Shown here: positions 1 through 64,000 of the stretch, piece after piece
How the letters are laid out: every line of letters starts with the position of its first letter
How positions within the stretch are numbered: the first letter of the stretch is position 1
Assembly: GCA_019634625.1 (NCBI GenBank)
Contig: JAHCBA010000003.1
Location: forward strand, 124,001 to 188,000
Reading direction: 5' to 3'
DNA length: 64,000 nucleotides
Origin: Verrucomicrobiia bacterium
GTDB taxonomy: Bacteria > Verrucomicrobiota > Verrucomicrobiia > Limisphaerales > CAIMTB01
The notes under the pieces: model-generated
The model's database searches: none
Told to the model about the DNA's origin: nothing
What the model saw: the letters and a program-made list of their open reading frames with translations, nothing else
Program-made: the position numbers and the translations under genes

Positions 1-927
1 CTTGGCGACGAGGCGGCTGTTTTCTCCCGCGAGCATCAGCGCCACTCCGAGCAGCGCCTCCTCGCCCTTGTAGGTGGCCGTGCCGGTGCGGACGGCCTTG
101 CCGATGACGACGTCCGCCACGTCCTTGACGCGCAGCGGCGTGGCGCGCGAACCGAACTTCAGCGGCAGCATCTCGATTTCTTCGGGTGTCTGGACGCGGC
201 CTGCCGTGCGGATTGTCAAGGTTTCGCCACCGAGTTGAATGATACTGCCACCCGCGTTCTCGACGTTCTCGCCAACGGCTTCGGCGATTTCGCTGAATGA
301 CATGCCGACGCTCTTGAGCTTGTCGGGGTTCGGCTGGATGATGATTTGCTTTTCGTAACCGCCCTGTGAGTTAACCTCCGCCACGCCGGGCGTCGAGCGC
401 AGACGCGGCTTGATGACGTAATCGTGGATGAGCTTCAACTCCATCAACTGCTCGACGCGCGTGGGCGGCTTCTTGGTCGCGTCGGCGGCGTATTCGACCA
501 CGTAGTAATAAATCTCCCCGAGGCCGGTGCTGATGGGTGCGAGCTTGGGTGTCAGGCCCGGCGGCAGTTCATCAATCACGGTCTGCACCCGTTCGCTGAC
601 GAGCTGGCGCGAGCGGTAGAGGTCCGTGCCGTCCTCGAAGATGAGGTTGACCTGCGAGAGTCCGAACTTGGAAAGCGAGCGCAACTCCGTCAGACCGGGG
701 ATGCCGGCCATCTCGTTCTCGATGGGGAACGTGACGAGCTTTTCGATCTCTTCCGGCGCATACGCTGGGACGGCGGTGTTGATCTGCACCTGGACGTTGG
801 TGATGTCCGGCACGGCGTCAATCGGCAGCCGCAACGCGGAGTAAACACCGATGCCGACCATGACCACGGTGGCGAGCAGCACGAACACGCGCTGGCGGAC
901 GGAGAATTCGAGGAGACGGTGCAACAT
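1..927 (-). CDS. RND heavy-metal efflux permease, CzcA/CusA family (partial, N-terminal part)
   Basis: This is the inner-membrane proton-driven pump of a tripartite metal efflux system. The visible 309 residues begin MLHRLLEFSVRQRVFVLL, giving the first membrane helix, and continue with the family pattern LPIDAVPDITNVQVQ and then FEDGTDLYRSRQLVSERV of the porter domain. The C-terminal two thirds lie beyond the left edge. Its order after an OMF, an adaptor and a small lipoprotein on the same strand marks it as the last gene of a czcCBA-like operon. The visible part does not fix the metal: the N-terminus looks closer to CzcA than to the CusA at 14373-17834. Confidence 0.93.
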   Translation of the reverse strand, partial: MLHRLLEFSVRQRVFVLLATVVMVGIGVYSALRLPIDAVPDITNVQVQINTAVPAYAPEEIEKLVTFPIENEMAGIPGLTELRSLSKFGLSQVNLIFEDGTDLYRSRQLVSERVQTVIDELPPGLTPKLAPISTGLGEIYYYVVEYAADATKKPPTRVEQLMELKLIHDYVIKPRLRSTPGVAEVNSQGGYEKQIIIQPNPDKLKSVGMSFSEIAEAVGENVENAGGSIIQLGGETLTIRTAGRVQTPEEIEMLPLKFGSRATPLRVKDVADVVIGKAVRTGTATYKGEEALLGVALMLAGENSRLVAK

Positions 928-934
928 TTGGGTG

Positions 935-1363
935 TCAGGTGCGGCAGTCCGCGATGGAGGTGGCGTGAACGGCGACGCGGACCGTGCTGCCGACAGGCGG
1001 AGGCTCGGGCAGCGTGATGGCGAAACTGGAATGGGGATGCCCGAAGCGGGAATGCCGGATCGGATTCGGGAAGAACCTGACCGGAGTACGGCTGGAAAGC
1101 CGGCCATCAGGACCGAGGACCTCGATGTCGAGGTGTCGTCGTGGGGATTGGTAGTACCCAAACGTGCTGCTCACGGTGCCCGAGATTTGGACACCCTTGG
1201 AGGTATCCAACACGCGGACACTGGTAACCCGAACGCCGGATCTAGATTTCACGGTGGTACTCAGTCCGGGGCGTGTTGGCGGAGTCGCGCAGCCGTCGGC
1301 CAAGAAGAGGAGAGCCAGCAGGATTGATCCGATGGAGAATTTTCGAGCGGAGATCGTATTCAT
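935..1363 (-). CDS. Small predicted lipoprotein of the efflux operon
   Basis: A 142-residue protein with a short charged N-terminus, a hydrophobic stretch and a lipobox-like LADGC around residue 25, so it is probably a lipid-anchored periplasmic or outer-membrane protein. I do not recognise the mature part. A run such as VRVTSVRVLDTSKGVQISG suggests a beta-sandwich, and His and Pro residues cluster later. It sits between the adaptor and the RND pump genes, with a 7-bp gap to the pump start, so it is co-transcribed with the efflux system and may be an accessory subunit. That role is inferred only from position. Confidence 0.72.
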   Translation of the reverse strand: MNTISARKFSIGSILLALLFLADGCATPPTRPGLSTTVKSRSGVRVTSVRVLDTSKGVQISGTVSSTFGYYQSPRRHLDIEVLGPDGRLSSRTPVRFFPNPIRHSRFGHPHSSFAITLPEPPPVGSTVRVAVHATSIADCRT

Positions 1364-1387
1364 GGAGTGAGAACCTCGGAGGCCTGT

Positions 1388-2194
1388 TTAGTGGGAGTGT
1401 CCGCCTCCCTTGGTGGCACGGAGTTCGATCAACCAGAGCGTCTGCACTGGCTTCAGGACGACCTGGTCGCCGGGTAGCAAGCCATCCGTGATGCCGATCC
1501 GGCCGCCGCTCTCGGCACCCGTGCGAACCGGCGTGCGAAAGTACGCATCGCCGTTGACCGTATAGACAAAGGTGCCCTCCGAGGTCCGAAGCAGTGCCGA
1601 TCGAGGCACGGTGGCCGTAGGCTGTTCCACGGGATGGATGATCGAGGCGGGAACGAACTCTCCGGCTTGCAGAACAGAGATGGCGTTGGAGATGCCGACA
1701 ATGACCTCGGATTCTCCCAGCGCCACCGCCTTCTGAATGGCGAGAATGACCCCATGCAATGAATCGCGGGTGGGGAGTTGGATCAGGACGGGGTCACCTT
1801 GCTTGAGATTGGACGCGACTTCCTGGGAAACGAGCCCCGAGCCATGGACGTCGCACCCGGAGTGGTCGGCGGGATTGGGGAGGTGATGGTGTCTTTCGCC
1901 AAATATCTGGGCGGTGAATCGCGTCTCGGCGGGGAGCCGTTCCTCCAAGACGTCGGCGACTTCGAGACCCAGAATTTTCTTGGTCTCCTCGGTGACGATC
2001 ACGCCCTTCCCAGGTTTGAACGTGGCTCCTGCGGCCGATTCACCTTCCTCGCCATGAGCGTGCCCATCGCCTTCCTCGTGGCTTTCCGTAGCGTGTGCGT
2101 CTGGTGCGCCTGAATTGTTCGGGCCACAGCCTGTCGACACGACAGTCGCGAGCGCCGCAGCCACAGGCAGCCAGCAGTTGGTGAAGTGCTTCAC
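1388..2194 (-). CDS. Efflux RND periplasmic adaptor (HlyD/CusB family), short form
   Basis: Periplasmic adaptor linking the RND pump to the OMF. I chose the GTG at 2194 because it gives a signal peptide with lipobox (VVSTGC), has a GGAGGG five bases upstream, and overlaps the OMF stop as GTGA, implying translational coupling. The 268-residue protein has a His/Glu-rich segment (HATESHEEGDGHAHGEEGE) after the lipobox. The beta-barrel and membrane-proximal domains follow (VPRSALLRTSEGTFVYTVNGD, ITDGLLPGDQVV). It is shorter than usual CusB/CzcB proteins (about 380-500 residues), and no long coiled-coil hairpin is apparent between the barrel halves. Confidence 0.87.
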   Translation of the reverse strand: MKHFTNCWLPVAAALATVVSTGCGPNNSGAPDAHATESHEEGDGHAHGEEGESAAGATFKPGKGVIVTEETKKILGLEVADVLEERLPAETRFTAQIFGERHHHLPNPADHSGCDVHGSGLVSQEVASNLKQGDPVLIQLPTRDSLHGVILAIQKAVALGESEVIVGISNAISVLQAGEFVPASIIHPVEQPTATVPRSALLRTSEGTFVYTVNGDAYFRTPVRTGAESGGRIGITDGLLPGDQVVLKPVQTLWLIELRATKGGGHSH

Positions 2195-3531
2195 TTGCCC
2201 TCCTTCCTTGGGGTGGCACGGGATAACGGCATGGAAACCCCGGTAAGCAGCTCTAATTGGACCGCAGCTTCCAGCGCCTCCCTTTTGGTGTCCAAGAGAC
2301 CCTCGACCGCATCCAGATACTGCTTCTGGAGCTCCACGTACGTGGATATGGGAACGGCTCCGAGGCGGTAGTGGCGATCGGCGACCTCGGCCGCCTCCCG
2401 GAAGTGCGCCACCGAGTCCGGCCGCCATTTGGCCATCTCCCGGAGCTTCGTCTCATACGTAAGAGCCGTTTCGAGCACTCGACGGGTAACGTCCCTCTGC
2501 GCGAGTTCGTAGGACACCGCGGCCTGGGTCTGTCGCGCCGAAGCCGCCTCGACATTCCCGCGGTTCCGGTTCCAGAAGGGCAGCGGCAGCGAGACAACAA
2601 CGCCGAGAATGCGTTCGCGATCCGATCCAGCGTTCTCCTCGGCGAAAGTGGGACCAAGCGCAACCGCCGGGTAGCGCTCGTTGCGCGCGAGATCGACCCG
2701 GAAGCCCTGTTGGGCGAGTTCGACGGCTCGAACCTTTAACTCGAAGTTGTTCGTGCGGGCCATGGCCAGCAGTTCGTCGCGGTCCTCGGGTGGTCGAAAC
2801 GCCAGGGAGCTATCGGCGATCTTCAACGAGATTTGGGGCGGTGCCCCCCTGAGCTGGTTAAGTTCCAGGAGAGCCGATTGCGTAACCAGGAGCGCTTCGC
2901 TTGCCTTGCGCTGGGCGTTGAGTTCCGTTGCCTCGATGACCCGAATCTCCAGCAGTGGCGTGAGACCTGCCGGGTCGCGCTGGACCAGGACCTCCCTGAG
3001 CGCCTTGAATCGATCAGCCACTTCCGAGGCGGCGGCTGATTTTTCCTCGGCAGCGAAGAGACTGAAGGCGAGGGCTCGAACGCGACCAGCCAGCGCGGTC
3101 TTGAATCGGGCTAGGCCCAGGTTGGCCAACTCGACGTCCTGATTGGCGATGGCTTTGCGGAGTCCGATGCGGCCGGGCCACTCGAAGGGCTGGAGAACCG
3201 ACACCGACCAAGCGACTCCTTCCGCACTCAAACCGCCACCGTCCGCCGTTTTATGGCCGATGGTTCCGGTTAGTTCCGGGTTGCGCCACGCGCCCGCCGT
3301 TCTTCGGCCGGCGGTCGCTGCCGCGATTTCGGCTTCGTAGAACCTGAGTTCCGGATTCTTGGCGAGAGCTTCGTCGACCACGGCCTCCAACGTGGCGGAA
3401 GCAAGTTCAGTGGGTGGGGTATTCGTCGAAGCAATGGCTTGGTGGGCCATCAGATTGAGGACGAGGAGAATCGCGGCGCCCCTTCCGGCGCCGCAGAAAA
3501 TGGGTGCAACAGATAATGGTATTGAAAGCAT
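2191..3531 (-). CDS. TolC-family outer membrane efflux protein (CzcC-like)
   Basis: A 446-residue outer-membrane channel component with an N-terminal signal peptide. The body shows the duplicated helical pattern of OMFs: LEAVVDEALAKNPELRFYEAEI near the start, with the equivalent MARTNNFELKVRAVELAQ in the second half. It also has LPLPFWNRNRGNVEAA, which is typical of CzcC-type channels, and a late YRLGAVPISTYVELQKQYLDAVE helix. It is the first large gene of the operon and overlaps the adaptor by four bases. With the adaptor and the pump it would form a cell-envelope-spanning metal exporter. Confidence 0.92.
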   Translation of the reverse strand: MLSIPLSVAPIFCGAGRGAAILLVLNLMAHQAIASTNTPPTELASATLEAVVDEALAKNPELRFYEAEIAAATAGRRTAGAWRNPELTGTIGHKTADGGGLSAEGVAWSVSVLQPFEWPGRIGLRKAIANQDVELANLGLARFKTALAGRVRALAFSLFAAEEKSAAASEVADRFKALREVLVQRDPAGLTPLLEIRVIEATELNAQRKASEALLVTQSALLELNQLRGAPPQISLKIADSSLAFRPPEDRDELLAMARTNNFELKVRAVELAQQGFRVDLARNERYPAVALGPTFAEENAGSDRERILGVVVSLPLPFWNRNRGNVEAASARQTQAAVSYELAQRDVTRRVLETALTYETKLREMAKWRPDSVAHFREAAEVADRHYRLGAVPISTYVELQKQYLDAVEGLLDTKREALEAAVQLELLTGVSMPLSRATPRKEGK

Positions 3532-3631
3532 GAGCTAGGTGAATGGTTGAATACATGAAAATGAGCCAGCACGGCATGCGGACGCATGCGTACCCGAAAA
3601 TGTGAAGACTCACGCCGAGAGCGTGAGCCGT

Positions 3632-4042
3632 TCAGGAAGCTGCGGAGGGAGCGCGGACAGGGAGGGCGAGACGGAGGGCAAATGCCCAGGAGGTCGACAA
3701 AGGCGGCGGGGGTGCCGCAACCAGTACACCTTCAGACTCCTCGGAGGGAAGTCCGACAGCGAGAACCCCGACATCGATCGGGGGCACGAACTCCGGGCGG
3801 ACATCGGCGACGCGATCCTCCCAGCGAGAAGACTGGTACTTGCCGGATTCCTGAACACAGCAACCGCAATCCTCGCAGGACTTGTTGTCGCTGTGCCCCG
3901 AGTGTTCGTGGTCCGCGCAGCGGAGAAATTCAAGTCCTGGCACGGAAGCGAGCCGACAATGGGCGGTCAATGGCACCCAAACCAGGGCCATCACAAGGCA
4001 CATTACTCGACTGAGCGACTGCACAACAAAAATTGGTAGCAC
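3632..4042 (-). CDS. Small His/Cys-rich secreted protein upstream of the efflux operon
   Basis: A 136-residue protein with a hydrophobic N-terminus (about residues 8-28). A His/Cys cluster (DHEHSGHSDNKSCEDCGCC, about residues 43-62) could bind a soft or borderline metal. The C-terminal part is rich in Pro and Ala and ends in a hydrophobic run. It lies 100 bp upstream of the OMF gene on the same strand, so it is probably the first gene of the czcCBA-like operon. I recognise no family. A metal-binding or sensing role is inferred from composition and position. Confidence 0.55.
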   Translation of the reverse strand: MLPIFVVQSLSRVMCLVMALVWVPLTAHCRLASVPGLEFLRCADHEHSGHSDNKSCEDCGCCVQESGKYQSSRWEDRVADVRPEFVPPIDVGVLAVGLPSEESEGVLVAAPPPPLSTSWAFALRLALPVRAPSAAS

Positions 4043-4103
4043 CAGATCAACCGATGTTCAACTCCTGAACACCGAAAGAGCCTTGCACCCATCGTCGGAC
4101 GTT

Positions 4104-4604
4104 TCAGGCGCTCCCTTTAATCAACCCTTTCTCGACCAGCGCCGCTCGGAGTTCATTGGTGAGGGTGATGACGCTGGCGAGGTCGGTGGCGGCGGCCTGA
4201 TCCGCGTTAGCCCGTTGCGCGCTCGGCGCTGCCCCGTGAAATCCGACCTTCGAGGACGTTCCCGCCCCCATCTGAACCTCCCACGAGAACGCTCCGGCAT
4301 GGCGCTTTAGACCGCCGTCAGCGACATTCAGGATCAGGTACCCGGTCGGGAACGTCCCGCTGGCCGGGTCGGCGCTGACGGTTGCCGGCGCCGTCTGCTG
4401 CCAGGTGCCCGGCGTGCCGGCCACGGTGCAGACGAACTCCGCTCGGTTCTGGTCCCGCCAGAAATCGCCGACGTTCCACGCCCCGGAGGATGGCGGGCCG
4501 TTCAGCGTGTTCGGGGTGCCCTTATGGTAGGTGGGGACTATGGCGAACGGTTCCTCGCAGGCGATGACCCAGTTGTGTTTGGACAGTGGGACGAAGCTGG
4601 GTGC
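4104..4604 (-). pseudogene. C-terminal relic of a phage-like structural protein
   Basis: An open frame of about 166 codons follows a TAG at 4605-4607 and has no good start; a GTG at 4424 would give 106 residues. The text (AWNVGDFWRDQNRAEFVC, then TVAGTPGTWQQTAPATVSA and LKRHAGAFSWEVQMGAGTS) resembles the end of large repetitive phage or prophage tail-fibre-like proteins. That resemblance is from memory of style, not a search. Helical C-terminus LASVITLTNELRAALVEKG. It sits beside the mobile block starting near 5.0 kb, so it is probably a leftover of an earlier insertion. Confidence 0.45.
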
Positions 4605-4662
4605 CTAGAGCCCCTCGGGCGACGAGCCATTCAGCGTCCTGAAATCCGCCCCTTCCCGGTGT

Positions 4663-4911
4663 TGAAGCGTAACGTTCCGCACTGGTGTAGGGCGGCATGG
4701 CATTGAGCGCCGCCGCTCGGCACCGGCATGACGGCGACAGAGCACGGCAGGATCAATCCCTCGAACAGTGCGGCGCTTGCCGGCGCTGCTGGCGCGAATA
4801 GGCGCCGGCCCCCTCAAGGCGCAGGTTCAGGAGCCGGTGGCGCCTCCCGAAGGGGCGGTCGCGGGGCCGGCTCCTCGGCATGGACCGGCACGATGAAGCG
4901 TAACGTTCCGC
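4663..4911 (+). repeat. Two identical 18-bp copies of TGAAGCGTAACGTTCCGC
   Basis: The 18-mer TGAAGCGTAACGTTCCGC is at 4663-4680 and again at 4894-4911, in direct orientation and 231 bp apart. Its core AACGTTCCGC recurs with variation at 4991-5002, 5067-5088 and 5107-5119, and on the far side of the mobile block near 12142-12163. The 565 bp from 4605 to 5170 hold no convincing gene. They look like a stack of short related sites, possibly scars of repeated integration at one target. Confidence 0.6.
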
Positions 4912-4985
4912 CCTTGGTTGATGAGCCGCAAATCCACCTTGTCAGCCCGACAACCTCGAATGTTTCCGCGAAGCCTCAGGGGCCG

Positions 4986-4999
4986 CAAAGGACAACGTT
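4986..4999 (+). repeat. Left copy of CAAAGGACAACGTT, candidate element end
   Basis: CAAAGGACAACGTT here is repeated exactly at 12139-12152. A longer degenerate match, GGACAACGTTCC(C)GC followed by TGGG, links 5068-5088 with 12143-12163. The two sides bracket every gene of the replication-type block (5171-11970), giving an element of about 7.2 kb. No recombinase gene is present to confirm this. Confidence 0.45.
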
Positions 5000-5170
5000 G
5001 CCTCTCCGCGCATCGCGTTGCACGCGAGCAACTTGCGCTGCCAATCGAGGGGCATTGGAGATTTGAGGGACAACGTTCCGCACTTGGGCGACGCGCACAC
5101 GTGGGTCGAACGTTCCCCCTTATGTGTACGCGATGAAAATGTCCGACATGAAACCGAAGGAGATGACCCG

Positions 5171-5521
5171 ATGAGCACCGCCCTCGAAGAACTGATGCAC
5201 GCCGCCCTGGCGGCCGCCCCGAACCGCCGGGACGACGCCCTCGCCGTCCTGCGCGGCCAACTGGCAGCGATCGATCCCGCGAAGACCGCGCCCACCCATG
5301 AACCCTACCTGACCCTTCGCGAGGTCGGGCAACGCCTCGGCATCAGCGCCGCAACGCTCTGGCGGTGGCAGGTGCCCGGCCATTCCCTCGGCGGTCGCCG
5401 ACGGTTCCGGCTGTCCGAGGTCGAGGCCTACCTGAAAACCGAGGCCTTCGAACGTCGGGCGGCAGCGCTGCGGGCCGACCGGAAACACCACGCCAAACGC
5501 GGTGGCGATCCCAAGGCCTGA
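5171..5521 (+). CDS. Excisionase/MerR-like helix-turn-helix protein
   Basis: A 116-residue protein. Residues about 55-100 (LTLREVGQRLGISAATLWRWQ, then GGRRRFRLSEVEAYLK) form a classic excisionase-type winged helix-turn-helix, as in AlpA/Xis or MerR N-termini. The start at 5171 is set by AAGGAG eight bases upstream. A 13-codon open frame beginning at 5133 ends in a TGA that overlaps this ATG, and could be a leader peptide. As first gene of the block it probably controls the element or directs its excision. Confidence 0.75.
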   Translation: MSTALEELMHAALAAAPNRRDDALAVLRGQLAAIDPAKTAPTHEPYLTLREVGQRLGISAATLWRWQVPGHSLGGRRRFRLSEVEAYLKTEAFERRAAALRADRKHHAKRGGDPKA

Positions 5522-5678
5522 TCGAAGCCGAAATGTTCAACAACTTGCTTGACCGGGGTGGCGGCAAGAACGCGTTGCACAGCGTTTCAAAGTGGGACCA
5601 GGAACGCTCCACAGTGTTGCACAGTGCGACCCACTGAGACCCAAACCACCGTCCACGCCATTTTGATACTCTCCCCTC

Positions 5679-5975
5679 ATGACCGCTAACTCTACCAACC
5701 CACCCGTCCCCGCCCGCGAACTCGCCAAGCAACTCCTCCAGGAGGAGGCCAAAGGAATGCCGGTCTGGGTCCGCGCCCCCACCGACGGCCACGAGCACTT
5801 CACCGGGCTGACCCGCGCCAAGCTCTACGAACTGGCCGGAAAGGGGCACATCCGTTCGGTCTCGTTGCGCGAACCCGGCAAGGTCAAGGGCTGCCGCCTC
5901 TTCAACCTCCAAAGCATGCTCGACTACATCGCGAAGATGGAGGCCCAGGCCGGCAGCGATCAATCGCCCGCGTGA
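5679..5975 (+). CDS. Second small HTH protein of the mobile block
   Basis: A 98-residue protein whose central part (FTGLTRAKLYELAGKGHIRS followed by GCRLFNLQSMLDYIAKM) matches the excisionase or AlpA-type pattern: a helix-turn-helix reading 'xLTRxxLYxLxxxGxI', a wing, then a helix. The N-terminus is a helical arm. The gap before it (5522-5678) carries two direct repeats of GTTGCACAG[C/T]G at 5574-5584 and 5614-5624, plausible operator half-sites for one of these HTH proteins. The primase gene follows 25 bp downstream. Confidence 0.68.
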   Translation: MTANSTNPPVPARELAKQLLQEEAKGMPVWVRAPTDGHEHFTGLTRAKLYELAGKGHIRSVSLREPGKVKGCRLFNLQSMLDYIAKMEAQAGSDQSPA

Positions 5976-6000
5976 TCGCGGGAAACGGAGAAGCCCTCCC

Positions 6001-8205
6001 ATGGCCATCCTTGCACCAGATCCCGAAGCCGTCGTTGAGTCCCCGCCCATCATGGAGCGGGAGCCGACGTCCGAGGAACCCACGCCGCTCCTTGGCCGCC
6101 CGGTCTCGATGTATGGGAACGCCTTCAGCAAGGAGCCGCAGGATGTCGCGCTGGGGAAAATCCTCGTGGCCATTCGCAATGGACGCTGGGCAAAGCGGAT
6201 TGGAGAGCTTCGTGTGCTCTTGGCTCGCGATCGGGCGGCCTACGACCGCGAAAAACGAGCCCTCCCAGCCTTTGCGATGTCGGGGACCGCGGAGACGCGC
6301 AAGGGGCAACAAAGCCATACGGGGCTTATCCAAGTCGACATGGACCACCTCGGCGGCGATCTGGCGACCGTCCGAGAACTGGTCAAAGCCGATCCGCACA
6401 TCGCCTTCGGGTACGTGTCTCCCTCCGGCGAGGGACTGAAACTGGGCCTGCGCATCGATCCTGACCGCCACGAGGAAAGCTTCGCGGCCGCCGAGGTCTA
6501 CTTCCGCGAATGCTATGGCCGAGACATCGACAAGAAGGTCAAGGACCGCCTCCGGCTCTGCTTCGTCAGCCACGATCCGGACCTCTGGGTTCGCGAGGAC
6601 GCTATTCCGCTTCCGATCCCGGAGCCGAAGCCCGAGGCCCCTCCGCGCACCAGTCCACCCGTTGCCAAGGCAGCCGCCACGCCCACGGCCGAGGGAGAGC
6701 CGGGCAACATCGTGATCCTGCCATCTGGCGGGGTTTCGTTCAGCGAGGCAGCCCAGGAGATCTTCTCTCGGCTCGCCCCGGCCCGAACGATTTTCTGGCG
6801 CGGTGGCGCCCTGGTTGAGCGGGTGGATTACGATGGTATTGCCGGCCTGGAAATCCTCCGCCCCGAGGCCTTCCGGAGCCGCGTCGAGAAGATCGGCCGT
6901 CTGATGGCCTGGCGCGTCGGCGACGACGGTCAGCCAACCCTCAAGCCAACCCGGTTGCCCCGGGACGACGCCACGGCACTGATGGCGACCACCGAAGCCC
7001 GGGAACTTCTCCCCCCAATCGCCAGCGTCCTGCGCTGCCCCGTGCTGATTGAAAAGAACGCAAACGAGGTCGCGGTTCTCGGCGAGGGCTACCACGCGGA
7101 ACTCGGAGGCCTGCTGATTGTCGCCGGAGACGCTCCGCCGCAGTTCCCGCCTGAGCACGCCTCCCTGCTCCTGAACTCGCTCATCGCTGAATTCGACTTC
7201 CAGTCGCCCGGCGACCGGAGTCGCGCCCTGGCGGCATTCCTGACCCCCGCGCTCCGCATGGGCGGGCATCTGAAGGGCTCGGTGCCCATCGACTGCGCTG
7301 AGGCCGACCAGAGCCAGAGCGGCAAAGGCTACCGCCACCACCTCGTCGCGGCCCTGTACGGCGAGAGCGCTTATTTCGTCACCGCCCGCCAAGGCGGTGT
7401 CGGCAGCGTGGACGAGTCCTTCGCCGCCGCCATCATCTCCGGTCGCCCCTTCATCTGCCTCGACAATTTCCGCGGCCGGCTCGACTCGCAGCACCTCGAG
7501 GCGTTCCTGACGTGCCCAACCCTGTTCCCAGCGCGAGTTCCCCACCGTGGGGAAGTCATGATCGACCCCAAGCGGTTCCTCCTCCAGATGTCGAGCAACG
7601 GGCTGGAAACCACCCGCGACCTCGCCAACCGCGCCAGCATCTGCCGGATTCGCAAGCGGCCAGGCTTTCGCTACCGCGACACCCTCGGCGAGCTTCAGCG
7701 GCTCCAGCCCACGTTCCTGGGGGCGGTGTTCTCGCTGGTCACGGCCTGGATCGCCGCCGGGAAGCCTCGGACGGACGAGACCCGCCACGACTTCCGCGAA
7801 TGGTGTCAGGTCGTCGACTGGATCGTGCAGAACCTGATGGGCGGGGCTCCGGTCATGGAAGGTCACCCGGCGGCGCAAGAGCGGGTCGCCAATCCAGCCC
7901 TTGTCTGGGTCCGATCGATCGCTCTGGCGCTGGAAGGCGAGAAACGGCTCGGGGAGTCGCTCAACGCCACCGGCCTCGCCGAGATCTGCGCAATGCACGA
8001 CATCGAGATCCCAGGGCTGAAGGAAAAGGCAGACGGCGACATGGCCAAGCGACAGGTCGGCTCCCTCCTGCGGCGAGTGTTCCAGGACGCCGACCTGGTC
8101 CAGGTGGACGGATTCGATGTCCGCCGATCCCAACAGACGTACCGGAAGCCATCCGGCGACGCCGACACGATGCGGACCTACACCTTCGACCGGACGCCAA
8201 AATGA
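6001..8205 (+). CDS. Primase/helicase-type replication protein (BT4734-like N-domain plus ATPase)
   Basis: A 734-residue protein, the largest of the mobile block. Residues about 40-200 (LGKILVAIRNGRWAKRIGEL, GLIQVDMDHLGGDL, AFGYVSPSGEGLKLGLRI) resemble the BT4734/VirE N-terminal primase-polymerase-like domain found in phage and plasmid replication proteins. The second half has a P-loop-like SQSGKGYRHHL (about residue 440) and a Walker B-like RPFICLDNFRG (about 480). A Pro-rich linker near residue 210 separates the two. ATG at 6001 follows a GGAG. It probably starts DNA synthesis for the element. The assignment rests on motif resemblance only. Confidence 0.78.
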   Translation: MAILAPDPEAVVESPPIMEREPTSEEPTPLLGRPVSMYGNAFSKEPQDVALGKILVAIRNGRWAKRIGELRVLLARDRAAYDREKRALPAFAMSGTAETRKGQQSHTGLIQVDMDHLGGDLATVRELVKADPHIAFGYVSPSGEGLKLGLRIDPDRHEESFAAAEVYFRECYGRDIDKKVKDRLRLCFVSHDPDLWVREDAIPLPIPEPKPEAPPRTSPPVAKAAATPTAEGEPGNIVILPSGGVSFSEAAQEIFSRLAPARTIFWRGGALVERVDYDGIAGLEILRPEAFRSRVEKIGRLMAWRVGDDGQPTLKPTRLPRDDATALMATTEARELLPPIASVLRCPVLIEKNANEVAVLGEGYHAELGGLLIVAGDAPPQFPPEHASLLLNSLIAEFDFQSPGDRSRALAAFLTPALRMGGHLKGSVPIDCAEADQSQSGKGYRHHLVAALYGESAYFVTARQGGVGSVDESFAAAIISGRPFICLDNFRGRLDSQHLEAFLTCPTLFPARVPHRGEVMIDPKRFLLQMSSNGLETTRDLANRASICRIRKRPGFRYRDTLGELQRLQPTFLGAVFSLVTAWIAAGKPRTDETRHDFREWCQVVDWIVQNLMGGAPVMEGHPAAQERVANPALVWVRSIALALEGEKRLGESLNATGLAEICAMHDIEIPGLKEKADGDMAKRQVGSLLRRVFQDADLVQVDGFDVRRSQQTYRKPSGDADTMRTYTFDRTPK

Positions 8206-8210
8206 ACGCA

Positions 8211-8304
8211 GCTCCACCCAACCACCCTAGTCCACCCAACCCCTATAACTTTCTTACAAATTGGAATCATCAATATGTAGGGAGTTATAGGGGTTGGGTG
8301 GAGC
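8211..8304. repeat. 19-bp perfect inverted repeat with AT-rich loop, candidate replication origin
   Basis: CCACCCAACCCCTATAACT (8232-8250) is perfectly inverted at 8283-8301, with a 32-nt AT-rich loop in otherwise GC-rich DNA. A second left arm, GCTCCACCCAACC (8211-8223), also pairs exactly with 8292-8304, so the right arm can form two alternative stems. It begins 6 bp after the primase stop and ends before the next ribosome-binding site. Position and structure fit an origin or initiator-binding site, or a structured mRNA switch. It has no U-run, so it is not a typical terminator. Confidence 0.6.
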
Positions 8305-8341
8305 TGGGGTTTCCCGGGTGGAGCACGGTCTGGAGGTCGTC

Positions 8342-8776
8342 ATGGACCTGAAACGCCGAGCCCGGGATTACCTGGCCCAGTTACCCCCAGCCGTCTCCGG
8401 CAGCCGTGGCCACGACACCACGTTCACCGCCGCGTGCTGGCTCGTCCGGTTCGGACTTCGCGACCGGGACGCGATGGCGTTGCTGCGGGACTTCAATGAA
8501 CGCTGCCAGCCGCCATGGACCGAGAAAGAACTGGCTCACAAACTCGACGATGCCAGGAAGATCGTCGGACCGACCCTCCCCCGTCCCCTTGGCGCCGCTC
8601 CGGCCGTTCGAGAGACCTGGAGCCTCGAACCTTACCACCGCTGGCTGGCTCATCTGATGCCCACCCCAGCGACCTCGGAATTCCTCTCTTCAAAGGCGGC
8701 TGGAATCGAATCCGTGGCGAGTGCCTCGGATTCCGAACCCGCCACCAACCCCAACCATCAATCGCACCTCCTGTGA
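8342..8776 (+). CDS. Primase C-terminal-like (PriCT-type) helical protein
   Basis: A 144-residue protein. The start is set by GGAGG at 8332-8336, five bases before ATG. Residues about 15-75 (GHDTTFTAACWLVRFGLRDRDAMALLRDFNERCQPPWTEKEL followed by AHKLDDARKI) match the small helical domain often found at the C-terminus of plasmid and phage primases and in bifunctional DNA primase/polymerases. Here it stands alone, directly after the primase gene and the hairpin, so it may be a split-off subunit or origin-binding partner. The C-terminal 50 residues are Pro/Ser/Thr-rich and look disordered. Confidence 0.68.
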   Translation: MDLKRRARDYLAQLPPAVSGSRGHDTTFTAACWLVRFGLRDRDAMALLRDFNERCQPPWTEKELAHKLDDARKIVGPTLPRPLGAAPAVRETWSLEPYHRWLAHLMPTPATSEFLSSKAAGIESVASASDSEPATNPNHQSHLL

Positions 8777-8976
8777 CCCACACCTACCATCACGTCTTCG
8801 CCAACGGGACCAAGGCCACCGCCACCATCGGCACCGATCCGGTCCGGTACGAGGTCGAGTGGGATGGCCCAGGATCGAGGAATCTTCTCCCGGAATACCG
8901 CCGATGGCGGCAATTCATCTTCGAGGACTTCGCGAAGAGAACCGGAAGGCAACTCGCTGTCGTCGAACGCTGGTGA
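8773..8976 (+). CDS. Small conserved-looking protein, 67 residues
   Basis: GTG at 8773 overlaps the preceding stop as GTGA, implying translational coupling. The peptide (THTYHHVFANGTKATATIGTD, then YEVEWDGPGSRNLLPEYRRWR) looks like a small beta-sheet followed by a helix, the shape of many small phage-replication-module proteins. No family is recognised. Evidence is the overlap, codon usage like its neighbours, and the sensible fold pattern. Confidence 0.5.
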   Translation: MTHTYHHVFANGTKATATIGTDPVRYEVEWDGPGSRNLLPEYRRWRQFIFEDFAKRTGRQLAVVERW

Positions 8977-9086
8977 CCATTCCTTGGCCCATTTCCGCCC
9001 CGGCCCCGGGTTGCCGACGGGCGGCGGACATTCCCGGCTCGTGCCTGACTGTCCGCGGTGAACCGAACCCGAAGCCAAGAACCACC

Positions 9087-9437
9087 ATGACCCCGAATCC
9101 ATCCCCCAACCACCAACACCCCCGCGTCGAGGTCGACTTCGGTCGGCTCGCGCTCGTCGTCAAAGGCCCGACGCCCTGCGAGATCGACCTTGAACGCTGC
9201 ACCGATCCAGCCCGGCTGCTCCACTTGGTCCTCCACGTCTCGACCAAGCCCTGGTGCGACCGCGCCTTGGCCGGCGAGATGCTGGCGGCCTTGGAAACCG
9301 CCAGCCGGTCGGAGTTCGGCCGCCCGGCGCAACAAGTCTACTGCCCGAGCGGACGCCCACAGCACGTTGACTGGGATGCCGCCCGGTTCACCGAGATCAG
9401 CTACGGCCCCAGTCCCGTTCCTGCCGTCGTAGGCTGA
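9087..9437 (+). CDS. Hypothetical protein of the mobile block, 116 residues
   Basis: A 116-residue protein with no recognised family. It begins with a His/Pro-rich stretch, then VEVDFGRLALVVKGPTPCEI and a helical core (LLHLVLHVSTKPWCDRALAGEMLAALETASR). Same strand as the replication genes, with GC-rich third codon positions, so it looks genuinely coded. A leaderless or weakly initiated ATG at 9087 is used; no Shine-Dalgarno is visible. Confidence 0.55.
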   Translation: MTPNPSPNHQHPRVEVDFGRLALVVKGPTPCEIDLERCTDPARLLHLVLHVSTKPWCDRALAGEMLAALETASRSEFGRPAQQVYCPSGRPQHVDWDAARFTEISYGPSPVPAVVG

Positions 9438-9822
9438 CCGGACTCCGCCCCGGTACCGCCTGCCTCTGCCTGCGAGACGCGCCGCCGCGTTCGTTGGCGG
9501 TGGTCTACTTGCCTGCCGCCTACGGCCGGCGAGGACCGCCTTCTCGCGGGGGAGGCACCGGTCCTCGTCAGGAGTGTCAGGGATGGAAGGAATCTTTTTC
9601 CTACCCCCGGTGGGGTGGAGGTGTGGCGTCAGCCCCGAATGCGCACGCGAACGAACGAAATTCGAAAAAACGCGCACCATGTCACGGAATCGCTCGAAAA
9701 ACCCAATGAAACCAGGTCAACGCGCGAGCGCGGTGGCCCAAAATCGGCCAGCGTTCTCGACCGGCGTCCGACAGGACCCCGGGACTTCCAGACCTTGCAC
9801 TGCCACCCCAGCCCCCTGACCG
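9438..9822. other. Intergenic stretch without a convincing gene
   Basis: About 385 bp between two genes of the mobile block. It has no convincing reading frame. An AT-richer patch near 9645-9675 (acgaacgaacgaaattcgaa) may be promoter DNA for the downstream HTH/terminase-like gene, but no good -35/-10 pair is evident. Confidence 0.4.
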
Positions 9823-10464
9823 ATGCCAACACCCGGAACCATTTCCGCTGCCCAACTCGCCAAGCTGTCCGGCCTCTCCGAACGCCAGCTCCGACGCCAC
9901 GCCGACGACGGTTGGTTTCCCCGGCCCGTCAAGAACGAGTACCTGCTCGTTCCGGCCATCCAGGGCCTCCTGCGCTACTACCAAGAGCGCGAGCGCACGT
10001 CGGAATTGCATGACGAGTACGACTGCTTCTCGGCCTGCGAAGCCGCCACGGGCATCCCGATGGCGGCACTCCGGCGCGCCAAGCGGCGGCGTTGCTCGGC
10101 TGTCCGGGACGGAAAGGTCCGATTGGCCGCGTTCCTGCGCTGGTGGCACGTCACCGATCAGCCCCAGGCGATCAGCTACGAGGTCGAGCGGGCCGCCCAG
10201 GTCCTGCTCCAGAACGAGAAGCTGCGGGTGATCATCCGGCGGATGAAGCGCGAGTTGGTTTCGGCACGTGAGGTCTCCCACCTCGGCGCCGAACTCGGGG
10301 CGGCAATCCGAAAACTCGTAACGCGCATCCACCGGATGGCTCCCTCGCTGGCAGGCCACGACGTCGCGACCATCGAGAAACGGCTTCAGGACGAGGAAGC
10401 CGACATCGTCGCCCAACTGCGGATCGTCGATGACCGGGTGAGCACCTGGCGGCAGGCAGAGTAA
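9823..10464 (+). CDS. HTH protein resembling phage terminase small subunit
   Basis: A 213-residue protein. Residues 7-40 (ISAAQLAKLSGLSERQLRRH followed by ADDGWFPRPV) are a Nu1-type winged helix-turn-helix. A second HTH-like segment lies near 65-85 (SACEAATGIPMAALRRAKRR), and the C-terminal half is a long charged helix (LLQNEKLRVIIRRMKRELVS). DNA-packaging small subunits have this layout: an N-terminal HTH plus a coiled-coil oligomerisation region. No large terminase, portal or capsid gene is nearby, so it may instead regulate or partition the element. Confidence 0.62.
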   Translation: MPTPGTISAAQLAKLSGLSERQLRRHADDGWFPRPVKNEYLLVPAIQGLLRYYQERERTSELHDEYDCFSACEAATGIPMAALRRAKRRRCSAVRDGKVRLAAFLRWWHVTDQPQAISYEVERAAQVLLQNEKLRVIIRRMKRELVSAREVSHLGAELGAAIRKLVTRIHRMAPSLAGHDVATIEKRLQDEEADIVAQLRIVDDRVSTWRQAE

Positions 10465-10510
10465 ACGACACTGGTTCATTGCCGGGCGCGCCGCTTACGA
10501 GGCTCGCTGT

Positions 10511-10945
10511 ATGGACCTTGCCTCGATCCCTGAAACCATCCGCACCATCATCACCCAAGCTGGAGGCCTCGGCCTCCGCGGGGCCTTCACCTACATCGGC
10601 GCGCAAGAGTTCCTCTACCGCTGCGCCCAAGCCGAGGGCGAATACCGTTCCGGCTTTCGATCCCGACTCACCTCGGAAGGTGGTCCGCCCCGCGTCGAGT
10701 TCGACGTTGGGTTGCAGGCGCGGGTGAACGGGAAGCCCGGCCGGGCATGGACGCTCATCATCGTCTACGAACCCGACGACACTTACACGGTGTGGCTCGT
10801 CGAGGGGCACGCCCGACGGAAGGCCGAATCCATGGTGTTGGCCTGCGTCCTCGACGTGTACTGCGACACATTGCAGTCCGTGATCGAGGAGGCCTACGAC
10901 CGCGCCATCACCGAGCACAATGGCGGCTTCATCCCCTTGGGCTGA
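10511..10945 (+). CDS. Hypothetical protein upstream of the RadC-like gene
   Basis: A 144-residue protein with no recognised family. An N-terminal helical part (LASIPETIRTIITQAGGLGL) is followed by a beta-rich body (VEFDVGLQARVNGKPGRAWT and LIIVYEPDDTYTVWLVE). Its stop lies two bases before the ATG of the RadC-like gene, so the two are co-translated and may work together. Small proteins paired with RadC-like JAB proteins are common in mobile elements; that is general knowledge, not proof here. Confidence 0.6.
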   Translation: MDLASIPETIRTIITQAGGLGLRGAFTYIGAQEFLYRCAQAEGEYRSGFRSRLTSEGGPPRVEFDVGLQARVNGKPGRAWTLIIVYEPDDTYTVWLVEGHARRKAESMVLACVLDVYCDTLQSVIEEAYDRAITEHNGGFIPLG

Positions 10946-10947
10946 CC

Positions 10948-11445
10948 ATGAGCGAGACACCTCCCCGTCGCCGTCGTTCGAAGGACAACCACGAGTTCGG
11001 CGTCGTCCGCCTTCGTGAACTGCCGGTGCCCATAGCCTGCTGCGATTCCCCGGACCGCATCTACGACTACTGGATGGCGAACATCGCGACCGCCGTCTGG
11101 TACAGCCAAGAAGTGGAAAGCCTCTGCGTGATCCACCTCAACACCCGGCGGCGGGCAACCGGCTTCCACCTCGCGGGCATCGGCACGCTCGACACCGTCC
11201 TCATGTCCCCGCGTGAGGTCTTCCGGACGGCGATCCTGAGAAACGCCTCGGCCATCGTGGTCGCCCATTCTCACCCCAGCGGTGACCCGCGGCCCTCCGA
11301 ATCCGACATCAGGGCGACCCGGGAACTCGTTCAGGCGGGCCGGATCATCCGCATCGAGGTCCTCGATCATGTCGTGATCGGACAGTCCGGTCCCGATCAC
11401 CCGCGCCCGTGGGCGTCATTACGGGAGATGGGCCTCTTCTACTGA
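10948..11445 (+). CDS. RadC/JAB-domain protein (MPR-type)
   Basis: A 165-residue JAB/MPN-fold protein. The metal site is VVAHSHPSGDPRPSESD (about residues 105-122), giving the H-x-H-P-S-G-D pattern of RadC. An upstream Glu in the domain (EVESLCVIHLNTRRRATGFH) and the end (RIEVLDHVVIG) also fit. It lacks the N-terminal helix-hairpin-helix of chromosomal RadC, as is usual for versions carried on plasmids, phages and integrative elements. Function of such proteins is not settled. Here it supports the view that 5-12 kb is mobile. Confidence 0.85.
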   Translation: MSETPPRRRRSKDNHEFGVVRLRELPVPIACCDSPDRIYDYWMANIATAVWYSQEVESLCVIHLNTRRRATGFHLAGIGTLDTVLMSPREVFRTAILRNASAIVVAHSHPSGDPRPSESDIRATRELVQAGRIIRIEVLDHVVIGQSGPDHPRPWASLREMGLFY

Positions 11446-11556
11446 GCCGGCCCCATGGAATCCTCGGAGAACCCTTGGACACTCTCACCGCCTCACCGTA
11501 GCGAGACTCACGTTCGGAGCGGATCAACCAAAACCCCCGCCCCGCCAAAGACCAAC

Positions 11557-11970
11557 ATGAAGAAGACCACCGAAGCCACCCAGACCCCGAAGACCACGAC
11601 CACGCCCGAGCCGAAGGCCGCCAAGGCCAAGAAGGCGACGCCGGCCCCGGCGACCGAGCAGCCCGCAACCCAGCCCACCGCCGCTCCGGCGAAGGTCGAA
11701 AAGTGTACGAAGCCTGCCAAGGCGGCGAAGTCCGACGCCGACGGCGAAACCACCGACCGGCTCCCCACCACCCTCGACGAGTTGAAGGAGACCAAGGGCG
11801 GGTTCGTCGCCTACCAGTTCCTCACCGGCAAGGACCGGGATGCCATCGCCAAGGACCTTGCCGCCGCCTTCAAGCTCGGCGAAGCGCAGGCCGCCAAGAT
11901 CGTCCGCCGCATCACCGGCCGCGTCCGCCTCTACGCCCGGGTGTTCGAACTCGTGCCGGCGAAGAAGTAG
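11557..11970 (+). CDS. Lys/Ala/Pro-rich DNA-binding-like protein
   Basis: A 137-residue protein. The first 65 residues are a low-complexity Lys-Ala-Pro-Thr tail like those of histone-H1-like bacterial proteins. The C-terminal 70 residues form a small helical domain (LDELKETKGGFVAYQFLTGK, then IAKDLAAAFKLGEAQAAKIV). A basic disordered tail plus a compact domain suggests a nucleoid- or element-DNA-binding role, though this is inference. It is the last gene of the block and is followed at once by a terminator. Confidence 0.6.
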   Translation: MKKTTEATQTPKTTTTPEPKAAKAKKATPAPATEQPATQPTAAPAKVEKCTKPAKAAKSDADGETTDRLPTTLDELKETKGGFVAYQFLTGKDRDAIAKDLAAAFKLGEAQAAKIVRRITGRVRLYARVFELVPAKK

Positions 11971-11991
11971 CCCCCAGCACAGCGCCACGAC

Positions 11992-12020
11992 GCCCCTCGG
12001 ACGACCCCGCGGGGCTTTTT
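11992..12020 (+). terminator. Rho-independent terminator of the mobile block
   Basis: GCCCC (11992-11996) pairs with GGGGC (12011-12015), followed directly by TTTTT (12016-12020). Flanking GACG and CGTC bases can extend the structure. It lies 22 bp after the last stop of the block and fits the end of a transcript running from about 5.2 kb. Confidence 0.6.
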
Positions 12021-12026
12021 GGCGTC

Positions 12027-12384
12027 CAGACGGGCAGGCGAGACTGCCGCGAGGCAGGCCGAGGACCGGGGTAGGAGCGGTTTTCCGGCCGCGGCACGTA
12101 GGTCCACCGGCCTTCCGGCAGGAAAACCAGCGAGGCGCCAAAGGACAACGTTCCCGCCTGGGGTGTGCGAAATGCTCGACACCCCATGATCGAAGGCTTC
12201 TGCGGCGCCTGCAAACCCACCGACCGCCGGACCCCTTGGCATTCCCTCCGAAGATCTCACCACACGGAAGTCAAGCAATGCTCATGATTTGCCAAGAAAT
12301 GGCCAAGGGCCCCGATGCAGTAGCCGCGTAATAATAGGAGGAGGGGCGTACGCCCCGAACCGAGCACCATCGAGGGATCTGAAC
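12027..12384. other. Right junction of the mobile block, no gene seen
   Basis: This 358-bp stretch holds the right copy of CAAAGGACAACGTT (12139-12152), the likely edge of the mobile block, and then the upstream region of the secreted-repeat gene. I see no convincing coding sequence. A GGAGGAGGGG at about 12337-12346 is too far from the ATG at 12385 to be its ribosome-binding site. Confidence 0.45.
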
Positions 12385-12840
12385 ATGAAAACGCAAAAGG
12401 CATATCTCGTCGGCGCAGTCATCGCCACAATCATTGCAACTACTTCGAGCGTTCCGGCCGAGGATTTCTTCCTCCGCGATTTGGCGAACAAGGCGGTGGC
12501 TGCAAGTCCACGCGCCCTGGAGCAGTTCCCTTGGCTGTCACGGACAACATCGACGGTTCGCTCTACGCCCACGGAGAGCGCTGTCTCGATCATCAGAAAG
12601 CACCGGGCGCTCGCGGCCAGCCCGAGGATGTTGGAGGAGTATCCTGAATTGGCTCGGGCCGAGCAACTTCTGAAATCGCCAGTTGCCACCCCAGACACCG
12701 GAGGCAGTCAATTCTCTGATGTAATCCGAAACCGCGCGCTTGCGGCGAGCCCTCGCGCGTTGGAGCAATTCCCCTGGCTCTCGCGGGGCTACAAGGCTGA
12801 ACCCGCTACGCAAACGTTCCAAGTAGCGCCGATCAAGTAG
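12385..12840 (+). CDS. Secreted triple-repeat protein ending in FQVAPIK
   Basis: A 151-residue protein with a clear signal peptide (residues 1-26, cleaved near VPAED). The mature part has three degenerate repeats: AVAASPRALEQFPWLSR, ALAASPRMLEEYPELAR and ALAASPRALEQFPWLSRG. The last six residues, QVAPIK, follow the pattern QVAP[LI]K shared with the proteins at 23211-23684 and 28776-29117. It starts a run of metal-resistance genes. No named family is known to me. A periplasmic role linked to metal stress is inferred from the company it keeps. Confidence 0.72.
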   Translation: MKTQKAYLVGAVIATIIATTSSVPAEDFFLRDLANKAVAASPRALEQFPWLSRTTSTVRSTPTESAVSIIRKHRALAASPRMLEEYPELARAEQLLKSPVATPDTGGSQFSDVIRNRALAASPRALEQFPWLSRGYKAEPATQTFQVAPIK

Positions 12841-12896
12841 CGCGATAGGGACGTACTTTGATCCGGAGATTTCAATCCAGGCAGGCGTTACGACCC

Positions 12897-13196
12897 ATGA
12901 AAGCCAAATACCTCACCACAATCGCGGGCTTGAACATGGCCGCCTCGTTGTTGACCACGAGCACTAGCTTGAGCATCGCTACCGCTGCTGAGAACCCGAA
13001 CGACAGGGTCCTTGTGCCCAAGGTACTTGAACTACACGCGCCGAACAGCGCCACTCCATCGGTGACCATCTGGGTGCCGAGCGCGGCAATTCCAAAGGCT
13101 CCGAAGATCCCCATGGCCAAAGCCCGTGAGCCCAAAGAGATTCGGCTGCACGCTCCCAACGGCCCGACGCAATCGGTCACCGTCTGGCCAAACTAA
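12897..13196 (+). CDS. Small secreted protein with two LHAPN repeats
   Basis: A 99-residue protein with a signal peptide (about residues 1-31, ending TATAAEN). Two repeats follow, ELHAPNSATPSVTIWVP and RLHAPNGPTQSVTVWPN, separated by a Lys/Pro-rich spacer (AIPKAPKIPMAKAREPKE). The start at 12897 gives the best signal peptide. It lies 56 bp after the triple-repeat gene on the same strand, so the two are probably co-transcribed. Function unknown. Confidence 0.6.
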   Translation: MKAKYLTTIAGLNMAASLLTTSTSLSIATAAENPNDRVLVPKVLELHAPNSATPSVTIWVPSAAIPKAPKIPMAKAREPKEIRLHAPNGPTQSVTVWPN

Positions 13197-13394
13197 TTGA
13201 AGCAAGGTCATTCCTTTGCACCCGCCCCCCGGGGGGTGGGTATGCTGCTGCCCTCCGAAGTGCGCCCGTCCCTCCAACCAGAGTCCAAACGCGACCGCCG
13301 CAACCATGAGCATCGCCGAGAATCAAGGTCCCGCAAGTTTCACCGCCACTTTGGAAGCCCTACGCCACTCCGCGTTGCCAGGCAGCCACTTCTG

Positions 13395-14045
13395 TCAGCC
13401 AACCATCCTTTTCAGCTCACCCTTCAGCCGATTCCGGCCGTGGTACAATCGCGTCTCGACGGCCTTGACGGTACACCTAAGCCGCGCGGCTGCCTCCTTG
13501 TGGCAACACCCGTCAAAGCAGACCAATGCAATTGCCTCCCGCGACGAAGCCGGGATCCGTTGTAGGGCCTTTTGAAGGGTACCCAGCCACTCATCAGTTG
13601 CCGCTTGCTCCGCGGGCGTCGCGTGAGGATCCGAGACAGCGCGCGGACGTGCCGGCTTCGAGCTGAGGGCGAGGCTCGTGGACTGCCAGAACTCTGGATG
13701 CCTCTCCCGCCAACGAAGTCGTGTCTGAGCCATCCGAAATGCAATCAAAGAAAGCCATCCCCTGAACGAAGAGCGAACGCTGAAGGCAAGCCGGTGTCTG
13801 TAGACACGGTAAAACACCTCGGTAACAAGCTCGGTTGCATCGGAAGCGTTCTTGAGGATACGGTTGAGGTATTGATATAGGTCACGGGAATGCCTTCTCA
13901 TCAGTGCGCCGAGCGCATCCTCGTCGCCGGCCATCAATCGCCTCATATCTCTGACATCGGCTGCTTGCACCGTGGTTGCTCCCGGGGACCTGGGCGTCGC
14001 ATCCGAGCGAGCGAAGCGACGATGCGCACACTTGGAGACACTCAT
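13395..14045 (-). CDS. ECF-type RNA polymerase sigma factor
   Basis: A sigma-70 family protein of 216 residues if ATG 14045 is used; an upstream in-frame start at 14147 would add 34 unconvincing residues. Region 2 is visible as DLYQYLNRILKNASDATELV and VRSSFRGWLSLIAFRMAQTR. Region 4 is LQRIPASSREAIALVCFDGC followed by AARLRCTVKAVETRLYHGRN, the HTH that reads the -35 element. No anti-sigma gene is adjacent. It converges on the two secreted-repeat genes and lies upstream of the CusCBA operon, which it may control. Confidence 0.88.
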   Translation of the reverse strand: MSVSKCAHRRFARSDATPRSPGATTVQAADVRDMRRLMAGDEDALGALMRRHSRDLYQYLNRILKNASDATELVTEVFYRVYRHRLAFSVRSSFRGWLSLIAFRMAQTRLRWRERHPEFWQSTSLALSSKPARPRAVSDPHATPAEQAATDEWLGTLQKALQRIPASSREAIALVCFDGCCHKEAAARLRCTVKAVETRLYHGRNRLKGELKRMVG

Positions 14046-14372
14046 AATTTCTGGTAGGCCGCTCGGTACTAAATCGGCCCGGTTTCGCTCGGATGCCCCA
14101 ATTGTGACGGGTGCTCCGGGTCTCACAACGGGTGTACGCAGTCTCAATTAGTGATTTAGGGGTGTGCCCGCGTGTGGCTGATGGCTTCGGCCTTGACCTG
14201 AGTCGATCATACATCGCGTGTGCTCCATAAGGTTCCCTCTCGCACGGCAGGGATACTATGCCCTTCCATAATCCCGAAGACTGTGGCTTCGGACCCGACT
14301 AAAGGATCTCACTGCGCAACCGCTTGTGTCTGGGTAGTAATGCCTGACTTGGGTTTCCATTCCTATCGACTC
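14046..14372. other. Intergenic region between cusA and the ECF sigma gene, no gene seen
   Basis: About 330 bp between the 3' end of the cusA-like gene (14373) and the sigma gene start (14045). It should hold the sigma gene promoter and the end of the Cus transcript. I see no clear stem plus U-run and no convincing coding frame. Confidence 0.4.
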
Positions 14373-17300
14373 TCATGACGAGGCAGAGCTTGCGCCGGCT
14401 GCGGGCGGTGCATCGGCGACTTGGTGAGCCAGTCTTTCCCATTGAACGAATTGCATGCTCAATTCCTCCCATTTCTTGCGTGGCGGGCGAGGCCCCTTGA
14501 TCCACTCTACCTGGCGACCGCGCCAGAGCGAATAGATCGCCGGCACGATTTCCAGGGTTAGGATCGTGCTGGTGATGAGTCCTCCAATCATAGGCGCGGC
14601 GATTCGCTGAATTGCCTCCGCGCCTGCGCCGTGCGCCCAAAGCGCGGGCACCAAGCCCATCGTGACCATGGCAACCGTCATGAGCTTCGGCCGTACCCGC
14701 TGAACCGCGCCATAAGTGATCGCCTCAAAAAGGTCATGTTGTGTCTTCATTCGACCGGCCTTCTGGTAAGCGTGAAAGGCCTCGTCCAAGTAGATGATCA
14801 TGACCGTTCCGGTCTGTGCTGCCAGGCCCGCCAAGGCAATAATTCCCACCCATACGGCGATGCTGAGATTGTAGCCAAGGAACCAGAGCAACCATATGCT
14901 CCCCGTCATGGCGAACGGGATGGATAGCAGGATGATGAACGTCTCGGCGACGCTCTTGAAGTTCATGTAGAGGAGGACGAAGATCAGGGCGAGAGTCACC
15001 GGAACTACCACCTTCAGCCGATCCCGCACGCGGAGCATGTGTTCGTACTGGCCCGACCATTCGAACCGATAGCCCGATGGCAGGAGTCCTGGTTTCTCGA
15101 TTTTTTCCTCCACCGCCTTCTTCGCATCGACCACATAACTGCCGATGTCCCGGCCGGCCATGTCCACATAGACCCATCCGGTCAGAGCTCCATCCTCGTT
15201 ACGGATGACCGGCGCTCCGCTTGTGGTCTTCATTTCAACCAGTTGCCCTAGCGGTATCTGGCGAACAGCGCGCGATGCGCTGCCTCCGGGTGAGGTCGAC
15301 ATTCCCTCCTGGGATCCGCGCGAGTTCACATCCGCCATTGCAGAATCGACTGGCACCAGGACACGCCCCAACTTGTCGACGTCGTCGCGAAGCTCCCGGC
15401 TGTAACGCACACTGATGGAGTATCTTTCCCGGCCTTCGATGGTGCGCTCGAACGCCATTCCCCCGATGGCGGTTTCCACCAGCATGAGCACGTCCTCGAC
15501 GTTCAGGCCATAGCGTGCGATGGCATCCCGTTTCGGGATGATGTCCAGGTAGTATCCCCCCGTAGTTCGCTCGGCATAGACGCTCCGTGTGCCGGGCACC
15601 TGGCGGATCACCGACTCCAAGTGCTCCCCGAGTTTGCCAATTTCACCCAGATCGGGGCCGAAGATCTTGATACCGATCGGTGTTCGAATGCCTGTCGTCA
15701 GCATGTCGATGCGGGCCTTAATGGGCATGGTCCAGGCATTCACTTGACCGGGAATCTGCAGCGCATCATCCAACTCGGTCACGAGTTCATCCTTCGTGAT
15801 GCTGCGCAGTTCCGGCCAGACCAGGCGCAGGCCGGACTTCGCCCAATCGGGTGCCCAACGGGAGTACCACCGCTGCACAGGGACTGTTCGCCATTCCTTC
15901 TCAGGCTTGAGTTGAACAACACTCTCAAACATTTCGAGCGGCGCGGGATCGGTGGCGGTTTCGGCGCGTCCGGCCTTTCCGTGGACGCTGACGACCTCGG
16001 GGAACTGCTTGATAATGCGATCCTGAATCTGCATCAAGCGAGTCGCCTCGGTGATCGAAATCGTCGGCAATGTAGTGGGCATATACAGAATTGTGCCCTC
16101 ATCGATGGGCGGCATAAATTCTGAGCCCAGCTTCTTGTAGATGGGTACAGCCGAGCCGACGGCGATCAGGGCAAGAACGATCGAGAGAATCCGACGGGTC
16201 ATTAACATGCTGACCCATGGATAGTAGATCCGGTGCAGAATACGGCTGATGGGGTGCTTGTGTTCGGGGATGACTTTGGCACCGGTCATGAGGACGATGA
16301 GGGCCGGACCAATGGTCACCGAAAGGAAGGCCGCCCAGGCCATGGTGAATGTCTTCGTGAACGCCAGGGGCTTGAAGAGTCGGCCCTCCTGGGATTCGAG
16401 AGTAAACACCGGCATGAAACTCACGGTGATGACCAGGAGCGCGAAGAACAGCGGTTTCCCCAGCTGCTTGCAGGCTTTGATAATGATTTCCTGCTTCTCC
16501 TTGCGGTTTAGCCCGGGCGGCGCGTGCTCCAGGTGCTTGTGGACATTTTCCACCATCACCACGGCTTCGTCGCAGATTGCGCCAATGGCGATCGCGATGC
16601 CAGCGAGGGACATGATATTGGCGGTGAGTCCCATATAGTACATGGGAATGAAGGCCAGGGCGACCGCAACTGGCAGAGTGATGATCGCGCGAAGGGCGCC
16701 TCCAAAATCTAACAGGAAGACAATGACAATAATCGAGACAATGATGGACTCTTCGATGATGGTCCGCGTCAGGGTCTGGATCGACCGGTTGATCAGATCG
16801 GAGCGATCATAGGTCGTCACGATCTCCACCCCCGGCGGGAGTGAAGGTTTGACCTCTTCCAGTTTCGCTTTGATGCTCTCGATGACTTGGAGGACGTTCT
16901 GCCCGAAGCGGACCACGACGATACCTCCCACGGTTTCTCCCTCGCCGTTCAATTCCCCCGCACCACGGCGCATCTCGGGCCCCAGTTCAATCTTGCGGGC
17001 TACATCGCGCAGCAAGACCGGAGTACCCTTGAAGTCGGCGCCCACGACCACGAGTCGGAGATCCTCCAACGATTTGATGTACCCATGGCCACGAATCAGA
17101 TAAGTGGTGCCGAAGCGCTCCAGTTCGCGTCCGCCCACGTCGTTGTTTGCGGCGCGGACCGCCGAGAAGATCTTCGTGATTGGAATCCCGTACGCCAGAA
17201 GCTTGTTGGGATCGATGTCGATCTGGTATTGCTTCTGGAAGCCTCCATAGGTCGCCACCTCGGCTACACCCTCAACACTTTGAATCCAGTAGCGCAAGTG

Positions 17301-17834
17301 CCAGTCCTGGAAGGAGCGCAATTCCGCCAGGTCGTGCTTTCCGCTCTTGTCCACAAGGGCGTACTGGAAGCCCCAGCCGACACCCGTCGCATCCGGGCCG
17401 AGGGACGGGGTAACCCCCGGAGGCAGGCTTTCCGTAAGGCCCTGCATGTACTCCAACACGCGGGACCGGGCCCAATATATGTCAGTTCCGTCGTCGAATA
17501 CTGCATAGACGAACGAGTAACCGAAGAACGAATACCCGCGCACGACCTTCACTTTGGGCGCGGAGATCAACTTGGTGACGATCGGATAGGTGATCTGATC
17601 CTCGACCAAATTCGGGCTCCGACCTTCCCATTGGGAGAACACGATGACCTGGACGTCCGACAAATCAGGAAGGGCGTCGAGGGGGGTGTTGCGCATCGTG
17701 AACACACCGGCCAGCGTCAACGCTCCCACCAGCATGAACACCATGAATTTGTTGCGGGCACTCCACTCGATCATGCGCTCGATCAGGGACTCCTTAAGAG
17801 GCGCAGAGTTGGCAGATTGAACCATGTCGGACAT
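14373..17834 (-). CDS. cusA: Copper/silver RND efflux pump, CusA-like
   Basis: A 1153-residue inner-membrane proton antiporter of the heavy-metal RND family. The start (MIEWSARNKFMVFMLVGALT) and VFDDGTDIYWARSRVLEYMQ match CusA. Helix 4 contains GIAIAIGAICDEAVVMVENV with the proton-relay Asp. The three periplasmic Met positions that carry Cu(I)/Ag(I) in E. coli CusA appear present as LYMPTTLP, DPAPLEMFES and MPIKARIDM. This favours monovalent copper or silver over divalent metals. It is the last gene of the minus-strand OMF-adaptor-pump operon (19351-20751, 17858-19303). Confidence 0.94.
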   Translation of the reverse strand: MSDMVQSANSAPLKESLIERMIEWSARNKFMVFMLVGALTLAGVFTMRNTPLDALPDLSDVQVIVFSQWEGRSPNLVEDQITYPIVTKLISAPKVKVVRGYSFFGYSFVYAVFDDGTDIYWARSRVLEYMQGLTESLPPGVTPSLGPDATGVGWGFQYALVDKSGKHDLAELRSFQDWHLRYWIQSVEGVAEVATYGGFQKQYQIDIDPNKLLAYGIPITKIFSAVRAANNDVGGRELERFGTTYLIRGHGYIKSLEDLRLVVVGADFKGTPVLLRDVARKIELGPEMRRGAGELNGEGETVGGIVVVRFGQNVLQVIESIKAKLEEVKPSLPPGVEIVTTYDRSDLINRSIQTLTRTIIEESIIVSIIVIVFLLDFGGALRAIITLPVAVALAFIPMYYMGLTANIMSLAGIAIAIGAICDEAVVMVENVHKHLEHAPPGLNRKEKQEIIIKACKQLGKPLFFALLVITVSFMPVFTLESQEGRLFKPLAFTKTFTMAWAAFLSVTIGPALIVLMTGAKVIPEHKHPISRILHRIYYPWVSMLMTRRILSIVLALIAVGSAVPIYKKLGSEFMPPIDEGTILYMPTTLPTISITEATRLMQIQDRIIKQFPEVVSVHGKAGRAETATDPAPLEMFESVVQLKPEKEWRTVPVQRWYSRWAPDWAKSGLRLVWPELRSITKDELVTELDDALQIPGQVNAWTMPIKARIDMLTTGIRTPIGIKIFGPDLGEIGKLGEHLESVIRQVPGTRSVYAERTTGGYYLDIIPKRDAIARYGLNVEDVLMLVETAIGGMAFERTIEGRERYSISVRYSRELRDDVDKLGRVLVPVDSAMADVNSRGSQEGMSTSPGGSASRAVRQIPLGQLVEMKTTSGAPVIRNEDGALTGWVYVDMAGRDIGSYVVDAKKAVEEKIEKPGLLPSGYRFEWSGQYEHMLRVRDRLKVVVPVTLALIFVLLYMNFKSVAETFIILLSIPFAMTGSIWLLWFLGYNLSIAVWVGIIALAGLAAQTGTVMIIYLDEAFHAYQKAGRMKTQHDLFEAITYGAVQRVRPKLMTVAMVTMGLVPALWAHGAGAEAIQRIAAPMIGGLITSTILTLEIVPAIYSLWRGRQVEWIKGPRPPRKKWEELSMQFVQWERLAHQVADAPPAAGASSASS

Positions 17835-17857
17835 AGCTTTTCGGGGTGGAGTTAGAC

Positions 17858-19303
17858 TCAGTGCTGATGTCCACCCGCTGCACCCATGCCGGCGATGGCA
17901 GCCTTTAGTTGGCTCTCCGAGTCCACAAGAAAGAGGGCGCGGGTCACCACTCGCTCGCCCTCGCGGAGGCCGGACACCACTTCGTAGAAATCATCGGTCT
18001 TGGTGCCGATCTTGACCTCCCGTGGTTCCAGACGCTCTTCCGGCCCATCGACGAAAGCCACATATCGCTTTCCGGTGTCGATCAACGCGCTGGCAGGGGC
18101 CGTCAATCGCTCGCCGACCTTGATCTCCAGATCCACATTAGCCCACATGTCCGGCCGCAGTCTGTGGTGCGGATTGTCGATTTCCAGCCGCACCTCCCCA
18201 CGGCGCGACTGGGGCTCGATATGGGGATAGATGAATGTGACCGAAGCGGGGAAGGACTCATCGTTCAGATAGGGGAAGTTGATGGTGGCCTCCTGGCCGA
18301 GCTCGATGAGGGGAAGCTCGGATTCGTACACATAGGCACGCAGCCAGACGTGCGACAGGTCGGCAATCTCGAACAAGGATTCCCCGGCCATGAATGCCTT
18401 CCCGTCGATGGCATTCTTCACCAAGACGTGGCCGGAGAGCGGCGCTCGGAACAACAACTCGGAACTGGGCCTTCCCCGCTTCTCCAGTTCACGAATCTCC
18501 TCCTCCCCGATCTCGAAGAGCGCGAGGCGCAATCGGGCGGACTCCAGCAGGGCCTCGGCCGAATCCCGTTGCTGGCTATTGGCCGAGTTCATACTTTGCT
18601 GTGAGCCTCGCCACGCGATGAGGTATTCGCTTTCGGTTGAGAAGAGCTCCGGGCTGTAGACGGTGAAGAGCGGTTCACCCTTCTCGACGGGAGCTCCGGT
18701 GAAGTTCACGTGCAGCTTCCGCACCCAACCGGCGAATCGGGGGGCGATCTTGGCGTAGCGTCGCTCATCGTGTTCCACCAATGCGGCCGTCCTCAGCGTC
18801 CGTGTGAGATTTCGCTTCTCCACCTTGGACATTGTTAGTCCGATCAATTGCCGTTTGTCGGGTGAAAGGCTAATGGAGATTCTGCCTGGCACCGTGGTTC
18901 CTGCCGCGCTCTCCGAATGGCCCTCGTGCCCCGTTGGCGGAGCCTTCTTCTCTACCAGCTTCATGTTGCACTCCGGGCAAGTCCCTGGGGCATTGCTCAC
19001 CACATTCAAATGCATGGGACAGTAAAACTGACCGGGGTTGATATGCGCCGTCTTGGAATCGGCCGTCGTCGTCGAAGCAGCGGCCGGCTTGTCGCCCTTG
19101 ATCGGGACCAGCTTCATATTGCAGATGGGACAGTCCCCGGGCCGGTCGCTCACGTAGGTGGGATGCATCGGGCAGTGGTACTTCTGCTTGCCGGCCGCGC
19201 CAGACTGCTCGTGGCCGCCGGAGGGATCGCCGCAGCCCGTCAGGACAGCGCCGAAGGCAAAGGTAACGACCGCAGCCAGAATTAAACTCAGTCGAAATCG
19301 CAT
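17858..19303 (-). CDS. cusB: Copper efflux periplasmic adaptor, CusB-like with two CPMHP metal-binding domains
   Basis: A 481-residue lipoprotein adaptor; lipobox VLTGC near residue 24. Two heavy-metal-binding domains follow: YHCPMHPTYVSDRPGDCPIC plus NMKL (about 40-70), and FYCPMHLNVVSNAPGTCPEC plus NMKL (about 88-115). HlyD features come next: WVRKLHVNFTGAPVEKGEPL, the lipoyl half RAPLSGHVLVKNAIDGKAFM, and the barrel (ALIDTGKRYVAFVDGPEERL). It ends HQH. ATG 19303 gives the signal peptide. The CPMHP domains probably hand Cu/Ag to the pump 23 bp downstream. Confidence 0.93.
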   Translation of the reverse strand: MRFRLSLILAAVVTFAFGAVLTGCGDPSGGHEQSGAAGKQKYHCPMHPTYVSDRPGDCPICNMKLVPIKGDKPAAASTTTADSKTAHINPGQFYCPMHLNVVSNAPGTCPECNMKLVEKKAPPTGHEGHSESAAGTTVPGRISISLSPDKRQLIGLTMSKVEKRNLTRTLRTAALVEHDERRYAKIAPRFAGWVRKLHVNFTGAPVEKGEPLFTVYSPELFSTESEYLIAWRGSQQSMNSANSQQRDSAEALLESARLRLALFEIGEEEIRELEKRGRPSSELLFRAPLSGHVLVKNAIDGKAFMAGESLFEIADLSHVWLRAYVYESELPLIELGQEATINFPYLNDESFPASVTFIYPHIEPQSRRGEVRLEIDNPHHRLRPDMWANVDLEIKVGERLTAPASALIDTGKRYVAFVDGPEERLEPREVKIGTKTDDFYEVVSGLREGERVVTRALFLVDSESQLKAAIAGMGAAGGHQH

Positions 19304-19350
19304 AAATGGCTTTCTTATGTGGAGTGAGAAGACGAAGCGGTGGTCGGGGA

Positions 19351-20751
19351 TTACTTGGCGGCGCGTCTGGACGACGGCGGGGACAGGGCCGGCAACGTGG
19401 TTGCCGGAGCGCCGGGAGGCTGGAGTCCGACAATCAGGAGAGAGATTTCCGCAAGCGCGAGCTCGCGGCGGGTACGAGCGTCCACCTCCGCAAGCTCGAA
19501 TTCGAGCAGTGATCGCTGGGCCTCTTGGAAGTTGATGAAATCCGTGCGGCCGGAGCTGTAACTCATTCGTGCGACTTCGAGTGATTGGCGAGCTTTTGGA
19601 AGCAAGGTTTCCGTCAGCAGTCTCAGATTCCGCGTAGCCTCCCGATACATGAACGATCTGTCCGCAAATTCCACTGCGAGCTGGATTTCCTCCGCCGAAA
19701 GGCGGGCTTCCGCAGCCCGCTTGCCTGCCTGTGCCGAGCCGATTTCGGCCGCGATCTTGTCGCGCCAGATTGGCAGAGTGACTCCCAGCGTGGGGCGCCA
19801 CATGACGGGCGATGCTTTTACATCCGCCTCCACGCCGACGTTGAAGTCCGGGAGCCGGCTCTGGTGCGCAAGCTGGATGCCGGATTCCGCCATCCGCACT
19901 TCGGCCTCCATCTGCCTCAGGCGTGGATTTCTTTCGATTGCCGTGGCGAACAATCGCTCCGAAGTCAGGTCAAGCGGTGTCGAGACGAACTCTGCAGGCA
20001 CGGGGGGGTTGGGTTCGCTGGCTCGAAGCCCGAGTGCGCCCTTGAGCTGAGCAAGCAAGGAATTCCGCGAATCATCGAGATTGGTGATCTCGGTGCGAAG
20101 GCGCTCCTGCTCGATTTGTGCGCGAAGCACGTCCTGGAGCGTGACCTTGCCAGCTTCGTTCTGGGCCCGTGCGATTTGCTCCAATTCCTCCATCAACGCC
20201 AGCGTGGCCCCGTTGATGCGGATGCGGCTGTCGAGAAAATGAAGCTGGTAATAGGGCCGCTTGACGTCGTACGCGGCCTGCAAAACCTGGGAGGCGAAAA
20301 TGTAGTACATGGCCTCGCTCTCTGCCGTGGCCACATCCGCGCGAATCCTCAACTTCCTGACCCATGGCAGATCACTCATCAGCCCGGGCATCACCGTCAT
20401 CACCACGTCCTGTATGTCCAACTCCAGGGTGAGGCGAGGATCGGGCAGCGAGCGCTCCAGCGTAATGCGCTGGACGGCCGCGGCATAGTCAAAGTAGGCC
20501 GCCTCAACGCGCGGATGGTTGAGCATGGCGTACGTCAGCAGGGTTTCGAGGCCCGCGCTTGCGTCAAGATTCGGAAGTTGTGGCCTCTGGTCCCCTGGAC
20601 GGTACTGCCCGCGGAGCACTTCCAGGTGCTGGCGGGCAGCACGCTCGTCACGGGTCGGGATTCCCCGGCAACCCGCCGCTAGGAACGCCGACGCCAGCAG
20701 AGCTGCACTTCCCGACATGGCCACTCGATAAAATGGATTCCGTGTGTTCAT
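19351..20751 (-). CDS. TolC-family outer membrane lipoprotein, CusC-like
   Basis: A 466-residue OMF with a lipobox-like FLAAGC near residue 28, as in CusC/OprM-type channels that are lipid-anchored. Duplicated coiled-coil halves are seen: LETLLTYAMLNHPRVEAAYF with RITLERSLPDPRLTLELDIQ, and ATAIERNPRLRQMEAEVRMA with LHQ-type DFNVGVEADVKASP. A late helix reads MSYSSGRTDFINFQEAQRSL. First large gene of the Cus operon, it provides the outer-membrane exit for the CusB/CusA complex. Confidence 0.9.
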   Translation of the reverse strand: MNTRNPFYRVAMSGSAALLASAFLAAGCRGIPTRDERAARQHLEVLRGQYRPGDQRPQLPNLDASAGLETLLTYAMLNHPRVEAAYFDYAAAVQRITLERSLPDPRLTLELDIQDVVMTVMPGLMSDLPWVRKLRIRADVATAESEAMYYIFASQVLQAAYDVKRPYYQLHFLDSRIRINGATLALMEELEQIARAQNEAGKVTLQDVLRAQIEQERLRTEITNLDDSRNSLLAQLKGALGLRASEPNPPVPAEFVSTPLDLTSERLFATAIERNPRLRQMEAEVRMAESGIQLAHQSRLPDFNVGVEADVKASPVMWRPTLGVTLPIWRDKIAAEIGSAQAGKRAAEARLSAEEIQLAVEFADRSFMYREATRNLRLLTETLLPKARQSLEVARMSYSSGRTDFINFQEAQRSLLEFELAEVDARTRRELALAEISLLIVGLQPPGAPATTLPALSPPSSRRAAK

Positions 20752-20852
20752 TCCGTTCCGACGATGTTGCCTGGATCAGTGGCGAAGCCATCTTTGGTCT
20801 TCGCCGTAGCCCCCCACTCGATCCCGCCTTCCACGGCGCTTCCGGACAGGGC

Positions 20853-20993
20853 TCAGTGTTGATGGCCGGAATGGGTCGGCGCTTCGTGCGAGGAAGACGA
20901 GGAGTCCGACGATTCGCATCCCGCGAGAGCGAGGAGGGCGACGAACAGGGCAGCAATCGTGGTGAATGTGCCAAATACCTTCATGATCTTCAT
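20853..20993 (-). CDS. Tiny lipoprotein ahead of the Cus operon
   Basis: A 46-residue peptide: MKIMKVFGTFTTIAALFVAL then LALAGC, a strong lipobox, then a Ser-rich stretch and the end HEAPTHSGHQH. The His-rich tail echoes the HQH end of the CusB-like protein. A second in-frame ATG nine bases later is possible. It lies 102 bp upstream of cusC on the same strand and is probably its first co-transcribed gene. A periplasmic metal-binding role is inferred. Confidence 0.6.
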   Translation of the reverse strand: MKIMKVFGTFTTIAALFVALLALAGCESSDSSSSSHEAPTHSGHQH

Positions 20994-21156
20994 AACAGTC
21001 GTTGAGGGATTTAAGGTTTGCGGCTTGTGGCCTTCTAGCCGCCGCGTTTGTGTTGCCGGTCCCCGGTCGGGAGGACAAGCCAAGGGCTTCCCCTCCTTGA
21101 TACGCCGCGAGGCCCAAAACCCCTCACCGTCCGTTGGTGGAACCGGCAGCCCCTGG

Positions 21157-22467
21157 CTAATGGCGTGAAATCGTGGCGTCGCCGATCATCCGTTCGAACG
21201 CCTTCCTGGTACGGCTCCCCGTGACGCGCCGGACAGGGCGCCCTTCGGCGTCGAAGATCACATAACTGGGAAGCTCGTTCACCGAGAAGCGAGAAGCCAG
21301 TCGGCCCTCGCGGTCGAAAACCATGTTCAGGCCAGGCACGAGTTGACTCGCAGCATCGGGCAAAACCGTCTTCACCTGGATGCTCGGGCTCGCCGCGGCG
21401 CTTGGGCCGTCGTGGCACCTCGTGCTGGTTTTCGGTTCGATCTCGTCGGCTGCATGATCGTCGCCGTCCTCATGGTGATGGTCCGCCAGCGAACTCACGT
21501 CAGTCGCCACAACCGCCAGGCGATCTCCGCGTCTCGCCAAGATCGATCGAAGCGTAGCTGCATCGTTAAACGTAATCTGATTGGTAGCATTCCAGAAGGC
21601 CAGCACTACCGTCTTGCCGCGTAACGCCGAGAGACGTATGCGCCTGCCAGCCAGGTCTTCCAACGAGAAGTCGAACGGCGGCTGGCGGACCGGCAACGGT
21701 CCGGCGGGCAGGGCCAAGCTGCTGCTGGGGAACTCCGCCCGATGGCCACGCAACCAGGCGTCAAGAGCGTCCCGGCCAGGCTGAATAGCAGCCCAATCCG
21801 GATTTGGCAGCGGGGCATCCCCGAAGGCGGCGAAGCGGGGCAACGCCTGGCTCAGGCGAATCCCGAAGTCCTGCCCGGTCACCCGGCGCAGGACTGTGGC
21901 CGCACACACGACGACTCTCGGATCCTCGTCATTCAACAGGGGCCACACGATCGCCACATCATTGGAATTCGCCATCGGAAGAAGGTGCTGAAGGCCGAGG
22001 ACGCGAAGGGCCGCATCCGGGTCCGCGAGTTGTTCGTGGAGAAGGCGCCGCAGATCCGGGTACTTGTGCGACCCCAAGAGAGTAAAGCCCATCTCCCGTA
22101 CCCCTGGATCGAAATCGCGGACGGCCTCAAGAATTAGCGGCTGAAGACCTTCGGGCGTTGCTGGCGCTCGTGTCGCTGAGTGGCTCAGGTAGTCCATTAC
22201 AAACAACCGTGACGAAGTGGCCCCGGACAGCCAGATCCGGCCAAGCACAGCTGTCGAATACCCTTCCGCCTCGGCAATTGCCGCGATTGCCGCATCAGAT
22301 GGAGCATCCGAACGCAAGACAAGAACCGACACTACCCACCGCTGCACGCGGCCACCCAACAGGGCCGCCAGGACGGCGACGACGGCCAGCACGAGTGCAG
22401 CCCTCCGGTTACGTCGAGCCAAGACCGTCCCAACGTCTGCACTCTCGTTGATACCTACCTTCATCAT
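21157..22467 (-). CDS. HEAT-repeat plus thioredoxin-like membrane protein, no CXXC
   Basis: A 436-residue protein with one N-terminal membrane segment (ALVLAVVAVLAALLGG). A HEAT-like helical region follows (REMGFTLLGSHKYPDLRRLL, LRVLGLQHLLPMANSNDVAI), then a TlpA/AhpC-like thioredoxin fold (FDFSLEDLAGRRIRLSALRG, KTVVLAFWNATNQITF, FSVNELPSYVIFDAEGRPVR). The active-site position after VVLAFW reads NATNQ, with no Cys pair, so it cannot act as an ordinary disulfide oxidoreductase. A His/Asp loop (ADHHHEDGDDHAADE) is inserted. ATG 22467 overlaps the upstream stop as ATGA. Confidence 0.75.
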   Translation of the reverse strand: MMKVGINESADVGTVLARRNRRAALVLAVVAVLAALLGGRVQRWVVSVLVLRSDAPSDAAIAAIAEAEGYSTAVLGRIWLSGATSSRLFVMDYLSHSATRAPATPEGLQPLILEAVRDFDPGVREMGFTLLGSHKYPDLRRLLHEQLADPDAALRVLGLQHLLPMANSNDVAIVWPLLNDEDPRVVVCAATVLRRVTGQDFGIRLSQALPRFAAFGDAPLPNPDWAAIQPGRDALDAWLRGHRAEFPSSSLALPAGPLPVRQPPFDFSLEDLAGRRIRLSALRGKTVVLAFWNATNQITFNDAATLRSILARRGDRLAVVATDVSSLADHHHEDGDDHAADEIEPKTSTRCHDGPSAAASPSIQVKTVLPDAASQLVPGLNMVFDREGRLASRFSVNELPSYVIFDAEGRPVRRVTGSRTRKAFERMIGDATISRH

Positions 22468-22838
22468 GGCGAGCGATCCCCAAGTTGATCCTCTTTCCGC
22501 TGCCCCTCCCACCGCACTTCGCGCAAGACGAACCGGCCACTTTCCATCCGATAATAGCCTCTTATGGAGATTCCAGGAGCCAACCCGGACGCCGTGCACC
22601 TCGTTCCGCTAATCTTGAACCTCGTGCGCGAGTTCCAAACATAGATCCGTTCCTCCCGCATGCTCGGGTCCGCCAGCACCAAAATCCCCTCTGCGAAGCC
22701 CACACTTTGGATCACGCCACGGACGGCGTGCTGTAGTGGCGGCAGCGCAAACCCCGGGGTGGCGAACACCAGCCCAAACAACAATGTGCAGCCCAACCAC
22801 TTGAGCCGTTGTCTCGTGCGTATCGGTGTGTCGCGCAT
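22464..22838 (-). CDS. Small secreted protein coupled to the thioredoxin-like gene
   Basis: A 124-residue protein. I prefer ATG 22838 because GGAG lies six bases upstream; 22862 is an alternative start. After a hydrophobic signal (WLGCTLLFGLVFATPGFA) comes a beta-rich domain (VRGVIQSVGFAEGILVLADP, YYRMESGRFVLREVRWEGQR) resembling small OB-fold-like envelope proteins that sit beside copper genes. Its stop overlaps the next start by four bases, so the two products are made together. No family is assigned. Confidence 0.62.
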   Translation of the reverse strand: MRDTPIRTRQRLKWLGCTLLFGLVFATPGFALPPLQHAVRGVIQSVGFAEGILVLADPSMREERIYVWNSRTRFKISGTRCTASGLAPGISIRGYYRMESGRFVLREVRWEGQRKEDQLGDRSP

Positions 22839-22867
22839 AGATATCTCCAAAGGTCTGCTCACCTTCC

Positions 22868-23023
22868 CTAAATCAGCTCGATCAATTTCTGGCCCCCTTT
22901 GACCGTCTCACCGTAACCATTGGGGTGACTCGCGACCGTTGAAGCGCACGAAACCGCAAAGGAAACCAGAACGAGTGCTACACAAAACCTGAATCGTCCC
23001 CATTCGCGAGCGCCCCTCTGCAT
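22868..23023 (-). CDS. Very small lipoprotein
   Basis: A 51-residue peptide with a basic start (MQRGAREWGRFRF), a hydrophobic segment and a lipobox-like VSFAVSCAS, leaving a mature part of only about 23 residues (ASHPNGYGETVKGGQKLIEL). It is in line with the downstream genes on the minus strand, 29 bp before the coupled pair. Evidence is the lipoprotein signal and the tight spacing. Function unknown. Confidence 0.45.
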   Translation of the reverse strand: MQRGAREWGRFRFCVALVLVSFAVSCASTVASHPNGYGETVKGGQKLIELI

Positions 23024-23210
23024 CGAGACTCCGCGCGGCCCCGGGATTGACACCGCGGCGCCTCCATCCCCTTGGATTCGGGCGTCGGTCGCGCCGTGGC
23101 GGCGCACACTCCCAGACAAACGAGGACCGCCAGTGGGAGTCAGATCGCTGCAATAAGACCGCCGAGCATGTATAGGCCTTTCAAATCTCATTTGGGCTCG
23201 GACGTCACAG

Positions 23211-23684
23211 CTACTTCAATGGAGCAACCTGAATCGGTTTCTCCATTCCCTTCGTGGCGACTGCACTGCTCTTCCGAGTGTTACAGCAATCGGCCATTTC
23301 CGAGCCGCACGACTCGCACTTGTGTTCAGCCACACTGAGCTTGGCTTTGCCGTGCCCGGTTGTGGACCAGACGACACTGCAACCGTCGCAATTGTGCCTT
23401 GGGACAAACGATGTCGGAACCCCTCCTGCCATCAGAGCCTTGGCACCCGCTCCCTTCGTCGGTTCGTTCCGTTTCAGCGCGACCAAGGTGTCCGTGCACT
23501 TGGGGCAAGTCATTCGTTGGAAGTCCGATCTTGAAACTGGCTTCCATGGCCTCATGAGCAGCATGGCGCCGCCTTTTCCTGAGCGCGTCTCCGGCACCTG
23601 ACCCAATGCATTATTCAAGGGCAGCAGCAGGAGCGAAGAAAGGAGGCCTGCGAGCGCTCCGATTTGAGTAATGGATGCATTCAT
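23211..23684 (-). CDS. Secreted Cys-rich (zinc-ribbon-like) protein ending in IQVAPLK
   Basis: A 157-residue protein with a signal peptide (residues 1-28, ...NNALG). Cys pairs follow: MTCPKCTD (about 59-66), HNCDGCSVV (about 97-104), HKCESCGSEMADCC (about 121-134). The pattern matches the paralogue at 30415-30834, including GHGKAK versus GHGKGKT and GMEK near the end. This copy alone continues with PIQVAPLK, the tail also found at 12840 and 28776. The four Cys clusters suggest binding of two metal ions. It lies within the metal-resistance region. Confidence 0.78.
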   Translation of the reverse strand: MNASITQIGALAGLLSSLLLLPLNNALGQVPETRSGKGGAMLLMRPWKPVSRSDFQRMTCPKCTDTLVALKRNEPTKGAGAKALMAGGVPTSFVPRHNCDGCSVVWSTTGHGKAKLSVAEHKCESCGSEMADCCNTRKSSAVATKGMEKPIQVAPLK

Positions 23685-23986
23685 GTTTCCTGAGTGTTGA
23701 TGGTTTCTGTGCGATTCACCGGCTTTGACTGGTGTCTATTCGTGATACGTCAGCGCACCCGCCAGCTCCTCGGCCACTTTTTGTCAACGACTCACCATCC
23801 CTTGCTCTGTGTTCATCTTGGATTGGCCTGCGCCGACTCAGCAGACAGCGCCTCGAAGGCGGACGGGAAGTGCGAAAAATTTGCTACGAACAGCACCGCG
23901 ACGCGGGGAGAGAGGACCTGAATTCGACGCCCATTGCGGAACGGGAACAGCATAGCGGCAACGGCCGCAACCCTCTTGCTCTCACC
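23685..23986. other. Intergenic stretch, nothing recognised
   Basis: About 300 bp upstream of the Cys-rich gene and downstream of the glycogen-binding-domain gene. It should carry the Cys-rich gene promoter. No RNA gene, repeat or convincing coding frame is visible. Confidence 0.35.
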
Positions 23987-24289
23987 TTACACAGGCTCGA
24001 CAATCAGGATCGAGTTGAATCCCCCATGCGGATTCGACACGATCTCCTTCGCGTTGGGGTCGTCAATCCACTCGCCGTCCGCTATAAAGCGGTATTCGTG
24101 GCGCCCTGGCGCCAGGCACAGATCCACAACCCAGATCGACTCGCCCAAATGATTCAGGGGCGAGGCGGCCACCTGCCAGTCGTTGAATGAACCTGCGATG
24201 AACACTTCGCGAGATTCGGGACGATACAGTTCCAAGCGCACCTGTCGCGTGTTCCCGAGACCTCTCTTCGGCTTGTCGCTTTTTCTCAT
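23987..24289 (-). CDS. Stand-alone CBM48/AMPK-beta-type glycogen-binding domain
   Basis: A 100-residue protein that is essentially one early-set carbohydrate-binding domain: VRLELYRPESREVFIAGSFN then DWQ, a Leu/Gly strand region ending WVVDLCLAPGRHEYRFIADG, and EWIDDPNAKEIVSNPHGGFN. These are the hallmark FxGxFNxW and GxxxYxFxVDGxW...NPxG motifs of CBM48 and AMPK-beta modules. There is no catalytic domain and no signal peptide, so it is cytoplasmic. Family proteins bind glycogen-like glucans. Its place in a metal island is unexpected. Confidence 0.85.
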   Translation of the reverse strand: MRKSDKPKRGLGNTRQVRLELYRPESREVFIAGSFNDWQVAASPLNHLGESIWVVDLCLAPGRHEYRFIADGEWIDDPNAKEIVSNPHGGFNSILIVEPV

Positions 24290-24815
24290 AGTTCAAGGAC
24301 TTTCCGTGGGCTAGTTCTGTTTTGTGGAGACACACTGGAACCTCGAACCGGATTTCCCTAAACACATCAATTGCGATCCGGTAGATCATGACGCGCGCTC
24401 CATTCCTTAGTACGACCAACAGTAGACAAACCCTCTCGGGCCGGATCCATGACGCTGCTGCGAAGCGATTAGTGGGCCATGGCCCTTGTGCCACAGAATC
24501 CTGCACAAGATGGTCCTGCCACCGAGCGTGGCCCTGGGAACCGGCCCAGTCGTCCAAAACGCACGGACTTCAGTCCCGTCTCAGCATCGAGTGTTCGTTT
24601 CCGCCCATGTGATGGACGTGCAGGCGGATGACCACAGCGGTAGCATGCAGCAATCGCATGGGCCGCCGCGCCGCTCGGCAGATCGGACGCACAGCGATGG
24701 AGGCACGCGCAGAAAGCTAGATACCCCAGTGAATTGAGTAATCAAGACCCGGGGAATGGCGGATCGCAGGACGTTCAGTTCAGTTCTTCGCCTGCCCTGC
24801 CGATAAGACTCCCGC
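24290..24815. other. Divergent intergenic region, no gene seen
   Basis: About 525 bp separate the leftward CBM48 gene from the rightward SET-domain gene. Base composition is more AT-rich than the flanks, as for a region with two divergent promoters. No tRNA, hairpin terminator or credible reading frame is seen. Confidence 0.35.
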
Positions 24816-25262
24816 ATGCAAAGATACGGGCCTGTCCTCAACAATGCTCCCAAGTGTAAGACGCGACTCAGTGCCATTCATGGGACGGGGTTGTTTGCAG
24901 GTACGAGAATCGAGGCCGGTGAGCCTTTCATGAGTCTGGAAGACGGCGAGATCATACCTGTCACCAGCTTTCATTACGATCCGGAAGGCCTGGCAGCAAG
25001 CGAGTGGAATGCCATCTCTGAGCATGAGTTGCTGGTGCGGCAGCGGCGAACGCTCTACTATTTCATCAACCATGATTTGCGACCGAATGCCTTGGTTGAT
25101 ATCCAAAGCAGACAAGTGGTTGCTAGCGTGGCAATCGATGCAGACCAGGAGATCACGCTGGATTACATGCGGGAACCACTACCAAAGCGGTACTTACAAA
25201 CACACGGAGCCTCGTATCTTTTTTGGAGTGAAAGAGGCATGCGTTATGATAGCTTCCATTGA
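24816..25262 (+). CDS. SET-domain protein
   Basis: A 148-residue bacterial SET-domain protein. The SET core is visible: RLSAIHGTGLFAGTRIEAGE (residues 17-36), the cofactor motif YFINHDLRPNALVDI (about 82-96; family NHxxxPN), and VASVAIDADQEITLDYM (family GEELTxDY). SET domains transfer methyl groups from S-adenosylmethionine to lysines. Many compact bacterial ones have unknown targets. It is alone on the plus strand amid minus-strand metal genes, which suggests separate acquisition. Confidence 0.82.
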   Translation: MQRYGPVLNNAPKCKTRLSAIHGTGLFAGTRIEAGEPFMSLEDGEIIPVTSFHYDPEGLAASEWNAISEHELLVRQRRTLYYFINHDLRPNALVDIQSRQVVASVAIDADQEITLDYMREPLPKRYLQTHGASYLFWSERGMRYDSFH

Positions 25263-25437
25263 CGCGCAGAGTGGTGCTGAGGATAAACCGCCTGCGACGA
25301 GGCATCCGAGCGTTCGTCAATTACTCTTTGAGACTGACCAGACCTGTTGTGCCTGGAGTCGCGAGGCCGTCCGTGTGCTGGGCAACACGTCGAGGTGCCG
25401 CGGGTGATGGTCCGCATGCCGAAATCCCTTGGGCTCC

Positions 25438-26019
25438 TCAAGTCTTAACCCTACCACAATCCAGCATCGCCCGGCCAAAATATGGATTCCGAACCACTGT
25501 GTCCATCTGTAGCCAACTTGACTTGGCCATCGGGCAGTAGACTTCAACGAAGGTTCCCGCCGGAACCTTCCCTGCCTTGACCTCTCGCACCAAGGACTCG
25601 CTCAAGATCTGGAAGGCCTTGCGAGCGGCTCCCAAATCCCTTGCTCGGGCAAGCCGTTCAGCCTGCTCGGCAATTTCCTTGGGAAAGGCCCTTCCACCCT
25701 CGCTCCCGATTGCCTTAGCGAGCGACTCGGCGCTGGTGCCGACCTTGTCCAAGGAATCGTTCGCCAGAGCTGCCTGGATCGTGAGGTAGTTGCTGAACAC
25801 GGCCTTGGCCGCTCCCTCCAGATTGGCCGGGACCGAGGCGACCGCCAGGGATGGCGTCACAGAGTGGCCCAGGTGGACTCCGGATTCACCCGAAGGCGAG
25901 GCAGGACGGCTCCCACAACAAGAACCCCCGCAGGATTCGCCCATCAGGGGATGCGCTGTCAAGAGCACCACGGTTACTGTCGCGAGGATCGTCTTCGTCG
26001 AGCTTTGAAATGTCGTCAT
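25438..26019 (-). CDS. Secreted DUF3347-like metal-efflux accessory protein
   Basis: A 193-residue protein (ATG 26019; starts at 26034 and 26043 also possible). After a signal peptide (VTVVLLTAHPLMG) it has a Cys cluster ESCGGSCCGSRP. A helical domain follows (VFSNYLTIQAALANDSLDKV, LARARDLGAARKAFQILSES), then FVEVYCPMAKSSWLQMDTVV and NPYFGRAMLDCG. The helical bundle followed by CPMA...NPYFG..M..CG is the pattern of DUF3347 proteins, which occur fused to or beside CusB adaptors. It probably binds copper in the periplasm. Confidence 0.83.
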   Translation of the reverse strand: MTTFQSSTKTILATVTVVLLTAHPLMGESCGGSCCGSRPASPSGESGVHLGHSVTPSLAVASVPANLEGAAKAVFSNYLTIQAALANDSLDKVGTSAESLAKAIGSEGGRAFPKEIAEQAERLARARDLGAARKAFQILSESLVREVKAGKVPAGTFVEVYCPMAKSSWLQMDTVVRNPYFGRAMLDCGRVKT

Positions 26020-26305
26020 GCGGATTTCTTTCATGAGGCGCATTGCTGCGCCCCCTCTTGATACGAAATGGGGTTTGCCCCATCCCTCTTCCAGTACGTC
26101 TCGAAAACTGAAATCCCTCTGCCGGCACCGCACACACCCCCATTGTTGACCGGAGTTGGCAGCGTTTCGTTTGCGGGTGCTGCCAATTGGCTTTCAGGAG
26201 TCCGCCAAAGCCCGCTCCTGATCGAGAAACGAGGCTCTTAAGATCCTTTTGCCGGCCGAGAGGAGGGAGAACTCTAGGATCTCGGTAGCGCTTTGCCGCG
26301 TAATT

Positions 26306-26563
26306 CTACTGCTCACAAGAGCCCCCGCGCTGTGGGGTTTGCATCGACCGGCGTAGTTCCTGGAGTAGGGTCTGTCTCGCAAGCTGTTCGAGGTACCGTG
26401 TCGGCTCCTGTTGATACGCCTCCAAACATAAGGGGCAGCAGATCGGCAACTTGCTTGTGCCTGACGGCAGTTTGGCAAGGGCCTCGCCTGGGCGTAGGCA
26501 CTTCCCGCAAACGACACACACCTCCTCACCCCGGTCGGCACCCGTTGAATAGTCGGGGTTCAT
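26306..26563 (-). CDS. Small Cys-rich cytoplasmic metal-binding-like protein
   Basis: An 85-residue protein without signal peptide. It has EVCVVCGKCLRPGEA (about residues 14-28) and LPICCPLCLEAYQQEP (about 39-54): two knuckle-like Cys pairs followed by a helix 'LEAYQQEPTRYLEQ', the layout of YHS/TRASH-type domains. A Cys-containing end (GGSCEQ) follows. It is on the same strand as its neighbours, between two periplasmic metal-binding proteins. A cytoplasmic metal chaperone or sensor role is possible but unproven. Confidence 0.6.
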   Translation of the reverse strand: MNPDYSTGADRGEEVCVVCGKCLRPGEALAKLPSGTSKLPICCPLCLEAYQQEPTRYLEQLARQTLLQELRRSMQTPQRGGSCEQ

Positions 26564-26608
26564 GATTCAGAAACGAAGGCCGCGGCCTCAGCAACGCCCA
26601 ACCGCGCC

Positions 26609-27139
26609 TCAGTGATAGTGAGGGCTTTGACCTGCGGCGGGGATGCCGGACACTCCCGCTTTAGGCTGCTTCTTGAGAGCCTGATCCAGCTTCCTCAAGA
26701 ACTTTGCCGGCTCCTTGTTAAAGTCCTTGATGCAGTCCTTGCAGCACAGCTTGATCTCCCGCCCCTCGAAGACCAGACTCAGTGGCTCCCCCATGTCGCC
26801 GCCCAGCTTCTCGTTCGACACAAGGCAGATGGCCAATGGGTAGGGCTTCACCCTTTTTGTGGCCTCATCGACCTTAGCGACGAATTTAGCTGGCTCTGCC
26901 TCGAAGTCCTTGAGACAGCTCTTGCAGCAAAGCTTTATCTCCCGGCCTTGGTAGGTGAACACGTGCGGCTCCCCCATCGCACCGCCAAGCTTTTCCCCGG
27001 AGACAACGCATGTAGCGAGCGGGTAGGGCTTGGTCTTAGCAGATGCAGGCGCCTCGGCCGCGACCGAGGCGCGAAGCAGTTGAAATGCCAGCGCCATGGT
27101 GAGGCTTGTGATGAGGTTGGATCGGAGGATGGTTGTCAT
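26609..27139 (-). CDS. Secreted protein with two YHS/TRASH-like metal-binding repeats
   Basis: A 176-residue protein with a signal peptide (about 1-28). Two similar repeats of about 55 residues follow: YPLATCVVSGEKLGGAMGEP...IKLCCKSCLKDFEAEPAKFV and YPLAICLVSNEKLGGDMGEP...IKLCCKDCIKDFNKEPAKFL. Each has one leading Cys and a CCKxC knuckle before a helix that ends in xEPAKF, as in YHS domains. The end SPHYH adds His ligands. ATG 27139 gives the best signal peptide. It is probably a periplasmic copper or heavy-metal buffer. Confidence 0.8.
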   Translation of the reverse strand: MTTILRSNLITSLTMALAFQLLRASVAAEAPASAKTKPYPLATCVVSGEKLGGAMGEPHVFTYQGREIKLCCKSCLKDFEAEPAKFVAKVDEATKRVKPYPLAICLVSNEKLGGDMGEPLSLVFEGREIKLCCKDCIKDFNKEPAKFLRKLDQALKKQPKAGVSGIPAAGQSPHYH

Positions 27140-27249
27140 AGGCTGCGATAATTTGACGATCGGCTTGGGCGGCCTCGGCAGTGGCCCCACATCTGTTTAC
27201 GCCGTCTGCGGAACAATCCCTCAATGCTACCGGGGGCTCGAGTGGAGGA

Positions 27250-27843
27250 CTATAGCACAGGCAGCAGGTCTATGAGGTCGGCACGAAGCCGCCGGCGTGC
27301 TCGGTAGATGCGCGTCTCGACTGCCTTCACGGTGCAACCGAGGATTACGGCGATCTCGGCCTGCGAATGCTCCGCGTATTCGGCCAGAATCAGCGGCTGG
27401 CGCAGTTCGTCCGGCAAATTGCTGATGGCGCGGAGGACCGCACGACTTCGCTCCTGGTGCTGCAGGTCCTCAGACGGGGACGGGCCCTCGATCGGTAGGT
27501 TCTGCGCGAAGCCCTCGCCCGTCGCTTCGTGGTCCGCGTCCATCGAGTCGACAGGATGGCGCACGCGCCAACGGAAGCGATCCTTGACGAGATTGGCGGC
27601 GATGGCGAACAGCCACGTGGAAAACCGCCGCGCCGAGTCATAGCGGCCACGGTGTTGATAAACTCTCAAAAATGTTTCCTGCGCCAAGTCCGCCGCATCC
27701 TCCTCATCCTGCAGGCAGCGAAACAGATACAGATGAAGTTTTTCGGCGTGGCGATCCATGAGATTGTCGAGCGCACCCTCCCGACCACTCGCAAGAAGTT
27801 GCATATCAGCAATGTCGAGATCGTCCGAGTCTGGGCGTTTCAT
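27250..27843 (-). CDS. ECF sigma factor, third gene of a cnrYXH-like module
   Basis: A 197-residue ECF sigma factor. Region 2: LHLYLFRCLQDEEDAADLAQ, ETFLRVYQHRGRYDSARRFS and TWLFAIAANLVKDRFR. Region 4: LRAISNLPDELRQPLILAEY and IAVILGCTVKAVETRIYRAR. ATG 27843 is chosen because upstream residues read poorly and overlap the sensor gene. The two genes upstream encode a single-span protein and a periplasmic metal-sensor-like protein, the same order as cnrY-cnrX-cnrH. It should therefore be held inactive until a periplasmic metal signal arrives. Confidence 0.88.
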   Translation of the reverse strand: MKRPDSDDLDIADMQLLASGREGALDNLMDRHAEKLHLYLFRCLQDEEDAADLAQETFLRVYQHRGRYDSARRFSTWLFAIAANLVKDRFRWRVRHPVDSMDADHEATGEGFAQNLPIEGPSPSEDLQHQERSRAVLRAISNLPDELRQPLILAEYAEHSQAEIAVILGCTVKAVETRIYRARRRLRADLIDLLPVL

Positions 27844-27856
27844 CGGGGGACCATGG

Positions 27857-28351
27857 TCAATGGACGGGCGGCACCGCTGCGGCGGAGGGCCCGTCGCCGT
27901 GATCCATTGGCTGCTCCCGGAGGCATGTGTTTTCACGAACCCATGCCAGATACCGATCGCCCTGATCCGGCGGCATGGTCCGGCTCACATCGAAAAAATG
28001 TCTGAGCATTTCAACCTGGCAGAGGGCGCGGGTCTGGGCGCGCTCCTGAAGAATGCTCTCGATCTCCTGCGTCACCTCTCTTGTTTCAGTCAGAGCTTTC
28101 GAGAGCCTGACACCCAGCTTCTCAATCTGCATGCACCGCTCCCTGCACTTGCCAAGGTAGTTTGCGTGCAGCTGGGTGACGCGTGAATACTCCTCCTGTG
28201 TCAGGTTGAATTCCTGCCTAAGCCAGGCAAGCTCCGGCAGACCACTGCGCATCATTCTTCGTGGAGTAGCCGTCCCGAGGGCATAGACGCAACAGTACGC
28301 CACCAACGCCGCAGCCAACCCCATCATGATAGTGAGGATCCCGCGTCGCAT
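27857..28351 (-). CDS. Periplasmic metal sensor, CnrX/ZraP/Spy-like
   Basis: A 164-residue protein with one N-terminal membrane anchor (TIMMGLAAALVAYCCVYALG) and an all-helical periplasmic part: WLRQEFNLTQEEYSRVTQLH followed by NYLGKCRERC, then ALTETREVTQEIESILQERA. The phrase 'L..EF.LT..Q...' and the antiparallel helices are typical of the CnrX/Spy/CpxP heavy-metal-resistance family. Cys at the helix hairpin and a His-rich end (PMDHGDG...PPVH) could be metal ligands. It follows the membrane gene by 3 bp. Confidence 0.82.
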   Translation of the reverse strand: MRRGILTIMMGLAAALVAYCCVYALGTATPRRMMRSGLPELAWLRQEFNLTQEEYSRVTQLHANYLGKCRERCMQIEKLGVRLSKALTETREVTQEIESILQERAQTRALCQVEMLRHFFDVSRTMPPDQGDRYLAWVRENTCLREQPMDHGDGPSAAAVPPVH

Positions 28352-28354
28352 AGT

Positions 28355-28699
28355 TCAGGGGAGGAGTTGGTACGGATCTACCGCCTGGGCATAGCGCGCA
28401 CCAAGAATGTCGTGGACGCGGGCAGTCTCCTGTCGCGCCTCGCTAAGACCTGCACCTGCGCCAACTACGAGGAGGATGGCCACGTACACGATGGCGGATG
28501 CCGGGCGTGGCAGCCTGTCCGTCAGCCATGTCGTGAGCACCTGATTGATCCTGGAGGCCCATGAGGATCTGGCTTCCGCGTGCGCGATACGTCGCCACAC
28601 GTCTTCCTGGAAGCGCGGTGGCAGTTGGCATCTGGGCTGCCACTCTTGAAGGAGCGCGCGCATTGCGGCGTCGTTCTCGGGCGGAATGCGGGAGTTCAT
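28355..28699 (-). CDS. Single-span membrane protein, probable CnrY-like anti-sigma factor
   Basis: A 114-residue protein. Residues 1-65 are soluble, Arg/Gln-rich and helical (MRALLQEWQPRCQLPPRFQE, DVWRRIAHAEARSSWASRIN). They are followed by one membrane helix (AIVYVAILLVVGAGAGL, about 68-84) and a short periplasmic tail. This topology and the position upstream of sensor and sigma genes fit an anti-sigma factor that grips the sigma factor with its cytoplasmic helices, as CnrY does. Sequence similarity to CnrY itself is not obvious, so the call rests on context. Confidence 0.68.
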   Translation of the reverse strand: MNSRIPPENDAAMRALLQEWQPRCQLPPRFQEDVWRRIAHAEARSSWASRINQVLTTWLTDRLPRPASAIVYVAILLVVGAGAGLSEARQETARVHDILGARYAQAVDPYQLLP

Positions 28700-28775
28700 G
28701 GGAGCAATCGTGACGGGGTTGATTGGGGCTGTCCTCAGTTCGCTAGCCTTTTCGGGATCTACTATCTCGGTGTAC

Positions 28776-29117
28776 CTACTTCAAGGGAGCAACCTGGAAT
28801 TGTCGTCGACTGAGTTCACGAAGCGCTGCCTCGTAACGCGGGTCCTTGGGCGACATGAGGGGGCGCGGCCCATGGACGAGGTCTACGCTCGGACCGTTGC
28901 TGGGCGCTTTGCGAAGCGATTGCCGCAACGCCCACAGTTTGGCGTTTCCAACCGGACGGTCCTTGAGCAGGTCTGGTTCGGTGCGAGTGACCGGGACCCT
29001 CCGGAGGGAGTCCGCCTGAGCCCTTGCCCTTGGGGAAAGAAAGACCTCGTCCGCAGCGGTGGCAGTGGTGATGGCAAGAGCAATGAGAACGGCAGCAAGG
29101 ACGAGGGTGCTCTTCAT
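28776..29117 (-). CDS. Secreted protein ending in FQVAPLK
   Basis: A 113-residue protein with a signal peptide (1-22, ...TTATAADE). The mature part begins VFLSPRARAQADSLRRVPVT, recalling the SPRA motif of the protein at 12385. Near the end comes a conserved-looking block, VDLVHGPRPLMSPKDPRYEA then ALRELSRRQFQVAPLK. The tail matches those at 12840 and 23211. It lies just upstream of the cnrYXH-like module on the same strand. Function unknown. Confidence 0.72.
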   Translation of the reverse strand: MKSTLVLAAVLIALAITTATAADEVFLSPRARAQADSLRRVPVTRTEPDLLKDRPVGNAKLWALRQSLRKAPSNGPSVDLVHGPRPLMSPKDPRYEAALRELSRRQFQVAPLK

Positions 29118-29287
29118 GTCGGTGACTTTGTTTCAGTGTGCGATGAATCGCAGTTCGAGTTCCTACCTTAAGTACGACACGAACTCCCCAATCCCTCAGG
29201 GCCGGCGAGGCGCGGGAAGACCGCTGGGACAAGTCATGGGATCCCCTCGAACATGGGGAGATCAGCCGAAGCCCAAGAACTTGGAGA

Positions 29288-30139
29288 TTAGGGCGTTCGG
29301 ACGCGACCGAGGCATAGACGCCCGGAGCCCGCGTCGAAAGCAACGGCTCCGAATTGCGCGAGAAACCCGTTCCCGAGGAGGCCCGCCTCGCCCGGGAAGA
29401 TGGATTTGGAGTGAAGCCCCGTGGGTACGGTATCGAAGCAGCGGTCGCCAACGCGGACGCTGGTCATCGTCTGCGGTATTAAAAGGTCTGAAAGGCCGAC
29501 AGCCTGGGTGCCGTGTCGTGGCCGAGTTTGCGCCCCCTGGATGACCCATTGAAGCGTCGTGGCACAGCCCGTGTCGACACGGACCGGTTGTCGACGGCCT
29601 CCATTTACGCTGACCGCCACACAGAAGCCACAGGGACCTGATTCCAACGGGATGAAATGGTTCTTATCACTGGGAGAAAGCCCGTTAAGGATCCGTAGCC
29701 TTTGCTCCTCGTAATCAATCTCCACAACGCGACCGCGGAAGAAATCGGCCCCGACCAGCCCATCCACGGGGCGCTGGCATGCCTTCGATAGCTTCTTCAG
29801 ATCAAGTGCCAGGAAGTCTCCGGGCAGTCTGAGGCCGCCAAGCGATGTCGTCATCTGCATAGGCCAATACCCGGTCACCGTTTTCCCGACTCCGGCGACA
29901 TTGACCCTTCCCCCCAGCGGCAATCCCAGACGGCGGACGGTTTCGATGCTGACGACGTTCGCACTCGATCCGGAATCGAGAAGGAAATTCAGTTTTCCCC
30001 CGCTCAGAGGCAGATCTACCGCCAGCCAAATGAGCCCCTCGCGAAAATGTATCGGAACCTCAAAATCCCCGATCGGACGGTGGTCAGCCTGCGACCATCG
30101 GGCGAGAAGCACCAAGGCGGCGCAGAACAATCGACACAC
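29288..30139 (-). CDS. Retropepsin-like aspartic protease (two-domain)
   Basis: A 283-residue secreted protein. GTG 30139 follows a stop directly and gives a signal peptide (FCAALVLLARWSQA). There are two pepsin-like lobes: LNFLLDSGSSANVVSIETVR (catalytic D-S-G) with LVGADFFRGRVVEIDYEEQR, and QPVRVDTGCATTLQWVIQ (D-T-G) with GLLGNGFLAQFGAVAFDAGS. Internal duplication of a DxG plus (L)LG pattern is typical of the bacterial aspartyl-protease-like family. Both catalytic Asp residues are present, so it may be active in the periplasm. Confidence 0.85.
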   Translation of the reverse strand: MCRLFCAALVLLARWSQADHRPIGDFEVPIHFREGLIWLAVDLPLSGGKLNFLLDSGSSANVVSIETVRRLGLPLGGRVNVAGVGKTVTGYWPMQMTTSLGGLRLPGDFLALDLKKLSKACQRPVDGLVGADFFRGRVVEIDYEEQRLRILNGLSPSDKNHFIPLESGPCGFCVAVSVNGGRRQPVRVDTGCATTLQWVIQGAQTRPRHGTQAVGLSDLLIPQTMTSVRVGDRCFDTVPTGLHSKSIFPGEAGLLGNGFLAQFGAVAFDAGSGRLCLGRVRTP

Positions 30140-30283
30140 CTAACCCAGGAAGCAAAATCCGCACCAGGGCGTTCGCTCGCCAAAAAACTGGGGAGGTTCG
30201 GCCCCAGCGACCTCGCTCTCAGTCCCGGCATCGGGAGAAGTTGGCGCTTCTTGATCACGCTGAACATCCCGGAACATGAGCAT
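30140..30283 (-). CDS. Possible 47-residue peptide upstream of the protease
   Basis: An ATG at 30283 opens a 47-codon frame ending one base before the protease GTG. The peptide is acidic, then ends FFGERTPWCGFCFLG. The only support is tight spacing with the next gene and the WCGFC pair. It could equally be the protease leader region. Confidence 0.25.
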   Translation of the reverse strand: MLMFRDVQRDQEAPTSPDAGTESEVAGAEPPQFFGERTPWCGFCFLG

Positions 30284-30414
30284 TGCCCTTATTCCGCCTC
30301 TGGCACGGTAAACCGCCCCGACGATCAGCGGTATCGGGGTCGATAGAAAAAAGGAGCCGACGCCCTCAGGGGAACATCGGCTCCCGGTCCCAACTTGAAC
30401 CCGGGTTCGGTGCC

Positions 30415-30834
30415 TCAGTGCTTCTCCATCCCCTCGGTGGCCTTTCCCCCCTTTGAGGTCGAGCAGCAGAAAACGGAGCCATCGCCGCAACCTGAGCACG
30501 TGTGTTTGATCTTGTCGGTCTTGCCCTTGCCGTGGCCGACCGTTTCGATGGTTGAGTTGCAGCCAGAGCAGAGGTGCTTCGCGGTCATGGTTGGGATGTC
30601 GCGTCCCTTGCTCTTGCTGACCGTGTGCATCATCACGGTCTGGCACTTGCCGCACACCATGACGAACTTGTCACCGGGCTTCAGGTTCTCCAAGTCGCCA
30701 TAGGTCGACACCTTTGTCAGGCTCTGAAGGCGCTCCGCGCCTTTCTCAGCCGCCGTGGCGTTGATCGCCGAGAGGCCGAGGACGAGAAGCGCCGCCGCCC
30801 AGATTTGGAGGATGGTTTTGCGAGAGATGTTCAT
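30415..30834 (-). CDS. Secreted Cys-rich zinc-ribbon-like protein (paralogue of 23211-23684)
   Basis: A 139-residue protein. ATG 30834 starts a clean signal peptide (about 1-28, ...AINATAAE). Cys clusters: FVMVCGKCQTVMMH, KHLCSGCNSTIET, KHTCSGCGDGSVFCC. The end TEGMEKH aligns with TKGMEKPIQVAPLK of the paralogue, but stops without the tail. There is a stem-like GC stretch downstream. It is the last gene of the minus-strand run copA - LamG - multicopper oxidase, and probably binds copper or zinc in the periplasm. Confidence 0.78.
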   Translation of the reverse strand: MNISRKTILQIWAAALLVLGLSAINATAAEKGAERLQSLTKVSTYGDLENLKPGDKFVMVCGKCQTVMMHTVSKSKGRDIPTMTAKHLCSGCNSTIETVGHGKGKTDKIKHTCSGCGDGSVFCCSTSKGGKATEGMEKH

Positions 30835-30989
30835 GTGGTGTTTCAGGTTCGTCAGAGGGAATATGGTGCGATGCATCCGGCGTCCTTTCAAGCATACGCC
30901 GGCGGTACACCGACCCCTCGGATTAACCTTCGCCGCTGCCCACCGCGATGGAAGCAGGCGACATCCGCCTTCAATTTCCGCTGCAGAAT

Positions 30990-32624
30990 TCATGACTTCG
31001 CAAGTCGATAAAATCGAACGCCCGCCACTTCGTTAACGTTGACGGTCCAACGGCCAGAGACGATCCCGGGTGTTGCGGTCAAGGATTCCCACGGTGCCCC
31101 TGACGCCTTAGCAGAGCTTTCCAGACCCCAACCTGTCGCCGCCTCCGGCCACGACAGCCGGACCTCTGTGCCTTGCCGCTCGATCTTTAGGCTGGGCGCG
31201 CTAAGAACTTCGAAATTCTGCATCATCCCGGAGTCCTCATGCTCCAGGTTGTGACAGTGGTGAACGAAGACCCCCGCGTGCGAGTCGAAGCGCGTCAGGA
31301 TGCGCACCGTTTCGCCCGCGTTCACCAACACCGTGTCCTTCCATCCGGCGTCCTCCGGAGCCAGGACCGCCGTCGTGCTCCGGCTCAACACTTGGCACTG
31401 ACCGGCGTGGGCGTGCATCGGGTGCGGCTCGTCACCGAGGTTGCGGTACTCCCAGATCTCGACGTCACCGAACGGCACGCTGAAGTCCACCCGCTGCATA
31501 TCGAAGAGTTGGCCGTTGATTGTGTGAACCATTCCCGACATCGCCAGCGTGAAGACTCGCGTGCGCTTCGCATCGGCGGCGGACAGCGCCGCAAACGGCC
31601 CCAGCGATTTCGGAACCTGCGCGTTGCCCGTAGAAAGCCGGTCGACGAATACCCGGATAAGGTCCAGCGCAGAACCTTGTGCTGGCCCCCCCATCGACAT
31701 TCCGCCGCCTGCGGCGAAAGGCAGGCTCCGGAGCACCGACGAGGAGCCGACCGTGTATCCGGAGAAATCGACGAGGATTTCGATCCGCTGTCCGGGCGCG
31801 AGCATCACCGAAGCGACGTCCGCCGGGGCCGGGAGCAACCCGCCGTCGGTGCCGATGACCTGGAAGGGATGGCCGTCGGCAAATCCCACCTTGCAGATTC
31901 GAGCGTTGGAACCGTTCAACAGCCGAAAGCGGTAGAGCCCACGATCTACCGAAAGCCAGGCGTCAGGCGTTCCGTTGACGAGCATCACGTCGCCCAAGTA
32001 TCCGGACATCAGATCCATCATGGAGGGCGCGTAGACGATCTGCTTCTCGGCGCTGACCCGCTTGTCGGTCAGAACGAGCGGGACATCGTGATCGCCGGCC
32101 GGCAGGCCCAGGGATTCCTCGGCCGGATCCTCGATGACGAACAGACCCGCAACGCCCGCATACGCCTGTTTCCCGGTCAGACCGTCGGTGTGCGAGTGGT
32201 ACCAGCAGGTGGCGCCGCGTTGGGTCACCGGGAAGCCCACCTGATAGCTCCTCCCGGCGGCGACCTGATCCCGCGGATGCCCGTCCATCCGTTCTGGGGC
32301 CAAAATACCATGCCAGTGCAGCACCAGCGGTTGGTCCAGGTTGTTCAGGATGCGCGCCGAGAAGTCCTCACCGCGCCGGACACGGATCGTCGGCCCCGGA
32401 ACCAATCCGTTGATCGCGAGAACGTCGGTCAACGAGCCCGGCCAGATCGCAGCCTGGGCTCGGGCCACCGAAAGGGAATCGCCTGCCCACAAGGGGGGCA
32501 TCCGCAAGGCGTTGCCCGAGCGAGGTGACACCGCGGCGCGTAGTCGTCTGGTCAACAAAGGGCCGGTGCCAGCCAAGAGCCCCGTAAGCTTCAATCCGCG
32601 CCCGAGGAAACGGCGTCTGTTCAT
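30990..32624 (-). CDS. Multicopper oxidase (CueO/CopA-like laccase) with Tat signal
   Basis: A 544-residue periplasmic oxidase. It starts MNRRRFLGRGLKLTGLLAG, a twin-arginine signal for export of the folded copper enzyme. All four copper motifs are present: LHWHGI, CWYHSHT, HPMHAHAGQ and HHCHNLEHEDSGMM, the last giving Cys, two His and the axial Met of the type 1 site. A Met/Gly insert (GGGMSMGGPAQGS) may bind Cu(I) as in CueO. A C-terminal module of about 80 residues (LKIERQGTEVRLSWPEAATG) adds a beta-sandwich. It would oxidise Cu(I) to less toxic Cu(II). Confidence 0.94.
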   Translation of the reverse strand: MNRRRFLGRGLKLTGLLAGTGPLLTRRLRAAVSPRSGNALRMPPLWAGDSLSVARAQAAIWPGSLTDVLAINGLVPGPTIRVRRGEDFSARILNNLDQPLVLHWHGILAPERMDGHPRDQVAAGRSYQVGFPVTQRGATCWYHSHTDGLTGKQAYAGVAGLFVIEDPAEESLGLPAGDHDVPLVLTDKRVSAEKQIVYAPSMMDLMSGYLGDVMLVNGTPDAWLSVDRGLYRFRLLNGSNARICKVGFADGHPFQVIGTDGGLLPAPADVASVMLAPGQRIEILVDFSGYTVGSSSVLRSLPFAAGGGMSMGGPAQGSALDLIRVFVDRLSTGNAQVPKSLGPFAALSAADAKRTRVFTLAMSGMVHTINGQLFDMQRVDFSVPFGDVEIWEYRNLGDEPHPMHAHAGQCQVLSRSTTAVLAPEDAGWKDTVLVNAGETVRILTRFDSHAGVFVHHCHNLEHEDSGMMQNFEVLSAPSLKIERQGTEVRLSWPEAATGWGLESSAKASGAPWESLTATPGIVSGRWTVNVNEVAGVRFYRLAKS

Positions 32625-32665
32625 TGCAGGAGGCGGCAAGAGATGGAAGTTGAGACACGCAGGCA

Positions 32666-33643
32666 CTACGGCTGCCCCACGGTTCGCCAGAACATCGCCG
32701 GTCCGCTCACGCTCATGTTCATCGTCGCCATGCCCCCATTGCCAGGCATGATCATGGTTCCCTGATCAACCCAACGGACAAGGTCGGTGGACGACTGTAA
32801 CTGGAACATCCATCCCATCATCATGGAGGCAATCTCCATTGTGGCGCTCCCTGTGACGGGTCCCGGGACCAACCGCATCTGCGCGCCGGATTCCATCTGG
32901 TAGAGTGCCTTGACCTCGTCCGGGCTCAGCGCTCGGTCATACATGCGCAGGTCGCTCATCATGCCGAAGAATGGATAGGCCGTGGCCGTTTGCCCATTGG
33001 AGCCCCCAACAAAAGCCATCGAACTGGCAAAACCCGACATCATCATTCCCCCCTGCATTCCGGACATCGACATCATCCCCGCCATGGGCTGGCCATTAAC
33101 GTACAGTTGGGATTCGGAACTCGCCCCGTTCTTGAAGACCGCGGCGATGTGCATCCAACTGTTGGTGGGCATCATGCCAGAGCCCATCCCATACACGTCA
33201 CCCATGCCCCCGCTGAATCCAAACCGACCGCCGTCGGAACTGTCGAAGAGCAGGCAGGAAGGCTTGTCGGCGTCGCCCCATCCGAACGGCATTGAAACCG
33301 TCGAGCTCCCCATCTGCCCGTTCCAGTTCATCCAGAAGGAGACCGAGTTCTGCATGTTGGTCATCGTGCTGACGTCCAGATTCGTCAACATCATCCCATC
33401 CATCCCTCCGTTGAATGCCATGGCCTGCATCGGCTGCCCGAAACGGTTGGTCGCCATCTGCGGGCTGCCCATGAGCATCCCATTCATCCCACGGCCTGTG
33501 GCTTCCGTGGCGTCCCCGTGCATCGGGTAATAGGCCACCAGGCCATTCGCCATCCGGCCTATGGCGGGCTGGGCTTGAGAGATACCGGAGCCGGCTACGC
33601 CTAAAATGACTGCAACGAGACGGATTGCTGATCTGAGGATCAT
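32666..33643 (-). CDS. Secreted LamG-fold protein with an extreme Met-rich insert
   Basis: A 325-residue secreted protein (signal peptide to about 24). It has a concanavalin/LamG-like domain: LVAYYPMHGDATEATGRGMN, VSFWMNWNG, WMHIAAVFKNG, YPFFGMMSDLRMYDRALSPD. These are typical LamG_3 features, but Met replaces other residues throughout and clusters in a loop (QPMAGMMSMSGMQGGMMMSG). The C-terminus is a small beta domain (FQLQSSTDLVRWVDQGTMIM). Met-rich loops bind Cu(I). Lying between the oxidase and the P-type ATPase genes, this is probably a periplasmic or surface copper sink, which is inference. Confidence 0.78.
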   Translation of the reverse strand: MILRSAIRLVAVILGVAGSGISQAQPAIGRMANGLVAYYPMHGDATEATGRGMNGMLMGSPQMATNRFGQPMQAMAFNGGMDGMMLTNLDVSTMTNMQNSVSFWMNWNGQMGSSTVSMPFGWGDADKPSCLLFDSSDGGRFGFSGGMGDVYGMGSGMMPTNSWMHIAAVFKNGASSESQLYVNGQPMAGMMSMSGMQGGMMMSGFASSMAFVGGSNGQTATAYPFFGMMSDLRMYDRALSPDEVKALYQMESGAQMRLVPGPVTGSATMEIASMMMGWMFQLQSSTDLVRWVDQGTMIMPGNGGMATMNMSVSGPAMFWRTVGQP

Positions 33644-33841
33644 CGAGATGGTTGGGTTCGGATTTGGCGACGCGAGGCGGGAGCCCCGAAGGCGAAAGAG
33701 TTGATGGCAGGACTCCCGTTCTCTGGTAACGCATACGTCTGTCGCCGCAAAATCCCTCGGGTGACTTGTTCGACCATCTCCGTACTGGCGCATCTGTTGG
33801 CCGACAGGAACGCCTCCCACCGGGCGGCAGTGAAACAACGG

Positions 33842-36262
33842 TCATCCCAACCTGGCATTCCGCAGTCGGAGCGAGTTGGCGATCACGGAGACCGAACTGA
33901 AGCTCATGGCGACGCCGGCGAGCATCGGGCTCATCAGCACCCCCACGATCGGGAACAGCACGCCCGCCGCGATGGGAATCCCCAGTGCGTTGTAGAGGAA
34001 AGCAAAGAACAGGTTTTGGCGGATGTTGGACATCATCGCCCGTCCGAGCCGAATGGCGCGCACAAGGCCTCGAAGGTCTCCTTTCACGAGAGTCACGCCG
34101 GCGCTCTCCATGGCGATGTCGGTGCCGGTTCCCATGGCAATGCCGACGTCTGCCGCAGCCAGGGCCGGCGCATCGTTGATGCCGTCACCCGCCATTCCGA
34201 CGACTTGGCCGGTGGCCTTGAGGGCCAGTACCTGTTCGTGCTTCTGCTGCGGCGTCATGCCCGCGTGGTAACTGGCGATGCCCAGGCTGTCCGCCACCGC
34301 ACCCGCGGTGCGTGGATGATCGCCGGTCAGCATCACCACGCGAACGCCCAGTTGCCGCAATTCATCGAGCGCACGGGGCGTGGACGGCTTGATCGAATCA
34401 CCGACGATCAAGGTGCCGGCCGCATGGTCATCCACCGCCACGAACAAGGCGATCGCACCGCCGGCCTGAAGAGGGGCGGCAACGGATTCCAGTGAATCGA
34501 CTCCGGAAACCCCGCTGTCCCGAAGGAACTCTGGCTTGCCCACCATCACCCGACGCCCATCGACCGTGCCGGACACGCCGCCCCCGGTCAGGGACTGAAA
34601 CCCCGTCGGGGCGCTCAGCGGGATGTTTGATTCCTTCGCGGCCAGGGTGACGGCGTGAGCCAGCGGATGCTCGCTCGCCTGCTCCAGCGATGCCGCCAGG
34701 CCGAGAACCTCGTCTGCGGAGAAGCCGTCGGCGGGTAGTACCTGCGCCAGTCGTGGCTTTCCTTCGGTCAGCGTGCCGGTCTTGTCGACCGCGAGGGTGG
34801 TGATGCGGGCCAGTTTTTCGATCGCCTCCGCGTTGCGGATGAGCACCCCCGCCTGGGCCCCGCGTCCCACACCCACCATCACGCTCATCGGAGTGGCGAG
34901 GCCGAGCGCGCATGGGCAGGCGATGATGAGCACGGCCACCGCGTTGGTGATGGCGAACCCCAGTCGAGGTTCCGGTCCCCAAGCCATCCATGCAACGAAC
35001 GTGGCAGCAGCCACTACCAGCACTGCTGGGACGAACCAAGCCGCCACCTTGTCGGCCAGCGACTGAATCGGGGCCCGGCTGCGCTGCGCCTGGGCCACGA
35101 GGTCCACGATGCGCGCGAGCAACGTTTCCGCGCCCACGCGTTCGGCACGCATCACGATGCCGCCCGTCGTATTGAGTGTGCCCCCAGAGACCTTGGCCTC
35201 CGGCTCCTTCTCTACCGGCAGGGGTTCGCCCGTCAGCATGGATTCATCGATGGACGTGCGCCCCTCGACCACGATTCCATCCACCGGAACCTTCTCCCCC
35301 GGTCGCACGCGCAACAGATCGCCCGGCTTCACGGCATCCAGCGGCACTTCCTCGTCGCCCTCGGGTGTGACGCGCCTCGCGGTCTTTGGTGACAGGCCAA
35401 TCAACGCCTTGAGGGCGCTTCCCGTTCGCTGCCGGGCGCGAAGCTCAAGCACCTGGCCCAGCAGCACCAGCACAGTGACGACCGCGGCGGCCTCAAAGTA
35501 GAGCGCGGGTTTGCCGGGGTGCCCGGTGCCGGGAGGAAACCACTGCGGAAAGAGCATCGCCGCGGCGCTGAACAGGTAAGCCGCGCCGACTCCCAGGGCG
35601 ATGAGGGTGAACATGTTCAGGCTTCGGTGAACCAGCGAGCGCCAGGCTCGCACGAAGAACGGCCATCCCGCCCAAGCCACGACGGGTGTCGTCAGGAGGA
35701 ACTGGCCCCAACGCGATACCTCCCCAACGGCCCACTCGGCGTGCCGCCACGCGGGGACGAGATGGGCCATCGCCACCACGAACACGGGCAGCGTCAGGAC
35801 CGCACCCCAGCGAAACCGACGCGTCATGTCGCGGAGCTCGGAGTCGTCCTCCTCGGCCTCCGGAACCAACGTCTGCGGCTCCAGCGCCATGCCGCACTTG
35901 GGGCAGGCTCCAGGGTGATCCTGCACCACCTCAGGATGCATCGGGCAGGTGTAGACGACCTTGCCAACGGGCTTCCAAGCGGGATTGCGTTCGAGGGCCA
36001 TGCCGCACTTGGGGCACGAGCCAGGCTCGTCCGACTCCACGCCTGGGCACATCGGGCAGTAATACTTGGCGGTTGGGGAAGGCGTGACGCCGGGGACTTC
36101 ATAGGCGTGGCTCGGGTCATGTCTGTGGTCCTGCGCCCGAGGATGATCGTGGTCATGGCCTTCGGCGGAGTGCGGGTGGGAGGCCTGCGGCCGAGGCTGG
36201 GAGTAGCCGCCGCAGCACGACGGCTTCTCGGTTTCCCGGTGGGTGGGTTCGGTTTTCAACAT
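33842..36262 (-). CDS. copA: Copper-translocating P-type ATPase, CopA-like
   Basis: An 806-residue P1B ATPase. The N-terminus is Cys/His-rich ([26 protein letters not shown]) with two heavy-metal-binding domains, [20 protein letters not shown] and [20 protein letters not shown], in place of classical CxxC HMA domains. ATPase landmarks: TGEP, the CPC membrane site in [32 protein letters not shown] and [10 protein letters not shown]. It exports Cu(I) or Ag(I) from the cytoplasm. ATG 36262 is used; a GTG two codons upstream is possible. It diverges from the ECF sigma gene at 36360, and shares a 97-bp promoter region with it. Confidence 0.95.
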
Positions 36263-36359
36263 GCACACCGGCTAACGCAGCCGACGTTGAATCATTACAC
36301 ACGTTCGCTGAACCGCGACCTCCTTGGCGTAACGCGTTCATTCTGCGAGGTTCGGCATC

Positions 36360-36911
36360 ATGGATTCGATGAACGAGGTGATCCTGAAGAACCTGGAGAC
36401 GTTCGTCGCATTCACCCGGAAGCGGGTCGGCGATCCCCACCTGGCCGAGGATCTCGTGCAGGAAAGCCTATTGAAGGCGTTGGGGGCAGACAAGAAGCCG
36501 GCTGCCGGCGAGCACACGGTAGCGTGGTTCTATCGCATCCTGCGCCGGACGATCATCGACCTGTACCGACGGCGCGCCGCGGGGTCGCGGGCGTTGAATC
36601 AGTTCGAACAAGGGCTTGCGGAATCACCGAGCCCGAGCGACGCACGGGTTCTGTGTGCCTGCTTCAAGCGGCTGCTTCCCGCCCTGCCGGAGACGTACCG
36701 CGAACTCGTCGAACGGATTGATCTTCGGGGCGAGGAGCCCAGCCTTGTCGCCCAGGATCTGAGATTGACCCGAAACAACCTAACCGTCCGCCTGCACCGA
36801 GCGCGCCGCCACCTTCGCGATGCGCTGTCCAGGAATTGCCAAGCCTGCAGCAAGCACGGCTGCCTCGATTGTACATGCGGAGACGTCGGGGATGGCTCGC
36901 ATAGCGGCTGA
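36360..36911 (+). CDS. ECF sigma factor with Cys-rich C-terminus (CorE-like)
   Basis: A 183-residue ECF sigma factor. Region 2: FVAFTRKRVGDPHLAEDLVQ, VAWFYRILRRTIIDLYRRRA. Region 4: LLPALPETYRELVERIDLRG, LRLTRNNLTVRLHRARRHLR. The tail NCQACSKHGCLDCTCGD (about 160-176) packs five Cys, recalling the copper-sensing Cys-rich domain of CorE-type (ECF44) sigma factors, which need no anti-sigma. It stands head-to-head with copA, so it probably turns on copA and neighbours when its Cys residues bind metal. Confidence 0.85.
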   Translation: MDSMNEVILKNLETFVAFTRKRVGDPHLAEDLVQESLLKALGADKKPAAGEHTVAWFYRILRRTIIDLYRRRAAGSRALNQFEQGLAESPSPSDARVLCACFKRLLPALPETYRELVERIDLRGEEPSLVAQDLRLTRNNLTVRLHRARRHLRDALSRNCQACSKHGCLDCTCGDVGDGSHSG

Positions 36912-36988
36912 CGCGCGTAGCATGTTCGGGGAACAAGGTCGGGCACCCACGTCCCGTGCATAATCCCCATCACTCCCAGGCGAAGACC

Positions 36989-38170
36989 ATGAATCACTCC
37001 GCGTCCCGTCGGCCCGAACGGGCAGTCATCTGCGCCGTAATCCTGATTCTGATCCACGCATCGGCGGCCCGGGCCCGTGCGGAAAGCGAGATCGCCCTCG
37101 TCCGCGTCCCGGACGGAGGAATCCAGCCCCAAATCGCCTCCGATGCTCAGGGCACCCTCCATCTCCTCTATTTCAAGGGGAACGCATCAGCCGGGGATCT
37201 CTTCTACGCCCGCCAATCTCGCGGTGATGCGGGTTTCGGCAGGTCGCTCCGCGTCAACGGTCGGGCTGCAAGCGCCATGGCGGTGGGGACGATTCGAGGC
37301 GGCCAACTGGCGATTGGTGAGAACGGGCGCGTTCATGTGGCGTGGAACGGACCTCCCCCCAAGGGGGGCGACCACATGCTGGCGCCCATGCTTTACACGC
37401 GCCTGAACGATGACGGCACCGCGTTCGAAGCCGAACGCGATGTCATCACGAACGCGCGAGGACTGGACGGTGGTGGTTCCGTGGCAGCCGATGGCCGGGG
37501 AAACGTCTACGTCACCTGGCACGCGCCCAAACCGGGAAACACACAAGGCGAGACGGGTCGGGCCGTCTTCGTCGCGCATTCCCCGGATGGTGGCCGATCC
37601 TTTGCTCCGGAACGCCTGGCGACCGAGCAGGCCACCGGCGCGTGCGGATGCTGTGGCATGAAAGCCTTCGCCGACGGGCGGGGGAGCCTCTTCATCTCTT
37701 ACCGTGGAGCCTCGGAGACTGGATTTCGCGACCAACTCCTGCTCGTCGCGCGAGATGGCGGTCTGGATTTCCAGATCGCGCTCACCCATCCATGGAAAGT
37801 CGCTGCCTGCCCGATGAGCAGCACTTCGTTTACCAGAGCAGGGACTTCGGTCCTTGCAGCGTGGGAAACCGCTGGCCGGGTCTACTGGTCGGCCCTCAGT
37901 CTCCAAGGTCAGCAGCCGTCGCTGCCCGTGGCGCCTACCGTGGTGGGCAAAAACCCCAAGCATCCGGTAGCGGTCGGAACCGCCCGTGGAGAGGTTCTTC
38001 TGGCTTGGACCGAGGGGACTGGCTGGGCGAGAGGGGGCGACGTCGCATGGCAGCGGTTCGATTCGGCAGGGAAGCCCGTCGGCGATAGAGGGCACGTCAC
38101 CGGGTTGCCTTCGTGGAGCATGGCCGCGGCAGCGGCCTCCCCAACGGACGGATATGTCATCGTCTATTGA
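36989..38170 (+). CDS. Secreted beta-propeller (BNR/sialidase-like) protein with CGCC motif
   Basis: A 393-residue secreted protein; ATG 36989 gives a signal peptide ending ASAARARAE. The body has propeller-like repeats: GGIQPQIASDAQGTLHLLYF, RGGQLAIGENGRVHVAWNG, GGSVAADGRGNVYVTWHAPK, FVAHSPDGGRSFAPERLATE. The latter holds an Asp-box SxDGGxxF. An unusual ATGACGCCGMKAFADGRGSL places three Cys in a blade, and a further Cys lies in WKVAACPMSS, so metal or disulfide binding is possible. No sialidase catalytic set is evident. It follows the CorE-like sigma gene by 77 bp. Confidence 0.75.
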   Translation: MNHSASRRPERAVICAVILILIHASAARARAESEIALVRVPDGGIQPQIASDAQGTLHLLYFKGNASAGDLFYARQSRGDAGFGRSLRVNGRAASAMAVGTIRGGQLAIGENGRVHVAWNGPPPKGGDHMLAPMLYTRLNDDGTAFEAERDVITNARGLDGGGSVAADGRGNVYVTWHAPKPGNTQGETGRAVFVAHSPDGGRSFAPERLATEQATGACGCCGMKAFADGRGSLFISYRGASETGFRDQLLLVARDGGLDFQIALTHPWKVAACPMSSTSFTRAGTSVLAAWETAGRVYWSALSLQGQQPSLPVAPTVVGKNPKHPVAVGTARGEVLLAWTEGTGWARGGDVAWQRFDSAGKPVGDRGHVTGLPSWSMAAAAASPTDGYVIVY

Positions 38171-38440
38171 GCAGATGAGGCTGCATGAGTGGCACTGAGG
38201 AAACGGCGTCAGGCGTCCCTCGTTGCCCTACGCACCGGAGCCGACCGGTCGCCCGAAGTCCAATATTCTCCGCCACGCGCTGGCCGATTCGTCCTCGGCT
38301 ATCAGTACGACTTGAACCTGCCGCCGTTCCGGCCCGGTTTTACGGTACCTTTGTTCCACAACTCCGCCCGCGTAGGCACGGAATTGCAGGGGATTTCACG
38401 GAGACCGGGTTCGGGCGGGTTTGGCCTCTAGAAAACGACG

Positions 38441-38463
38441 AAGCCGCTGGAGGCCAGCGGCTT
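38441..38463. terminator. Strong hairpin, likely transcription terminator
   Basis: AAGCCGCTGG (38441-38450), loop AGG, CCAGCGGCTT (38454-38463): a perfect 10-bp stem. Outer AACGAC and GTCGTT can extend it. On the minus strand it is followed within about 10 bases by TTTTC. It sits between the propeller gene and the tRNA fragment, and could serve transcripts from either side. Confidence 0.5.
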
Positions 38464-38483
38464 AAGTCGTTGCGGTGCAATGG

Positions 38484-38539
38484 AAATTGGTTGCGGGGCT
38501 AGGATTTGAACCTAGGACCTTCAGGTTATGAGCCTGACG
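38484..38539. repeat. 56-bp direct repeat, distal copy (att-like)
   Basis: These 56 bp are identical to 39993-40048. They cover the 3' end including CCA, the T arm, the variable loop and the anticodon arm of the initiator tRNA, plus four bases beyond. After the repeat the sequences diverge. Duplicated tRNA 3' ends are the normal footprint of integrative elements, so this is a candidate att site and element boundary. Confidence 0.75.
38488..38539 (-). tRNA. Truncated initiator tRNA-Met (3' part only)
   Basis: On the minus strand this reads CGTCAGGCTCATAACCTGAA and on to a CCA end, with anticodon CAU. The D arm and 5' acceptor strand are missing or unrecognisable: the next 25 bases run into the stop end of the gene at 38555. 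It is a non-functional fragment created by duplication of the tRNA 3' end. Confidence 0.75.
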
Positions 38540-38554
38540 GTGTGTCGTGTCGAT

Positions 38555-38815
38555 TCACCCTGCGACGACCTCGACTCGAGCCGAGTAGCCGAGCCGGCCC
38601 AACAAGGCTTCGCAATCTTCCCACGAGAGCCCAAAAGCCCGGACGTCGGCAACACCGATTCGGGCAACAACCTCGGTCAGGTTCGCGGCGTCGGCCGGAT
38701 CGAACTCGCCGTCCATCACCGCGTTTTCCGCCCAGCCCACCAGGTCGTCCAATCCGATGCGGTGATGCAGGTAGGCAGCGATCCGGTCGGCGATGGTGTC
38801 CTTCGTGATCGTCAT
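38555..38815 (-). CDS. Small acidic protein, probable antitoxin-like partner
   Basis: An 86-residue protein, all helical and acidic: TITKDTIADRIAAYLHHRIG, LDDLVGWAENAVMDGEFDPA, VVARIGVADVRAFGLSWEDC. It follows the 78-residue gene upstream by 9 bp on the same strand. Small acidic plus small basic pairs of this size in a tRNA-flanked islet suggest a toxin-antitoxin pair. I recognise the style as common in Verrucomicrobia and Planctomycetes but cannot name a family. Its stop lies in the DNA just after the tRNA fragment. Confidence 0.62.
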   Translation of the reverse strand: MTITKDTIADRIAAYLHHRIGLDDLVGWAENAVMDGEFDPADAANLTEVVARIGVADVRAFGLSWEDCEALLGRLGYSARVEVVAG

Positions 38816-38824
38816 GGCGATATT

Positions 38825-39061
38825 CTAGGCCTTCCTGTGCCCGCGATCCACGGGGTACTTCTCGTGAATCTCGATCAGCACGCCCAGGTCGTCGTAAATT
38901 TCCTGACAGAAGCGGATCGTCCTCTCCCCGGCGTCAACGTCCTTCACGTATCGCGCCAGCCAACCGTGTCGCCCGGGGACATCCAACAGGTACCGCCTCC
39001 CTCCTCCAGGGAGTTCTACCCAGCGCTGAAACCTGCGTTCATTTTGGGCGCGCGTGCCCAT
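38825..39061 (-). CDS. Small basic protein, probable toxin-like partner
   Basis: A 78-residue protein from ATG 39061; an upstream in-frame start at 39100 would add 13 Arg/Gly-rich residues. The core reads RRYLLDVPGRHGWLARYVKD and IRFCQEIYDDLGVLIEIHEK, a small alpha-beta fold. The ATG of the acidic partner lies 9 bp after its stop. A toxin role is inferred from size, pairing and islet context only. Confidence 0.6.
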   Translation of the reverse strand: MGTRAQNERRFQRWVELPGGGRRYLLDVPGRHGWLARYVKDVDAGERTIRFCQEIYDDLGVLIEIHEKYPVDRGHRKA

Positions 39062-39253
39062 TGGCGGCAGACTTCTACCTCGCCGTCCGGGTCTCGACAA
39101 TCTCGCGAAGGCACGTGGACGTGAGCCCTTCGGGACTCCGGGGTTCGAGGTTTGGCAATGGTCTGGCTTCCGGCATTGAGTGGCACTTTCCGTAACCGAG
39201 CGGACACGGATTGGGCTGGAAATCAGGGCAAGGCAGGGGCGCCGGGAGGCATC

Positions 39254-39406
39254 CTAAGGCTTTAGGGCCAAGACTTTTCCGTTGGATTGAACGTGGATGG
39301 GGGTGCCGTACCGGCGGGCGACGACGCGTGCCTGCCTCGCGGCCCGTCTCAGTGCCCGTGCCGCCGCCTTGGCGAGGACGGTTCGGGGCTTCAGGCTGGG
39401 TTTCAT
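39254..39406 (-). CDS. 50-residue basic protein overlapping the zeta-like toxin gene
   Basis: ATG 39406 overlaps the stop of the zeta-like gene as ATGA, so it is translationally coupled. The peptide is highly basic (MKPSLKPRTVLAKAAARALR, then RAARQARVVARRYGTPIHVQ) and ends NGKVLALKP. The strand-like end GTPIHVQSNGKVLAL resembles tiny partners found beside stand-alone zeta-type kinases. It could be the antidote or an accessory. It falls below common gene-length cut-offs and is easily missed. Confidence 0.6.
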   Translation of the reverse strand: MKPSLKPRTVLAKAAARALRRAARQARVVARRYGTPIHVQSNGKVLALKP

Positions 39407-39942
39407 GGTCCTTCATCGATGAGTTGATGGTGCTCGGTGGAGTTGTCGTAGACGGCCCACGCATCCGCCAACGGCCGATAGGTCGTCAGGAAGTTCCGCC
39501 AGCCGCGATCCCAGCGACGCCGAACGTCCGCCTCCGGAACCGAATGTCCGCCCTGCCGAACACGCGCGGCGATGCGGCGGAGCGCAAGACGAACGGAGGC
39601 CAGTCGAAGAAAGACGAGTTCGACCCGATAACCCTCCGCCTTCCACTGCCGCAGACGCGTGGCATAGGTCCGCCCGCTCAAGGTGCTTTCGAAGGCGAAG
39701 TCCAGCCGGGCGGCAGCGAGGCGATCCAGTTCAGCAAGCAGGAGCCGACCCGCGGCGAGGGCAGCCAACTCGGGTTTCAATGGGGAGAGTCCAGCGGCAA
39801 TGAGGTCGGCGTTGACGAAGTGCAGGATCCCGAGCTCCTGGGAAAGGAATTCCCGGGCGAAAGTGGTCTTGCCGGCGCCATTCGGACCGGCAATGACGAG
39901 GCAAACGGGCGGTCGCTTGTCCCTTTTCGACACGGTTACCAT
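39403..39942 (-). CDS. Zeta-toxin-like P-loop kinase
   Basis: A 179-residue protein with a Walker A GPNGAGKTTFAREFL (about residues 19-33), HFVNADLIAAGLSP and FAFESTLSGRTYATRLRQW, the last holding the zeta-family substrate-binding pattern ESTLSG. HSVPEADVRRRWDRGWRNFL matches the Arg-rich region. Zeta toxins phosphorylate UDP-N-acetylglucosamine; related stand-alone members may act on other substrates. The gene is first of a two-gene unit with the 50-residue protein, close to the tRNA 3' end. Confidence 0.85.
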   Translation of the reverse strand: MVTVSKRDKRPPVCLVIAGPNGAGKTTFAREFLSQELGILHFVNADLIAAGLSPLKPELAALAAGRLLLAELDRLAAARLDFAFESTLSGRTYATRLRQWKAEGYRVELVFLRLASVRLALRRIAARVRQGGHSVPEADVRRRWDRGWRNFLTTYRPLADAWAVYDNSTEHHQLIDEGP

Positions 39943-39992
39943 GACCCGCCGAAATGAAGAATCCGGACCTGATGGGGGCCCGGATCCTTCGT

Positions 39993-40073
<81 letters not shown>

Positions 40074-40163
40074 TCGCGGTCGACAGGGAGAGAGTGCCCC
40101 GGGGGGTGGGGGGCTGGCAAGGGGTTTCGAAGAGCACGTCGTAAGACTGAAGATCGTCCCCAC

Positions 40164-40700
40164 CTATCCGACCAACCCCGTGGCCTCCTCCAGAAACGAG
40201 TGCTCGAAGGCGCTCGCATACGCTGCCACCGAGCCTTTGGACAGCCGCAGCCGACGGGCCGTCTGGCGCCAATCCACCACCGCGGCCAAGACCTCGCGCA
40301 ATATCGGCTTCGCCTCGGCCGGACGGAGGCCGAATCGCGGGGCCGCGTCCAGAGCGACGGCGACGCTCGGGGCTTCCTGTTCCTCCGTCACCGCGGTCTT
40401 CGGCGTTTGCGCCCGGTCCATCTGCGGAACCGGGTTGAGATCGTAGGCCGGTGAGAGCGACCGATGCCCGGATCTTCGCATCAGGAACCCGTGGTTGCGG
40501 AGATGGTCGTCGTCGTTGCCTGCCAGCAGCGAAAAGACGAGGCGTCTCCAGAGCTCCCGAAGGTCACCGCGAACGTCGTCACCGAACTGCCGAATGCCGT
40601 CGGCCAGCTGCCCACGGACCGGCCGTTGGCGGCAGGCACCATCTCCGCCCCCATGACGCTCACACCTGGACTTGACGCGCTCAGGCTGACCCGGTCTCGA
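40164..40700 (-). pseudogene. Degenerate HipA-like kinase, C-terminal part
   Basis: The frame reads LADGIRQFGDDVRGDLRELW, RRLVFSLLAGNDDDHLRNHG, FLMRRSGHRSLSPAYDLNPV and then a helical end (WRQTARRLRLSKGSVAAYAS). NDDDHLRNHGF and LSPAYDLNP are HipA-family C-lobe motifs. Upstream, the expected '(S)AM..LGA.DGE' segment appears only in another frame (SVMGAEMVPAANGRSVG), so a frameshift near 40600-40640 is likely, and the N-lobe is absent. It is a toxin-gene remnant beside the tRNA. A sequencing error cannot be excluded. Confidence 0.6.
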
Positions 40701-40839
40701 TCTACGCCCATGGCATGCCTTCGCGGATGGGATGTTCGGTCCGCACGTTCCGCCGCGACTGGATGATCATCACGGCCGCCGCCTGGGATTTCGCGGCGCC
40801 AGCGCCCGAGAAATGGCCAAACTCCAGGCACCGTTGGAG

Positions 40840-41658
40840 TCAGCGGTTGCTCCGGAGGGCGGCAACGCGCTGGAGTCCGGCGCGGGCCGGGGCGAAATCG
40901 GGGCGGAGTCGCAGGACTTCCTCGAACTGAAGGGTGGCACCGTCGGGATCTCCCAGCACGAGGAGGGCGTTGCCGAAATTGCAGCGGGCTTCGGGGTAGT
41001 CGGGTTGGAGGGAGAGGGCCCGCTCGAAGGCGGCGGCGGCTTCGAGGGTGCGTCGGAGCCGGCCAAGGGCGGTGCCGAGGTTGTTGTGGTTGATGGCGTG
41101 GTCGGGATTGATGCGGACGGCCTGTTCGAAATGGGGGATGGCCTGCTCGGGGCGCCCCATGCGAACCAGCAGATTGCCCAGGTTGTTGTGGGCTTCGGCG
41201 TAGTCCGGGGCGAGCCGGATGGCGTCTCCGTAGTGGCGGACGGCTTCGTTGGTCTGGCCGGTGGCGGCGAGGGCGATGGCGAGGTTGAAGTGGACGGATT
41301 CGGAATCGGCAGCGAGACGGAGGCTTTCCCGGTACGACGCAATGGCCTCGCCGAGGCGCCCTGCTTCCAGGGCGGCATCGCCCGTTTCCATGAGATCCAT
41401 GGCGCGGTCGGCGTCGCTGCGGAGCAGGTCGTCGAGGCTGTCGATTTCCTCGAAATCCCCGGGGTCTTCCCCGGTGCTGGTAACCTGGGCGGTCAGCGCG
41501 GGCGGGGTGGGAGGTTCGGTGGCCGTGGTGGGGGCAGGTGGAGTGGAGAGGGTGGAAGGGGTGGCGGAGGCACCGGCGCCGGGATCCGAACCGCAGCCGC
41601 CGACGAGGGCGGCCATGGCGGCAAGGAGCATTCCGAGGACGGCATGCGATGGGCGCAT
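40840..41658 (-). CDS. TPR-repeat lipoprotein
   Basis: A 272-residue lipoprotein: ATG 41658, lipobox ALVGGC near residue 22, then a Pro/Thr-rich linker (about 25-65). At least four tetratricopeptide repeats follow: AMDLMETGDAALEAGRLGEA, SVHFNLAIALAATGQTNEAV, AEAHNNLGNLLVRMGRPEQA, AINHNNLGTALGRLRRTLEA and ARCNFGNALLVLGDPDGATL. It is an envelope scaffold for protein contacts, with partners unknown. GC-rich codon use matches the core genes to its right. Confidence 0.88.
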   Translation of the reverse strand: MRPSHAVLGMLLAAMAALVGGCGSDPGAGASATPSTLSTPPAPTTATEPPTPPALTAQVTSTGEDPGDFEEIDSLDDLLRSDADRAMDLMETGDAALEAGRLGEAIASYRESLRLAADSESVHFNLAIALAATGQTNEAVRHYGDAIRLAPDYAEAHNNLGNLLVRMGRPEQAIPHFEQAVRINPDHAINHNNLGTALGRLRRTLEAAAAFERALSLQPDYPEARCNFGNALLVLGDPDGATLQFEEVLRLRPDFAPARAGLQRVAALRSNR

Positions 41659-42049
41659 GGCGGCACGGTAGTGGGAGGGGAGGCGAATGGCGAATAGCGA
41701 ATGGGGAATGGGGAGGCTGCGCCTCTCAGCCGTAACGATGCGATGGAATCGCACGTGGAGAGGGCATTCGACTTGGGCATTGGCCTGACGCCGGAGATTG
41801 TTCACCGAATTGTGAGGCAGGCATCGTGGGGTGGATTGGGAGGCTCACGCTGAAGCGTGGACACCCAGCGGTTCTGGCTGGGCGGGGACGTGGGGGCACG
41901 GGGTTTGGGCGTCTTTCGTTGGGTGTGCAGGCTTGATGGAGCCTGCGGTGTCGATCGCGATTTCGATTTCGATTCCGATTCGGATTTGGATTTCGATGGC
42001 GTTCTTGACGCGGATGAAGGGGCTTTCTGGATGTGAGAGAGGCGGGTTG
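41659..42049. other. Intergenic region with short tandem repeats
   Basis: A divergent gap of about 390 bp. It holds one copy of the CACGCTGAAGCGTG hairpin motif (41847-41860) that is tandemly repeated at 47621-47766, and a degenerate hexamer array (about 41952-41998, units like GATTTC and GATTCG). Promoters for the TPR and spermidine-synthase-like genes should lie here. Confidence 0.5.
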
Positions 42050-44677
42050 ATGCGGCCCAGCTTCCAGCGCTGGGGATTGCCATGGTTGTTCCTGGTGTCC
42101 GGGGCGCCGGGGTTGGCGGCGCAACTGGCCTGGGTGCGGGTGTTCAGCGCGGGATTGGGGCATGAGTTGCCTTCGTTGATGGGGGTGGTGGCGGCGTATT
42201 TTGCGGGGTTGTCGGTGGGGGCCTGGGCGTTGGACCGGCGGGTGAGCGCGAGCCGATGTCCGGCGCGGTGGTATGCGGGGCTGGAGTTTTTTTGTGCCGG
42301 TTGGATTGCGTTGACGACGCCGTTGCTGGGCTGGGTGAACGGGTTGGCACTGGAATGGATCGGGTTGGAGGGGTCGTGGATGCGGCAGGCGGCGGTGGCG
42401 TGGTGGGTTCCGCTGGCGGTGGTGGGTCCGGCGGCGGCGGCGCTTGGGGGGACGTTGCCGGCGATGGATCGGGCGGTGGCGCCCTGGGTGAGGGATGGCA
42501 GGGCGGTGGCGCGGTTGTACGCGTTCAATACGGCCGGTGCGGTGGTGGGCGTGGTGGCGGCCGTGGGCTGGGCGATGCCGACGTTCGGGTTTGGCGCGAC
42601 GTTGTGGATGGCGGCGGGGGTGCAGGGGGTCTGCGGGGTGGTGGCCTGGGTCTGGGGGGGGCGGGTTCCAGACGGGAGTGGGCGGGATGCGGAGTCGGGG
42701 ATGGCGGAGCCTGGGAATGCGGATGGAAAGCGGTCGTCCGGATTGGCGATGGGCGATGGGCGATTTGCCGGTTCAGGGGCCGCCGGTTCCGAGGTCACCG
42801 GGCGAAGGCGTCTTTGGGTGACGGCCTGGCTGACCGGGATGCTCGGGATCGGCTACGAACTGCTTGGGGTACGGGTGCTGGCGCAGGTGACGGAGAACAC
42901 GGTGGTGACGTTTGCGGCGGCGTTGTCGGTGTTTCTGGCGGGGACGGCGTTGGGGGCGGGATTGCTGCGGGGGTTGGAGCGTCGGGGCTGGGTTCCGGGA
43001 TTGGGCGGCTGGGTTTCGGGGCTGGCGGTGGTCTGCGTGGCGGAGGTGTGGGTGATGGTGAACGGGGCGTGGTGGCTGGCCTGGGGAACGGGTTGGGCGG
43101 GGCCGGTGGGGGGGGAAGTGGTCCTGGCGCTGGCGGTGTTCCTGGTGCCGACGGTGCTGATGGGGGCGTTGTTTGCGTCCCTTGCGCAGGCGGCGCGGAC
43201 GGAGCGGGGCGGGGTGGGGCGGGTGGTGGCGTGGAACACGCTGGGGGCGGCGCTGTCGGGCCCGGTGTTCCTGGGGTGGATGCTGCCGTTGCTGGGCTGG
43301 AAATGGACGCTGGTGGCGTTGGCGCTGGGCTACGGGATTCTGGTGCCGCGGCCGTGGGGGGGATGGCGTTGGGTGGGGCCGGTCTTGGCGGCGATGCTGG
43401 TGCCGTTTCTGCCGGGGCGGGTGCGGTGGCTGGATCTGCCGCCGGGGGCCACGGTGGTGCGGCACGAGGAGGGGCCGCTGGCGACGGTGACGGTGGTGCG
43501 GACGGCGGACGGGCACCGGGTGTTGCGGGTGAACAACCGGTTTCAGCAGGGGGGCACGGCCACGGCTGGGGCGGCGCGACGGCACGCGCATCTGCCATTG
43601 CTGCTGCATCCGGGACCGGAACGGGCGTTGTTTCTGGGAATGGGCACGGGGATCAGCCTGGCGGCCGCTGCGGCGCACCCGGGGTTGCGGGCGGACGGGG
43701 TGGAACTGCTGCCGGAAGTGGTGGCGTGTCTGCCTGAATTCGAGCCGGAGAACGCGGCCTTGCGGGATCGGGACCGGTTCCGCTGGTGGGTGGCGGATGC
43801 GCGGCGTTTCGTGAGGGCGGCCGCCGGCGAGTACGATGTGATCGTGGCGGACCTGTTCCATCCGGCGGAGGACGGGGCGGGGTTCCTGTACACGCGGGAG
43901 CATTTTGCGGCGCTGCGACGTCGATTGGCGCCGGGGGGGCTGGTCTGCCAGTGGCTGCCGGTGCACCAGATGGACGGGGCGTCGCTGCGGGTGGTGGCGC
44001 GGACGTTTCTGGAGGTGTTTCCGGAGGCGACGCTGTGGTTGTTGCGTTTCAATGTGGATGCGCCGGTGGTGGGATTGGTGGGGGGGCGCGACCTGGGGCC
44101 GGTGGATCCGGAGGCGCTTGGCCGTCGGCTGGCGGGTGCGTCGCTGTCTGAGGCGTTGGCAGCCGTGGCGATGCAGACGGTGCCGCGCGTGCTCGGGTGC
44201 CAGGTGATGGGGAATGCGCGGTTGCGGGCGTTTGCGGACGGGGCGGAGGTGGCGACGGACGACCGGCCGCTGGTGTTGTTCCGGGCGCCGGCGGCGGCGT
44301 ACCGGCCCGAGGCGAGTCCGGCGCAGCGATTGGGGGCGTTGATCGAGGCGGGTGAAGCGGACTTCGAGGGGTGGCTGGCGGGGGAGGATGCGGGGTTATG
44401 GCGGGGACGATTGGAAGCGTTCCGGCGGGCGCGGGACCGTCATCTGGCGGGCCTGGTGCGGGAGAGCGGGGGGATGTTGCGGGAGGCGGTGGAGGAGTAC
44501 CTGGCGAGTGCGGCGGGGAGTCGGGACTACACCGGGGGGTATGCGCAGGCGATTCTGGTGGCGTCGGCGTATGCGGCGGAGGATCCGGTGTGGGCCCGGA
44601 CGATTCTTGAGAGACTGATGCTGGCCCGACCGGAGGAACGGCTGGCGGGGGAGATGCTGCGGCGGTTGGGGCCGTGA
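42050..44677 (+). CDS. Membrane-fused spermidine-synthase-like protein
   Basis: An 875-residue protein. ATG 42050 is preferred: the open frame further upstream is repeat-derived. Residues about 1-480 form roughly a dozen membrane helices (LFLVSGAPGLAAQLAWVRVF, ALGGTLPAMDRAV, LYAFNTAGAVVGVVAAVGWA), the membrane half found in fused aminopropyltransferases. The rest is a methyltransferase-like SpeE domain: LFLGMGTGISLAAAAAHPGL, GVELLPEVV, YDVIVADLFHPAEDGAGFLY. The Asp of VADLF fits the catalytic Asp of SpeE. A helical C-terminal extension follows. Actual substrate is unknown. Confidence 0.87.
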   Translation: MRPSFQRWGLPWLFLVSGAPGLAAQLAWVRVFSAGLGHELPSLMGVVAAYFAGLSVGAWALDRRVSASRCPARWYAGLEFFCAGWIALTTPLLGWVNGLALEWIGLEGSWMRQAAVAWWVPLAVVGPAAAALGGTLPAMDRAVAPWVRDGRAVARLYAFNTAGAVVGVVAAVGWAMPTFGFGATLWMAAGVQGVCGVVAWVWGGRVPDGSGRDAESGMAEPGNADGKRSSGLAMGDGRFAGSGAAGSEVTGRRRLWVTAWLTGMLGIGYELLGVRVLAQVTENTVVTFAAALSVFLAGTALGAGLLRGLERRGWVPGLGGWVSGLAVVCVAEVWVMVNGAWWLAWGTGWAGPVGGEVVLALAVFLVPTVLMGALFASLAQAARTERGGVGRVVAWNTLGAALSGPVFLGWMLPLLGWKWTLVALALGYGILVPRPWGGWRWVGPVLAAMLVPFLPGRVRWLDLPPGATVVRHEEGPLATVTVVRTADGHRVLRVNNRFQQGGTATAGAARRHAHLPLLLHPGPERALFLGMGTGISLAAAAAHPGLRADGVELLPEVVACLPEFEPENAALRDRDRFRWWVADARRFVRAAAGEYDVIVADLFHPAEDGAGFLYTREHFAALRRRLAPGGLVCQWLPVHQMDGASLRVVARTFLEVFPEATLWLLRFNVDAPVVGLVGGRDLGPVDPEALGRRLAGASLSEALAAVAMQTVPRVLGCQVMGNARLRAFADGAEVATDDRPLVLFRAPAAAYRPEASPAQRLGALIEAGEADFEGWLAGEDAGLWRGRLEAFRRARDRHLAGLVRESGGMLREAVEEYLASAAGSRDYTGGYAQAILVASAYAAEDPVWARTILERLMLARPEERLAGEMLRRLGP

Positions 44678-44770
44678 GGGCGGCCCTCATTGCGTTGGGA
44701 TGGCAGTTCGGCGCAACTTCCGGGTCCCGGCTGTGTGCTGTTGCCAGGCGCCAAACAGGGCTCGGGCCAG

Positions 44771-45343
44771 GTGATCACAAACCAGGACAACTTCGAGGAC
44801 TTTATGAGGTCCTACCAGAACATGGTCTTTTCGACCGCGTCGCGGCTGCTTGGGAACGACGCGGAAGCGCAGGACGTGGCGCAGGAGGTTTTTGTGCGGG
44901 CCTACGAGCGGTTCGACGATCTGGGACAGAGTGTGACGGCGGGCGGGTGGTTGAAGACGGTGACGCGGAACCTGTGCCTGAATCATTTGCAGCGGTACCG
45001 GGCGCGATGGCGGTTTTTTTCGGAGATGGGGAGCGGGGACGACGACCGGGACGAGCGGGCGTGGGATGTGCCGGTGGAGGATCGGGCGGTGATGGAGGCG
45101 GGGACGGGGGATCGGCGGGAGATGCTGGAGCAGGTGTTGCAGACGTTGCCGGCGAGCCAGCGGGTGCCGCTGGTGCTGTTTCACTTTGAGGACCTGAGTT
45201 ACGAGGAGATCGCCGCGCAGTTGAAGATTTCCCTGAGCAAACTGAAGACGGATATCCATCGGGGCCGGGAGGCCCTGCGACGCAAACTGCAGATCGGGGC
45301 GAACCGCGCCGAATTCGCCGACGAGGCGCGCACCGCCCACTGA
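44771..45343 (+). CDS. ECF sigma factor
   Basis: A 190-residue sigma factor if GTG 44771 is used; ATG 44804 would remove 11 residues. Region 2: MRSYQNMVFSTASRLLGNDA, DVAQEVFVRAYERFDDLG and AGGWLKTVTRNLCLNHLQRY. Region 4: LQTLPASQRVPLVLFHFEDL followed by AAQLKISLSKLKTDIHRGRE. The next gene encodes a membrane protein 11 bp downstream and is a likely anti-sigma partner. Three genes in a row (sigma, membrane protein, RDD protein) appear to form one operon. Confidence 0.88.
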   Translation: MITNQDNFEDFMRSYQNMVFSTASRLLGNDAEAQDVAQEVFVRAYERFDDLGQSVTAGGWLKTVTRNLCLNHLQRYRARWRFFSEMGSGDDDRDERAWDVPVEDRAVMEAGTGDRREMLEQVLQTLPASQRVPLVLFHFEDLSYEEIAAQLKISLSKLKTDIHRGREALRRKLQIGANRAEFADEARTAH

Positions 45344-45354
45344 GCCACTGAGCC

Positions 45355-45846
45355 ATGAAGATCATTCGACATCCCCTCTTGATGCGGCCGAGTCCGGAGC
45401 AGGAACTGGAGCAGGCGGTGGATCGTGCCCTGCGGGCGCTGCCCGAGCGGAGCGCCCCGGCGACGCTGATGCCCCGGGTGCGGCAGGCGATCGCCGAGCG
45501 CCAGCGACTGCCGTGGTGGCGCAAGTCGTTTCAACACTGGCCCGGGCCGGCGCGCTGGATGTTTCTGGGACTGACCACGGCGCTGGCCGTGCTGGTGTTG
45601 TCAGCGGGCTGGGGCGGATCGGACGGGGCGGGCTATCGATGGATGGCGCAGGAGGCGCTGGCGGTGGCGGGGTACCTGGAGGTGGCGGCGGGCGTGCTGG
45701 GAACGCTGACGAACGCGGGGCTGGCGGTGGCGGGAACGCTGGGGCCGGCATGGATCTGGGGGGCGGCCGCGGTGGCGGGGGCCTGTTATCTCACGACGCT
45801 GGGGCTGGGGACGTTCTGTTATCGCCTGGTGTCGCAACGGATTTGA
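45355..45846 (+). CDS. Membrane protein, probable anti-sigma partner
   Basis: A 163-residue protein with a cytoplasmic helical N-terminus (EQELEQAVDRALRALPERSA, ATLMPRVRQAIAERQRLPWW). Two or three membrane segments follow (MFLGLTTALAVLVLSAGW, VAGTLGPAWIWGAAAVAGAC). It is 11 bp after an ECF sigma gene. The layout, soluble N-terminus plus membrane part, fits sequestration of the sigma factor. No zinc-binding anti-sigma motif (HxxxCxxC) is visible, so the assignment rests on position. Confidence 0.65.
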   Translation: MKIIRHPLLMRPSPEQELEQAVDRALRALPERSAPATLMPRVRQAIAERQRLPWWRKSFQHWPGPARWMFLGLTTALAVLVLSAGWGGSDGAGYRWMAQEALAVAGYLEVAAGVLGTLTNAGLAVAGTLGPAWIWGAAAVAGACYLTTLGLGTFCYRLVSQRI

Positions 45847-45862
45847 AAAAAGGAGACGGCTT

Positions 45863-47611
45863 ATGAAGTTGGATCGACCCATTGCGACGGCCTGGAGGGT
45901 TCTGCCGGGCGTCGCCGTTTTGGGATGGATGCTGGCCGCGGGTCAGCCCATCGAGCCAGGGGGCCAGGAGGCGAACGCCAATGCGGCACCGGTGGAACGA
46001 CGTGCGGAAGCGCCGGCGGGGCAGCGGCATCGACTGCACCAGGTGGTGAGCATCGGCGGCGATGCGGTGGTGCGGACGAACCAGGTGGCCGAGCAGGTGG
46101 TGGTGGTGCGGGGTTCGGCAGTGATCGAGGGGGATGTGGACAGCGACGCGGTGGTGGTGCTGGGCAAGGCGCGGATCACGGGGCGGGTGCGCGGGGATCT
46201 GGTGGTGGTGCTGGGCGAGGTGGAGTTGAACGGGCAGGTCGATGGCGATGTGGTGCTCATTTTGACCCGGGGGAAGCTGGGGCCCGAGGCGCGGGTGCGG
46301 GGCGGGATGGTGGCGGTGGGGACACCGCCGGAGGTGGATCCGCTGGCGGAGATCCGGGGGCGTCCGGAGATTGTGTCGCTGGGGCCGATCATGCGGTATC
46401 TCGATTGGGGGAAGGAGTATCTGGTCCAGGGAGTGTTTCTGTTGCGGCCGTTTCCGCCGCGGCTGGGTTGGGTGTGGGTGGTGACGGGACTGTTCCTGTT
46501 GTTTCACCTGGTGATTGCGGCGGTGTTTGCGCGGCCGCTGCAGGGGTGCATGGAGATCCTGCGGGAGCAGCCGGCGCGGTCGTTCCTGGTGGGGTTGCTG
46601 GCGTGCGTGCTGGTGGGGCCGGTGTCGATTCTGCTGAGTTTCACGATGGTGGCGACGCCGCTCATCCTGCTGGCGTTCTTTGCGGTCTGCGTGTTCGGGC
46701 GGGTGGCGGTGTACGGGGCGACGGGGGTTGCGCTGGGACGGGGGGTGGGTTGGGCGGGGATGCAGGCGCCGGTGGTGGCGGTGCTGGTGGGCTCGGTGCT
46801 TTTCTATTTGTCGTACATGATCCCGGTGGTGGGTTTTGCGGTGTACTGGCTGGTGGTGCCGTGGGGTGTGGGGGCGGCGTTGATCCAGATGTTCGAGGCG
46901 CTGCGACGGGAGCGGCGTCCGACGTTCCCGGGGCCGACGCGTCCGGCTTCGCTGTCGCCCGAGGCGGCGCGGGCGGCGTCCGGGTTGATGGCGGGTGCGA
47001 CGGGGCCGGCGACGCAGGCGATGGTGGGGGTTCCCGGGACGCCTGGGGTGGAGTCGGGAGCGGGCCCGCACGATGCGAAGCAGGGGGTGGCACCGGCGGT
47101 GGAACCGGGTGTGGAACCGGGTACGGGATTTGGGGAGGCGGAACCGGCACGATCGGCCCCGGGGGCGACTGCCCCGCCGCCGCTGCCCAGGATGGCTGCG
47201 CCCATCGTTTCCCTGAATGAAATGGATCCGGTGCTGGCGGTGCGGGTGGGGTTCTGGCCACGGCTGGGAGCGGCGCTGATCGACGGCCTGGTGGTGGGCT
47301 TTGTGAACGCGATCACGTTCGGGGAGGTGCGGTCCTTCTGGCTGTTGCTGGGGGCGTACCACCTGGTGATGTGGGCGTGGAAGGGGACGACCCTGGGAGG
47401 GGCGGTGCTGGGGATGCGGATTGTGCGGCTGGACGGACGGAGGGTGGACTGGTCGGTGTCGGCAGTTCGGATGCTGGGGAGTCTGGTGTCGCTGTTGCCG
47501 CTGGGGTTTGGATTTTTCTGGGTGGTGTGGGACGACCAGTTCCAATCGTGGCACGACCGGATTGCGGGGACGACGATTGTGAAGGTGGATCATACCAAGG
47601 CGTTGATCTGA
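45863..47611 (+). CDS. Polymer-forming-like beta domain plus RDD membrane protein
   Basis: A 582-residue protein, with GGAG ahead of ATG 45863. After a signal sequence come short beta repeats like those of bactofilins (VVVVRGSAVIEGDVDSDAVV, VLGKARITGRVRGDLVVVLG, ELNGQVDGDVVLI; about 75-135). A block of membrane helices follows (about 190-350), then a Pro/Gly linker and a C-terminal RDD domain (FWPRLGAALIDGLVVGF, GTTLGGAVLGMRIVRLDGRR; about 430-580). The bactofilin-like part would lie outside the membrane. Function unknown, probably in the cell envelope. Confidence 0.78.
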   Translation: MKLDRPIATAWRVLPGVAVLGWMLAAGQPIEPGGQEANANAAPVERRAEAPAGQRHRLHQVVSIGGDAVVRTNQVAEQVVVVRGSAVIEGDVDSDAVVVLGKARITGRVRGDLVVVLGEVELNGQVDGDVVLILTRGKLGPEARVRGGMVAVGTPPEVDPLAEIRGRPEIVSLGPIMRYLDWGKEYLVQGVFLLRPFPPRLGWVWVVTGLFLLFHLVIAAVFARPLQGCMEILREQPARSFLVGLLACVLVGPVSILLSFTMVATPLILLAFFAVCVFGRVAVYGATGVALGRGVGWAGMQAPVVAVLVGSVLFYLSYMIPVVGFAVYWLVVPWGVGAALIQMFEALRRERRPTFPGPTRPASLSPEAARAASGLMAGATGPATQAMVGVPGTPGVESGAGPHDAKQGVAPAVEPGVEPGTGFGEAEPARSAPGATAPPPLPRMAAPIVSLNEMDPVLAVRVGFWPRLGAALIDGLVVGFVNAITFGEVRSFWLLLGAYHLVMWAWKGTTLGGAVLGMRIVRLDGRRVDWSVSAVRMLGSLVSLLPLGFGFFWVVWDDQFQSWHDRIAGTTIVKVDHTKALI

Positions 47612-47620
47612 GGGGGAAGG

Positions 47621-47766
47621 CACGCTGAAGCGTGTACACCGAACGGAGGGGGACTCGGGCACGCTGAGGCGTGGACACCGAACGGGGGGGGACTCTTACA
47701 CGCTGAAGCGTGTACACCGAACGGAGGGGGGATTCGGGCACGCGGAAGCGTGGACACCGGGCGGCG
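47621..47766 (+). repeat. Tandem array of about 39-bp units with a CACGCTGAAGCGTG hairpin
   Basis: Four units start at 47621, 47660, 47699 and 47739. Each has CACGCTGAAGCGTG or a variant (a 6-bp stem with a GA loop), then TACACCGAACGGA or GACACCGAACGG. Variants (AGGCGTG, GGAAGCGTG) partly break the stem. The array lies between convergent genes, so it may act as a bidirectional terminator or a REP-like element. A single copy lies at 41847-41860. Confidence 0.75.
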
Positions 47767-47770
47767 GGGT

Positions 47771-48370
47771 TCAGCGCGGGGGCAGGGTGGGGCGGGCGGC
47801 GGCGAGGAAGCGCGGGTAGCCCTGGTACACGAAGGTTCGGCCGGAGACATCGACGGCGAGGGCGGGGCAGTAACGATCGCGGACGGACGGGAGGGGCTGG
47901 GTCAGGGGACCGGACTTGGCGGTGGATTCGAGAAGGATCGGGGCGCCGCGGTCTTCGAAGGTGACCCAGGCATGGGCGGTGTCGTTCCAGAGGCCGGCCA
48001 TGAAGAGAGGGTGGAAGCCGAGGCGATGGAGCTGGCGCCAGGCCCAGAGGGCATGGTCTTCGCAATCCCCTTTGCGGAGGTGTTCGAAGGTGACGGGGTG
48101 CTGCCAGAAGTCGGCCTGGAAGAAGAGGGTCTGGTCATCGAGCGCCTCGCAGTCGCGGAGCCAGTTGCAGAGGTCTTCGAGGGAGGCGATGGGGACGCGG
48201 CTGGGGCCGTCGAGGTAATCGAGGAACTGGCGTTCGCTGGCCAGTCCGAAGGCGCGGGCGGCGACGCGGATGGCGAGTCGTTCCCAGGGATCCGCCTGCG
48301 ACTGGAAGAAGCGGGTCAGCCGGAGGAAGTCCGAGGTGCCGCGACGGAGTCTGGCGAGGAGCCCGGGCAT
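47771..48370 (-). CDS. Transglutaminase-like cysteine peptidase fold protein
   Basis: A 199-residue protein with the triad pattern of the transglutaminase-like family: Cys in LRKGDCEDHALWAWRQLH (about residue 97), His in NDTAHAWVTFEDRGAP (about 124) and Asp in FED (about 130). The N-terminal half is helical (FLRLTRFFQSQADPWERLAI). No signal peptide is seen. It starts 31 bp after the dehydrogenase gene stop on the same strand. Substrate is unknown; relatives include peptidases and amide-bond hydrolases. Confidence 0.78.
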   Translation of the reverse strand: MPGLLARLRRGTSDFLRLTRFFQSQADPWERLAIRVAARAFGLASERQFLDYLDGPSRVPIASLEDLCNWLRDCEALDDQTLFFQADFWQHPVTFEHLRKGDCEDHALWAWRQLHRLGFHPLFMAGLWNDTAHAWVTFEDRGAPILLESTAKSGPLTQPLPSVRDRYCPALAVDVSGRTFVYQGYPRFLAAARPTLPPR

Positions 48371-48401
48371 GGCGGGCGGGAGACGGGGGGGGGTGGTGGG
48401 G

Positions 48402-50951
48402 TTAGTGGGTGGCGAGGAGGGCCTCGCTGGCCAGGCGGCGGGTGATGAACTGGCGCAGCAGGGGGATGCGGGCGTGGGAAAGCCAGGCGAGTCCCAGGTT
48501 GGGGTTGGCGCCCACGACCGGTTCCATGGCGAACCAGTACATGAGGGGGAGGTTATGGTCGGTGGCGTCCTCGGCGCGGGCGATGAGGGGTTCGAGGATG
48601 GGGTGGCGCTGGGGGACCGGGGTGCGCTGGAGGGCGGCGGCGAGGTAGAGGCGGACGAAGGGCGAGGCGTCTTCGCGGGCGAGGCGGGCGAATTCGGCGA
48701 GGGCGGTCGGGCTGGGGCGGCGGTGTTCGGCGAGGAACTGGATGGCCCAGGCGCGGAGGTATTCGTCGGCATCGCGGAGGAGGGCGAGGAGGAGGGGTTC
48801 GGGGGCGCCGTCGGTGACGTGGAGAGCCCAGAGGGCGCGGAGCCGGACGCGGCGTTCGGGTCGTGAGCGCAACTGGTCGAGGAGGGCGGGGTGGACGGCG
48901 GGGGACAAGTCGCCGCGGGCGGCGCGTTCCTGGAGGACGCGGCGGGAATGGCGGACGGCGAACTCGCGGAGTTCGGCCATGTTGGCGACGAGTTCGAGAT
49001 CGGAGAGGCGGGCGAAGTCCACGCGCGAGACCGGCTGATTGTTGTAAACGACCTTGTAGATGCGGCCGTTGGAGCGGTCGTGGCCGTCCTCGCGGTTGTG
49101 ATGGCACTGGTTCCGGTCGTACCAGTCGATGATGTACATGGAGCCGTCCTGATCGTAGAGCTGGTTGAGGGTCTGGCTCCAGGTGTCGTTGAAGTTGAGG
49201 AAGTCGGGGGCATGGCGGCCGACGTAGCCGGAGCCCTGGCGTTCGGCGAAGTCGGTGTTGAGGCGCTGGCCGTGAATGTTGCCGATGAGGATCTGGTGCC
49301 GGTATTTGTCGGGCCAGGTGCCGCCGAGATAGACCATGAGGCCGGCATGGGCATGGCCGCCGCCGACGGCGTCGCTGCGGGCGTTTGCGGCGTGGGGTCC
49401 GCGGGAGCCGGCCCAGTGGACGTGGTCCCCGTGCGACTGGATATCCTGGTAGATGAAGGGATTGAGGTGGCGCGGGGCGTTGCGGGGCAGGTGGGGGAGG
49501 CAGCGTTCCTTTTCCTCGAGGGTGATCGAGTAGTGCTGGCCGCCCTGGCGCTGGTAGCGGGCGCCCTGGATGATGTGCCAGAAGTGCGGGATCACGCAGG
49601 CTTCGAGGAAGAGCTGACCGTCCTCATCGAAGTCGATGCCCCAGGGGTTGCTGGTGCCTTCGGCGAACACCTCGAAGTCGTGCCGGACGGGGTGGTAGCG
49701 CCAGACGGCGCAATCGACGCGCTGACGGCGTTCGGCCGGGGTGCCGGGCTTGCCGACGTGGGACGGGCAGAAGACGCCGTGGCAGCCGTAGAGCCAGCCA
49801 TCGGGTCCCCAGGTGAAGGTGTTGAGGGTTTCGTGGGTGTCGGCCACGTAATCCCACCCATCGAGGAGGATGCGAGGCGGTCCGGCCGGGCGGGGTGCGT
49901 CGCCATCGGCGATGGGCACCACCATCAGGTAGGGGGCGGCGCCGATCCAGAGGGCGCCGAAGCCGATTTCGAGACCGCTGACGAGGTTGAGGTTTTCGAG
50001 GAAGACGGTGCGGCGGTCGAAGCGGTGATCGCCGTTGGTGTCCTCGAAGACGAGGATGCGGTCGAGTCCGCCGAAGATGTCCTTGAGTTGGGCCTCGGTG
50101 GGTTGGGAGAGGTCGTCGGTGGGGGGGCGATCCTCGCGGGGGGGATGGCTGCGCCGGCGGGGATAGGAATGGCCTTCGGCGACCCACACGCGGCCGCGGT
50201 CGTCGAGGCAGAAGGCGATGGGCTGGCGGATGTCGGGTTCGCCGGCGAAGAGGTGGGCCTGGAAGCCTTCGGGGAGGGAGATGGCGCGGACGGCTTCCTC
50301 GGGGGAAAGACCGGCGAAGGGGACGATGTCGGCGGGGGGTTCCTCGGCGATCTGGCGGGGATCGAGGGCATTGGCGAACCGGGGCCGGGCGGCATGGAAG
50401 CGGAAATCGTCGAAGTTGAGGTGGCCCCAGTGACCGCTCTGGCGATCCACGAGGCGGATGAAGATCGAGCGGCCCTGGAGTTCGCGGAGGTCCACCACCA
50501 CGGGGCGGAGGGTTTCGTGTTCGTAGCCGGTGGAGCGGAAGAACACTTCGTCGGTGTCGGCGCGGACCAGTTCGACACGGGTGTTGGCGTGAGCGCCGCC
50601 GGCGACGAGGAAGCTGGCCCAGGGCTGGGTGACGGGAAAGGCGACCGAGGTCAGGGTGCCCTGGGGATCGTCACCGACCTTCTCGAACCCGCCGATCCAG
50701 TATTCGCCCTGGTGACCGCTTTCCATGTCGCCGCGGCGGGGCTTGACGGTGTCGCCACGGATTGGCTGGCCGAGGAAGGCGTCGCCCTGGGCCTTCCAGT
50801 CGCGGAGATCGCCGGTTTCGAAATCGAGGTTGAGGGGGCGGCCCGAGGAATCGGTCGGGCGGATGGATTCGGCGGCGGGGAGGGTGGCAGCGGCGAGGCA
50901 GGCGGCCAGGAGGGTGGCGGCGCGGAAAAGCGGTCGGCCGGCGATGGGCAT
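48402..50951 (-). CDS. PVC-type membrane-bound dehydrogenase domain protein with HEAT repeats
   Basis: An 849-residue secreted protein (signal peptide to about 26). After a beta-sandwich N-domain (LNLDFETGDLRDWKAQGD, IRLVDRQSGHWGHLNFDDFR) comes the seven-blade propeller of the Planctomycetes/Verrucomicrobia dehydrogenase family (LPEGFQAHLFAGEPDIRQPI, GRVWVAEGHSYPRRR, DRILVFEDTNGDHRFDRRTV, QDGSMYIIDWYDRNQCHHNR). HEAT-like helices follow (about 660-849). Many relatives end in a CxxCH heme domain; this one stops before any CxxCH. Probably a periplasmic oxidoreductase on sugars or alcohols. Confidence 0.85.
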   Translation of the reverse strand: MPIAGRPLFRAATLLAACLAAATLPAAESIRPTDSSGRPLNLDFETGDLRDWKAQGDAFLGQPIRGDTVKPRRGDMESGHQGEYWIGGFEKVGDDPQGTLTSVAFPVTQPWASFLVAGGAHANTRVELVRADTDEVFFRSTGYEHETLRPVVVDLRELQGRSIFIRLVDRQSGHWGHLNFDDFRFHAARPRFANALDPRQIAEEPPADIVPFAGLSPEEAVRAISLPEGFQAHLFAGEPDIRQPIAFCLDDRGRVWVAEGHSYPRRRSHPPREDRPPTDDLSQPTEAQLKDIFGGLDRILVFEDTNGDHRFDRRTVFLENLNLVSGLEIGFGALWIGAAPYLMVVPIADGDAPRPAGPPRILLDGWDYVADTHETLNTFTWGPDGWLYGCHGVFCPSHVGKPGTPAERRQRVDCAVWRYHPVRHDFEVFAEGTSNPWGIDFDEDGQLFLEACVIPHFWHIIQGARYQRQGGQHYSITLEEKERCLPHLPRNAPRHLNPFIYQDIQSHGDHVHWAGSRGPHAANARSDAVGGGHAHAGLMVYLGGTWPDKYRHQILIGNIHGQRLNTDFAERQGSGYVGRHAPDFLNFNDTWSQTLNQLYDQDGSMYIIDWYDRNQCHHNREDGHDRSNGRIYKVVYNNQPVSRVDFARLSDLELVANMAELREFAVRHSRRVLQERAARGDLSPAVHPALLDQLRSRPERRVRLRALWALHVTDGAPEPLLLALLRDADEYLRAWAIQFLAEHRRPSPTALAEFARLAREDASPFVRLYLAAALQRTPVPQRHPILEPLIARAEDATDHNLPLMYWFAMEPVVGANPNLGLAWLSHARIPLLRQFITRRLASEALLATH

Positions 50952-51061
50952 GGGGGGAGTTTGCGAGGGTGCGGAGAGGGAGGAAAGGGGATTTGTGTCC
51001 GGGAAGGATTGCGATTTCCCAAGGCAGGGTGGGCCGGTCAGAGTCGGGCCTGCGGAAGTTC

Positions 51062-52876
51062 ATGGCGGCATTTCTGCGACAGCTCTGGCGGTTTGCGCGT
51101 CCCCATCAGCGCCGGTTGTGGCTGGGGTTGGGGTGCGGGCTGATTCATGCCCTGGGCAGCGCGCTGCTGCTGCTGTCGGTGAAGCTGGTGTTCGACGCGA
51201 TCTTTCCGACGGAGGGGGCGCGGACGTTGTCGGATTCGCTGGCGCGGGTTCCGGGGTTTCTGCGGGAGACGCTCGAGGGGGCGATGGCGCATTTGCGGCT
51301 CGAGGCGGATTCGTGGGCGTTGATCGCGGTGATTGCGAGCGTGCCGGTGGCGATGTTGATGCGGGGGATGGGGGCGTTTCTGAGCCTGTACTGCATGCAT
51401 TGGGCGGGGACGGCCACGGTGCATGACGTGCGAGTGGCGATCTTCGGGCATTTGCAGCGGTTGTCGCTCGGGTACTTCCACGGGGCGCGCACGGGGGATC
51501 TGCTGTCGCGGTTGATCAACGATACGGTGGCCGTGCAGCAGGCGGTGTCGCTGGGGTTTTCGACGCTGGCGAAGGATCCGGCGACGATCGTGTCGCTGGT
51601 GGCGTACCTGGTGGTGATGCAGCCGCGGCTGACATCGGTGGCGCTGGTGGTGTTCCCGCTGGTGGTGGTGCCGATCGTGGTTTACGGGCGGAAGGTGCGG
51701 CGGTCCTGGAAGGCGGCCCAGACGCATACGGCCGAGTTGAGCGATCAGATGCAGGAGAACTTCACCGGGGCACGGGTGGTGAAGGCGTTCAATCTCGAGA
51801 CGCTGATGACGGAGCGGTTTGCCGAGACGTCACGCCGAATCACCAGCCAGTTGCGAAGGCTGTTCCGGGCGGCCGAACTGCCGGGGCCGGCGATCGAGGC
51901 GTTCGGTGCGGTGGGGGTGAGCCTCATGCTCTACTACGTGATGCGTTCGCCCGAGGGGGAACGCCCATCGGCGGGGGACTTCTCGTCATTCGTGGGGGCC
52001 CTTTTCCTCCTTTACCAGCCGGTGAAGAACGTGAGCCGGTTGTGGGGGTTGCTCGAACAGGGGCGGGCGGCGGGCGAGCGGCTGTTTCCGATCCTGGCCA
52101 CGCCGCCCGGGATCGAGGAGCGGCCCGATCCGGTGCCGTTCGAGGTCCGGGACGCCGCGATCGAGTTTCGGGATGTCGAGGTGCGGTACGACGACGAGCC
52201 CGTGTTGCGCGATTTCAATCTCACGGTGGCGCCGGGGCAGTTGGTGGCGCTGGTGGGGCCGAGCGGGTCGGGGAAGACGACGGTGACCAACCTGCTGTTG
52301 CGGTTCATCGATCCGAACCGGGGGAGCGTGCGGATTGGCGGGGTGGACCTGCGGGATGTGCGGCTGCGGGACTTGAGGGACCGGATGGCGATTGTCACCC
52401 AGGAGACGCTGCTCTTCAACGACACCATCCGGGCCAACATCCGGATGGGGCGGTTGGGGGCGACCGACGCGGAGATCGAGGCGGCGGCGCGACACGCGCA
52501 CGCGGAGGAGTTCATCCGGGCGCGACCGCAGGGGTACGACGCGCCGATCGGGGAAAGGGGGACGGCGTTGTCGGGGGGCCAGCGCCAGCGCCTGGCGATC
52601 GCTCGGGCGCTGCTGCGGGACGCGCCCATCCTGGTGCTGGACGAGGCCACCAGCGCGCTGGATTCGGAGTCGGAACGATGGGTTCAGGCGGCCTTGGAGG
52701 AATTGACCCAGGGGCGGACCACCTTGTGCATCGCGCACCGGCTATCGACGATTCAGAAGGCGGACCGGATCGTGGTGATGGAGGCGGGTCGGATTGTGGA
52801 CACGGGCACCCATGAGGAATTGCTGGCGCGCGGGGGGCTGTACCGGCGGTTGCATGATCTTCAGTTCGCGGGGTGA
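51062..52876 (+). CDS. MsbA-like ABC exporter, fused permease and ATPase
   Basis: A 604-residue half-transporter. Six membrane helices occupy about residues 1-320 (LGLGCGLIHALGSALLLLSV, VASVPVAML, FSTLAKDPATIVSLVAYLVV). The nucleotide-binding domain has Walker A GPSGSGKTTVTNLLL (about 395), Q-loop MAIVTQETLLFND, signature LSGGQRQRLAIARALL, Walker B ILVLDEATSAL and switch IAHRLST. Family members flip lipid A-core, lipids or drugs outward as homodimers. ATG 51062 is chosen as the start of the typical MsbA-like N-terminus. Confidence 0.93.
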   Translation: MAAFLRQLWRFARPHQRRLWLGLGCGLIHALGSALLLLSVKLVFDAIFPTEGARTLSDSLARVPGFLRETLEGAMAHLRLEADSWALIAVIASVPVAMLMRGMGAFLSLYCMHWAGTATVHDVRVAIFGHLQRLSLGYFHGARTGDLLSRLINDTVAVQQAVSLGFSTLAKDPATIVSLVAYLVVMQPRLTSVALVVFPLVVVPIVVYGRKVRRSWKAAQTHTAELSDQMQENFTGARVVKAFNLETLMTERFAETSRRITSQLRRLFRAAELPGPAIEAFGAVGVSLMLYYVMRSPEGERPSAGDFSSFVGALFLLYQPVKNVSRLWGLLEQGRAAGERLFPILATPPGIEERPDPVPFEVRDAAIEFRDVEVRYDDEPVLRDFNLTVAPGQLVALVGPSGSGKTTVTNLLLRFIDPNRGSVRIGGVDLRDVRLRDLRDRMAIVTQETLLFNDTIRANIRMGRLGATDAEIEAAARHAHAEEFIRARPQGYDAPIGERGTALSGGQRQRLAIARALLRDAPILVLDEATSALDSESERWVQAALEELTQGRTTLCIAHRLSTIQKADRIVVMEAGRIVDTGTHEELLARGGLYRRLHDLQFAG

Positions 52877-53466
52877 TGGGGGGGCGAATGGGGAATGGGG
52901 AATCGTTGGGGGGGGAGGAAAGGTGTGCGCTTCCTGTGCGGAACGTCTGTTCGCGGCGACGCTTACGGGGCGGAGAAGGGTGGGGCTGCTTCGATTCGCC
53001 TTTCTGCGCTGCGCAGGTGCGGACGGGACGTGTTTAATAAGACAGTCGAAATGAAATTGACCGCTCGCATTTAACCAGTCTGGCAGATCGTTGTTGACGA
53101 TCTGCGAGTGGGTCAGAGTGGGCGGTCGAGTGGGTTTTCCGGGGTTGCCGGGAGGGAGGGAAAGGGAATGTGGCGTCAATAATAGAGAGTCTGACTTTAT
53201 GTTTGAGAGCGTCAATAATACTGAGCCTGACTTTATGTTGACGTGCTTCGGAATGTGACGTCAATAAAAAGTGCCTGACCATATAACTAGGTGCGACCCA
53301 ACGCTTCGCGCCATTGTGGCCTCGTGGAACGCGGCCCTCCGAGGCAACGCTGCGCGCTGCGCGAGGTTCGCCGTTCTCCCCACGACTCCGGGATGCACGG
53401 ATGCACGGGTGCACGGGTGCACGGGCCCGAATCGCCAATCCCGAGTCGCCCTGCTGGGCTGCTGGG
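52877..53466. other. Repeat-rich intergenic region
   Basis: About 590 bp between convergent genes with no credible gene. It contains the REP-like array at 53173-53290, four short GTGCACGG-type units at about 53393-53425, and CTCCCCACGACTCCGGGATGC at 53376 onward, which recurs inverted near 55436-55458. The patch 53030-53290 is clearly more AT-rich than its surroundings. Confidence 0.6.
53173..53290. repeat. REP-like array with GCGTCAATAAT...CTGACTTTATG units
   Basis: Units begin at 53173, 53209 and 53258 with [G/A]CGTCAATAA[T/A], each followed after about 10 bases by [GT]CTGAC or CCTGAC and TTTATG or CATATA. This pattern resembles the short palindromic sequences that flank REP-associated tyrosine transposases, but no transposase gene is present in the window. 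It is AT-rich in GC-rich surroundings. Confidence 0.5.
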
Positions 53467-54366
53467 TCAGGATCGGAGGCTGACGGGGACGATTTCGCGT
53501 GGAGAGGGGGCGAGGGCGGGTTGGGAATGGGTGCCGGCCCACTCGAGAAGCCGGGCTTCGACGGCGTCGATGGTTTCGTCGGGGGTTGAGGTGCCGGCGG
53601 TGATGCCGACGGAGTCGCCGGGTTGGAACCATTCGGGCTGGAGATCGCCGGCGGTTTGAACGTGATGGGCACGGGCACCGAAGCGGCGGCAGGTGGCGAC
53701 CAGTTCGCGGGTGTTGTTGCTGTGGGCGCCGCCGACGACGACCACCACATCGCTTTGGGCGGCGATGTCTTCGGCGGCTTGCTGCCGTCGCTTGGTGGGC
53801 AGGCAGACGGTGTCGGCGAACTGGATCTGGCTGTCGGGGAACCGGGTTTGAAGGAGGGCGAGGAGATGGCGAACGCGGGAGAGCGGCTGGGTGGTCTGGG
53901 CCACCACGCCGAATTTTTGGTGGGACGCCACGGAGGCGACATCGGCGTCATCGAGGACGACGTCGAAGGCCGCGAGGTCTTCGGTCATGCCACGCACCTC
54001 GACGTGGTTTCGTTGTCCGACGATCACGGGATGGAAACCTTGTCGCACGAGGGCGGCGAGGCGTTCGTGGGCGAAGCGGACGAGGGGGCAGGTGGCCTCG
54101 ATGAGGCGGTGTCCGCGATCGCGAACTTCGGCGAGGCGCCGTTCCGAGGCGCCGTGGGCGGTGATGACGACGGTGGGGGTCTGCACGGTGTCGAGCCGGG
54201 GTTCGAAGCGGACGCCCTGATGGCGGAGCTGGGAGAGGACGGTTTCGTTGTGGACGAGGTCGCCGAGCACGGTGACGGGGCCGGCGGCAGCCTCCTGGCG
54301 GGCGAGGGTGATGGCGTCGCGGACGCCGAAGCACATGCCGAGATGGGCGGCGCGGAGGATCTTCAT
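53467..54366 (-). CDS. ispH: 4-hydroxy-3-methylbut-2-enyl diphosphate reductase
   Basis: A 299-residue IspH/LytB enzyme that makes IPP and DMAPP in the last step of the MEP isoprenoid pathway. The three Cys that hold the iron-sulfur cluster are seen in HLGMCFGVRDAI (Cys 12), LIEATCPLV (about 93) and FADTVCLPTKRRQQA (about 187). Other family motifs: LGDLVHNETV, VITAHGASE, GQRNHVEVRGM, VGGAHSNNTREL, VGITAGTSTPDETID. Length is near that of the family. A copy of the CTTTG...GGCAAAGT motif lies 29 bp upstream of its start. Confidence 0.95.
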   Translation of the reverse strand: MKILRAAHLGMCFGVRDAITLARQEAAAGPVTVLGDLVHNETVLSQLRHQGVRFEPRLDTVQTPTVVITAHGASERRLAEVRDRGHRLIEATCPLVRFAHERLAALVRQGFHPVIVGQRNHVEVRGMTEDLAAFDVVLDDADVASVASHQKFGVVAQTTQPLSRVRHLLALLQTRFPDSQIQFADTVCLPTKRRQQAAEDIAAQSDVVVVVGGAHSNNTRELVATCRRFGARAHHVQTAGDLQPEWFQPGDSVGITAGTSTPDETIDAVEARLLEWAGTHSQPALAPSPREIVPVSLRS

Positions 54367-54394
54367 GGGCGATGCGGGGGCTGGGGGTTGAGGG

Positions 54395-54410
54395 CTTTGT
54401 TTGGCAAAGT
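54395..54410. promoter_or_regulatory. Putative operator copy upstream of ispH
   Basis: CTTTGTTTGGCAAAGT, an imperfect dyad, matches 14 of 16 bases of the site at 55405-55420. It lies between the end of the regulator gene (54450) and the ispH start (54366), where an ispH promoter operator would sit. The likely binder is the adjacent winged-helix protein; this is inference. Confidence 0.5.
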
Positions 54411-54449
54411 GATGGGGTGGAGGTCCGGGGTGGACTGGAGTGGCGGAGA

Positions 54450-54764
54450 TCAGGGTTGTCGGGGCCGGGTTTGGGCGACGATCTCCTCGAGGAGCAGGAG
54501 GTACCCGGCGAAGGCCTGGCGGCCGGTTGGGGTGAGGGAGTAGCTGGTTGCGGAGCGGCCGCCTTCGAGGGACTTGGTGACGGCGACATACCCGGCCTCG
54601 TGAAGGGTGCGGAGGTGGGTGGTGGCGTTGCCGTCGGTCATGCGGAGGGTGTCGCGGATCTCGGTGAAGAGCAGGGAAGGGGAGGCGGCGAGGAGGGACA
54701 TGATGGCGAGGCGTCCCTTCTCGTGGATGACCCGGTCGAGCTGCAGGAAGGGTTCTGGGTTCAC
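54450..54764 (-). CDS. Winged-helix transcriptional regulator (ArsR/HTH_34 type)
   Basis: A 104-residue one-domain regulator: RVIHEKGRLAIMSLLAASPS, LLFTEIRDTLRMTDGNATTH, LRTLHEAGYVAVTKSLEGGR, SATSYSLTPTGRQAFAGYLL. This is the helix-turn-helix plus wing of the HTH_34/MarR-like family, usually a dimeric repressor. GTG 54764 overlaps the membrane gene stop as GTGA, so the two are co-translated. Paired dyads upstream of the operon and of ispH look like its targets. Confidence 0.85.
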   Translation of the reverse strand: MNPEPFLQLDRVIHEKGRLAIMSLLAASPSLLFTEIRDTLRMTDGNATTHLRTLHEAGYVAVTKSLEGGRSATSYSLTPTGRQAFAGYLLLLEEIVAQTRPRQP

Positions 54765-55417
54765 GCGCGGCGGGCCCGTCGTTCCGTCACCGCCAGGTAG
54801 AGACCGTAGGCGAAGTGAAGTCCGCCGAAGGCGAGGCCCATGACCGCGTGGGCGTGTCGGAGGGAGGGCATGCCGGCGGCGTAGGAGCGGGCGTTGACGT
54901 AGAGGAGGAGGGCGGCGCCGAGGGTGGCGAAGAGCCAGGCGAAGAGTTTGATGCCGCGGGGCATGAAGAATCCGGCGGCGTGGGTGGCGGTGCCGAAGGT
55001 GAGCATCCAGGCGCCGGGGAGCCACCAGGCGTGGAGGGGATCGCGCCAGGCGGGCAGGAGGATGACGAGACCGGCGAGGACACCGGCGAAGAGGGAAGGG
55101 AGCATGGCCTGGGCGACGCGGCGGGCGGGGGGGGACCAGAATGGTTCGGCATCCCGGAGGGCCTGCTGGCGGACGACCCCGAGGGCGAGGGCGAGGGCGA
55201 CCCCGGCGACGACCATCCAGTAGGCGGCGAAGCCGCGGGCGGTGTCGATGTCCTGGAACCAGCCGAAGGCGCCGGCGGCGAGGCCGAGAATTCCGACGGC
55301 GAGGCAGATGGGGGCGAGGGTGCGCCGGTACACGGCGGAGCGCTCCATCAGGTTGCGGATGACTTGGAGAGTGTCGGCCGCCCAGGCGTCTTTCACCGCG
55401 CAAACTTTGCATGGCAA
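54761..55417 (-). CDS. Multi-span membrane protein coupled to the regulator
   Basis: A 218-residue protein with about five membrane helices ([83 protein letters not shown]). ATG 55417 lies inside the dyad at 55404-55420; ATG 55348 ([13 protein letters not shown]) is an alternative that would leave the dyad in the leader. It is co-translated with the winged-helix regulator, and may be the membrane component it controls or responds to. No family is named. Confidence 0.75.
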
Positions 55418-55420
55418 AGT
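55404..55420. promoter_or_regulatory. Putative autoregulatory operator of the regulator operon
   Basis: ACTTTGC-ATG-GCAAAGT is a perfect 7-bp dyad with a 3-bp spacer, at the start of the membrane-protein/regulator operon. A near copy is at 54395-54410 upstream of ispH. The size and symmetry suit a dimeric winged-helix repressor. Confidence 0.6.
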
Positions 55421-55495
55421 CAGGACGTCAACCGGTGCATCCCGGAGTCGTGGGGAGAGGTGCGAACGTCGCGGAGGGTCGCCGCGGCCGGCCGG

Positions 55496-55593
55496 GTTCC
55501 ACGAGGCCGCAAGGGTGTGGAGCGTTGGGTTGAGGACTCGCGGAGCTCGTCCCTCCGATTCGCTGCCTTCTCACCCACAACTCCGGGATGCAC
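55496..55593. repeat. Dispersed intergenic repeat, copy 1
   Basis: GTTCCACGAGGCCGCAAGGG (55496-55515), then GACTCGCGGAGCTCGTCCCT (from 55535) and CTCCGGGATGCAC (55581-55593) recur in the same order at 61316-61411, with a partial copy at 61239-61282. Fragments in inverted orientation occur at about 53320-53402. It sits upstream of the pseudopilin gene. Confidence 0.65.
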
Positions 55594-55694
55594 CGGACGT
55601 CAACGAGGGTGTGAAACGGGGCTTGCCTATCCCGGTGGGATCATTATTGAAATCATTCACGCCCATGATCGATCGAAGCCAAGGAGGGAGGAGC

Positions 55695-56540
55695 ATGATT
55701 TCACATCCGACAACCGTTCCGGCGCGCACGAGCCGCCTGGAGTTTTGCCGTCCTGGATGCCGCCGTCCGGGATTCACGCTGATCGAATTGCTGGTGGTGA
55801 TCGCCATCATTGCGATCCTGGCCAGCATGCTGTTGCCGGCGCTGGCGAAGGCGAAGATGAAGGCGGACCGGATCAAGTGCATGAACAACCTGAAGCAGAT
55901 CGGGTTGTTCATGCAGTTGTACACCGACGACGGGAACGACACGTTTCCGGGGCATCGGAACCACAACCTCACCACCGACGCAGCCGGGCCGTCCCTGACC
56001 AACTGGTGGGGGCGGACGATTGTCGGGTACGGGGACACCAGCGCCAGCAACTACTTCCGGTGCCCGAGCATCAAGGGGCGGCGTCTGGACCACAATCTGC
56101 GCTGGGACTGGGCGTTCGATGCCCACCGGGTGGGGTACGGGATGAACGCCTATTTCCTGGGGTTGCACCCCTACACCCCGCAGAGCGTGAGTGTGGGGGG
56201 CTTCCAGTTCAGTTCAGCGCCGTGGTTCAAGCGGACCAGCATTGTCAGCCCGGCCGAGAACGTCTGTGTGGGCGACTCCATGCCGACGCCGAGTCTGCAG
56301 TGGAGCAGCAGCCTGTGGTGGCCGACGTCGGGGATGCGGGATGGCACGGGGAATTCGTTTCTGGAGGGCATCGACAACACCCGGCATGGCAACAACGGCG
56401 TTGTGGTCTTCAACGACGGGCATGCCGAGGTGCGAAAGAGCACCTCGATCAATCCGCCGGTGGACCCGTTGACCGGGGGCGCCCGGGGCCTGATCAACTC
56501 GCGCTACTGGGATCCGCTGCAGCGGGCGGGGCAGCAGTAG
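55695..56540 (+). CDS. Type II pseudopilin-like protein (DUF1559-like)
   Basis: A 281-residue protein with AAGGAGGGAGG just before ATG 55695. After a 34-residue leader comes the prepilin site [20 protein letters not shown]; cleavage follows G at about 34. The typical planctomycete/verrucomicrobial continuation is [20 protein letters not shown] and [19 protein letters not shown]. The C-terminal part has the '[16 protein letters not shown]' pattern of these proteins. They are exported pilin-like proteins of unknown role and form large paralogue families in the phylum. Confidence 0.88.
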
Positions 56541-56564
56541 GCGCGGCAGGCCGGGCCGGGGGGG

Positions 56565-57341
56565 CTACCACCAGAACGCTGGGGATGACTGGTTGGGGGA
56601 TGTCCGGACGCGCATGAGGTTGAACTTCCGCCATTCGACGTGGCCGTCGAGCATGAGGAGGTTGCCGCCTTCGGGGAGTTTGCCGGTGCTGTTGAGGTGG
56701 GCGGCCTGGTGGCCGCGCCAGCCGCCATCGACGCGGACGTAGCTGTTGCGGGTGCGCTCCTGTTCGTTCTCGCCATTGGACAGGGTGGCATCGGCGGCGA
56801 CCACGCGGGCGGAAGGGCCGGGGTCATACATCGTTCCGTCGGACATGCGCCAGGGGGCGGGCTGCATGGATTCGGTGATATTGGTGGCGCGGACCCGGCC
56901 CGATCCCTGGAAGGCCACGGCGTAGCCGACCACGCGATAGCCGGTGGCGTTGTCGGCGGCGACTTCGCCGAGGTTGCCGGTGGTGAAGGCCCAGAGTTCG
57001 TCGTTGTTCTGCTTCGAGAAGCCGGGGCAGTAGAGGATGTTGCGGGTGCCGCCGTTGCGGACGAAGGCGTTGGCGGCGGCGGCGGGGAGGTCCCAGGGCC
57101 AGGCGGCGCCGGTGCAATTGGGGAAGCGTTCGCGGGGGTCTTCGTCGGCGTACATGCGGATGGCGAGGCCGAGCTGGCGGATATTGCTCATGCACTTGAC
57201 CTGGACGGCCTTGGTCTTGGCGCGGGCGAGGGCGGGCAGGAGCATGCTGGCGAGGATGGCAATGATGGCGATGACCACCAGCAGTTCGATGAGGGTGAAC
57301 CCGCGGCGGGCCGAGGCTGGAAGACGTGGGGAACGATTCAT
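56565..57341 (-). CDS. Type II pseudopilin-like protein, second copy
   Basis: A 258-residue paralogue of the convergent gene at 55695. Prepilin motif [20 protein letters not shown] at about residues 11-30, [40 protein letters not shown], then a variable domain ending [20 protein letters not shown], which includes the H-V-E-W end motif. The 24-bp gap between the two stops means they share a terminator region. They are probably surface-exposed after prepilin peptidase cleavage. Confidence 0.88.
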
Positions 57342-57588
57342 GACGGGTTGTTGGAAGGGCAGGAAAGGATTGGCTTGGGGCGGAGTCGCACGGGGAATCG
57401 GGATGTTTGTGCTGGATGGAGGGGGATGCGTGCAACCTCAATCTGAGGACCTCTATCTGAGGATCGAGGGATTTGCCTTGGCTGGTGGGGCCCGCCGATT
57501 ACCTTCGCGGGACCTTGCTTCCTGTCGCCGGGGGTCGGGGTGCGGCATTCCGTGGGGATGTCGGGCGGACGGCGGTGCCTGCAGGCCC

Positions 57589-59379
57589 ATGGACACAGCT
57601 CATATTCGTAATTTTTCGATCATCGCGCACATCGACCACGGGAAGACGACGTTGTCGGACCGGCTGCTGCAGCGGACGGGGACGGTGGCGGAGCGGGACA
57701 TGCAGGCGCAGTTGCTGGACGCGATGGATCTGGAGCGGGAACGTGGGATCACGATCAAGGCGCATCCGGTGACGATGTATTACCGGGCGCGGGACGGGGA
57801 GGAGTACGAGCTGAACCTGATCGACACGCCGGGGCACGTGGATTTTGCGTACGAGGTGTCGCGGAGTTTGAGCGCGTGCGAGGGGGCGTTGCTGATCATC
57901 GATGCGGCCCAGGGGGTGGAGGCGCAGACGGTGGCGAACGTGCACCTGGCGATGAAGCAGAACCTGACGATCATCCCGGTGATCAACAAGATCGACCTGC
58001 CGCATGCGGACGTGGCGCAGGCGCGTCAGCAGCTCGAGGAGATTCTGGCGATTCCGGCGGACACGGCGATTGCGGCGAGTGCGAAGCAGGGGATCGGGAT
58101 TGACGACATTCTCGAGGCGATTGTGGCGCGGGTTCCGCCGCCGAAGCCGACCGGGGCGCCGTCGTTGCAGACACTGGTGTTCGACAGCTATTTCGACACG
58201 TACAAGGGGGTGGTCTCCCATGTGCGGGTGTTCAACGGCGAGCTGCGGGCGGGGACGCAGTTGAAGCTGCTGCATTCGGGCCGGACGGTGGAGATCAAGG
58301 AGGTGGGCAGCTTCAATCCGAAGCCGTATGTGCGGGACTGCCTGACGACGGGCGAGACCGGGTACATGACGGCGAACATCAAGAGCCCGAAGGACGTGAA
58401 GATGGGGGACACGCTGACGGATCCGCGTCATCCGTCGCCTCCGTTGCCGGGGTTTCAGGAGGTGCATCCGATGGTGTTTTCGGGGATTTACCCGATCAAC
58501 CCGGCGGATTTCGGGCATTTGAAGGCGGCGCTGGAGAAGTTGCAGCTCAACGACTCGGCCTTTGTATTTCAGACGGAGTCGTCGGTGGCGCTGGGGTTTG
58601 GGTTTCGCTGCGGGTTTCTGGGGTTGCTGCACATGGAGATTGTGCAGGAGCGGCTGCGGCGGGAGTACGGGATGGACATCATCGCGACGTATCCGTCGGT
58701 GGTGTACCGGGTGATGATGACGGACGGGGAGATCAAGGAGGTGGACAACCCGGCGTTCATGCCCGAGGTGACGTACATCGAGGCCATTGAGGAGCCGATG
58801 GTGAAGTCGTTTGTGATCACGCCGAACGAGTACATCGGGGACCTGATGAACCTGATTTCGGAGAAGCGGGGTGTGATTGCGCACACGGAGACGCTGGATA
58901 CGAGGCGGGTGATGCTGACGGGTCGGATTCCGCTGAACGAGATCCTGATCGACTTCCATGACCGCATCAAATCGATCACCCGGGGGTACGGGTCGATGGA
59001 TTACGAGACGGCCGGGTACGAGGTGTCGGACATGGTGAAGCTGGACATGCTGGTGAACGGGGAGTCGGTGGATGCCTTTTCGTGCATTGTTCACCGGTCG
59101 AAGGCGGAAGGGCGGGGGCGGGCGCTGGCGGCCAAGTTGAAGGACGTCATTCCGCGGCAGCAGTACCAGGTGGCGATCCAGGGGGCGATCGGCGGGAAGA
59201 TCATCGCACGGGAGTCCATCAGTGCGCTGCGCAAGGACGTCACCGCGAAGTGTTACGGGGGCGACATTTCGCGGAAGCGGAAGCTGTTGGAGAAGCAGAA
59301 GGAGGGAAAGAAGCGGATGAAGTCGATCGGGTCGGTGAACATCCCGCAGGAAGCCTTCATCGAGGTGCTCAAGGCCTGA
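57589..59379 (+). CDS. lepA: Elongation factor 4 (LepA)
   Basis: A 596-residue translational GTPase, close to the 597-600 of the family. ATG 57589 begins MDTAHIRNFSIIAHIDHGKT, the canonical start. G1 AHIDHGKTT, G2 region DLERERGITIKAHPV, G3 DTPGHVDF, G4 NKIDLPHA, G5 SAKQGIGI. Domain II and the LepA C-terminal domain follow (FMPEVTYIEAIEEPMVKSFV, CYGGDISRKRKLLEKQKEGK), ending PQEAFIEVLKA. It back-translocates or remodels stalled ribosomes. The signal peptidase gene follows 13 bp downstream, the classic lepA-lepB order. Confidence 0.97.
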   Translation: MDTAHIRNFSIIAHIDHGKTTLSDRLLQRTGTVAERDMQAQLLDAMDLERERGITIKAHPVTMYYRARDGEEYELNLIDTPGHVDFAYEVSRSLSACEGALLIIDAAQGVEAQTVANVHLAMKQNLTIIPVINKIDLPHADVAQARQQLEEILAIPADTAIAASAKQGIGIDDILEAIVARVPPPKPTGAPSLQTLVFDSYFDTYKGVVSHVRVFNGELRAGTQLKLLHSGRTVEIKEVGSFNPKPYVRDCLTTGETGYMTANIKSPKDVKMGDTLTDPRHPSPPLPGFQEVHPMVFSGIYPINPADFGHLKAALEKLQLNDSAFVFQTESSVALGFGFRCGFLGLLHMEIVQERLRREYGMDIIATYPSVVYRVMMTDGEIKEVDNPAFMPEVTYIEAIEEPMVKSFVITPNEYIGDLMNLISEKRGVIAHTETLDTRRVMLTGRIPLNEILIDFHDRIKSITRGYGSMDYETAGYEVSDMVKLDMLVNGESVDAFSCIVHRSKAEGRGRALAAKLKDVIPRQQYQVAIQGAIGGKIIARESISALRKDVTAKCYGGDISRKRKLLEKQKEGKKRMKSIGSVNIPQEAFIEVLKA

Positions 59380-59392
59380 GCCGAATTCGAAC

Positions 59393-60739
59393 ATGAGCAC
59401 TGCCGAGACCTTGCCCGGGGCCGCCACATCGTTGGGCGCAACGACACCTTCCCTGCCTTCCGGGGGGTTGCGGCAGTGTTTCCGGCATCCGTCGATGCTG
59501 TGTCGCTGGTTCCTTTCGAGGCGGTTTCGTCATGCGGTGGAGGTGCGGAAGCACGTTTGGAAGATCCGCAATTTTCAGCGGGACGAGTTGTCGGCGGCGG
59601 CGGTGGCGGGGATCGACGAGGGGATCCGGGCGTTCGACCGGGTGCTGCGGTCGGGGCCGGACCGGGCGCAGTTGGAGGCGGGGATGGTGAAGTTGGAGGA
59701 GAGTGCGCAGAAGTGGCTGCGGCCGTACGCTCACGCCTCGATCCGGGAGAACGTCGAGGTGTTTCTGGTGGCGATCGGGGTGGCCATGGCCATCCGGACA
59801 TTCTTTCTGCAGCCGTTCAAGATCCCGACCGGATCGATGCAGCCGACCTTGTACGGGGTGCATTTCGAGGATCTGCGGGACCGGCCCGATGTGGCGACGC
59901 CGGGGATGGTGAGGCGGGTGTTTTCGGGGGTGTTGCGGGGAACGTTTCACCACGAGTTGATTGCGGAGGCGGACGGACAGGTGCTGGGGATCCAGCCGCG
60001 GGGTTCGCGGTTCATGGTGAAGTACCAGGACATCGTGGTGCGGTACGCGGAGGGGGGGCGGACGTGGGACAAGTCGCATCGGATCTGGTTTTCGCCGGTG
60101 GACGGGCACAACGGGGATCTGACGGGATTGCGTGGGGTGCTGGGGTGGGAACGGCCGGAGCCGTTTCAGCCGCTGAGGCCGGGCCAGACCTTCCGGAAGG
60201 GCGAAGTGCTGCTGCGGTTGCGGGATTCGGCGGGGGATCACCTTTTTGTGGACCGGCTGACCTATAACTTCCGTCCGCCGCAGCGGGGGGAGATCATCGT
60301 GTTCGAGACACGGGGCATTCACCGGCTGCCACCCGACCAGTTTTACATCAAGCGTCTGGTGGCGCTGGGTGGGGAGCGGGTGCGTCTGGGCGACGACCGG
60401 CGGCTGGTGATTGACGGGCAGCCGCTGGATGCGACGACGCCGCATTTCGGGAAGGTGTACGGATTTTCCGGGCCGCCGGCGGAGAGCGAGTATTCGGGGC
60501 ACCTGAACGGGACGGTGTTCCGGGCGATGGGGCGGCCGTTTCAGGATGTGGCGTCGTATTTCCCGAACGGGAGTTCCGAGATCCAGGTGGGGCCGGACCG
60601 GTACATGGTGATGGGGGACAACACCATGAACAGTTTCGATTCGCGGGGATGGGGGGATTTTCCGAAGACCAACGTGGTGGGGAAATACTGCTTTGTGTGG
60701 TGGCCGTTCACCTCCCGCTGGGGATCGAGGGTGGACTAA
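59393..60739 (+). CDS. lepB: Signal peptidase I with a long insert
   Basis: A 448-residue membrane serine protease that cuts signal peptides. Catalytic Ser 148 lies in FKIPTGSMQPTL, just after the membrane helix VEVFLVAIGVAMAIRTFFLQ. Catalytic Lys 320 lies in FYIKRLVALGGERV. Box E appears as MVMGDNTMNSFDSRGWGDFP. About 170 residues separate Ser and Lys, far more than the roughly 55 of E. coli, with an inserted region (about 155-290). The N-terminal 110 residues are an extra helical domain. It lies 13 bp after lepA. Confidence 0.93.
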   Translation: MSTAETLPGAATSLGATTPSLPSGGLRQCFRHPSMLCRWFLSRRFRHAVEVRKHVWKIRNFQRDELSAAAVAGIDEGIRAFDRVLRSGPDRAQLEAGMVKLEESAQKWLRPYAHASIRENVEVFLVAIGVAMAIRTFFLQPFKIPTGSMQPTLYGVHFEDLRDRPDVATPGMVRRVFSGVLRGTFHHELIAEADGQVLGIQPRGSRFMVKYQDIVVRYAEGGRTWDKSHRIWFSPVDGHNGDLTGLRGVLGWERPEPFQPLRPGQTFRKGEVLLRLRDSAGDHLFVDRLTYNFRPPQRGEIIVFETRGIHRLPPDQFYIKRLVALGGERVRLGDDRRLVIDGQPLDATTPHFGKVYGFSGPPAESEYSGHLNGTVFRAMGRPFQDVASYFPNGSSEIQVGPDRYMVMGDNTMNSFDSRGWGDFPKTNVVGKYCFVWWPFTSRWGSRVD

Positions 60740-61479
60740 GCCGTGGGGCGGCGGTGAGGTGAGGTTCGAAAGGGTGTGCCTGCGGGATTGAGGGATGGGA
60801 TCTGCGACCCCTGTCGGGGTCGTGAGCGGGGTGGGACTTCTCACCGGGGGTCGAACCCGCGGAGCCGGGCTGGACCCCCGGCTAATGTCTGGAAACCCTC
60901 CGCGTTTCTGGGACCCGATCGAAGGTGAAGCTTCCAGGATCATTGGGATCACGGGGAGTTTCGCGGTGATCCGCCTTGGTGGGCACCACCAACCCCCCTT
61001 CGAGAGGATGCACCTCGGGTTCATGCAGCAGGCCTCGTACTCGTACTCGTAATCGTAATCGTCCCTTTCCCTTCGCCCTTCCCGGTTGCCCTATGGAATG
61101 GGAGGTCCGGGCAAGGCTGAACGCATCGGGGCAGCCGTGAGGTGAGGTTCGAAGGGGTGCGCCTGCGGGATCGAGGACGAGGACGAGAACGAGTACCGCC
61201 CTTCGGGCTGAGTACGAGGACCGAGGGGGGAGAATGGGTGTGGAGCGATGGGATGGGGACTCGCGGAGCTCGTCCCTCCGAAGGGTGAAGCGGGGTGGTG
61301 AAATCGGAGGGCCGAGTTCCACGAGGCCGCAAGGGAGTGGAGCGATGGGATGGGGACTCGCGGAGCTCGTCCCTCCGAATCGCTGGGTTCTCACCGATAG
61401 CTTCGGGGATGCACGGGTGGTGGGTTTGCTTTGGAGATTGGGCGTGCAAAACGGGGGGCGGGGGGCACTCTCCGCGACC
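60740..61479. repeat. Long repeat-filled intergenic region
   Basis: 740 bp without a credible gene. A 35-40 bp unit (GGTGAGGTTCGAA[A/G]GGGTG...GCCTGCGGGAT[T/C]GAGG) occurs at about 60754-60792 and 61138-61174. A hexamer run (TACTCGTACTCGTAATCG) lies at about 61037-61060. A degenerate 6-mer GAGGAC/GAGAAC run follows near 61172-61195. The dispersed repeat found at 55.5 kb is present complete (61316-61411) and partial (61239-61282). Confidence 0.65.
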
Positions 61480-61938
61480 ATGTCTTCCTCCACGTTGACA
61501 TGTCCGGGGAACGAGCCGGTGCGGCAGTTTTCAGTGTTCGTGGCGAACAAGCTGGGGCGGATCCATGACCTGAGCAGCCTGTTGAAGCAGCATGAGGTGC
61601 ACATCCTGGCGGTGACGGTGCTGGACACGACGGACAGCGCCATTCTGAGGCTGGTGGTGGATGATCCGGAGCGGGCGCGGGCGTTGTTCGAGGAGCACGG
61701 GTTCCCCTACACGGAGGCGACGATTCTGGTGGTGGAGGTGGATGTGGAGAGCCGGGTGGAGGTGTGTCTGGCGGCGCTGCTGGAGGCGGAGATCAACATT
61801 CATTACATGTACGCCTTCCTGGCCCTGCCGAATGGTCGTCCGCTGCTGGCGTTGAACATCGAGGACATGGACGTGGCGGCCGAGGCGTTGAGGCGTCATC
61901 AGATCCGGGTGCTGGGACAGGGGGATTTGGCGAGGTGA
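61480..61938 (+). CDS. Tandem ACT-domain protein
   Basis: A 152-residue cytoplasmic protein with two ACT-like domains: QFSVFVANKLGRIHDLSSLL followed by AVTVLDTTDSAILRLVVDDP, and ILVVEVDVESRVEVCLAALL followed by NIHYMYAFLALPNGRPLLAL. Stand-alone tandem ACT proteins usually bind amino acids and act as regulators. ATG 61480 begins MSSSTLTCPGNEPVRQ. Partners are unknown. The heptamer repeat array starts at its stop codon. Confidence 0.83.
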   Translation: MSSSTLTCPGNEPVRQFSVFVANKLGRIHDLSSLLKQHEVHILAVTVLDTTDSAILRLVVDDPERARALFEEHGFPYTEATILVVEVDVESRVEVCLAALLEAEINIHYMYAFLALPNGRPLLALNIEDMDVAAEALRRHQIRVLGQGDLAR

Positions 61939-62080
61939 AACCTGAGACCTGAAGCCTGAAGCCTGAGACCTGAAGCCTGAGACCTGAGACCTGAAGCCTG
62001 AGACCTGAAGCCTGAAACCTGAGACCTGAAGCCTGAAACCTGAAGCCTGAGACCTGAAAACTGAGGGCTGAGGGCTGAGG
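61937..62080. repeat. Heptanucleotide tandem array (CTGARRC)
   Basis: About 20 near-perfect units of seven bases, CTGAAGC, CTGAGAC or CTGAAAC, run from the ACT-gene stop almost to the nadD stop (62088). Its last units decay to CTGAGGG. The two genes are convergent, so the array fills the terminator region. It will vary in copy number by slippage. Confidence 0.9.
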
Positions 62081-62087
62081 AATGGGG

Positions 62088-62687
62088 TTAGGGATTGGAT
62101 GGGGGGTAGGGGCGTTCCTGGAGGAGGGCTTCGGCGACGGCGGGGGGGACGAGGTGGTGGATGGGTTGGCCGGCGGCGGTTCGGGTCCGTATCTGGGAGG
62201 AGGAGAGGGCGAGGGGGAAGCCGCGGAGGCGGGTGAGTCGGAAGGGGGGGGGGAGGTCCGGGGCGGGAGGTGCGCCGGGGCGGGGGATGACGACGAATTC
62301 GAGCCATTGGGCGAGGAGCGGGGCGTCGCGCCAGCGGGGCAGGGCGGCAACATGATCCTCGCCGATGAGCCAGAAGAGGGTGGCTTCGGGGAAGCGGTCC
62401 CTCCAGGTGCGGGCGGTGTCGATGCTGTAGGAAATGCCGCCCCGGTCGAGTTCCTGGGTGTCCACTTCGGTGCGGGGGAATCCGGCGAAGGCGAGGCGGA
62501 GGAGCCGGGTGCGGAGCGGTCCGGGGGCGGGTTGGGAGCCGGGTTTGAAGGGGGACTGGGCGGCGGGGATGAGCACAAGGCGATCGAGGGCGAGTTCCTC
62601 GACGGCGCTCTGGGCGACCAGGAGGTGGCCGAGGTGCACAGGATCGAATGAGCCTCCGTAGAGGCCGATGCGCCGGGCCGGGATCAT
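62088..62687 (-). CDS. nadD: Nicotinate-nucleotide adenylyltransferase
   Basis: A 199-residue enzyme that joins ATP and nicotinate mononucleotide in NAD synthesis. The nucleotidyltransferase motif GLYGGSFDPVHLGHLLVAQS is at residues 8-27 (GSFDPxHxGH), and the second motif LALSSSQIRTRTAAGQPIHH (family SSTxIR) is at about 165-184. FWLIGEDHVAALPRW also fits. ATG 62687 overlaps the ppk stop as ATGA, so the two genes are translationally coupled. Confidence 0.95.
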   Translation of the reverse strand: MIPARRIGLYGGSFDPVHLGHLLVAQSAVEELALDRLVLIPAAQSPFKPGSQPAPGPLRTRLLRLAFAGFPRTEVDTQELDRGGISYSIDTARTWRDRFPEATLFWLIGEDHVAALPRWRDAPLLAQWLEFVVIPRPGAPPAPDLPPPFRLTRLRGFPLALSSSQIRTRTAAGQPIHHLVPPAVAEALLQERPYPPSNP

Positions 62688-64000
62688 TCCGGATCGGGTC
62701 GGCGGCGGACGGTGACGCGCGGGGGCCGTCGGCGGGAGGCGGTCGGGCCTGTGGCGGCGGGGTCGGAGGGGGAGTGGCGCTGCTGGGCGGCGAGGAGGAG
62801 GGCCTGCTGGCAGCGGAACGGCGGGGGATCGGCCTGGCCGGGTGTGGTGCGGGAGTAGGTGCCGTCGGGACGGAGGAGGCGGGCCCTGGCGTTGTCCTGG
62901 AGATTGGCGGCGAGGATTTCGTGGATGAGGCGGTCGCGCAGGGTGCCGTCGAGGATGGGGAAGAAGACCTCGATGCGGCGGAAGAAATTGCGGGGCATCC
63001 AGTCGGCGCTGCCGATCCAGAGCCGGGGGTTGGCGGCATTTTCGAAGTAGTACATGCGGCTGTGTTCGAGGAAGCGATCGACGATGCTGCGGACGCGGAT
63101 GTTGTCGCTGAGGCCGGGGACGCCGGCGCGCAGGCAGCAGATGCCGCGGACGACGAGGTCGATGGACACGCCGAGGCGGGAGGCTTCGTAGAGGGCCTCG
63201 ATGATGGCGGGGTCCACGAGGGAATTCATTTTGGCGACGATGCGGGCGGGGAGGCCGTTTTGGGCATTGCGGGCCTCCTGCTGGATGAACTCGAGGACGC
63301 GGCGGTGGAGTTCGAAGGGAGCGACGAGGAAACGGCGCATCGGCTGGAACTGGCAGATGCCGGTGAGGAGATTGAAGAGGGCGGTGGCATCCTCGCCGAA
63401 GTCGCGGCGGCAGGTGAAGAGGCCGAGGTCGGTGTAGATGCGGGAGGTGGTGGCGTTGTAGTTGCCGGTGCTGAGGTGGAGGTAGCGTCGGATGCCCTCG
63501 GGTTCGGCGCGGACGACGAGGGCGACCTTGGCATGGATTTTGTAGCCGAGGAGGCCATAGACGACGTGGACACCGGCTTCCTCGAGTTTGCGGGCGGAGT
63601 CGATGTTGTTCCGTTCGTCGAAGCGGGCCTGGAGTTCGACGATGGCGGTGACCTGTTTGCCGAGGCGGGCGGCGGTGGTGAGGGCGTTGAAGATGCGGGG
63701 ATCGCCTCCGGTGCGGTAGAGGGTCTGTTTGATGGCGAGGACCTGGGGGTCGCTGGCGGCCTGCTGGAGGAAGGCGATGACCGTTTCGAAGCTTTCGTAG
63801 GGATGGTGGACCAGGATGTCCCGTTCGCGGATGGCAGCGAAGAGGTCGGCATCGCCGCGCCATCCGGCGGGGAGGGGAGCGATGTGAGGGGCATCCTTGA
63901 GGTCGGGGCGATGGACGCCGTCGCCGATGGCGGCGATGCGGCCGGGGTGAAGGGGGCCGTCGATGCGGTAGAGGTCCTCCGGTCCGAGGTGGAGGTGGTC
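62684..64000 (-). CDS. ppk: Polyphosphate kinase 1 (partial, C-terminal part)
   Basis: The last 438 codons of a PPK1 gene; the 5' part lies beyond the right edge. It shows VHHPYESFETVIAFLQQAAS, LAIKQTLYRTGGDPRIFNAL, VELQARFDERNNIDSARKLE, KIHAKVALVVRAEPEG, and YLHLSTGNYNATTSRIYTDL with the autophosphorylated His. The later LWIGSADWMPRNFFRRIEVF is also characteristic. PPK1 polymerises the gamma-phosphate of ATP into polyphosphate. The C-terminal tail (about 60 residues, Pro/Arg-rich) is longer than usual. It is upstream of and coupled to nadD. Confidence 0.96.
   Translation of the reverse strand, partial: DHLHLGPEDLYRIDGPLHPGRIAAIGDGVHRPDLKDAPHIAPLPAGWRGDADLFAAIRERDILVHHPYESFETVIAFLQQAASDPQVLAIKQTLYRTGGDPRIFNALTTAARLGKQVTAIVELQARFDERNNIDSARKLEEAGVHVVYGLLGYKIHAKVALVVRAEPEGIRRYLHLSTGNYNATTSRIYTDLGLFTCRRDFGEDATALFNLLTGICQFQPMRRFLVAPFELHRRVLEFIQQEARNAQNGLPARIVAKMNSLVDPAIIEALYEASRLGVSIDLVVRGICCLRAGVPGLSDNIRVRSIVDRFLEHSRMYYFENAANPRLWIGSADWMPRNFFRRIEVFFPILDGTLRDRLIHEILAANLQDNARARLLRPDGTYSRTTPGQADPPPFRCQQALLLAAQQRHSPSDPAATGPTASRRRPPRVTVRRRPDPE

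Follow-up and report, generated by a model that had tools for sequence, protein, structure and literature searches.

The 7.2-kb gene block at positions 4986-12152 of the window (the whole 64,000-nt stretch analysed, C3:124001-188000 of a 6.74-Mb genome, G000) is not free-standing but forms the core for replication and packaging within a virus-derived, 46.5-kb island inserted at a tRNA-Met gene (island B). A first-pass annotation had proposed a 7.2-kb integrative element or phage satellite bracketed by a 14-bp repeat, CAAAGGACAACGTT. The kind of element that it envisaged is upheld by phage-derived genes, a small terminase (TerS), the lack of large terminase (TerL) and capsid genes, and mobility, whereas its size and its ends are not. 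Our best reading of the sequence, about evenly balanced between right and wrong, is that of a helper-sized, prophage-derived, satellite-like island, for which packaging by a helper phage is inferred.

The tRNA-Met locus and the ends of the mobile unit

Four copies of a 47-bp stretch from the 3′ half of tRNA-Met, all 100% identical, are found at C3:68937, 115992, 162486 and 163995. Island B (46,494 bp, C3:115992-162486) lies between the second and third of these att copies, in tandem behind prophage A, which spans the 47,055 bp between the first and second. Positions 1-38532 of the window belong to B, whose start is located 8,009 bp further left, at C3:115992; the right att occupies positions 38486-38532 and the intact target gene, tRNA-Met (CAT), positions 39997-40073, both on the minus strand. 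Just inside the left att lies the B integrase gene (C3:116171-117739, plus strand). The integrases of A (C3:69117) and B are of the tyrosine type, 522 amino acids each and 71% identical, and the B sequence shows readable catalytic motifs (R, HxxR, H and Y). Island B accordingly possesses the integrase and the attL/attR pair within a host genome that are expected of a satellite.

These ends are incompatible with a self-contained 7.2-kb block. No integrase is encoded inside it, and prophage homology extends past both repeats, to an inverted tail-end gene and efflux operon on the left (2209-4600) and to the start of TerL on the right (12186-12241). Moreover, cross-species identity starts at the tRNA-Met att, 13 kb left of position 4986, and another cross-species match extends into the right-end tRNA-Met, so that the att copies, and not the repeats, delimit the mobile unit. 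The GC content is 65.6% for the B core, 65.5% for A, 61-62% for the cargo and 67-68% for the flanking chromosome.

Prophage A is a complete siphoprophage with an integrase related to that of B and an identical att. It encodes the integrase, a BsuBI/PstI-type restriction enzyme, a PD-(D/E)XK nuclease, PolA-like and ParB-like proteins and a methyltransferase (MTase), the last three being named from our reading of their sequences, followed by TerS, o70, RadC, TerL, portal, protease, major head, major tail, tape measure and tail proteins.

Some further features of the region were recorded. A CzcCBA-type efflux operon lies between the last tail gene of A and its right att (C3:109420-115992), and two more tail-end remnants of the A lineage are located left of A (C3:60998-62213 and 64668-66801), so that related elements seem to have accumulated in a long tandem row at tRNA-Met. 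The 1.5 kb that separate the right att of B from the intact tRNA-Met hold a P-loop protein (window 39403-39942) that by eye resembles a zeta-type kinase. GC skew, close to zero up to 41 kb, jumps to values of about +0.2 to +0.4 for the rest of the window (41000-64000). Elsewhere, up to 13 o70 matches occur in the genome G181 (on C3, C7, C9, C12, C13, C39 and others), which contains several prophages of the lineage in complete form and several in broken form; G231 and G209 are likewise listed.

Core genes, hairpin and metal cargo

From the left att, B carries the integrase, P-type ATPase and RND efflux genes, an inverted prophage end and a motif cluster, then xis, a second HTH gene, the PrimPol-helicase gene, a hairpin, PriCT, o67, o68 and a ParB-leader remnant, and finally TerS, o70, RadC, a basic protein, a TerL stub, RND/CusB, multicopper oxidase and P-type ATPase genes, and the right att (gene calls were made with a simple codon-usage script). 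The one-directional block, the HTH_17, PriCT and RadC/JAB domains and the TerS-like protein that had been annotated in the core all proved real.

On the plus strand, the core opens with an excisionase-like HTH_17 protein (xis, 5171-5521; PF12728, phrog_66), 53% identical to its prophage A counterpart at the amino acid level, and a second HTH protein (5679-5975; weak HTH_17) conserved in the genomes G099, G069 and G231. These are followed by a fusion of a BT4734-like N-terminal PrimPol and a helicase ATPase (6001-8205; PF08800, phrog_18375), whose match to NF040562 PrimPol_Db (E 1.3e-17) falls under that model's curated cut-off, by a PriCT_1 protein (8318-8776; PF08708), and by the conserved proteins o67 (small; 8773-8976) and o68 (9087-9437). 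Positions 9585-9675 retain a remnant of the ParB leader of prophage A (85.7% to C3:85258-85348); the ParB and MTase genes themselves are absent. When the primase was searched against IMG/VR, neither a B-type contig nor any relative was returned.

The small terminase (TerS, 9823-10464) was recognized by its phrog_57 match (E 3.7e-11) and by its position before o70/TerL, as in full prophages; this profile match and synteny make it a candidate for the packaging-redirecting gene of a satellite. Its predicted model displays a tandem HTH-like N-terminus and long helices at medium confidence (pLDDT 68, pTM 0.33), too low to support a fold search. Searches against solved structures yielded nothing useful. 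Relative to the TerS of A, the protein has diverged over its full length (N-terminal half 48%, C-terminal half 52%); the pattern of a redirecting TerS, in which the DNA-binding half is diverged and the TerL-binding half conserved, is absent, both halves being divergent. Downstream follow the lineage-marker protein o70 (10511-10945), found in 9/293 genomes of the order, a RadC/JAB protein (10948-11445; PF04002, E 2.6e-33) with 96% amino acid identity to that of prophage A, a Lys/Ala-rich protein with a conserved C-terminus (11557-11970), and a terL stub (12186-12241, beginning MIEGFCGACKP), after which no more of TerL and none of the head genes is present. Apart from this stub, B contains no TerL, portal, major capsid or tape measure gene, nor any other head or tail morphogenesis gene. 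As expected of a satellite, it is devoid of virion-structure genes, the sole remnant being a truncated tail-end gene. The core genes of B are under purifying selection: dN/dS ranges from 0.05 to 0.27 against the G069 copy, and the B core reading frames are intact.

A very long hairpin (8206-8325, plus strand) between the primase and PriCT genes, already annotated in the first pass, was substantiated by a folding z-score of -9.9. Similar hairpins (z -6 to -12), several with different stem sequences, lie 3′ of primase genes in eight further elements carried by other genomes of this order (L083, L084, L085, L086, L054, L055, L057 and L063), and primase- or PriCT-like genes occur in about one-sixth of the genomes of the order. 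Sub-gathering Rfam matches to the hairpin (MIR1508, mir-616) were dismissed as chance, as for any long hairpin. The PrimPol-helicase and PriCT proteins, assigned by profile, and the conserved hairpin form the putative replication set of B, with the hairpin a likely replication origin or priming site, and the nine elements together a candidate origin family.

Metal efflux genes occupy the space of the lost particle genes in B. Positions 2209-4600 (minus strand) hold an inverted copy of a prophage right end (blastn 73.6% to C3:108924-111331, inverted), which comprises the C-terminal part of the tail-end gene o48 (4104-4600) and CzcC/CzcB-type efflux genes with an OEP domain, the efflux block extending leftward beyond the window start; the segment thus corresponds to a cut o48 plus a CzcCBA-type operon from the right end of an A-like prophage. 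Right of the core, the minus strand encodes an RND efflux pump (14373-17834; PF00873), a CusB-like fusion protein (17858-18778; PF16576), a multicopper oxidase (30990-32501) and a heavy-metal P-type ATPase (33842-36001).

Compared to phages of the A lineage, B shares the att site, integrase family and regulatory motif with A and with the IMG/VR siphophages 3300048834_001270 and 3300050333_000099, and has the same order of xis, TerS, o70, RadC, basic-protein and TerL genes. In contrast to A, which has PolA-type replication and the complete set of ParB, MTase, head and tail genes, B carries the PrimPol-helicase, hairpin and PriCT instead and is without that set; the full head, packaging and tail gene complement of a complete temperate phage of this lineage is lacking.

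A single-strand motif underlying the repeats

The exact 14-bp repeats reported by the first-pass annotation do exist, CAAAGGACAACGTT being present at positions 4986-4999 and 12139-12152, with no further copies in the window even when up to two mismatches are allowed (0.26 expected). However, they belong to a motif with a wider distribution. Its core GGACAACGTTCC has 11 copies genome-wide, nine of which are confined to 51 kb (C3:85053-136154) on a single strand (binomial P ~4e-18), and seven of these nine lie outside the window, at C3:85053-94677, inside the complete prophage A. A shorter core, AACGTTCC, is found with other left halves at window positions 4667, 4898, 5068 and 5105. Across 27 related phage and island stretches (600 kb), the family-wide form (GGAC|GCGT)AACGTTCC, with its GGAC and GCGT types, is present 63 times on the transcribed strand and absent from the opposite one, against a chance expectation of 0.08 per strand.

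On the plus strand of B, the motif is represented by GCGTAACGTTCC at 4667-4678 and 4898-4909, CAAAGGACAACGTTGC at 4986-5001 (the left repeat), GGACAACGTTCC at 5068-5079, the motif-like GTCGAACGTTCC at 5105-5116, 66 nt upstream of the xis start, and CAAAGGACAACGTTCC at 12139-12154 (the right repeat), ~35-50 nt upstream of the TerL start. In related prophages and IMG/VR contigs, equivalent places hold GGACAACGTTCC or GCGTAACGTTCC, including a cluster upstream of xis; the distances are ~270 nt to ParB, 35-50 nt to the TerL start, 51 nt to o27, ~46 nt to the protease gene and ~37 nt to the scaffold gene. The position directly upstream of the ParB, terminase, o27, protease and scaffold genes makes a phage-specific promoter or operator the most likely reading of the motif, and the two CAAAGGACAACGTT repeats of B would act as such elements flanking the xis operon and the terL stub. 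By eye, several copies are followed 3′ by a TATAGGT/TATAAGT-like sequence.

Other assignments were discarded. Single-strand recurrence at fixed gene junctions rules out att or integron-like sites. A standard sigma-70 promoter (TTGAAG ... TATAGG, by eye) would have a spacing of just 14 nt, and no class was therefore assigned. The notion of a genome-specific repeat, the type I exact 15-mer being near-absent from other genomes, was dropped once the GCGT variant revealed the family-wide motif.

The one-orientation pattern with phage-specific variants is known from mycobacteriophage stoperators (PMC6550527). Like those of Cluster A phages, the motif is short, asymmetric, in a single orientation relative to transcription, near gene boundaries and present as phage-specific variants of a single core (PMC6550527). 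Unlike them, it has only ~3-8 copies per phage, most of them 35-270 nt ahead of a gene start, and several copies precede a TATAGGT-like sequence, which is a better fit to promoters.

Transfer between species and the nature of island B

The comparison genomes are draft assemblies. In G099, of the same genus (rpoB 84.3%), the left 6.8 kb of a B-type island are found on contig C134 and the rest on C91, the two disagreeing across their 283-bp overlap. From the att rightward they differ from B by about 4 mismatches in ~17.5 kb (3 in 6.5 kb up to a noisy contig end, then 1 in 11.0 kb), as opposed to 35 mismatches in the 150 nt left of the att. The identity boundary thus coincides exactly with the att, which points to site-specific integration after transfer. 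From ~11 kb on, C91 becomes more divergent (83% further on); its cargo is partly different, and its own right att copy lies near C91:38.3 kb. A 1.9-kb insert on the opposite strand separates terS and o70 (G099:C91:11951-13859). At the other end, contig C804 of G120 (rpoB 85.1%) matches the right end of B at 3308/3308 positions, into the intact tRNA-Met, and then continues into its own flank; in G013, the tRNA has a terminator-like flank and no neighbouring element arm.

A more distant copy in G069 (rpoB 82.2%), on two contigs with a 137-bp exact overlap, consists of the integrase, different cargo, the core at 86%, the TerL stub, further cargo and tail genes; it has lost its RadC and the N-terminal half of its TerS but kept some tail genes. 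Because half of TerS is lost there, not every B-type copy is functional. In G231, the core up to TerS is conserved at ~58-72% amino acid identity. The inverted block, core and terL stub are common to G099 and G000. Intact terL shares 81-85% identity with the TerL stubs of G099 and G069, both matches ending at the same position within 2 nt, and the stub of B is shorter; the sequence behind the stubs differs, which indicates cargo turnover. By these sequence comparisons, gutting preceded the spread of the B-type island, and B has been transferred recently between species in its gutted form, probably as a passenger of a related phage.

Phage satellites are defined as non-phage elements that promote their own packaging into the particles of phages, and their origin from defective prophages has been proposed (PMC11389934). 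In the model we favour, the ancestor of B would have been a temperate siphophage of a lineage like A that lost TerL, bar the stub, and its head and tail morphogenesis genes, the freed space being filled with metal-efflux cargo. The integrase (C3:116171-117739) and Xis would excise the island, the PrimPol-helicase and PriCT would replicate it, probably from the hairpin, and its own TerS would steer it into particles of an A-type helper. A complete A-type prophage is present in G000, and G099 has TerL and portal relatives (96% and 81% like it, respectively). The size parity of B and A (46.5 versus 47.1 kb, two measured elements) would suit unaltered helper heads. On paper, B works like a satellite. 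Against this reading, known satellites typically reach about one-third of helper size (PMC10803314), whereas B equals its putative helper (46,494 versus 47,055 bp); the divergence of TerS from that of A along its whole length and the lack of a B-type match to the primase in IMG/VR also count against it, and the G069 copy displays signs of decay as seen in decaying prophages.

The latter point favours a cargo-laden prophage in decay with no helper-dependent cycle, its interspecies matches reflecting occasional transfer by generalised transduction, competence or the integrase of another element. We consider this possible, if rather doubtful: tail-gene remnants lie in tandem nearby (C3:60998-62213, 64668-66801), copies are broken in many relatives (G181, G231) and half of TerS is gone in G069, but the core reading frames of B are intact with low dN/dS, its integrase, Xis and att are preserved, and the cross-species identity starts exactly at the att. 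Conjugative islands typically carry large metal-resistance cargo, as does B, and an autonomous island with passenger phage genes, moved by other machinery such as a co-resident conjugative element, was also weighed; this is unlikely, since the conserved genes are those of phage replication and packaging, and inspection of the B reading frames revealed no relaxase or mating genes (cargo partly Pfam-scanned). As for a self-contained 7.2-kb element recombining at CAAAGGACAACGTT, the two repeats are indeed exact and exclusive within the window. Nevertheless, this version is extremely improbable, given the missing integrase, the identity and homology that pass straight through both repeats, and the true att sites elsewhere. 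The first-pass annotation had itself named repeats without the block as grounds for rejection, and the motif does recur at fixed junctions of full prophages that lack the block.

Overall, the satellite-like reading of B extends, tentatively, to a novel family of Verrucomicrobiota satellites as large as their helpers: gutted prophages that may have kept integration, hairpin-primed replication and TerS, filled up with metal-resistance operons to about phage length, and that would be carried by a sister phage sharing the tRNA-Met site. A full-text search of one literature collection for phage satellites with TerS found no paper on this phylum. Intermediates between defective prophages and satellites are rarely seen; here, a putative parent-type phage, a gutted island and broken relatives are found together at a single tRNA, and the gutted form has itself passed between species. 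If helper-packaged, B would represent a phage-sized vehicle for metal-resistance operons in this phylum, and the motif and the conserved hairpin offer starting points for tests of how genes are controlled and DNA is replicated in phages of this lineage.

Like PICI and other TerS-bearing satellites, B combines an integrase with att sites, an excisionase-like HTH protein, a primase-type replication gene and TerS, has no capsid or tail morphogenesis genes and resides with a helper-like prophage. It differs from PICI-type satellites in being helper-sized (46.5 kb) rather than about one-third (PMC10803314), in its large metal-resistance cargo, in a TerL stub and tail-gene remnant that show direct descent from the phage lineage, and in its Verrucomicrobiota host. 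The minimalist marine satellites PICMI, which need no more than an integrase, a regulator and a primase to excise and replicate and which are packaged to full helper length, resemble B in having no capsid remodelling genes (PMC10803314). In contrast to B, however, PICMI are ~6 kb, fill the head as a concatemer and have no TerS, whereas the B unit is itself phage-length and carries a TerS.
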